Origin: a virus | Virus record (IMG/VR): IMGVR_UViG_3300025767_000104 | Coordinates: 1-27,128 of that record | Length of the DNA: 27,128 nucleotides | Strand: one strand, 5' to 3' | Part shown: one piece after another, positions 1 to 27,128 of the stretch | Position numbering within the stretch: the stretch's first letter is position 1 | How the letters are laid out: each line of letters starts with the position of its first letter | Position numbers and translations under genes: made by a program | Notes under the pieces: model-generated | The model's database searches: none | Told to the model about the DNA's origin: nothing | Seen by the model: the letters and a program-made list of their open reading frames with translations, nothing else

Positions 1-3000
1 TAATTTAATGCTTGTGCTAGTTTAGCAGTCGAAGTATCTAAACGCTTAAAGTGTGTTCTGTTTAACATATCTTTAAATTGTCTATATGCAAACTTAGGTG
101 TACTAACAGGAGCAGTAAAGTGAATAACATCTATGACGTCATTTGCATCAGGTTGTTTAATTAACTGTACTTTTAATTTGTCATCAGTGACATAATAATC
201 TACACTAGGCGATAACAATTCTCCGTTTACACTTACCCATACGTATTGTGCATCAACAGCAGATTTACGCAGTTTAATTTCTCCAACTGTTAACCTGTTA
301 TATGTAATATAATCAACATCTTCAGGTACTAGCGTAGTTCTTGAAACAACATCATAATTAATGCGTTCTAGACCTAATAAGTTGTGATTGGTAAATTGTA
401 TTACTTCAACAACTGCTCCGTTAACAGGCGCAGTGTCTAAAGTAACTGTGGTTCCATTAATTCTATAGTCGCCATCTGTAATTACATAAATTTCAAGTAG
501 GTCTCCTGGGGCACCAACTTCGTCTGCTAAAGTAATACTACTATTTGCAATTTCAAAACGCCATTGTAGTGGAGTATCAATTATAGTACCATTTAAGAAT
601 ACTTTAAGATCTGCAACATCTAAACTACCTGCTGGCATTTGGAACACTTCTAATGGATATTCTCTTTGACTGTTTGCAGGAATTGTATACTGAATATTGT
701 ATCCTGCATTTAATATAGCATTGTCTACTTTAACAATTATATTATGTTCTGTCGGAATAGCATATAATGGTGCAGTTGCTAGTTCAAATACAGTGTCAGT
801 GCCATTGCCAGCAAACGTGTCTTTAGTAATTTGACTATAATTAACTTGCTCAGCTGCTGCAAATACAGTATAATTAATTACTGCATCTTCAGCAACAACT
901 TCATTAAATCTAATAACTGTCTTAGGACCAGTCTCTGACTTAAATGCTACAACTGTTTGCTGTACACCATTAATACTTGCATAAACAGTTGCTCCAGTTT
1001 CCCAATCAACTGTTGTTTCAAATTCAGTAGTTGAACCGTCACCGACAAGCTGACCAAAATCTAATATATTTTGGGTACCTTGTGCAACTGTTACAATAGT
1101 AAGTTCTGCCCCTAGTGTTGCAGAGTTTAATGTTACAGTATTAGCTGTCCAGTTAATAGTATAATCAGTTTGCGGTAATATAACGTTAGCAACTTTTACA
1201 ATAACTGCATCACTACTGTTTGGAGTAACACCTAAATCATAAGTTAGTGTACTATCCATGATATAACTTTGACTATTAATAACACCTTGTCCTGCACTGT
1301 CTCTTGTGTAAACTTTAATATCAAGTGTGTCAAGAATTTGCCCAGGAACTAGTTCTTCGGGGCCGGCACTAGTTGTAGGAGTAACAAATCCGTCGCCGTC
1401 TACAATAATTTCTTCTGCTGCAATGCCACGTGCTGAGGTGTAAGCTAAGTCGCCGCCACTTAGTGCAGTATCATAACTAGTAGCGTCAGGAATAACACTA
1501 CCGTCACTTGTAGTTTTTCTTACAACAAATACATCACCGTCTAACAACTCTATTTCTAAATCCTGTACGTAAACTATATCAGTTACACCGTCACCTGTAA
1601 TACTATTTGTAATTGCATTTACGTTAGTAGCAGTGCCTGCAATAAAGTTAGGATCGTCAATTCTTATACCGTTCTTATAAAGATTGTAAACTACGCCATC
1701 TTCAAGTGGAGCACTTAATTGTACTGCAATTGTAGATCCATCTGCTGTGAATACTTCGTCTTCAAATGTGTTATCAAATTCGTCCCAATTATCTGTATAC
1801 CAACCTGCTGTATCAAATCCTGATGGTCCATCAAAGTCAAAACTACGTACCTCGACACCGCCGTAATCTACGCCTGTCATTAGTTGTGCTAGATCTTTTC
1901 CGTACATTCCTGCAATAGGATTGTATGCAAATTTAATTCTATCTTCTGCATTCAACATATTTAAAGGAATATTGTATTCAACACGAATAACTGCATCTAG
2001 TTTCGGCGGAGTAGTAAATAGTACCTTGCCTTGTTCTCTAACATAAGATTTATCTGTATTTTCAATATTTTCAAATGTGTACTTACTACGCAACTGTAGA
2101 ATATTATCTATATATACATTTACTTTTTTAAGGTTAAGATCCATCGGCCATTCTAGGAAGAATCTATTTTCAAATCCTGTTCCAGTAAATGTTTCGGTTT
2201 TTACAAGTGTATCAAGAGTAAATGTTCCAGTAGTCCTGTCGAATTTAATTTTAATACTCGGGCTTCTTACTAATCCGTTACCTAACACCGCAGTTGCTTT
2301 TGCAAGAGTTCCAGTGTCTAATTGAGATCCTGAAATAACAACTGTCGGGGCACTTGTATACCCATTTCCTGGATATGTAACTACAATTTTAGTAATCTTG
2401 CCGTAGCCTAAATATGCCTTAGCTTTTGCTCCAGTTCCGCCGCCGCCGACTAACGTAACGATAGGTTCATATGTAAAGCCGCTGCCGTTGTCGCCGATTT
2501 TTATTTCAGTTACTTGATAACCGAGATTATCTTTCCACGCTTTGCGAGGATATGTAGTAGTATCTAAGTTATCTTTAGTAATTAATCCATCTGTAATAAC
2601 TGCTGTACTTGCATCGATTGTTTTAGTAATACTATTATATTCTGGAGATAAATCAAAGTCACTAATACTGCTATTTGTAGTATCCATTGCATCATACTGA
2701 CTAACAAATTCTCTTATCTTTGTCGAATACGGTTTAAATTCTTCGACAAATTCTTGATAGCTTGATAAATTGTCATTGTTAAATGTAATGTCTTTCTGAT
2801 TTAATGTTTCTCTATTATGTTTTGCTTTAACAAAGCTTGTTTTAAACATCCAGTCAACTGATTGCTGCTCTGACATTACATAACGCAATGCAGCCATGAA
2901 CAATTGATTGTATTCTACTTCTAGCTCTCCTACAAAAATATTATCTCTAATCGTTTCAAGTATAATTCTTAGTTCGACACTTGGATTATTGTCGTAGAAA

Positions 3001-6000
3001 TTACTATCAAAACTACGGTTATCAAAACCTGTAGTGTTCTTAGAATAGTCATATAAAATGTCTTTAAACTGTATTGTACCGTTCTGACGACCAATTGTGT
3101 CGTAGTTTACAGTATAATCTTCGGTGTCTTGTGCATCTACTTTTCTTAGTAATAACCAGCCACCAGTACCAACTGTTTCAATTTTTACAACATCACCGAT
3201 ATTATTATTTAAACTAGGCAATTCGTAAGATTGACGAATGGTATCATTTATATTTGTAAACTGATTATACTCTTGTGCATACCAATCTGCATAATCCCAG
3301 TATAAATCAACATTATAACTCTGTAGTTTTCTTCTATACCATTGTGTTCCGTTCCATGAGTACATTGCCCATTTGTCTTGGATACTTTCGTCTGCATTAA
3401 CTAATACAGTAAATGGCCTGACAGTAATAGTAGTGTTTTGATTATAATCACTGCCTGCATTCGTAATAGTTACCGCAGTAATTTGACCTAAGTTATTAAT
3501 AGTAATATTAAACTCTGCATCTTGTCCTTCGCCATTAATTTTAAAGCTGGGAGCAACTTTGTATCCTCTGCCTGAATTAGTAATAATTATTCTCGAAATT
3601 CTACCATTAGTAATTACAGGTGTTAGTACAGCAGGTGTAATTTTATTTGTGCTTACAAATGTAAGTTCGGCTAAGGTGTCAGTTGTTAAATCGTATTCTC
3701 TAGATATTGCAGTCGGAACAGCATCTAGTTGAGTTAATTTAGATATATCGTATTCATCGACTATAAGTGTCGACAACAGTTTTAAATTAATTCTTTCAAT
3801 AGTCTGCTTTAACGCTTCAAATCTATTTGTAAACATGCTTTGTCTTGGACGGTTTTGTACCCCATAACGATTTTTTACACTAATTGCAGGATCTGGAACA
3901 ATTCTATTATTGTCATCAAAACCAATTAAACTGTCAAACCATTTACGTTCAATATCTGGATCAGGCTTGCTTGTGTTTAATCCATCTGATATTAATTTAT
4001 ATTGACTGTGTACATTTTGTGTTTTCTTAGGACCTGTTGAATACTTAATATTTAATACTAAATCGTCACTACTAATAAAAGTATCGAAGTTATTAAGTAC
4101 AAACTTATTACTAGATAGTAAACTCAAGAACGGATATCCTTCTGTTCTTGGATTTTCAATAAGTGCAGCAATACTACGAATACTTAATTTTCTGTTTTCC
4201 ATTACAGGTACAGTAACTTTATTAGCTACCCAAAAATAATATTTGTTACTAAACGTTTTACTAACATCATTATATATTATTTTAGTAGAATATCTAGTAT
4301 CTCCAAACAAACTAGTTCCACTAATTTTTGCAGATAATCCGTCTGGAGTGTCTGCAATACTATCCCAAATACTAGGAATAAAGTTACTTTCTACCCATTC
4401 AAATACATCAATTCTTGCATCAGGAGTTAGTACATTCCAATTATTCTTTTGGAATGTAGTCGATCCTTGATATGCATGTGCAAATTTAGCACTGCTAATG
4501 TTCCACCACACTTGGCCAACATGTTTTTCAGTCCAAGCTCTGTTAGCATCAACTGAACTTTCATCTGTATTTCCTGTATTATATACAGCAGGATCAAACG
4601 GTGTTTTAAATGTAATTTCTTGATCTGCTGGACCAGCAATTTTGCCTTGTACTGGATCAATGTAATCAATATAACTTACAATACTGTTTTCACGCTTATT
4701 ATACAGGAATGCTCCGCGGATATTGTCTACGTCTACTGGAGTAATACCTTCACTAATTACGTTCCATGCAAATGTGTTCTTATTTTTTCTAAAGTCCAGC
4801 AATTGTCCTTTACTGCCAGCTACATCACTTGCATCTGTGCCGCCTGATGATCCAACAAGTTGATCTGGCATACCAATATAAACGTGGTTGTCGTTAGCAT
4901 AAATGTTTTCACCAAAAGTAGTTTGTGTTAGTGGATAAACAAATTGCTCTGAATATACTAAACTGTTATTCACAGATTCGTATACATAAACAACACCTTT
5001 GTCAAGTTTAATATTTCTAAAGTTTGTAAACTCTCTATCAAACGTTGTTGCAGTGTCTTCTGTTGCGGAATATACCGTAACATCAAACGTTGTTGGAATT
5101 GTTTGGTCGCCATTTAAACTAGATACTACTAAGTTATCAGAGCCAAAGTCGAGTCCAAAACCAAAACCTTCACTTTCTTCGTTTTGCGGAGGTGTTAGTG
5201 TTTGTGTTAACGTAAATGTTCCGGCTGTTTGAGTATAGACATATACAACACCTTGATTTACTTTGCCAGTATCGTTTAACATTGAACTAACTGCAATTTG
5301 TGTGCCTGCAGGATTAAGTGCAACTTTGTCTGCCCAGGCTGTAACATTGTCAGGCGCAGTTATTATTTGATCTAGTTGGAACTGATCTCCAACTGCGCGG
5401 TAAATTACTAGTGTTGTATCTGATGTGCTATCTAATCTAGTCTGCTGTTTACTAGTTACAACTAATACTTGTGCATCGTCACTAATGTCAAAGCTCTTAC
5501 TAAATTCAACTATATTTTCAATAGGATCAAATACGTCTTCATTGTAAAATGCATTTGCTGTTAAGTTCGGCAAATAACCTACGTAGTCGACGTCAGTACT
5601 AATGCTTGTCCAAGAGTTATTCGAAATGCTCGGTGCCGATGCTCCAACTGCTATATTAGTTACAGCTTTCCACAATACATTTCCTTGTGCAACAATGTTA
5701 CCTGCTTTGTAAGAGTATGTATTATTAAACACTCCGCGGAAGTTTGCATCTTTGCCATGTGCCCAACTAATTTTATTCCAATAGATTGGATCAACAATAA
5801 CATTCTGTTCTGCCGTTGTTGCTTTGCGACAAATATAATAATCGTCTTTGTATATTACAATATCGCCTATCTCAAATGCTGTTAGTTTGTATTCGCCTTT
5901 AAAACTATCAGTTGCTCGTGTACCGTGACGGAATATTTCAATTGCACCAGGGTGTACTCTTCTGCCTGTACTATCAGTTTCGCCTGCGCTAGCAATACTA

Positions 6001-9000
6001 TCACTAGCAACTAGTAGTGTATAGTAATTTCCAGTTTGTACGATTGCAACTTTAGATCCAAACATTCTGTTTGCAGCCCTATACTCGGATACAAATACAT
6101 TTTGAAATCTATAAGTACCATCGCGCAATCTTCTATAGATTGCAATTGCGCCTTCGTTCGCTAAAGTTGGACTTGTTCCTGTTTTTAAAGCAGGAATATT
6201 ATAAATTTGAGTATAGTCTTTGTTTAAACTAAATGGAGGATTAGGTAAACGCTCGATCCCTGATTCTATAGTTTCATCAAAGAACCAATATTCTTCTTCT
6301 AGGATTAGTGGATTAGGAACAATATCAAAGTTACTCGTATGTTCAAATACTATTAGTTTACCAACTAGTGCATTACCTAACACAATACTGTTGTTAATAT
6401 CTGTTATAGTGCCGATTACACGATCAACATCAGTTGCTCCGCGTAATATAGTATTAGCAGTTCTTCGGAGTTGGAATCTGCCAATATTTGATTGTTCTAA
6501 CCATTCGCCTGTTAGTATTTTTAGATAAACTCTAACACTATTGAAGTTGCGCTTCATGAACACAACTTCAGCACTACTAGTTGTGATTGAAGTTAATGCT
6601 AATCCACCTTGGCCATCTCTAGGCGTTTGGACATCTTCAACAACATCGCCTACTTGTGGCTCGTATGCAAATCCTTGGAAGTCGAATTCAGTTAAATCAA
6701 AGTCGACGTATCCGTCCCACAAGTCAACAATTGTTTGTTGCTTATTTAAAATGTCGTATGTAAATCCTGCACTATTAATATCAATTACTCTGTTATCAAG
6801 ATTGTATAAACGAAACTCTGAGACTTCTCCGATTGTTAGCGAATCACTGAATGTTTTGCCTACCCTAGCTACCCATTTATTACTTGGAAGATCTCTCTCA
6901 ACACCGTCTTGTGCATCCGCGCCTGACGGATCTCCCCGATATGACAATTGTTCAATATAACTTACATTGTTTTTGTTAGTAACGTATGTACCAATTGCCC
7001 CAACTGTGTCTTGAATATTGTAATAATCATTAATAGCTCTTACTGATCCTTGTAGTTTAGCATCAGCATAAACTAAGCCTCTACCGTCGTCATAATACAC
7101 ACTGTTGTTTGAATACGAGGGCGTGGAAATCATCCAGAAGCCGCCGACGGCATCACTTGTAGCATAAGTAGATTCTTGTGTGTAAAAGCCTACAAAATCT
7201 AATTCGTTAATAAACAGTTCGCCTGTAACATCAAATACACCGTTGGTATTTTTAACATATACAACTGCACTATCTCTGCGAGATCCTACATATACTACTT
7301 CGGCACTGCCAGTATCAGTTGTTACAATACTACCTATAATCGGCAATGATACAAATGTATCAACATAAAACACATGATCAATTTTTTCAATGATTGTATG
7401 GTCTTGGCTTATAAATTCTGGAGTTATAGCCGAAATTGCTCCATCAAACGGAAGATAAGTATCAAGCGTAGGGTATGCATAACTGCGTCTATTCCAGAAT
7501 AAGTTAATAGTATCGTTAGGTTTTGTACCAATGTACATGTCTTTAGGCGCACGAACTAGTAAATGCGGTGTTTCAGAAATATTATTCGTCAGTCCTGGGT
7601 CACTTGCAACTAAAAGAGTTAATGTTGTACTATCAGTGTCAGCTGCATTTGCAATGTTTATGTATGTGTCAAATGTACTAAATGGCTGATTAGCAATTTC
7701 TGGAAGGATTTCTCTATTTGCTTTCCATAAACTTTCTCTATAACGTACAATGTCATTTTTAGTGTATGTTGCATCAGGTTGGAAATCAAATGTATCTTGT
7801 CCTGTAGATGCATCTATTTTATATGCTAATTTAGTGTTAACATTACTAGCTTGTGGAATGCCCACAACAAGATATTCGCCATCTGGCGATACTGCAATAC
7901 TTTTTCCAAAAGCAGAACTTGCACTAAGGAACAAGTCGTCATTTTCTACAATAATCTCTTGATCTAGTAATAAGTTAGATTGTTCCCTAGTTCTTCTATA
8001 TACTGATACCTTTCCGTTTGCATCATTTGGAGATGATACAAATACGTTAGTATTATTTTTAGTTACTGTAACACTGTCACTAAATCCTTGATCAGTACTG
8101 TCGTATTCTGATGGATTTGTAATTGTTTGAGAATTTAAATACACAGAATTATTTTCTAATACTGCCCATTCGCTGGCATACTCATCAATCCATATTTTCT
8201 GTTTACTATATATATCTTGATTAGTTGCAGCATTAATTCCAGCAACGTCATCAACTCTTACAGTTCTTAACTTAGATATTGCAAATTTTTCTTCTTCAAA
8301 ATCTACTATTTCGTTATTAAAAGGAACTCTTACCCGAACAGTGTTTAAATTAATACTATCAACTTCGTATATTCCATTAATTGTATACTGTGTTGCTCCT
8401 CGGATGCTAATATATTCTCCGACATCAACTATACCAGTTGCCCACTTGTCTAGCGTAATTTCTACTAAATTTAATCCATTATTTGCTATTTCATTTACAA
8501 GTGACTTTACACTAATAGCATTTACATTTGCTCGTATTAGTTGCATAACAGTCCAGCTATTATTGTCTGTATTTGTTATCCATAGTGTATCACCTAAACT
8601 AATTTGAGTAGTGTCTACTGCTGTGAGGTCTAATAAGTTGCCAACAATATAGTCGACATCATCTTCGTTTGTATAACCAGCAGTTCTGATATACTCGCTA
8701 GTTATTGTTTTAGTAGGAAACGGTGCATGTGTATATCCTGCAGGCTTGTCGTATACGTTGTTTGGCAAAATTCTATAAATTTTATCAAAGTTAGTTGTAG
8801 GTAAAGTACTTACAAGTTCAACTGCTTGAGGAGACTCTTGAATGTCGTCTTGCTTCAAGTTGTATTCAACTTGTTGCACATCGTCAACTGCGCCAAAGCG
8901 ACCGACTTGAATTGCCCATTCTTCATAGAACTCTAAGTTGTCAGCTGTGTTGCCAAGTGCATCAAACAATTTAGTAAACACATTCATAGTGCCTTTGTCT

Positions 9001-12000
9001 GCAATAGCACCACGATAGAATTTAAACTGACTTACATCATCGTTAATAATATTAGCAAGATACTGACGCTTTTGATATCCTATCAAATGCTGTGCCATTT
9101 TTTGCTGCTCAATATCAAAACTGTCTGAGTCTAAATCATAAAAATCAGTAAACTGCGTAACTCTGTAATCAAAGTTAGTCATTAATTGAGATACAGGTTT
9201 CTCGTTTAGTTGATGCCAGTTAGATGAATTAAAATTTTGCGATCCTGATACATTGACTGTTGCAACATAATAATATTGCTTGTATTTTACAATATCACTG
9301 ATACGATAATCTTTCCACTGAGCCCAGTCAGTGAATCCTGCATCGTCATATACAAATCCTGGGATATTTAACCCGCCATTCCAGTTGTCTGATCTATACC
9401 CGTTAACACGTATTCTTTCTTGTCTATATCCTGTACTAGGATTATAAATGGTATCGTTAAAGTCTGTTGTATTATCTATTAATACAACATGCTCTTTTTG
9501 TACTAGTGGCAACGATACGTGATATAATCCTTCTGTTGTGCCGATAGTTTCAATTCCAAAACTATTTTGATCTCTTAATAAACTATTAAACTCTGTATCT
9601 AAAAATAAACCGTCAGCTTTTAATATGCTGTATCCGTAAAAGTCATCTTTAATGTTGTCAACTATGTAGAACTCTCTTTGGAATTCTAATAAATTAGCTG
9701 CCGGACTTATTGCAATTAGAGAACTAGCTGCCCATCCTTGTGTTGTCCAGAATAAAAATTGTTTTGCTGATTGACTCCAATTTTCAACTTCGTTTGATCC
9801 TTCGATAACATTTTCAAAACTAAATCCAATATCCTTTTGTCTTACACTATATCCTAGAATAAAATCAACAACTTCTTGAGCAGTGTCAATGCGGGTTCCG
9901 TACTGAATTCTTTTAATAGATTCAGTATTAAAGTCTTTCTTAAATTGTGCTGTTCTTCCGCCGGTTAACGGCAAACTTGGCAATTTAACTATATTGTTTG
10001 TGTCAAATGTTATACTGCTAGTAAATGATTCAATAACTCTATAATAAGTATTATTATGTAATATAACTTCGCCGCTGATATATGATTTATTAGTATCCCA
10101 CTCGATTACTTTTTCAGATATTCCGCCAACTGTTACTGTACTCGACGATGCACCTGGAATTGTTTCATAGTATTCAAAGTACGGCTTTTCTAAATTGTAT
10201 CCTCTTACTATATATCCTAGTTCTGCACGTTCTATAACTATGCCACTATAAACTGCTAATTCAGCAGGACTACTTGTATTTAAAAATACTTGGTAGTTTT
10301 CTTGCGGAACAAATATGCCGTTTTGTGTTAATGATTGCGTAGGCGATCTGCTATCTAGTATTAGATTAAATTTTTCTTTGCTAGTGAACCCTGCGAGTTT
10401 AATACCAATTTGATTAGTAAGTGATGCTAAATCATTTTTGTATCCAGAGTAAACAGTTAGAATGTCGCTTGCAACAAGATTATAGATATAGTTTACTAAC
10501 CCCGAAGTATTAGTTCTGGTAGTTGCAGCGAATGTATTTGGCAATTTTAAATCTTTAAGAACAATAGGTTTATTTGTATCAGTGTATACCCATTGATTTG
10601 CCAAGTTTTTAGAAATTCTCGATACATCAAAACATAATCCCATTGTCATTGCAGGCTTGTTTAGAAGCATTGCAGTTAGGACAGCAAACGGATACTCGGA
10701 ACTTTTGCGCCATGCATTTTCAATCGGTGCGTGATCTCCAAATTTAAAATTTCGAGTTGCATTTCTAATTTCAAAGTTTTTAACATATGTACTGTTTAAC
10801 GGTGATAATAGTTTGCCAGTGCCATCGACAGGAATAAAACTGGTTAATCCAGGGCGGGCATATTTTAAATTAATTCTAGTATTTTCAGGATCTGAGATGC
10901 GTCCTGCTTCTAAGTCTCTCCATAGTACTAAGTTGTCACCTGTGTAAGGTGCAGGACCGTAAACTGTATTCCACCACGACGGCTTGGTAGATAACCCAAG
11001 CATTTCCCAAGGATGACTATGAGGGCGATCTGTATCAAATGCTCTTACATATAATCCTCTCCAAAATCCTGGATTTACATTGCCGTTTGGCGAGTTAGAG
11101 TCTGAATAATTAAATGTCCAGTTGTTATTTCTGTTATAAAATGTATTATTAGTATAATTTTGATTGTTTAAATTTTCTTGTAGCCAAAACTGGAACTCGC
11201 CTAGTAGCGTGTTATCGATTTCAGTTTTAGTAAATTCGTTTGTTCTAAATTCGCCGCCAATAAATGTATTAACATCTAGTCTATCGGTTGAATATTCTGC
11301 TTTAATATTATTAAAGATTCTTTTTTCTAATTCTAATAGTAATTCATCTCTAAAGTCTTTGTAAGCTTTAACATAACTACCGTCGTGACCTCTAATAAAA
11401 GCAACGCCGATTGGGTATTCGTCAATTTCAATGTTATCGTTGCCGGCAAGAGTGGGGCCAGAAACTGGAATATAAAATAGTTTATTCATTCCATTAAAAG
11501 TATAAGACTGTGATGCTGCGCCGGTGCCTGCTGCACTCTTAGTAGTGTACACGGGATAGAACCAACCTCTAGTACCAGTTGCACTATCTTCACCATAAAC
11601 TTTAAACGGTCCTGTCGATACTGGCTCTTCTGCAAGTACTGTATCATCTATTGTTAGTTCAGGATAGTACTTTGGAAATAACCCTAGCTTTGTAGGTGTT
11701 GGAGCAATAAAGCTGCCGTCGGTATTTTCATACTCGTGTATTTCAATTAGGTCATTTTCAACTTGTCCTGCATTAATTGAGACATATCCAGCTGTATCAA
11801 AATTGTAGTCTTTGATGTGTGTTAATTGTACTCCATTTAAATAAATTATTACGCTTGTTGGTCTTAGTGTTTTTAAGTTAAAACTATTAGTAATAGGGTA
11901 AGCAGTTACTCTGCTATCTAACACAGTATAACTAATCTTATTAGATGCGCCTGTTGGAAGCATATCAGAAAAGTAGAATGGCTGAGACTTTAACTTATCA

Positions 12001-14798
12001 GTATTAATAGTTTTTAAGACAAGATCAACATGTCCTTTAGTAGCGCCGTCATATCCTAATGATGCAGCAGTATCCAAGAATGTTTTCTTAAATCTTGCAT
12101 ATTCTCTTTTAGAATATTTTAATGCCTTTACAATATTATAACTTTTATTAGTTATATGGTATAATGCAAGGTTGATAGGTCCACTGTGTTTAACAAATCT
12201 AGTGCCATAACGATCTAAATCTCCTAAGTCGCGCAGGTTACTTGATCCAAGATATGTTCCAGAATAATTTGTAATGTTTTCTAACATACTGTCAACATGT
12301 TCTATTACTTCGCCAAGTGTAAACTGTTTAACATCGTCATTAAGAGGATTACGCTCTAAGTTATACGGAAATTCGTAATAGCCATTAGAGTTTTTTATAG
12401 TTGTAGATGCTGTTTTAATTTTAATAACATCGTCAACTTCTAAATCTTTTAAAAATGTGATAACTGCATTTGTGCCAGATTTATCAATTGTGTAATCGGT
12501 GGTAATTAATTTAAGCTTGTTATTTACAAATATTGCAACTTTTAAATCAGTAAGACTGCTCGAGTTATCGTAAACATCAATTTCAAAATTATTAACTTTA
12601 ATAGCTGTTGCTACATATTCTTTTATAACAAATTGTTTACTAATAGTAGGAGTATTACTAAATCCATTAACATATGAAAATTTAGTTAAGGATGTATATT
12701 TTTTTAGATATCCGCTACTAATAGATTGTGTAAATAAGTCGGTTTCTGTTTGGTAAGTGAATGTATCATTTAATAAATTAAAATCAAATACAATATCACC
12801 GGTGTTATTAATAGACTTATAGCTTAATGGAAATCCTAATTCACTATCTACTGTACCTTCACCTTCAGCATACGAAAATACCTTTGTACCACTAAATGTT
12901 GTAGAACCGTAATAAGTTTCATCAGCAAAGCTGTTACCATTTATGTCGCATATATCAAATGTAGGAGCCTGATTACGAGTTGTTTTTTCTTGTGCAGCAG
13001 TCCATTTGCCGCCGTGATAATGATAACTCTTGCCTGCATTTTTTACACCTTGTGTAACTAAAACTGTTTCGAGATCAATTGGATTAGTGTCAGTAGTTTC
13101 AATTAAACTAAGTTGTCTAACATTTCCAATTTCAACAAATTTAACTTGGTAAATTTTTCCACTTACTAGTATATCCGTGTCTGCTGTAAACAATATACGC
13201 ATGTTATCAGCAAGATTTATGCCATCGATGTTATAACCAATTTGTCCTTCAATTGTGCTGAATACATCTGTTGTAAATGTATCAACTAAATCAACATCTT
13301 GTTTAGCAAATGCGCCAAAGTTATTTAACTTTAGTCCTGCTTCAAATTCTATAATAGGACGTTTTGCACGATTGGCTTCATCCACATTTCTATCTAGATG
13401 GTTAAATTCAAAACTTTTTAAAATCACATCTTTGTGATGCCATCTATTATAACGACTCCATGCGTTTCTATCAGGCGATGCTCTATTAACAACAATATAA
13501 TCTTTTTCAGTTGCATATGCAGTTGCATCACTAAATGGCAAGGTATCAAAATTATCGCTGTCAAAGGCAACACGCTTGTTGTCGCTGTATGCAGCAGGAA
13601 TAATTAAATCTTGGTTTTTAATTAATTTAATTTTGTCGCCTACACCTTCAACATACCAATCATTGGTATTATAGATTTTAGGAGTTACATCTCCTTGAAA
13701 TCTAATTTTCATTCCGTTTGATAATTCAACACCATTAGAACTTGTATATGTTTTTTTACCTAAAATTTCTTCAACTACATCAAGAAATGTATTTTCTTCA
13801 ACATCATAAATTCTAATCTGGCCACTAGTGTCAACTGCGTTTTTACTAATGTAGTAGAGTCTGTCAGGTGCGTTGAACGGAATAGTAAATTCAATTGTGC
13901 CTTTTTCAATGTATGCAACTGCAACTTCTTCGCCTTCTTCGCCTAGCTTACGAATGCCGTCTGGGTATAGTGTCGAAACATTATCATCAGCTGCAAATGT
14001 TACGCTGCCGCCGCTTGGAAGAATAATATATTCTCCTTGGTCATATTCATTACCATAAAGTACTGCATCGAATAGGCCGTCGCCACGAAGTCCTTCTGAC
14101 CCTGCTGTTAATATAGCAGTACCAGGTGTAAAAGTTCTACTGATGGCAATAGCCATAGGATGACCCGGAGCATCAATTTCGAAACGATAAGTCTGACCTC
14201 GATAGAGTTTTAAATTAGGATTACGTGTTAATCCGTCATTAAAAACATAAGAAATGTTATCGCCTTGATCTTCTGTAGTAACAGTATACGTACTAACAAT
14301 ATCTCTACTTTGTCCTCTTACAGGAATACTAATTGGGCCATTTGGCATCCAGTAGTACTCACGGAAGTTTACAAATTTATCCCAATCAATATTTGGATTC
14401 CATGCATAGGTTTCTTGCGAATTTAAACGACTGTGATTAGCAGTATTTGCGCCAAATACACCCAACTGTCCGATATAATCATTGTAATCTTTATAGAAAG
14501 TTACATTGTCATAATTGTCTTTAATAACCGTAGCAGGTTCTAACTGATAATTAGTTCTATCATTAGTTACATCATCGACATAAGTGTCTGTAGTTTTGTA
14601 TGCTTTTGCAGTTGTTCTACCGTAATAACCATTGATCTTTTCAGCAACACCGGGCTGTATAAGTTGGTCAAGTGTGCCTTGTAAAAACTTTTTGTTAGCT
14701 TGTGTTCTAAAGAACTTAGGCAAAAAGTCACTTGCAGTAATTTTATTGTTCTGACCTGGTACAGGCAGAGCACTATCGTTTTGATTATTCTTAGCCAT
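1..14798 (-). CDS. Giant virion structural protein in the gp7 position of the baseplate operon (3' end outside window)
   Basis: Reading from ATG 14798, I translated 4,932 consecutive codons to base 3 without a stop, so the C-terminus lies outside the window. The start overlaps the gp6 stop as TAATG, and a GGAGG lies about 12 bases upstream. Visible parts, by residue: conserved N-terminal block about 31-63 (NKKFLQGTLDQL); YYWMPNGP near 150; cupredoxin/YHYH-like LYRGQTYRFEI...GHPMAI near 195-220; helical block about 1893-1991 (FYEEWAIQVGRFGAV); seven FG-GAP-like blades between 2238 and 3310; five CBM5/12-like modules (about 1567, 1825, 2337, 2972, 3020); GxGY repeats about 3728-3793 and 4092-4154; helical block about 3944-4034 ending in KPYSTKIREF; G(D/N)G(S/T)T fibre-like repeats near 4352, 4584 and 4660. 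T4 gp7 has about 1,030 residues and occupies this position. The role as a wedge or peripheral fibre-like protein is inferred from position and domains; the reading frame is certain. Confidence 0.9.
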   Translation of the reverse strand, partial: MAKNNQNDSALPVPGQNNKITASDFLPKFFRTQANKKFLQGTLDQLIQPGVAEKINGYYGRTTAKAYKTTDTYVDDVTNDRTNYQLEPATVIKDNYDNVTFYKDYNDYIGQLGVFGANTANHSRLNSQETYAWNPNIDWDKFVNFREYYWMPNGPISIPVRGQSRDIVSTYTVTTEDQGDNISYVFNDGLTRNPNLKLYRGQTYRFEIDAPGHPMAIAISRTFTPGTAILTAGSEGLRGDGLFDAVLYGNEYDQGEYIILPSGGSVTFAADDNVSTLYPDGIRKLGEEGEEVAVAYIEKGTIEFTIPFNAPDRLYYISKNAVDTSGQIRIYDVEENTFLDVVEEILGKKTYTSSNGVELSNGMKIRFQGDVTPKIYNTNDWYVEGVGDKIKLIKNQDLIIPAAYSDNKRVAFDSDNFDTLPFSDATAYATEKDYIVVNRASPDRNAWSRYNRWHHKDVILKSFEFNHLDRNVDEANRAKRPIIEFEAGLKLNNFGAFAKQDVDLVDTFTTDVFSTIEGQIGYNIDGINLADNMRILFTADTDILVSGKIYQVKFVEIGNVRQLSLIETTDTNPIDLETVLVTQGVKNAGKSYHYHGGKWTAAQEKTTRNQAPTFDICDINGNSFADETYYGSTTFSGTKVFSYAEGEGTVDSELGFPLSYKSINNTGDIVFDFNLLNDTFTYQTETDLFTQSISSGYLKKYTSLTKFSYVNGFSNTPTISKQFVIKEYVATAIKVNNFEIDVYDNSSSLTDLKVAIFVNNKLKLITTDYTIDKSGTNAVITFLKDLEVDDVIKIKTASTTIKNSNGYYEFPYNLERNPLNDDVKQFTLGEVIEHVDSMLENITNYSGTYLGSSNLRDLGDLDRYGTRFVKHSGPINLALYHITNKSYNIVKALKYSKREYARFKKTFLDTAASLGYDGATKGHVDLVLKTINTDKLKSQPFYFSDMLPTGASNKISYTVLDSRVTAYPITNSFNLKTLRPTSVIIYLNGVQLTHIKDYNFDTAGYVSINAGQVENDLIEIHEYENTDGSFIAPTPTKLGLFPKYYPELTIDDTVLAEEPVSTGPFKVYGEDSATGTRGWFYPVYTTKSAAGTGAASQSYTFNGMNKLFYIPVSGPTLAGNDNIEIDEYPIGVAFIRGHDGSYVKAYKDFRDELLLELEKRIFNNIKAEYSTDRLDVNTFIGGEFRTNEFTKTEIDNTLLGEFQFWLQENLNNQNYTNNTFYNRNNNWTFNYSDSNSPNGNVNPGFWRGLYVRAFDTDRPHSHPWEMLGLSTKPSWWNTVYGPAPYTGDNLVLWRDLEAGRISDPENTRINLKYARPGLTSFIPVDGTGKLLSPLNSTYVKNFEIRNATRNFKFGDHAPIENAWRKSSEYPFAVLTAMLLNKPAMTMGLCFDVSRISKNLANQWVYTDTNKPIVLKDLKLPNTFAATTRTNTSGLVNYIYNLVASDILTVYSGYKNDLASLTNQIGIKLAGFTSKEKFNLILDSRSPTQSLTQNGIFVPQENYQVFLNTSSPAELAVYSGIVIERAELGYIVRGYNLEKPYFEYYETIPGASSSTVTVGGISEKVIEWDTNKSYISGEVILHNNTYYRVIESFTSSITFDTNNIVKLPSLPLTGGRTAQFKKDFNTESIKRIQYGTRIDTAQEVVDFILGYSVRQKDIGFSFENVIEGSNEVENWSQSAKQFLFWTTQGWAASSLIAISPAANLLEFQREFYIVDNIKDDFYGYSILKADGLFLDTEFNSLLRDQNSFGIETIGTTEGLYHVSLPLVQKEHVVLIDNTTDFNDTIYNPSTGYRQERIRVNGYRSDNWNGGLNIPGFVYDDAGFTDWAQWKDYRISDIVKYKQYYYVATVNVSGSQNFNSSNWHQLNEKPVSQLMTNFDYRVTQFTDFYDLDSDSFDIEQQKMAQHLIGYQKRQYLANIINDDVSQFKFYRGAIADKGTMNVFTKLFDALGNTADNLEFYEEWAIQVGRFGAVDDVQQVEYNLKQDDIQESPQAVELVSTLPTTNFDKIYRILPNNVYDKPAGYTHAPFPTKTITSEYIRTAGYTNEDDVDYIVGNLLDLTAVDTTQISLGDTLWITNTDNNSWTVMQLIRANVNAISVKSLVNEIANNGLNLVEITLDKWATGIVDVGEYISIRGATQYTINGIYEVDSINLNTVRVRVPFNNEIVDFEEEKFAISKLRTVRVDDVAGINAATNQDIYSKQKIWIDEYASEWAVLENNSVYLNSQTITNPSEYDSTDQGFSDSVTVTKNNTNVFVSSPNDANGKVSVYRRTREQSNLLLDQEIIVENDDLFLSASSAFGKSIAVSPDGEYLVVGIPQASNVNTKLAYKIDASTGQDTFDFQPDATYTKNDIVRYRESLWKANREILPEIANQPFSTFDTYINIANAADTDSTTLTLLVASDPGLTNNISETPHLLVRAPKDMYIGTKPNDTINLFWNRRSYAYPTLDTYLPFDGAISAITPEFISQDHTIIEKIDHVFYVDTFVSLPIIGSIVTTDTGSAEVVYVGSRRDSAVVYVKNTNGVFDVTGELFINELDFVGFYTQESTYATSDAVGGFWMISTPSYSNNSVYYDDGRGLVYADAKLQGSVRAINDYYNIQDTVGAIGTYVTNKNNVSYIEQLSYRGDPSGADAQDGVERDLPSNKWVARVGKTFSDSLTIGEVSEFRLYNLDNRVIDINSAGFTYDILNKQQTIVDLWDGYVDFDLTEFDFQGFAYEPQVGDVVEDVQTPRDGQGGLALTSITTSSAEVVFMKRNFNSVRVYLKILTGEWLEQSNIGRFQLRRTANTILRGATDVDRVIGTITDINNSIVLGNALVGKLIVFEHTSNFDIVPNPLILEEEYWFFDETIESGIERLPNPPFSLNKDYTQIYNIPALKTGTSPTLANEGAIAIYRRLRDGTYRFQNVFVSEYRAANRMFGSKVAIVQTGNYYTLLVASDSIASAGETDSTGRRVHPGAIEIFRHGTRATDSFKGEYKLTAFEIGDIVIYKDDYYICRKATTAEQNVIVDPIYWNKISWAHGKDANFRGVFNNTYSYKAGNIVAQGNVLWKAVTNIAVGASAPSISNNSWTSISTDVDYVGYLPNLTANAFYNEDVFDPIENIVEFSKSFDISDDAQVLVVTSKQQTRLDSTSDTTLVIYRAVGDQFQLDQIITAPDNVTAWADKVALNPAGTQIAVSSMLNDTGKVNQGVVYVYTQTAGTFTLTQTLTPPQNEESEGFGFGLDFGSDNLVVSSLNGDQTIPTTFDVTVYSATEDTATTFDREFTNFRNIKLDKGVVYVYESVNNSLVYSEQFVYPLTQTTFGENIYANDNHVYIGMPDQLVGSSGGTDASDVAGSKGQLLDFRKNKNTFAWNVISEGITPVDVDNIRGAFLYNKRENSIVSYIDYIDPVQGKIAGPADQEITFKTPFDPAVYNTGNTDESSVDANRAWTEKHVGQVWWNISSAKFAHAYQGSTTFQKNNWNVLTPDARIDVFEWVESNFIPSIWDSIADTPDGLSAKISGTSLFGDTRYSTKIIYNDVSKTFSNKYYFWVANKVTVPVMENRKLSIRSIAALIENPRTEGYPFLSLLSSNKFVLNNFDTFISSDDLVLNIKYSTGPKKTQNVHSQYKLISDGLNTSKPDPDIERKWFDSLIGFDDNNRIVPDPAISVKNRYGVQNRPRQSMFTNRFEALKQTIERINLKLLSTLIVDEYDISKLTQLDAVPTAISREYDLTTDTLAELTFVSTNKITPAVLTPVITNGRISRIIITNSGRGYKVAPSFKINGEGQDAEFNITINNLGQITAVTITNAGSDYNQNTTITVRPFTVLVNADESIQDKWAMYSWNGTQWYRRKLQSYNVDLYWDYADWYAQEYNQFTNINDTIRQSYELPSLNNNIGDVVKIETVGTGGWLLLRKVDAQDTEDYTVNYDTIGRQNGTIQFKDILYDYSKNTTGFDNRSFDSNFYDNNPSVELRIILETIRDNIFVGELEVEYNQLFMAALRYVMSEQQSVDWMFKTSFVKAKHNRETLNQKDITFNNDNLSSYQEFVEEFKPYSTKIREFVSQYDAMDTTNSSISDFDLSPEYNSITKTIDASTAVITDGLITKDNLDTTTYPRKAWKDNLGYQVTEIKIGDNGSGFTYEPIVTLVGGGGTGAKAKAYLGYGKITKIVVTYPGNGYTSAPTVVISGSQLDTGTLAKATAVLGNGLVRSPSIKIKFDRTTGTFTLDTLVKTETFTGTGFENRFFLEWPMDLNLKKVNVYIDNILQLRSKYTFENIENTDKSYVREQGKVLFTTPPKLDAVIRVEYNIPLNMLNAEDRIKFAYNPIAGMYGKDLAQLMTGVDYGGVEVRSFDFDGPSGFDTAGWYTDNWDEFDNTFEDEVFTADGSTIAVQLSAPLEDGVVYNLYKNGIRIDDPNFIAGTATNVNAITNSITGDGVTDIVYVQDLEIELLDGDVFVVRKTTSDGSVIPDATSYDTALSGGDLAYTSARGIAAEEIIVDGDGFVTPTTSAGPEELVPGQILDTLDIKVYTRDSAGQGVINSQSYIMDSTLTYDLGVTPNSSDAVIVKVANVILPQTDYTINWTANTVTLNSATLGAELTIVTVAQGTQNILDFGQLVGDGSTTEFETTVDWETGATVYASINGVQQTVVAFKSETGPKTVIRFNEVVAEDAVINYTVFAAAEQVNYSQITKDTFAGNGTDTVFELATAPLYAIPTEHNIIVKVDNAILNAGYNIQYTIPANSQREYPLEVFQMPAGSLDVADLKVFLNGTIIDTPLQWRFEIANSSITLADEVGAPGDLLEIYVITDGDYRINGTTVTLDTAPVNGAVVEVIQFTNHNLLGLERINYDVVSRTTLVPEDVDYITYNRLTVGEIKLRKSAVDAQYVWVSVNGELLSPSVDYYVTDDKLKVQLIKQPDANDVIDVIHFTAPVSTPKFAYRQFKDMLNRTHFKRLDTSTAKLAQALN
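4865..8090 (-). other. Split seven-blade FG-GAP-like beta-propeller region within the giant protein
   Basis: Seven segments share the pattern F-G-x-S/aromatic, then about 10 residues, then L/V-V-V-G/S-x-P/S. They begin near residues 2238 (GFSDSVTVTKNNTNVFVSSP), 2296 (AFGKSIAVSPDGEYLVVGIP), 2912 (MFGSKVAIV...LLVASDS), 3099 (FSKSFDISDDAQVLVV), 3157 (DKVALNPAGTQIAVSS), 3212 (FGFGLDFGSDNLVVSS) and 3295 (FGENIYANDNHVYIGMP). Several are followed by a V-x-V-Y strand such as KVSVYRR or GVVYVYTQ. This is typical of integrin-type FG-GAP propellers. About 600 residues separate blades 2 and 3, and about 170 separate blades 3 and 4. The count of seven is by eye, and the fold is inferred. Confidence 0.55.
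5595..10100 (-). repeat. Five dispersed CBM5/12-like modules within the giant protein
   Basis: Five short segments share a Y-x-x-G/N-D/E-I-V-x-[aromatic or N]-x(2-4)-[YW]-[YK]-x-A/V pattern, often ending in a W-x-x-[IL] strand. This is the usual look of chitin-binding-type CBM5/12 modules and related phage tail modules. They are at residues about 1567 (NKSYISGEVILHNNTYYRVI), 1825 (WKDYRISDIVKYKQYYYVAT), 2337 (ATYTKNDIVRYRESLWKANR), 2972 (FEIGDIVIYKDDYYICRKAT) and 3020 (YSYKAGNIVAQGNVLWKAVT). The last two are adjacent and sit between propeller blades 3 and 4. Such modules bind sugars or act as structural spacers. Which applies here is unknown. Confidence 0.5.
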
Positions 14799-17700
14799 TA
14801 GTAGCTATAGCCTCCACCTGTTGTATTTGTTGTATTTGTTGATGCACTACTTGTTATTCCTGATGTTAAAGCGGTCGAAACACTATTAATTACTGTACCG
14901 CTAGCTTGTAGATTAGTTGCTGTTAATTGATCAATTGTTTCAATATCACTTACTTTAGCAGCACTTGCAAAAATTTCGTCTGGTTCACTTTTTATTTCAA
15001 ATAAGCTACCAAACGATTGTGTGGTTTGGCGCGGTACTATTAGTATACTTACCAGTTTAGGAGATAGCTCATTTATAATATAGGCGCTAAGTTCTTGGAA
15101 GTAAAACGTCTCACCAAAGTCCCAATTTTCAATATCAAAGAACTTATTAATAGCTTCGATTATGTCTGATTTAAGTTCGTTATCATTAATGACAATGCCG
15201 TTATTTTTAACAATCTTAAACCTAACTTGTAAGTCTGCTGGAGCTTTGTCGCCAAATAAGATTTTATACTTTGCAGGGTGATAAATTACTTCATCACTAA
15301 TACTTTTTATTTTGTTTATTTCACTACCATAACTTCTGAATAATTCATCATTACTTGGCGGCTTAGGATTTACTAAAGTTGTTCCAGCAATATACTGTTT
15401 TACTTGTGTATCATAAGTTTTAGATAAGATGTAAGTGTCAATAATATTACTTGCACTCGGGTCAATTCTATAACCGCTATCAGCAACATGAATATAATGA
15501 AACTTTAAATCAGCGCGGCCAAAATATGCTTTATAATCTGTATTAATAGTAGTATTGTTTAGTGCTTTATTAAGCTTTCTAAATATACCTTCGTCAATTA
15601 GATAAAAGATTTGTCCCTCAGTTCGTGTGCTGTAAGGAGCAATTGCTGTTTCATTTTGTACTACAATTATTTCAGCAGTTGTGTTTGCAAAATACTTAAA
15701 GTCTTCTACTCCGTCAGTTGTTGTATATTTCTTTTGGAAGATTAATTTAGCTGCTGTTTCAATTTCAGTATTTTCTTCACCAACAATCTGTTCAAAGGTA
15801 TCAGGATCATCGACTACGCCATCGTCATCAAGGTCAATAAACTGCACTTGTATCTTACGACTATCTAAGTAACCTTCAACATCTCTATATGCATCAGTAA
15901 TTGTCCAATTAAAGTCTTGTGTAAATGGAGTTAATTCACCTGGCTTCCTGTTAATATTTAAAATATCAATTTTGTCTCTAACAATTTGTCCTGTTGACGG
16001 ATCATAAATTTTATCAGCTGCATCAAAGAAGAATCTAATTTCTTCTGCACTTTCTATTACATATCTTAGATTACGATATGTAATTGTATATTTTTCACCG
16101 TCTGTTTTAAAATACAGCATCCAACTTGCATCAAGATTTTCTCCTGTGATGTCGCCTGCTTTACCTGTAGCAAATGCACTTAATGTATTAATATCTTCTG
16201 CTAATACAATCTTCCACTGTCTATCATATTGGTCATAGCGTAGCGCAAAATCTTTGTATTCAAATGCCTGATCAATTAGTTGTATTTTTACATCGTTAAT
16301 TAATATTTTAGAAAAGTTTGGTATAATTTGTTGTAGTATTGCTCCTGAAGGAATAACATCATTTAACGCTATTGGCGCAATACCATTTTCGTCGATTTCT
16401 ACACCGGATCCTGTTACAGATACAACTTTACACCACTTGTATGTTGTTTTGCCTAAGTGGTCCCCAATTACACCGTCATCCATTAGTGTGCCGTCAGGCA
16501 TAAAATGCTTACCGGAGGGTGCAACAAATTTTAACATTGCACCTGCTTCTAACAATCGTAAACTATTGGCAGTGAAAGAACCTACTGTATAAGAATTTTC
16601 GTCAATGTCTTGTAACACACCTAATGTTTGATTCGTGCTTGTGCTAGACTGTAGCCAAGATGCATTAAGATCACTAACAATAATCTTTGGGTACTTTGCA
16701 AGATAAAAGTTTTGTGCATTTGTACTACTTAAAATACCTTCAATAGTGTTGTATATAACGCCTTCAATATCAGTCTGAGTTGCAAATGTAAATGATTGTC
16801 TTTCAGTGAATTCTTCTTTATAAATAACACCATCATCTGCAAACAAACTAGTATTTGAATATTTTCCACTAGCATCCTTTAAGTCAAAGAAACGACTAAT
16901 ACCGCTCGATATTCTATTTGAACTTTTAGTTTTAATAATGTCTTGGCTAATTGCAAGTGGTCCAATATTATAATCTTCGCCTGTAATTAAACGATTTTGT
17001 GTATAATATGTTGCAGGTGCATTTTGTTTAATTTCTGCATTTGTTTCAGATGCTGTGCCATTGTTAACTGTATAGTTTAATTTAAGCCCTATTGTTAGTG
17101 TTTGCGCAGATCCGTTTCTTGATTGATATGGTATTTCAATACTTACAGTACTAATTGCACTAGGCGTAATTACACTTCGTAAATTATTACTAGATCTATA
17201 ATATGCTCTAAAATTGCCAGATGGCAAATTACCAAATACTCCATCACTAAAGTTTAGATTAATTCTGTCACCAATTCTAGTAGTTACTGCAAAAACGTCT
17301 CTTGTGCTATTAAACAAACTATTGTAAACAACATTATTGCCTTCTACTGCATCAATTTTTTTCCATTCATTGCTTTCAAATCCTGCACTGTTTAGCGAAA
17401 ATAGCCATACATCGCTATCGTTAATATTTTCAGCGTCAATTGCTACAGCTTGATTTGGTGTTGGGTTGTTTATTGCAAAGTTTCCTGTATCAAGTTTGCC
17501 TTGACGGAAGTGCATAAAGAAACCTGTATTAGTACTGCCAGCGCCTTGGCCGTCATCTCGGAAAAGAAATGCAGGGCTGTTTCCAGGTAACGGTGCTTCT
17601 TCTAAAATAGTTTCATCTAAAATGTCAGTGCTCACTACTTCAAAGCGTGTGCTTACACCTTCGATGCGCTTAGTAAACGGGTAAATTGCTTGTCCAGTAT

Positions 17701-18277
17701 TTGTAGCATTTAAGCGATATTTTTGTGTTTGTACATCTGCAATTAGTGCAGACTTCAAAGGATTGCCTATTGAATTAGATAAAGGCAATGCTGAGTTCAT
17801 AATTTTAACAAACTGTTCAAAATAATTTGAATTAGTTTGGTCATTCCATTTAATAGTAATGCCTGATAAATTTAGTCCATTACTATCTAAAAGACTTTCA
17901 GTTGTTTTAATTGTATCAAATTTTAGTAAACCGTTTGCTGCTTGGTTTCTACGTGGATTGTAAGACAGCATACGTGCTAGACGTAATACGCTTTCTCTAC
18001 GTTCTGCTGTTTCAAGGAAGTTTTCACGAGCGTTTAAATCAACACGGAATGATAAGTTTTGCCCAAGGAATGCAATCATATCAATCAGCGCAAGATATTC
18101 GCTAGACTCGATGTAATCGTTAAAATCTTCTGGATAATTTTGACGCAAATAATTGATCATCGTGCGTCTTAGGTTATCAAAATCGTAGCTTTGGAAATCA
18201 GCGTTTCTAAAACTTTGGTAAATTCTTTTCCAGTCCTCTGCTACTAGTAGCCTTGACTGTCTATCATTTGCAGACAT
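14798..18277 (-). CDS. 6: Baseplate wedge protein gp6
   Basis: This is the T4 gp6-type wedge protein (BaseplateJ-like superfamily), which forms the inner ring around the baseplate hub and links to gp25 and gp53. The N-terminal block at residues 24-115 is diagnostic: an LRRTMINYLRQNYPEDFNDY stretch, then SSEYLALIDMIAFLGQNLSF, ARENFLETA and LSYNPRR. At 1,159 residues it is much longer than T4 gp6 (about 660). Residues 815-826 read DLDDDGVVDDPD, an EF-hand/thrombospondin-3-like calcium loop. The C-terminus is Ser/Thr/Gly-rich and ends GGGYSY. I chose ATG 18277 over the in-frame ATG 18283 because AAGGA at 18285-18289 is 7 bases from the former and only 1 base from the latter. The stop overlaps the giant gene's start. 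Identity is strong; the extra length is unexplained. Confidence 0.93.
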   Translation of the reverse strand: MSANDRQSRLLVAEDWKRIYQSFRNADFQSYDFDNLRRTMINYLRQNYPEDFNDYIESSEYLALIDMIAFLGQNLSFRVDLNARENFLETAERRESVLRLARMLSYNPRRNQAANGLLKFDTIKTTESLLDSNGLNLSGITIKWNDQTNSNYFEQFVKIMNSALPLSNSIGNPLKSALIADVQTQKYRLNATNTGQAIYPFTKRIEGVSTRFEVVSTDILDETILEEAPLPGNSPAFLFRDDGQGAGSTNTGFFMHFRQGKLDTGNFAINNPTPNQAVAIDAENINDSDVWLFSLNSAGFESNEWKKIDAVEGNNVVYNSLFNSTRDVFAVTTRIGDRINLNFSDGVFGNLPSGNFRAYYRSSNNLRSVITPSAISTVSIEIPYQSRNGSAQTLTIGLKLNYTVNNGTASETNAEIKQNAPATYYTQNRLITGEDYNIGPLAISQDIIKTKSSNRISSGISRFFDLKDASGKYSNTSLFADDGVIYKEEFTERQSFTFATQTDIEGVIYNTIEGILSSTNAQNFYLAKYPKIIVSDLNASWLQSSTSTNQTLGVLQDIDENSYTVGSFTANSLRLLEAGAMLKFVAPSGKHFMPDGTLMDDGVIGDHLGKTTYKWCKVVSVTGSGVEIDENGIAPIALNDVIPSGAILQQIIPNFSKILINDVKIQLIDQAFEYKDFALRYDQYDRQWKIVLAEDINTLSAFATGKAGDITGENLDASWMLYFKTDGEKYTITYRNLRYVIESAEEIRFFFDAADKIYDPSTGQIVRDKIDILNINRKPGELTPFTQDFNWTITDAYRDVEGYLDSRKIQVQFIDLDDDGVVDDPDTFEQIVGEENTEIETAAKLIFQKKYTTTDGVEDFKYFANTTAEIIVVQNETAIAPYSTRTEGQIFYLIDEGIFRKLNKALNNTTINTDYKAYFGRADLKFHYIHVADSGYRIDPSASNIIDTYILSKTYDTQVKQYIAGTTLVNPKPPSNDELFRSYGSEINKIKSISDEVIYHPAKYKILFGDKAPADLQVRFKIVKNNGIVINDNELKSDIIEAINKFFDIENWDFGETFYFQELSAYIINELSPKLVSILIVPRQTTQSFGSLFEIKSEPDEIFASAAKVSDIETIDQLTATNLQASGTVINSVSTALTSGITSSASTNTTNTTGGGYSY

Positions 18278-18284
18278 GTACATT

Positions 18285-18289
18285 TCCTT
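18285..18289 (-). promoter_or_regulatory. Ribosome binding site deciding the gp6 start
   Basis: The minus strand reads AAGGAAATGTACATG. AAGGA lies 7 bases before the second ATG (18277) and 1 base before the first (18283), which favours the second start. Confidence 0.6.
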
Positions 18290-18301
18290 GTTTACTGATA
18301 A

Positions 18302-18309
18302 TATTTATC
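18302..18309 (-). promoter_or_regulatory. Candidate T4-type late promoter before gp6
   Basis: The minus strand reads GATAAATA, one mismatch from the T4 late promoter octamer TATAAATA. It lies in the 59-base gap between gp25 and gp6, and its TAAATA core is 24 bases from the chosen gp6 start, leaving room for a short leader containing the AAGGA site. It sits inside a small GATAA-ATA-TTATC inverted repeat (18297-18309) next to the palindrome CTTATAAG (18309-18316). In AT-rich DNA such a match can occur by chance. Confidence 0.4.
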
Positions 18310-18336
18310 TTATAAGAAAAAGTGCGTATTTAATTT

Positions 18337-18777
18337 TTATTGCTGGAGCAAGCCGTTTTCTTTATCGAATTTAAAGCGTAATTGATCTGTTATACCAAAC
18401 GGAAGTACAGTTATAGTACAATCGATCTGTATACCTTGTTCATAGGTATCAATAACAATATCATCGGCTTTTATTCTAGGATCGTAGTTAATAATACGAG
18501 TAACATCTTCAATTATTGCTTCTTGTACTTCAATTGTAAATGGCTCATAAAGTATATCCCAGATAATAGTCCCAAATGTAGGATCACTTAGTTTTTCAGT
18601 TTGACGTATATGAAAATGGTTTATTAAATCTTGTTTAATAAGCTCAAAGTCGTATACACTAAAACTTTTAGCATCTGCAACTGTAGAAAATCCTCTGTAT
18701 TTTCTACCCGAGACAGCTACTTGTGCAGGTTGACTTACAGTTACTCGTTTATACAGATTTTTTTCTAATTGGCTCAT
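18337..18777 (-). CDS. 25: Baseplate wedge protein gp25
   Basis: This 146-residue protein belongs to the GPW/gp25 family, a small wedge component conserved in contractile tails and in type VI secretion (TssE). It joins gp6 to the hub and helps trigger the sheath. The family core is visible: LSDPTFGTIIWDILYEPF, then VQEAIIEDVTRIINYDPRI (about residues 75-110), then beta strands with QIDCTITVLPFG. The length is close to T4 gp25 (132). It lies 14 bases downstream of the gp5-like gene. Its Shine-Dalgarno AAAGGG overlaps that gene's TAA stop (minus-strand TAAAGGG), 10 bases from the ATG, so translation of the two genes may be coupled. The order gp5-gp25-gp6 supports the call. Confidence 0.93.
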   Translation of the reverse strand: MSQLEKNLYKRVTVSQPAQVAVSGRKYRGFSTVADAKSFSVYDFELIKQDLINHFHIRQTEKLSDPTFGTIIWDILYEPFTIEVQEAIIEDVTRIINYDPRIKADDIVIDTYEQGIQIDCTITVLPFGITDQLRFKFDKENGLLQQ

Positions 18778-18791
18778 ACTATATTTACCCT

Positions 18792-21278
18792 TTATTGTGC
18801 ATTGCTAGGAGGAGCAGTAGGTCTTACTGTTTGTGTGGCAGCACTATTATCAGTAGGATCTACAGTCGGAGGATTGGCATTTGCTGCATCAATTTCTTGT
18901 TGTAAACTTCTAAGTGCATCTGCTTCTTCGTTATGAAATCTATTAACAACACTATTTCTAACAGCCTGTGTACTACTTCTAAAATAACGAGCTCCGTTTC
19001 CTGATCTACGTTCTGCATAAACTGCTCTAATTAACGCAGCATCGGTAGGATTTGTTGTAGTTATTTCAGACGGAGGATATCCTAAGCCTTCTAGTGCTCT
19101 ACGGAAGACAGAATTTGCGCCGCCGGCGCCGTGTTGTACTCCTGTCGAAAATAACATTTGCTGAACTGTTCTAGCTCGTGTTGTAGTATCAAGACCAGTT
19201 GAGCTGATAATACGCCTATTTGCAGGACCAAAGTAAGTTAATGCTGCGTATTCACTTTGTGCTGCGCTGCCTGCGTCTGTACCCATTACTTGTGCCCAGG
19301 CTGCTTTGTAAGCATCCGTGCCTGCTCTGCCTGCTGATGGTCCGCCAGCGGCTGCTAATTGCGATTCTAAGTTAGGATGTGCTCGTGCTAACCAGCTATG
19401 AAATTCATTTAACGAACCTGTAGCTGCTGCGAGTTGATATTTTCCGTAACTCCAGCCGCCTGTACTATCCCATCCAATAATGCCTGGGTTACCGCGAGAT
19501 TCGTATTTTTCACTTAGTGCACCGATGTTAAAATCAAACGTATGGGAACTATTATAATCTCCTGGAGGTACACCTGGCTGGCCATTGCCGCCAGGACGAC
19601 TTGCATTTCCTGTACTAACATTGCCGCCGCTACCGGAAACAAATGCACTTGATGTTCTTCCTTGCATATTTTTATTAAACGTATCTGGAGTGAGTACACG
19701 ATCAGAACTAGGAAGTGCACCTGGTGTATCTCTGTCTGTTTGTATTTTCTTAAATGCTAGCGGGTCTAAGTTTTCATGATGCGGCCAAGGTTCATGCTGC
19801 GGCGCTCTCGCTAGTATACTTTCATATCCGCTTATAATGCCGCCGGGTCTAACTCGAGGCAATATATTCGTTGTTAACGATGATACTTTTTGAGCAGGGT
19901 TGGCTAACGCTGCTGACGGGCCATTCATATGCACATATGTTGCGGTTTCTCTATGTTCTTTAGCACTGTTAATGTGTGTCGAGCCTCCAGCAGTTAGTCT
20001 ATTATCTTGACCTGATTTCACATGCAACGATTTACTTGTATCAATATATTGCGATTGTCCTACTGAAATATGTTGATTTTTACCTACAGTAATTTTACTG
20101 TTTTGTCCGACTGATAAATTAAAATCGTGAATAGATTCAATTTGTACTCTGCCGCTAGTAGTACCAGGTGCTCTGCCTGCTGCTTTAATATTAACATTTC
20201 TGCCTGCTTCCATATTAATGTCACGTTCAGCAGTAATGTTTAAATCGTTCTCAGTCATGATACTAACACTATCTTGTGCGTGAATATCAATTTTGCCATC
20301 ACTGGTCATTTCTATCCAAGTTGTGCCGCGGGCATTTCCAATGTAGATCAAATCTTCACTGTTGTGCATTAGTATTTGATGTCCGGTTCTAGTTCTAAAA
20401 CGCATTAATTCATTTTGTGGAATAGTTCTATCACCGCCAGGTTCATTGTTACCTTTGTTTTTGTAAATAGGCGGACCATCTTCTGCATGAGTTGTACGCA
20501 CAAATCTTTCATCACCGTCGTCCATAACAAATGCACTGCCGCCTAGTCTGTTAGCTGGTATAGCAACTTTATTTCCTGCTGTTCCAATTTCTACAGTTGG
20601 ATGACCGTCTCTTCGATCTTTAGGTCCTGGAGTTGAAATGCCAAATACCATACTAGGCATTTCTCGTCTTGCACTAGTTGTAGTTGTGCCACGGACTTCG
20701 TCATTTAATAGTCCTTGTATTTCTAAAGATTCTGTAAAATCTTTGTTATACGGCTTATCAAATAAAGTAGGATCAACTTTTGATCCTGTTTCAATTGCTT
20801 TGTTGTATTCACCTACTGGTAGTTTTCTGCCCTTTAGCGGCGGGGGTGTAACTCCTGTTGTATTTTCTGTTGCTGCTTTGCCGTCAGGAATCATAAAGTT
20901 CATATAGTCTGCTGGCACACATCCAATCCAGTAGCCAAAATTTGCATTACCTTCTGCAAATATCACAAGAACTTTAGTGCCTACATCCGGAGGCACTGCC
21001 CAAAAACCATAACTCTTTTGTGTATGTTCGTATCCGTCATTTGCACTAAGTGCAGCATTAGGAGTAACACCGTAGAATGGACTTAGATATTTTACATTTA
21101 TTAACTGTCCACTACGTTCAGGCGCACTACCAGAGCTTGTATACTTTAATAGCTCTACTGTTAGTCCGCCCATATATTTTGTATCTAGGTTGCTAATAAC
21201 AATTGCTTCGTACGGACCCGAGTCTTTAAAACCAGTCTTAAGACTCGATGTAGTTCTTGTATATTTTGCGTCTGACAT
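18792..21278 (-). CDS. 5: gp5-like central spike/hub protein with C-terminal cell-wall hydrolase-like domain
   Basis: This 828-residue protein looks like the needle-bearing spike at the centre of the baseplate. Residues about 20-125 match the gp5/VgrG OB-fold: YEAIVISNLDTKYMGGLTVE, FWAVPPDVGTKVLVIFAEGN, FGYWIGCVP. Residues about 310-455 form a regular alternating-strand beta-helix (DIHAQDSVSIM, DLNITAERDINMEAGRNVNI, KITVGKNQHISVGQSQYI), the triple-stranded needle. A Gly/Ser/Pro linker (about 548-578) leads to a helical domain (about 583-790) beginning LSEKYESRGNPGIIGWDSTG and GGWSYGKYQLA, which resembles phage tail-associated peptidoglycan hydrolases; E590 or E593 is a plausible catalytic acid. 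In T4 the lysozyme sits between OB-fold and helix, so this order differs. The start is supported by AGGA 11 bases upstream. Spike identity is strong; enzyme activity is inferred. Confidence 0.85.
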   Translation of the reverse strand: MSDAKYTRTTSSLKTGFKDSGPYEAIVISNLDTKYMGGLTVELLKYTSSGSAPERSGQLINVKYLSPFYGVTPNAALSANDGYEHTQKSYGFWAVPPDVGTKVLVIFAEGNANFGYWIGCVPADYMNFMIPDGKAATENTTGVTPPPLKGRKLPVGEYNKAIETGSKVDPTLFDKPYNKDFTESLEIQGLLNDEVRGTTTTSARREMPSMVFGISTPGPKDRRDGHPTVEIGTAGNKVAIPANRLGGSAFVMDDGDERFVRTTHAEDGPPIYKNKGNNEPGGDRTIPQNELMRFRTRTGHQILMHNSEDLIYIGNARGTTWIEMTSDGKIDIHAQDSVSIMTENDLNITAERDINMEAGRNVNIKAAGRAPGTTSGRVQIESIHDFNLSVGQNSKITVGKNQHISVGQSQYIDTSKSLHVKSGQDNRLTAGGSTHINSAKEHRETATYVHMNGPSAALANPAQKVSSLTTNILPRVRPGGIISGYESILARAPQHEPWPHHENLDPLAFKKIQTDRDTPGALPSSDRVLTPDTFNKNMQGRTSSAFVSGSGGNVSTGNASRPGGNGQPGVPPGDYNSSHTFDFNIGALSEKYESRGNPGIIGWDSTGGWSYGKYQLAAATGSLNEFHSWLARAHPNLESQLAAAGGPSAGRAGTDAYKAAWAQVMGTDAGSAAQSEYAALTYFGPANRRIISSTGLDTTTRARTVQQMLFSTGVQHGAGGANSVFRRALEGLGYPPSEITTTNPTDAALIRAVYAERRSGNGARYFRSSTQAVRNSVVNRFHNEEADALRSLQQEIDAANANPPTVDPTDNSAATQTVRPTAPPSNAQ

Positions 21279-21302
21279 TAGTAATTAGTTCCTGTTATTT
21301 TT

Positions 21303-22715
21303 TTAAAAGGCATTATTTGTGTTTGTGCCAGTTGTGCGGCGCTGCTGGCTGATGCTGCGCTGTCTCAATAAACTAGGACCTCCAGTGGTTGTTCCTACAG
21401 GAATGCCGCCGTTCAGCGGAGCATTTGCATTTGAAGGCACTCTTGGAGTAGAATCAGGCACAGAAGTTTGCCCTGTTGAATTTCTGCTCGGTCCGCTATT
21501 TGGTGTATATACTTTTTTGCCTGTGTTAAAATCATACCTGTCAAATCCCGGAGTTAATGGCTCATATATATATACGTTTGGCGGGCGGCTGTTAGTTGCA
21601 ACTGAACTCCTAGAAGCAGGCGTCGATGTAGGTTGTGTTACCGTAGTAGGTGCTGTTGTAGTAGGTGCTGTTGCATCTGCCCGGCGCTGTGCAAGTTCTG
21701 CTTGTCCGTTGCCTCTACCACCACCAGCTGTCGAAGCTGGCGCAGCAGAGTTAGCTCTCGCTTGTCGCAGAATAGCATCGTCATAGTTTGTAACTGCCGG
21801 CGGAGTACTGCCAGAAGTGCCGGCTCCACTACTTGCAGGTGGATTATTTGGCAAACACGGAGCTGTTCCTGTTGCAACAGCCGATGCTGTTGTTCTAGAC
21901 ACTGCTGCATTTGCTTGTCGTTGTGCTACTTCGGCTGCGCCGTTTCCTCTGCCGCCAGCTACAGATGCATTTTGTGCAGCAGCAGCGTCGCCTGCGCCTC
22001 CGAATGCATCTAATGGATCTGATCTGCTAACTGTTGAGCCTGCCCCACCGAATGCATCTAATGGATCTGATCTGCTAACTGTTGAGCCTGCCCCACCGAA
22101 TGCATCTAATCCAACTTCTGCAGGTGTTGTTTCACTTGTTGTAACAGATCCTGCTGTTCCAGGAGTTTTTGTAGTTGTTGTTTGGACTGTTGTTCCAGTT
22201 GCTGCGCCAGTTGTTGCTTCTGTTTGAGACTCTGGACGACTATAATCTAACGTTGGGTCAGGAAGATAAACAGGCACTCCTTTGTACGTAGACACTTGCA
22301 CAGATCCTTTAGGTTTAAGATCTGATTTCACTCCTTGTTCAGCCCATTCTACCATTCTTTCGTAAAGCGGAGAAAAATCTAAATCAGGACCTTGGTCTGG
22401 ATTATCTAATAAAACTACCGGATCTGGTGGAAATTTTTCAACTACCCAATAATGTGGCTGATTTGGATATAATAAATTATAAACTGTTCTAGAATCTAAA
22501 TTTTCGAGGACTATAAATATTTTATATTTGCGCCCATAATTCATAACAATGTCGCTGCCGTACTCGTACATGTCATCAAGATTTTGGAATATTTGTCGAG
22601 AACCTGAAACTGAAAATCTACGCCATGGCCCATTTTCATTTACTGTAACAGCATTTGTTTGTTCTAATTTTCCCGATGCTTCTTCTGGTAAGCCGCTATC
22701 ATCTGCTTCTGACAT
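21303..22715 (-). CDS. Unrecognised 470-residue protein of the baseplate operon with a repetitive Ala/Gly/Ser/Thr-rich tail
   Basis: I do not recognise the family. Residues about 30-155 look globular, with aromatic-rich stretches: WRRFSVSGSRQIFQNLDDMY, GRKYKIFIVLENLD, YPNQPHYWVVEKFPPDPVVL. From about 160 to the end it is low-complexity and probably unfolded: Thr/Ser/Pro/Ala/Gly-rich, with tandem LDAFGGAGSTVSRSDP units (about 200-240) and two diverged GGRGNGxAExAQRxA units. It is co-translated with the upstream hub-like gene (TAATG overlap; perfect AGGAGG 6 bases from ATG 22715) and lies just before the gp5-like gene. That placement suggests a hub- or spike-associated structural or assembly protein. 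No signal peptide or membrane segment is visible. It starts MSEADDSGLP. The reading frame is certain; function is unknown. Confidence 0.8.
   Translation of the reverse strand: MSEADDSGLPEEASGKLEQTNAVTVNENGPWRRFSVSGSRQIFQNLDDMYEYGSDIVMNYGRKYKIFIVLENLDSRTVYNLLYPNQPHYWVVEKFPPDPVVLLDNPDQGPDLDFSPLYERMVEWAEQGVKSDLKPKGSVQVSTYKGVPVYLPDPTLDYSRPESQTEATTGAATGTTVQTTTTKTPGTAGSVTTSETTPAEVGLDAFGGAGSTVSRSDPLDAFGGAGSTVSRSDPLDAFGGAGDAAAAQNASVAGGRGNGAAEVAQRQANAAVSRTTASAVATGTAPCLPNNPPASSGAGTSGSTPPAVTNYDDAILRQARANSAAPASTAGGGRGNGQAELAQRRADATAPTTTAPTTVTQPTSTPASRSSVATNSRPPNVYIYEPLTPGFDRYDFNTGKKVYTPNSGPSRNSTGQTSVPDSTPRVPSNANAPLNGGIPVGTTTGGPSLLRQRSISQQRRTTGTNTNNAF
22000..22110 (-). repeat. 48-bp in-frame tandem repeat, about 2.3 copies
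   Basis: Two exact 48-base units (22000-22047 and 22048-22095) are followed by a partial third copy (22096-22110). Each encodes the 16-residue unit LDAFGGAGSTVSRSDP. Copies are identical at DNA level, including third codon positions, which points to recent duplication. The unit length is a multiple of three, so copy-number change would not break the frame. Confidence 0.9.
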
Positions 22716-25700
22716 TAGAATCCTCCTAATAAGTTTTTAACTCTAGATTTTGCTGCATTTGTAACTGCTGAAATGTCAGCAGTTGCTTTATTTACTGCAT
22801 CTTGCGCTTGGCTTGCCGCAGCATTGAGTTGACTTGCCGCTTGTCCTGCATCAAAACCTACGCTCGAAGAAACTGACGAGATAATTTTAGTAAGATCTGG
22901 AACTTTTGCAACTCCAAAATCAACTCCTTCAATTAAATCAGGAATGTTAGGAATATTAATAACTTTTTCAAGAGAAGCGTTTTCTTGTGATAGTTTTGCA
23001 GCAACATCTGCACCTATTGCTGGATTTATTTTTCTAATGTCATCGTTTGCTGGTGCCGGAAAACAGTCTGTACTAGTTTGACCACTTTGTCCAACAGTGC
23101 CATCGGATGATGCAGCGTCTTTGTTAAGCGCAACTTTGTTATTGACTTGGATAAATCCACTCGGTCCAGTTGTTTCTTTATCGTCTTGTCCTTTGCGTCT
23201 GATTAGTTTGAGTGTTTGTGTAAACTTGCCGCGGCTAAATTTATTAGTTACTGCACGTACTTGAAAAAGTCCACTGAACCCCGGAACAATTTGAGGAAAT
23301 TCCATGGTAGATCCTTTAACTTGATAATCAAATGGTGTTCTAAAATTTACTATACAGAATACTGACGTATCTAAATAATTCATTGTCCCATCTTTAGTTA
23401 TTCCAGGTTTGTCTCCTGTTTCTGCAACATAGTTACCTGTCTGCTGCGGAATATAAAAAGGGTCTCCCATAATTTCCATTTCAGCAGAAACCATGTCTAT
23501 AGTCATATTTGTAATTCTGTCATGGAACATTTCTGCAACTTGACGTCTTACATCATTGCTAGAAGTGCCCGATGATATAGCAACACGGTCTGTATATCCT
23601 GTTTCGCCGCCCGGCTCATCGTTAGTTTTTGCGTCTGTTTCTGCAGGTGCCGATGCACCACCGTCTGTTCCATTGCCAGATGAATTAACTTTGTTTTGAT
23701 CTGCGGTTCTTAGATTAGCGTTACTCATTCCGAGATCGGCATTAGCAGTCATTAAGAATGCATTATTAAAGTTAATATCAAAAGATAAAACGTCTTCGTT
23801 TCGTCCAGTATAGATGTAATTATATTCCTTAACTGCTGATGCTCTTAATCCTTTAGTATTTTTTGGCTTTTTATTTCCTGCCATAGTAACTGCTTCATCT
23901 ATTTCGTGAGGAATAACACTATATACAAAAATTTTCGGCGTACGGCCCATTTGTTGTTCAGTTATTGGACTGTCACCTAAGTAAACCTGTGTGTCAATCT
24001 TAAACCATTTTTTCAACCCGTTTGGAGCGTCTTTAGTTGAATTTTCAGCACAGTATTCTGTTTGCATTACTATTTTTTCAATAATAGTTGTTATTTGTTG
24101 ACCTTGTTCAAACTGAAATTCCCTTGCTTTATCAGGTGGTTGTGCTGCGGAAGATGCAGTATCTACTAGATTAGTTTCAGGGTTAACTACCTGATTAGCT
24201 TCAGCTGCGCCTGCATTGCCTGCTGCATTTGAATCTACATTAAGTGGACTTAATCCTATTTCATTCATTAAGTTAGTGTTTTCAGCAAATGATTTAAGTA
24301 TTGCGTAAGTATCATTTGGAGGTTCTATAGTTAAAGTTTGAGCACTATATGCTGCACGTAATTGTGGGTTTCCGCCAATAGCGCCGCTACGTTGTTCTTC
24401 TTGTTCTTTAGGAGAGGTAGTAAACGCACTTTCAGTGATTGTGCCTGTTTGTAGAGCGTTTTTTAACTCTTGTCTTGTTTTAGGAAAACAAATAATATAT
24501 CTATCATACGGTGCTAACGCACCAACTTCTTCTAGTGATTCGATTTGTTGGTTAATTGCTCGTGTAACAGATTTATCATTTGTTTCAAGAACTTCATGAC
24601 AGAAGGTTCCAGTAGCTTTCACCGGAACATTAGCTTTATTAACATTATCACGTAGCCCAGTTTCGCTCATAGGAACTGCTTTAACAGCATATGTGCTGCC
24701 AGTGCCACTAACATTGAAATCCATATTAATAAACTTAATAGGAATAAACATAGGCTCTGTTATAAAATTAGCAGGTGTGTCGCCGCCTAAGTTCCAACCT
24801 ACAAAATCAATCTTTAAACAAAATGGTGCTTCGTTATAACTGCCATATCCGGCAGTTTGTGCTGCGGTAATAATAGCTTGTATAAAGTTTCCCATGCTAT
24901 ACGGCTCAGTAACAGTAAATGACAGAGCAGTACCCATTGTTACTCTAGTTGAAGGGTTTGGAGAAAGTACAGCGTCAATTTCAATGTCGTCGATGTAATA
25001 TTCTGCATGACTAGTAATAGCGTCTCCAAAATCACTATACGTGTTTCCAACTGTTTCGTCATATACTTGTGTTCGTCTAGACAAATCGCCGCCACTACTT
25101 TTTATTACATAATTTTTAAAGCCGCCTGATTTTCTATATATTTCAGGATTATTGTACTCTTTTTTTCCAAGTATACCTAGAGTAATTACATAATTAGATC
25201 CGTTATGATTTCTTAGTGGATTAGGAAGCTTACTTGCTGACGAATCGTCACCTTTAAAAGAAGGAGCAAATCCACTGTCAACAAAATCGGTATATTGAGT
25301 TCTTTGAGATAGTTCTCTAAATTGTTCTAAAGTTAATCCATACTCTCCAGTAAGTCCGCTTAGGTCAGCAGCTCCTTTTTCCACTAATTTTAATGGTTCG
25401 CTTATTAGTCCTTGTAGTTCTTCTGCACTATCAATTAGTCCACTTAGTTTATTTCGAACTTGTCCAAGTAAATTGTCTGCTCCGCCGCCGCCTAATAGAC
25501 CGCCAGCTAGTGCTCCAAGGGCAGCGCCTTTGTTTCCATTTAATAATCCTCCGGCTGCTGCACCTAATAACGACGCATTTATTTTTTTCGAGCTTAACCC
25601 AGTTGCCGAGCTTAGGTCAGCAGTAAACTTATTAGCAGCAGACCCTACATCATTACTAACAGTGTCAACCGTAGTTCTAATAGTATTTACTGCTGTTGTT

Positions 25701-25738
25701 AAGTTGCTTTTTAGAGACTTGCTTAGATTAAACGCCAT
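22715..25738 (-). CDS. Baseplate hub-like structural protein
   Basis: This 1,007-residue protein is probably the central hub on which the spike sits (gp27/gpD-like role). The N-terminus has a Gly/Ala-rich hydrophobic stretch (about 56-88, GAAAGGLLNGNKGAALGALA). The middle has FTVTEPYSMGNFIQAIITAA (about 274-293) and YNYIYTGRNEDVLSFDINF (about 639-657). Residues about 814-848 read FPQIVPGFSGLFQVRAVTNK then FSRGKFTQTLKLIRRKG, the G-x-Y/F-x-V-x-x-V-x-x-x-F-x-x-G-x-F pattern of hub proteins. The C-terminal 80 residues are helical and Ala/Ser-rich, mirroring the N-terminus. It starts 1 base after the gp53-like stop, with AGGA 7 bases upstream. The hub role follows from that motif and from its place beside the spike gene; tail-assembly roles remain possible. 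No DNA-processing motif is seen. Confidence 0.7.
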   Translation of the reverse strand: MAFNLSKSLKSNLTTAVNTIRTTVDTVSNDVGSAANKFTADLSSATGLSSKKINASLLGAAAGGLLNGNKGAALGALAGGLLGGGGADNLLGQVRNKLSGLIDSAEELQGLISEPLKLVEKGAADLSGLTGEYGLTLEQFRELSQRTQYTDFVDSGFAPSFKGDDSSASKLPNPLRNHNGSNYVITLGILGKKEYNNPEIYRKSGGFKNYVIKSSGGDLSRRTQVYDETVGNTYSDFGDAITSHAEYYIDDIEIDAVLSPNPSTRVTMGTALSFTVTEPYSMGNFIQAIITAAQTAGYGSYNEAPFCLKIDFVGWNLGGDTPANFITEPMFIPIKFINMDFNVSGTGSTYAVKAVPMSETGLRDNVNKANVPVKATGTFCHEVLETNDKSVTRAINQQIESLEEVGALAPYDRYIICFPKTRQELKNALQTGTITESAFTTSPKEQEEQRSGAIGGNPQLRAAYSAQTLTIEPPNDTYAILKSFAENTNLMNEIGLSPLNVDSNAAGNAGAAEANQVVNPETNLVDTASSAAQPPDKAREFQFEQGQQITTIIEKIVMQTEYCAENSTKDAPNGLKKWFKIDTQVYLGDSPITEQQMGRTPKIFVYSVIPHEIDEAVTMAGNKKPKNTKGLRASAVKEYNYIYTGRNEDVLSFDINFNNAFLMTANADLGMSNANLRTADQNKVNSSGNGTDGGASAPAETDAKTNDEPGGETGYTDRVAISSGTSSNDVRRQVAEMFHDRITNMTIDMVSAEMEIMGDPFYIPQQTGNYVAETGDKPGITKDGTMNYLDTSVFCIVNFRTPFDYQVKGSTMEFPQIVPGFSGLFQVRAVTNKFSRGKFTQTLKLIRRKGQDDKETTGPSGFIQVNNKVALNKDAASSDGTVGQSGQTSTDCFPAPANDDIRKINPAIGADVAAKLSQENASLEKVINIPNIPDLIEGVDFGVAKVPDLTKIISSVSSSVGFDAGQAASQLNAAASQAQDAVNKATADISAVTNAAKSRVKNLLGGF
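22722..22727 (-). promoter_or_regulatory. Perfect Shine-Dalgarno AGGAGG inside the hub-like gene, serving the 470-residue gene
   Basis: AGGAGG on the minus strand lies 6 bases before ATG 22715 and is also part of the last codons (LLGGF) of the upstream gene. It is the strongest ribosome site in the operon and is followed by the TAATG stop-start overlap. Confidence 0.75.
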
Positions 25739-25739
25739 A

Positions 25740-26039
25740 TTAGAATCCTAATGTGTTACGTAGTGATGTAGGATCAGGTAGATAAATTTTAGTTCCGGCA
25801 ATAAAATCAAATACAGGATCTTTAAGAATGTCCATGTTGCGTTGTGCAAATACCCACCACAAATCTTTTCTGCCATAAGTAATATGTGCTAATAAATCAG
25901 GACGATATGTATATTCGGTTGTTATTTCAAATAGTATATCATCTATGTTAATAGGCACAGGACGGGGTGACAAGACATCTAAATATCCATTTTTATTAAT
26001 AGATGTACGTGCATATGGACTTAAATTACTAATAGACAT
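25740..26039 (-). CDS. 53: Small LysM-like baseplate protein, gp53-like
   Basis: This 99-residue protein has the signature of gp53/tail-protein-X LysM-like modules: YRPDLLAHITYGRKDLWWVF, then AQRNMDILKDPVFDFIAGTK and IYLPDP (about residues 44-92). These modules lie at the junction between wedge and hub, and T4 gp53 joins neighbouring wedges. T4 gp53 is about twice as long, so this could be a minimal version or the related P2-X-type protein. The start overlaps the upstream stop as TAATG at 26037-26041, with GGAGGG about 11 bases before. The position next to the tube-cap-like and hub-like genes fits. It ends LGF, with its Shine-Dalgarno-bearing last codons serving the hub gene. Confidence 0.7.
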   Translation of the reverse strand: MSISNLSPYARTSINKNGYLDVLSPRPVPINIDDILFEITTEYTYRPDLLAHITYGRKDLWWVFAQRNMDILKDPVFDFIAGTKIYLPDPTSLRNTLGF

Positions 26040-26893
26040 TATACAAAACCCTCCGGGCCGTTAATATGTCCGCCAGCAGCATATTGATTTAAACTAAATC
26101 CTGCTTGTGAACGTCTTGCATATTGCGGTTGTAGTGTAACTGTAATTGAACTTTGTGTCGGAACGTAGTTAGTGTGCCCGTTTACTGTAGTTTGTATATA
26201 ATCGACATCTACCGGTAGGTCCGTTGTGAAGTTAGTTATTACAACCGGCATGTTATTTAATATGTGTTTTCCGTATCCGTTTAATCTGCACACAACTGGA
26301 GGTGTGCCTACCGGATTACTATTGCCGTAAAACATTTTTGTTGCACTTCTTAAAAAATGCAAACATGCAATCCAATACTTTGCATCGTTTTCGTTTTCTT
26401 GATAAAATTCACCAGTAACAGTAATTGCGTCAACTTGACTGTTTTCATATGCATTGTAAGGAAAGTTAGTATGTGTAGGTGCTACTTGGGAATAGTTTGC
26501 ACTATGGCTTAGTAGAACTGTAGGGTTAAACGGAAATATCATTCTATTACCTGTATTAAATACACTCGATCCGCTAGATTCGCGCAACGGTTTAAGGATA
26601 TCGCCTTCATCTAAAATAATATTAGGAACACTAATACTAACCCGCCAGTCACTAGCTTCGGTTACACTATTACTAGATGCAATAATTGCTCTAGATATCG
26701 TTCTACTTTTGTTTTGCGCAGCGCCAAAGCCGCCTGTTTGATTAATAAAATTTGCAGCAAGTTTTCCAAGCGGACCTAAACTACCTAATTTTTGGTTAAT
26801 GGTCTCTCCGATAGCACCAGTGACGGCTTTTTTTGCATCGCTTACAATACTGCTAACAAAGTTACTTGCATTAAAATTAATTTTAAAGGGCAT
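26039..26893 (-). CDS. Tail-tube cap/initiator-like baseplate protein (gp48/gp54-like)
   Basis: This 284-residue protein is first in the operon. After a variable N-terminus (1-80) it has a conserved-looking core: WRVSISVPNIILDEGDIL (83-100), MIFPFNPTVLLSHSANYSQV (118-137), PTHTNFPYNAYENSQVDAIT (139-158), DAKYWIACLHFLRSATKMFY (170-189), NGYGKHILNNMPVVITNFTT and VPTQSSITVTLQPQYARR. From memory this resembles proteins annotated as baseplate tail-tube cap or initiator (T4 gp48, gp54), which share a tail-tube-like fold and cap the hub. T4 homologues are 320-364 residues, so the length is near. The start has AGGAG 11 bases upstream. It could instead be another tube-like adaptor; the exact T4 counterpart is not settled. 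Confidence 0.6.
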   Translation of the reverse strand: MPFKINFNASNFVSSIVSDAKKAVTGAIGETINQKLGSLGPLGKLAANFINQTGGFGAAQNKSRTISRAIIASSNSVTEASDWRVSISVPNIILDEGDILKPLRESSGSSVFNTGNRMIFPFNPTVLLSHSANYSQVAPTHTNFPYNAYENSQVDAITVTGEFYQENENDAKYWIACLHFLRSATKMFYGNSNPVGTPPVVCRLNGYGKHILNNMPVVITNFTTDLPVDVDYIQTTVNGHTNYVPTQSSITVTLQPQYARRSQAGFSLNQYAAGGHINGPEGFV

Positions 26894-26916
26894 AATTTAT
26901 TTGTCTCCTATACTAC

Positions 26917-26922
26917 TATTTA
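26917..26922 (-). promoter_or_regulatory. Candidate late-promoter core before the operon's first gene
   Basis: The minus strand reads ACTAAATA, keeping the TAAATA core of T4 late promoters but with two mismatches to TATAAATA. It lies 23 bases before ATG 26893, nearly the same spacing as the candidate before gp6, and an AGGAG site lies between. It is the only plausible minus-strand promoter element I see in the divergent gap 26894-26977. Confidence 0.35.
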
Positions 26923-26923
26923 G

Positions 26924-26952
26924 TTGACAAAATTAACAGAGTATATTATAAT
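26924..26952 (+). promoter_or_regulatory. Perfect consensus sigma-70-type promoter
   Basis: TTGACA at 26924-26929 and TATAAT at 26947-26952 are separated by exactly 17 bases, matching the bacterial housekeeping consensus at all 12 positions. Transcription would start near 26959, giving a leader of about 20 bases before the gene at 26978. The -10 lies in a 14-base perfect palindrome (26942-26955). The promoter drives the divergent plus-strand gene using host RNA polymerase, as expected for early expression. Confidence 0.85.
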
Positions 26953-26967
26953 ATATATAACATAACC

Positions 26968-26971
26968 GGAG
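26968..26971 (+). promoter_or_regulatory. Ribosome binding site deciding the start of the right-edge gene
   Basis: GGAG abuts a first ATG (26972) and is 6 bases from a second, in-frame ATG (26978). Only the second spacing is usable, so 26978 is preferred. Confidence 0.6.
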
Positions 26972-26977
26972 ATGTAC

Positions 26978-27128
26978 ATGAGACCTAAGAATTATCTTAA
27001 CAATAAAGACATACTTAAAGAAATACACAAATCAAAAAATAAGTTTAATAGTTATATAGAACCAGAGTTTGGCGACTATGACATTATTTTACCCAGTGTA
27101 GACAAAATTAATAGACTAACAGTTGCAG
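26978..27128 (+). CDS. Start of an unidentified divergent gene (3' end outside window)
   Basis: Fifty codons are visible. The protein begins MRPKNYLNNKDILKEIHKSK and continues with FNSYIEPEFGDYDIILPSVD, with no stop before the window ends. It is strongly Lys/Asn/Ile-rich and looks soluble, with a predicted N-terminal helix. It has its own consensus sigma-70 promoter and a good ribosome site and faces away from the baseplate operon. The YLNNKDILKEI stretch resembles YVNNKELLQAI near the N-terminus of T4 gp55, the late sigma factor. The similarity is short and the rest does not obviously match, so I do not assign a function. Confidence 0.75.
   Translation, partial: MRPKNYLNNKDILKEIHKSKNKFNSYIEPEFGDYDIILPSVDKINRLTVA

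Follow-up and report, generated by a model that had tools for sequence, protein, structure and literature searches.

The giant gene and its neighbours

The window, i.e., the whole stretch of DNA analysed here, is a single contig of 27,128 nucleotides that makes up the entire source record. The following genes lie on its minus strand.

3..14798, minus strand, giant virion structural/baseplate protein (phrog_10938); 4,932 codons shown, ~205 C-terminal residues missing
14798..18283, minus strand, gp6-like baseplate wedge subunit, 1,161 aa (phrog_10646, E 7.9e-295)
18337..18777, minus strand, gp25-like baseplate wedge/sheath initiator (PF04965 above cut-off)
18792..21278, minus strand, gp5-like baseplate hub with a VgrG3-like C-terminal domain (PHROG and Pfam)

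In the direction of transcription, the giant gene is preceded by the gp5-like hub, gp25 and gp6. The stop codon of gp6 and the ATG of the giant gene share one base (TAATG). The window gp6 is 31-36% identical to gp6 proteins of the RaK2 group over its full length, and its match to cyanophage gp6 is confined to the N-terminal helical part. In a close relative, the giant gene is followed by a gene for a 200-aa phrog_11259 protein and then by fibre-type genes, one of them with a collar domain; gp8 was not recognised among these downstream genes.

Several observations concern the surroundings of the baseplate genes. The gp5-like hub has a VgrG3-like domain (PF21277, E 3e-26) at the place where the T4 type has lysozyme. 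Positions 21303-22715 encode a 470-aa protein with no family match and contain a 48-bp tandem repeat (21990-22110). Both Atu_ph07 and Phosso carry radical SAM gene clusters just past the baseplate genes, downstream of the giant gene.

The frame is a single gene

From position 14798 to position 3 of the minus strand, the ORF list contains one ORF that starts with ATG and has no stop up to the contig end, so that the gene's own stop lies beyond the record. The probability that 4,932 codons contain no stop, computed from base composition alone, is ~10^-165. The sequence-only reading of this DNA had claimed an unbroken frame of at least 4,932 codons right after gp6, a product over 0.5 MDa, nearly five times the length of T4 gp7, and an end outside the window. 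These claims hold: the encoded part has a computed mass of 552 kDa and is 4.8 times as long as T4 gp7 (1,032 aa), and the frame and its end agree with the relatives described below.

Two IMG/VR scans, one for each end of the giant protein, gave 80 loci each, and complete relatives were built by joining overlapping stretches from the same contig. Complete genes were found on 25 other contigs (5,091-5,262 aa, median 5,127), and a 26th contig begins within the giant gene. Full-length alignment of fifteen non-redundant copies gave identities of 60-85% to the window protein. Alignment with the complete relatives places the stop ~205 codons beyond the contig end; the full-length window protein would thus be about 5,130 aa long.

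Comparison of the window with three relatives gave a dN/dS of 0.10-0.13 along the frame, and third-position changes predominate in all ten 500-codon bins. A frame-breaking misassembly, for which the earlier reading had asked that the contig be checked, is very unlikely because of the intact relatives on independent contigs, the dN/dS values and the third-position signal in every bin. The 4,932-codon frame is a real single gene. The source is a metagenome contig, and two or more genes could in principle have been fused through a missed stop or an indel, but such an artefact is extremely improbable given uninterrupted frames of near-constant length on 25 other contigs, a 5,265-aa version encoded on an assembled 335-kb contig, and a codon-position signal that is uniform over the frame.

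The same reading had expected annotators to fill the region with false genes on the opposite strand. This point is weaker, as only two plus-strand ORFs of at least 100 aa lie within 1-14798. A related caution is that genes exceeding half a contig can go unseen on fragment contigs.

Family, source and size

A PHROG profile search gave a match of 1,021 bits, in six stretches, between the giant protein and phrog_10938 (“virion structural protein”). By this profile match, the protein is a member of phrog_10938, the giant virion protein of the RaK2 group of jumbo phages. In Atu_ph07 (4,449 aa), Phosso (4,555 aa), PA5oct (3,857 aa), RaK2 (3,326 aa), 121Q (3,323 aa) and also in CBB, the gene immediately following gp6 encodes a homologue. 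The unannotated record of SCTP-2 has a 3,807-aa homologue in the same place.

The 335-kb contig mentioned above encodes, besides its 5,265-aa homologue, a gp6 that is 71% identical to the window gp6, a terminase and the capsid protein gp23. The window is therefore most likely part of the genome of a marine jumbo phage that belongs to the T4 superfamily and is a relative of the RaK2 group. The 335-kb contig sits in a Neomarinimicrobiota MAG bin, and such a bin is no evidence of the host. The 335-kb contig and a 153-kb contig of one MAG seem to carry the same jumbo phage region, which suggests duplicate assemblies binned together.

The suggestion that the protein ranks with the largest virion proteins of phages is a fair one, but proteins of this kind are already known, and cyanophage S-RIM14 has a bigger one, an annotated structural protein of 6,198 aa in the slot after gp6. 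The size is striking but not new, because the family has already been seen in cultured jumbo phages, and its members are annotated in the genomes of dozens of jumbo phages. A literature search on giant ORFs gave no relevant result. The size by itself is no discovery. The family is abundant, with hundreds of IMG/VR matches.

That this is a virion protein, as had been proposed, agrees with mass spectrometry of homologues in three phages. In CBB virions, 21 unique peptides covering 7.7% of CBB_236 were detected (PMC5259590), and CBB_236 adjoins gp6 in the CBB record. For the phAPEC6 protein gp245 (381.88 kDa), 17 peptides were detected, and its entry comes after that of the wedge protein gp244 (PMC7247149). 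We take gp245 as the counterpart of the 121Q homologue because the masses agree (381.88 kDa and a computed 381.87 kDa, respectively). The record of PA5oct gp355 carries an ESI-MS/MS note. These data locate the homologues to the virion, not to the wedge, and the window protein is known here from its sequence alone.

Conserved core blocks

The named jumbo phage homologues share six collinear blocks with the window protein. Their limits are profile positions, which deviate from the window numbering by a few residues at most; CBB was not aligned in full. The blocks and a motif within one of them are as follows.

14280..14747, minus strand, N-terminal conserved block (47 of 47 relatives), residues ~18-173, motif LLPxxFRTExNxKFLxxTLDQLxQPG
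11937..13529, minus strand, conserved core block, residues ~424-954 (alignment, 47 relatives)
9339..11408, minus strand, most conserved core block, residues ~1131-1820 (phrog_10938 and alignment)
8799..9188, minus strand, helical conserved block, residues ~1871-2000 (alignment and AlphaFold model)
8934..9008, minus strand, KGT helix motif, residues 1931-1955, weakly similar to the T4 gp7 core element (below significance)
3948..4796, minus strand, conserved core block, residues ~3335-3617 (alignment, 47 relatives)
2679..3008, minus strand, conserved core block, residues ~3931-4040 (alignment, 47 relatives)

Wider IMG/VR scans yielded 47 complete ORFs (3,123-4,924 aa; some are from near-identical contigs), and each of them has all six blocks. 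PDB sequence and fold searches found no solved structure that covers the core. In particular, when the whole protein or its core was compared with PDB sequences, CBM-type chitin-binding chains matched block A1 and there was no other match. When the helical block was scanned against Pfam and PHROG, and the N-terminus against Pfam, no family other than phrog_10938 matched. A PDB match of the N-terminal block to Glr1262 (E 0.11), which we take to be a phycobilisome linker, was rejected as unrelated, consisting of three weak tandem repeats.

Inserted domains and repeats

Various modules are placed between and after the core blocks. AlphaFold models covered residues 1-1056 (mean pLDDT 80.9) and 1131-2110 (77.3) and were built from alignments of 61 sequences from the window and IMG/VR.

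13791..14303, minus strand, cupredoxin-like domain, residues 166-336, without copper ligands here (AlphaFold model and fold match)
9975..10109, minus strand, CBM5/12-like module 1, residues 1564-1608 (Pfam PF02839 above cut-off and structure match)
9201..9338, minus strand, CBM5/12-like module 2, residues 1821-1866 (structure match; self-match to module 1)
4809..8501, minus strand, insert of ~1,230 residues (2100-3330) with FG-GAP-type and CBM modules (alignment)
7842..7922, minus strand, FG-GAP_2 repeat, residues 2293-2319 (Pfam PF14312, 23.8 bits, cut-off 23)
7719..7784, minus strand, CBM5/12-like module 3, residues 2339-2360 (Pfam PF02839, 31.7 bits, cut-off 26.2)
3420..3614, minus strand, glycine-rich GxGY repeat, residues 3729-3793 (common to cyanophage giant proteins)
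2313..2513, minus strand, second GxGY repeat pair, residues 4096-4162, phrog_460-like (PHROG search)
3..2201, minus strand, strand-rich C-terminal region, residues 4200-4932, open at the contig end (sequence inspection; kept in 27 of 47 relatives)

The model of residues 166-336 matches the cupredoxin 2dv6_A with Z 10.3 (96 aligned residues, 2.6 A). The copper ligands (Cys, His and Met on the last loop) are absent in the window, which has Ser318, Ala321 and Thr324 instead. Nine of the 61 relatives retain on this loop a Cys, a His three residues on and then a Met. A literature search for cupredoxin in baseplates found none.

Pfam families above cut-off are CBM_5_12 (twice) and FG-GAP_2 (once). 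By structure match, the CBM modules resemble small domains of the Milano baseplate and of 7-7-1 tail fibres. Module 2 is closest to the Milano phage baseplate domain 8fqc_Q1 (Z 7.6, 45 aligned, 1.6 A), and for domains this small a Z below 8 may reflect a common arrangement. Judging by their folds, these modules may bind carbohydrate.

The insert at residues 2100-3330 is missing in RaK2, 121Q, PA5oct and Atu_ph07. Its FG-GAP-type part occurs in 28-34 of the 47 IMG/VR ORFs. The middle of the insert (~2500-2880) looks special to the window's clade, because none of the 47 wider ORFs has it. One FG-GAP match and a weak internal repeat suggest that the insert may contain a multi-blade propeller. The C-terminal region (4200-4932) apparently consists of tandem beta-sandwich repeats.

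Probable role in the baseplate

The sequence-only reading had placed the protein in the gp7 slot. The position directly after gp6 supports this. The T4 gp7 family profile was compared with eight segments and then with four deeper ones, and no significant match was found. Against the gp7 core element, this family scores best with the KGT helix, which aligns in register over 25 residues (P 0.001; the lowest P among 60 column-shuffled controls was 0.0063). The likeness is suggestive only. As a control, the T4 gp7 element (646-759) is detectable in the gp7-slot families of cyanophages and pelagiphages, with P 6e-6 for S-RIM14 against T4. T4 gp7 is absent among the matches listed in the fold searches; this is not counter-evidence, since each list was taken up by one or two domains. 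Thus the gp7 place is supported, and common descent is not claimed because the KGT match is suggestive only and the profile matches are insignificant.

We consider it probable that the gene encodes a giant, modular protein of the wedge or the peripheral baseplate, which stands in place of T4 gp7 in a marine jumbo phage related to RaK2. The gene would be expressed from a late baseplate operon, with its translation presumably coupled to that of gp6. The six core blocks probably anchor the protein in the wedge together with gp6, where it would replace T4 gp7. The modules between them (the degenerate cupredoxin fold, CBM5/12 modules, the FG-GAP-type insert and the beta-sandwich repeats) would extend the baseplate rim, brace the fibres and perhaps contact polysaccharide of the host surface.

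A stronger form of this explanation, compatible with it, is that the protein is a true descendant of T4 gp7 that has grown by domain insertion. The shared gene slot, the matches of T4 gp7 664-759 to the cyanophage and pelagiphage families (including that of S-RIM14), and the KGT helix as this family's best match to that element all point this way. Nevertheless, the KGT match is short and below significance, and the remaining gp7 regions have no match, so we regard descent as quite possible, if somewhat short of probable.

Alternatively, the protein could form a peripheral baseplate or tail-fibre platform for receptor binding or fibre docking, outside the wedge core, with another protein doing the job of gp7. 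The many adhesion-type modules, the collar-domain tail-fibre-type genes just downstream in the near relative and the lack of significant gp7 homology are consistent with such a platform. However, core blocks present in 47 of 47 relatives vary less than one would expect in a receptor binder, the gene adjoins gp6 with a one-base overlap, and between gp6 and the fibre genes of the near relative the only other product is the 200-aa phrog_11259 protein, which leaves no gp7 candidate. We therefore consider the platform unlikely.

The wedge-anchored protein in place of gp7, which we prefer, also has a bolder version. In this lineage of marine jumbo phages, one polypeptide of ~570 kDa might replace gp7 and also perform sugar binding and fibre docking, which elsewhere take several genes, with a formerly copper-binding domain as a structural or sensing module. 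We hold this to be doubtful.

What is gained here is a clear anatomy for the family, a fixed core with swappable modules. The modules would lie in what is probably the tail's most exposed region, and the resulting map of parts that hold the baseplate and parts that possibly track the host is testable.

Comparison with known systems

T4 gp7 has the same position after gp6 but is five times shorter, and no significant sequence relationship to it was found. VrlC of pelagiphage HTVC008M has been proposed as a gp7 substitute (PMC7029224). Both it and the window protein are large proteins from the baseplate region of T4-like marine phages, but VrlC is encoded after gp8, and its PHROG families differ: none of phrog_358, 877, 5986 and 17266 was matched by the window protein, and the window-protein profile did not match VrlC. 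Identity with VrlC was set aside. In HTVC008M a separate 1,016-aa protein (33435-36485) occupies the gp7 slot, which fits poorly with the published view of VrlC as the gp7 stand-in.

The S-RIM14 giant (phrog_701) resembles the window protein in its place directly after gp6 and in its glycine-rich repeats. These repeats alone match; N-terminal or core-block homology was not detected, and S-RIM14 has the clearer gp7-like element. PA5oct gp355, Atu_ph07 gp180 and the Phosso homologue share the slot and the core blocks at ~30% identity, but carry other modules between the blocks. RaK2 ORF070, 121Q gp582, CBB_236 and phAPEC6 gp245 (phrog_10938), like the window protein, directly follow gp6 and have the six collinear core blocks. 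In RaK2 and 121Q the protein (3,323-3,326 aa) lacks both the ~1,230-residue insert and the insert of the cupredoxin region, whereas the window protein has both.

Follow-up and report, generated by a model that had tools for sequence, protein, structure and literature searches.

The giant baseplate protein encoded in the window (the whole stretch of uncultivated viral DNA that was analysed, 27,128 nucleotides) is predicted to carry, at residues 2237-3352 of the open reading frame, a single propeller of seven FG-GAP_2-type repeats that is interrupted by inserted domains. The strongest support for such an interrupted propeller is provided by the sequence comparison with orthologues that are free of the inserts. 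The best explanation of the findings as a whole is, on balance, that one FG-GAP_2 propeller, loaded with inserts, acts as a platform for contact with the host. A putative role of the propeller module in receptor or glycan recognition is plausible.

All large open reading frames with family matches are located on the minus strand of the window. The gene order, and the landmarks that flank the propeller within the giant protein, are as follows:

26039-26893, minus strand, phrog_12050 protein (family match)
22715-25738, minus strand, phrog_11190 protein (family match)
21303-22715, minus strand, open reading frame of 470 aa without family (from the ORF list)
18792..21278, minus strand, gp5-like hub/spike with VgrG3-like C-terminal domain (context gene)
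18337..18777, minus strand, gp25-like baseplate wedge subunit (PF04965)
14798..18283, minus strand, gp6-like baseplate wedge subunit (phrog_10646, E=8e-295)
3..14798, minus strand, giant baseplate/virion structural protein, 4932 aa, truncated at the window edge (phrog_10938, 1021 bits)
8811..11558, minus strand, conserved core block 1, aa 1081-1996 (blastp, 28-31% identity to the Atu_ph07 and PA5oct giants)
8151..8204, minus strand, beta-hairpin KIWIDEY..EWAVLEN, aa 2199-2216, just upstream of the propeller and also present in the propeller-less PA5oct
3849..4736, minus strand, conserved core block 2, aa 3355-3650, where homology to the propeller-less relatives resumes

The giant protein was assigned to phrog_10938 on the basis of this profile similarity together with its synteny with gp25 and gp6. 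The gp6-giant gene order is also found in Atu_ph07, PA5oct, PBECO4, RaK2 and Phosso, and the phrog_10938 giants of RaK2/PBECO4/PA5oct/Atu_ph07-type jumbo phages represent the same protein, in the same position after gp25 and gp6 and with the same core blocks. According to its annotation, the PA5oct counterpart was detected by virion mass spectrometry. In relatives where the reading frame is complete the protein has 4.7-5.6 thousand residues and is followed downstream by a 200-aa protein and then by a tail-fibre-like (tail-collar-fibre-like) gene. A relative of the inserted domain (62% identity) is encoded on a 335-kb contig from a metagenome bin of the Red Sea. The same contig has a gp23 capsid gene of the T4 type, which supports a jumbo T4-type phage. 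The bacterial name of that bin is not necessarily the name of the host of this phage.

An earlier note, made from the letters of the DNA, had proposed seven FG-GAP-like blades, and these are indeed present in the segments it assigned, starting at residues 2239 (blade 1), 2297 (blade 2), 2913 (blade 3), ~3098 (blade 4), ~3156 (blade 5), ~3212 (blade 6) and 3295 (blade 7). The end of the propeller, which the note had put at position 4865, is found at residue 3352, i.e. window position 4743. The blades (1 to 6 delimited by AlphaFold2 and profile comparison) and the inserts are:

7935..8090, minus strand, blade 1, aa 2237-2288
7833..7922, minus strand, first half of blade 2 (strands A and B), aa 2293-2322
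6153..7856, minus strand, insertion 1, aa 2315-2882, 568 aa that interrupt blade 2 at its B-C loop (AlphaFold2, profiles)
7656..7793, minus strand, CBM5/12-like module 1, aa 2336-2381 (Pfam PF02839 and family HMM)
6159..7646, minus strand, INS1, an all-beta region of ~500 aa with internal duplication, aa 2385-2880 (AlphaFold2, Foldseek, hhalign)
6078..6152, minus strand, second half of blade 2 (strands C and D), aa 2883-2907
5880..6077, minus strand, blade 3, aa 2908-2973
5760..5879, minus strand, CBM5/12-like module 2, D-A loop between blades 3 and 4, aa 2974-3013 (family HMM, AlphaFold2)
5589..5753, minus strand, CBM5/12-like module 3, same D-A loop, aa 3016-3070 (family HMM, AlphaFold2)
5349..5519, minus strand, blade 4, aa 3094-3150
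5187..5348, minus strand, blade 5, aa 3151-3204
4929..5186, minus strand, blade 6, aa 3205-3290, with a 39-aa B-C loop of low confidence
4743..4928, minus strand, blade 7, aa 3291-3352, the weakest sequence signal in the window (AlphaFold2, profiles, L280 alignment)

The match of the whole reading frame to the Pfam family FG-GAP_2 (PF14312) is borderline (E=0.001, 19.6 bits, below the cut-off). The isolated segment scores above the curated cut-off (24.4 versus 23 bits), so that FG-GAP similarity, the absence of which would have counted against the earlier proposal, is found by profile search; moreover, the family matches 17/17 homologues (E<=0.1, best 7.7e-11). FG-GAP_3 (PF13517) had no match in the record of the window itself, and none was obtained among solved structures searched by sequence with the whole giant protein. 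In profile-profile comparisons blades 1, 2, 4 and 5 match one another with E-values of 1e-7 to 1e-12, which excludes chance; blade 6 matches blade 5 at 5e-8, and blade 3 is a weaker repeat (8e-5 to blade 2). Blade 7, with a score of 80, lies above the column-shuffled controls (<=72) and, in the data of the window family alone, inside the range of ordinary beta windows of the insert (55-88); it is secured by the alignment with the relative L280, where blade 7 is canonical.

In the relatives L280, L282 and L279 seven FG-GAP blades occur between the same core blocks, without CBM modules or INS1 (each scan covered the best 80 of >500 relatives). When the inserts are excised, the propeller of the window family aligns end-to-end with that of L280 over 480 columns (E=1e-28), and it matches L282 at 4e-25 and L279 at 2e-20. 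FG-GAP_2 itself is recognized in L280 with 92 bits (E=3e-26) and in L282 with 80 bits, the latter having seven FG-GAP motifs. INS1 is missing from L260, L280, L282 and L294. The alignment with the insert-free L280 thus identifies the segments of the window as one propeller with inserts and fixes the insertion points. The earlier note had placed an insertion of about 600 residues between blades 2 and 3. This figure holds as a spacing of blade starts, whereas the sequence comparison places the insertion itself, of 568 residues, within blade 2, after strand B and before strand C: the two halves of blade 2 match blade 5 over 52 columns (1.6e-10) when joined, versus 29 columns (8e-7) when unjoined. 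The "about 170" residues given between blades 3 and 4 are correct as an approximate distance of blade starts, the insertion there having 122 aa.

The AlphaFold2 model of residues 2185-3380, with an alignment of 43 homologues, contains 28 strands, i.e. seven blades of four (pLDDT 85, pTM 0.67; blades assigned from the DSSP string). Comparison of the model with the PDB by Foldseek retrieved integrin alpha headpieces with probability 1.00 among other propeller proteins, with low TM-scores (<=0.35 for integrins by target length). Among viral models FG-GAP proteins were retrieved, e.g. A0A6J5S3H5 (473 aa, E=4e-13), with a TM-score of 0.46 by target length. Closure of the seven blades as one ring is predicted, and is consistent with these matches, at the pTM and modest TM-scores given. 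The proposal of one seven-bladed propeller carrying inserts is supported by AlphaFold2, by Foldseek and by the natural insert-free orthologues.

The term "integrin-type", as used in the earlier note, is appropriate for the fold but not for calcium binding. The integrin alpha headpieces (e.g. 9ind, 5e6u), which form a main cluster of the Foldseek matches, have seven FG-GAP-type blades like the window protein, and some integrins carry an I domain inserted in the propeller. However, the integrin insert is situated between blades 2 and 3 and that of the window inside blade 2. Furthermore, the A-B loops of the window propeller consist of just 1-5 residues, constant in length across the 43 homologues, and leave no room for calcium loops of the integrin type, DxDxDG between strands A and B (the loop assignments rest on one predicted model). 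The same FG-GAP propeller fold is present in FG-GAP repeat proteins that come from uncultured Caudovirales and from giant viruses (A0A6J5S3H5, A0A5J6VJ74); these are not known to be inserted in a baseplate wedge protein.

Insertion 1 consists of a CBM5/12-like module followed by INS1, and insertion 2 of two further CBM5/12-like modules. The three modules are found in 43/43 aligned homologues, and the score for CBM5/12 (PF02839) is 31.9 bits against a cut-off of 26.2 for the entire segment, all modules pooled. An exposed aromatic pair is expected of CBM5/12 chitin binders, whose canonical motif is a tandem tryptophan (WW). This motif was not seen in modules 1-3 on inspection by eye, and this apparent lack makes sugar binding by the modules uncertain. 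INS1 was modelled as mainly beta with a mean pLDDT of 84 (AlphaFold2) and has an internal duplication (hhalign, 89%); its fold gave no match better than E=0.009 in a Foldseek search of the PDB. It is probably a new all-beta domain.

The load of inserts varies between relatives. An additional CBM-like module is present between blades 4 and 5 in L028 and in blade 6 in L062, and eight loci have 52-67 aa added between blades 1 and 2. Summed over the 43 homologues, the length variation amounts to 0 residues for the A-B, 268 for the B-C and 255 for the D-A loops, and to 26 for the C-D loops plus an insert of ~120 residues in L069. In the known propeller topology the B-C and D-A loops are on the same face, which puts ~78% of the variation on one face. 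Insert length thus appears, within the predicted model, to be concentrated on one face, mostly in B-C and D-A loops, as a trend with exceptions. A rule that inserts occur on one face only was rejected on account of the C-D inserts on the other face in blade 5, of 120 residues in L069 and smaller in L014, L058, L073 and L078. Divergence is faster in the propeller and in the inserts than in the core (39-44% versus 55% at the greatest distance sampled), module 1 being the exception (54%). The propeller module is not hypervariable, unlike a hypervariable tip.

No FG-GAP propeller was found at this site in six cultured giants of phrog_10938, including PBECO4, RaK2, PA5oct and Atu_ph07, nor was one found by tblastn of the segment against 50,697 phage records. 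In propeller-less relatives the interval between the core blocks is short or has other content: between the core alignment ends there are 112 residues in PBECO4 and RaK2 versus ~1264 in the window, and in PA5oct the hairpin is kept (KVWID...WAVAVV) and runs directly into the downstream core. Inspection of this site in SCTP-2 by eye had suggested a LamG-like domain, which was dropped, as it had no Pfam support. In a tree of core block 1 (90 rows, quick method, root not inferred) the propeller-bearing rows, among which L257 and L278 were counted because of FG-GAP_2 at 89-98 bits, make up one side of a branch with 100% support, so that presence of the propeller corresponds to one change. The states are nested: no propeller, plain propeller, propeller with CBM, and propeller with CBM and the large insert. 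Outside most of the INS1-bearing rows are the plain L280 and L282 and the CBM-bearing L267, L283, L284, L260, L287 and L294; INS1 itself requires three changes, either a single gain with two losses or more than one gain. As the root was not inferred, the direction of change rests on the outgroup-like cultured phages that lack the propeller. The comparisons strongly support that the inserts were added to the propeller, probably step by step, with insert-free forms still in existence.

How might such a module function? The propeller, situated between the two conserved core blocks, would serve at the periphery of the baseplate as a compact platform, from which the inserted modules would project as loops, for the most part on a single face. 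The baseplate could thereby touch glycans on the host surface, or some other receptor, ahead of sheath contraction. There are parallels for propellers in baseplates. The phiKZ protein gp131C (PDB 4GBF) is described as a seven-bladed propeller at the baseplate periphery of a jumbo phage, with suspected receptor binding (PMC4901313). It is a separate gene product, whereas the window propeller is part of a giant protein; it was not among the best 50 Foldseek matches of that propeller, and large inserts, as found in the window, are not mentioned in the passages on gp131C of that source (PMC4901313). In the same passages the host-recognition domain of the phi11 RBP Gp45 in the baseplate is also a beta-propeller, with a cavity that could hold GlcNAc (PMC4901313). 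However, Gp45 is described as a trimeric, dedicated siphophage RBP with five blades and an N-terminal strand that closes the propeller, versus seven blades in the window. Our literature search found no paper on FG-GAP propellers in jumbo-phage baseplates.

That the segments are separate beta-domains or a chance resemblance, and not a single propeller, is highly improbable. The borderline Pfam score of the whole reading frame, the weakness of blade 7 and the low TM-scores against full propellers would fit this idea, but the insert-free orthologues with seven FG-GAP motifs, aligning end-to-end with the excised propeller, largely refute separate unrelated domains, the finding that the earlier note had named as fatal to its proposal, and the 28 strands in seven sets of four point the same way. 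Slightly less improbable, though still very unlikely, is an enzymatic function, in which the propeller or INS1 would cut surface polysaccharide or peptidoglycan at adsorption. Glycan-active enzymes are frequent among propellers, glycosidases are often accompanied by CBM modules, and gp131C was, in the passages cited, also considered enzymatic (PMC4901313). Against this, the Pfam search gave no catalytic family, the Foldseek matches of the propeller are for the most part non-enzymatic scaffolds such as integrins, and INS1 has no solved relative.

The main rival is a putative platform for protein-protein docking inside the virion, where the inserts would hold on to adjacent wedge proteins or to tail fibres, without contact with the host; we regard this as unlikely, albeit far less so than the two preceding ideas. 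CBM5/12-like modules are commoner in surface binding, their more usual role, the extra loop modules are lineage-specific, and the entire propeller is missing in relatives that have the same gp6-giant core. Docking would nevertheless agree with the retention of the module in 43/43 aligned homologues without hypervariability, with the tail-collar-fibre-like gene next downstream, and with the location of the gene, which corresponds to that of gp7. In T4, gp7 belongs to the peripheral part of the wedge and contacts gp8, gp9 and gp10, for which it is a binding hub (PMC3004832). Like the window giant it is encoded directly after gp6 and has a wedge position, but it has 1032 aa versus ~5100 for the giant, and hhalign with all blocks detected no homology (probability <1%). 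As regards recognition in general, the absence of the module from core-sharing relatives, its faster evolution and the variable load of CBM5/12-like modules speak for it, and the lack of hypervariability and the separate tail-fibre-like genes downstream speak against it. The reading that we favour is that the propeller is probably a host-contact head.

As a tentative proposal, which is less likely than not to hold, an uncultivated clade of T4-type jumbo phages would carry a putative receptor-recognition head in the baseplate wedge, in which the propeller was gained once, the CBM modules and INS1 were added stepwise on a face of the ligand-binding type, and host range could evolve through added loops and not through fibre exchange. 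If this is true, a contractile phage can bear its host-contact machinery as domains that are inserted into a structural protein of the baseplate. As plain, CBM-bearing and fully loaded forms coexist, the successive steps by which a complex adhesin was built up would be readable from sequence, and the blades, INS1 and the CBM modules would provide defined, foldable constructs for binding tests.

The interval flanked by the conserved core blocks of the giant baseplate protein varies in content among its relatives. It comprises 2.2-2.4 thousand residues in the loci L231, L235, L236 and L273, where it lies between the same core blocks as in the window giant, and a Pfam search of the L231 interval gave no match. 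The propeller of the orthologue L282 is plain, except for an E1_FCCH-like stretch at the junction of blades 4 and 5 (residues 319-386 of L282:12332-14191; E=1e-4, below the cut-off). In the cultured phages Atu_ph07 and Phosso the corresponding interval is filled with repeats that resemble the glycine-rich ones of the window giant:

aa 3711-3790 of the giant, glycine-rich repeats of the GxGY type
aa 4090-4210 of the giant, glycine-rich repeats of the GxGY type

FG-GAP proteins are also encoded elsewhere in these cultured relatives. The record of Sinorhizobium phage Phosso (PV764938) holds 55 FG-GAP_2 matches. The majority of them fall at ~48-69 kb (L130, L132, L134, L136) within a pair of ORFs, 3702 and 3182 aa long, the predicted products of which are giant multi-propeller proteins. 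In Atu_ph07 (NC_042013), whose own giant baseplate protein lacks a propeller, FG-GAP is found in a separate, free-standing ORF of 409 aa (243.0-243.8 kb; L131, L133), which may be the 'Hemagglutinin protein' matched by Foldseek.

The phage gene was also encountered on two contigs (335 and 153 kb; L297/L308, PBPT01000016.1, and L296) of a MAG named Neomarinimicrobiota. The 335-kb contig carries a T4-type gp23 as well, and the MAG is probably a case of a phage binned into a bacterial genome.

Two neighbouring window genes are also of note:

18792-21278, minus strand, gp5-like hub
21303-22715, 470-aa ORF, flanked by the hub gene and by a structural gene of 1007 aa

The 470-aa product has a high content of Pro, Ser, Thr, Gly and Ala and contains DAFGGAGSTVSRSDPL repeated in tandem; a family search with it returned no match. 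The C-terminal domain of the hub is VgrG3-like (PF21277, E=3e-26), which suggests a spike that cuts the cell wall.
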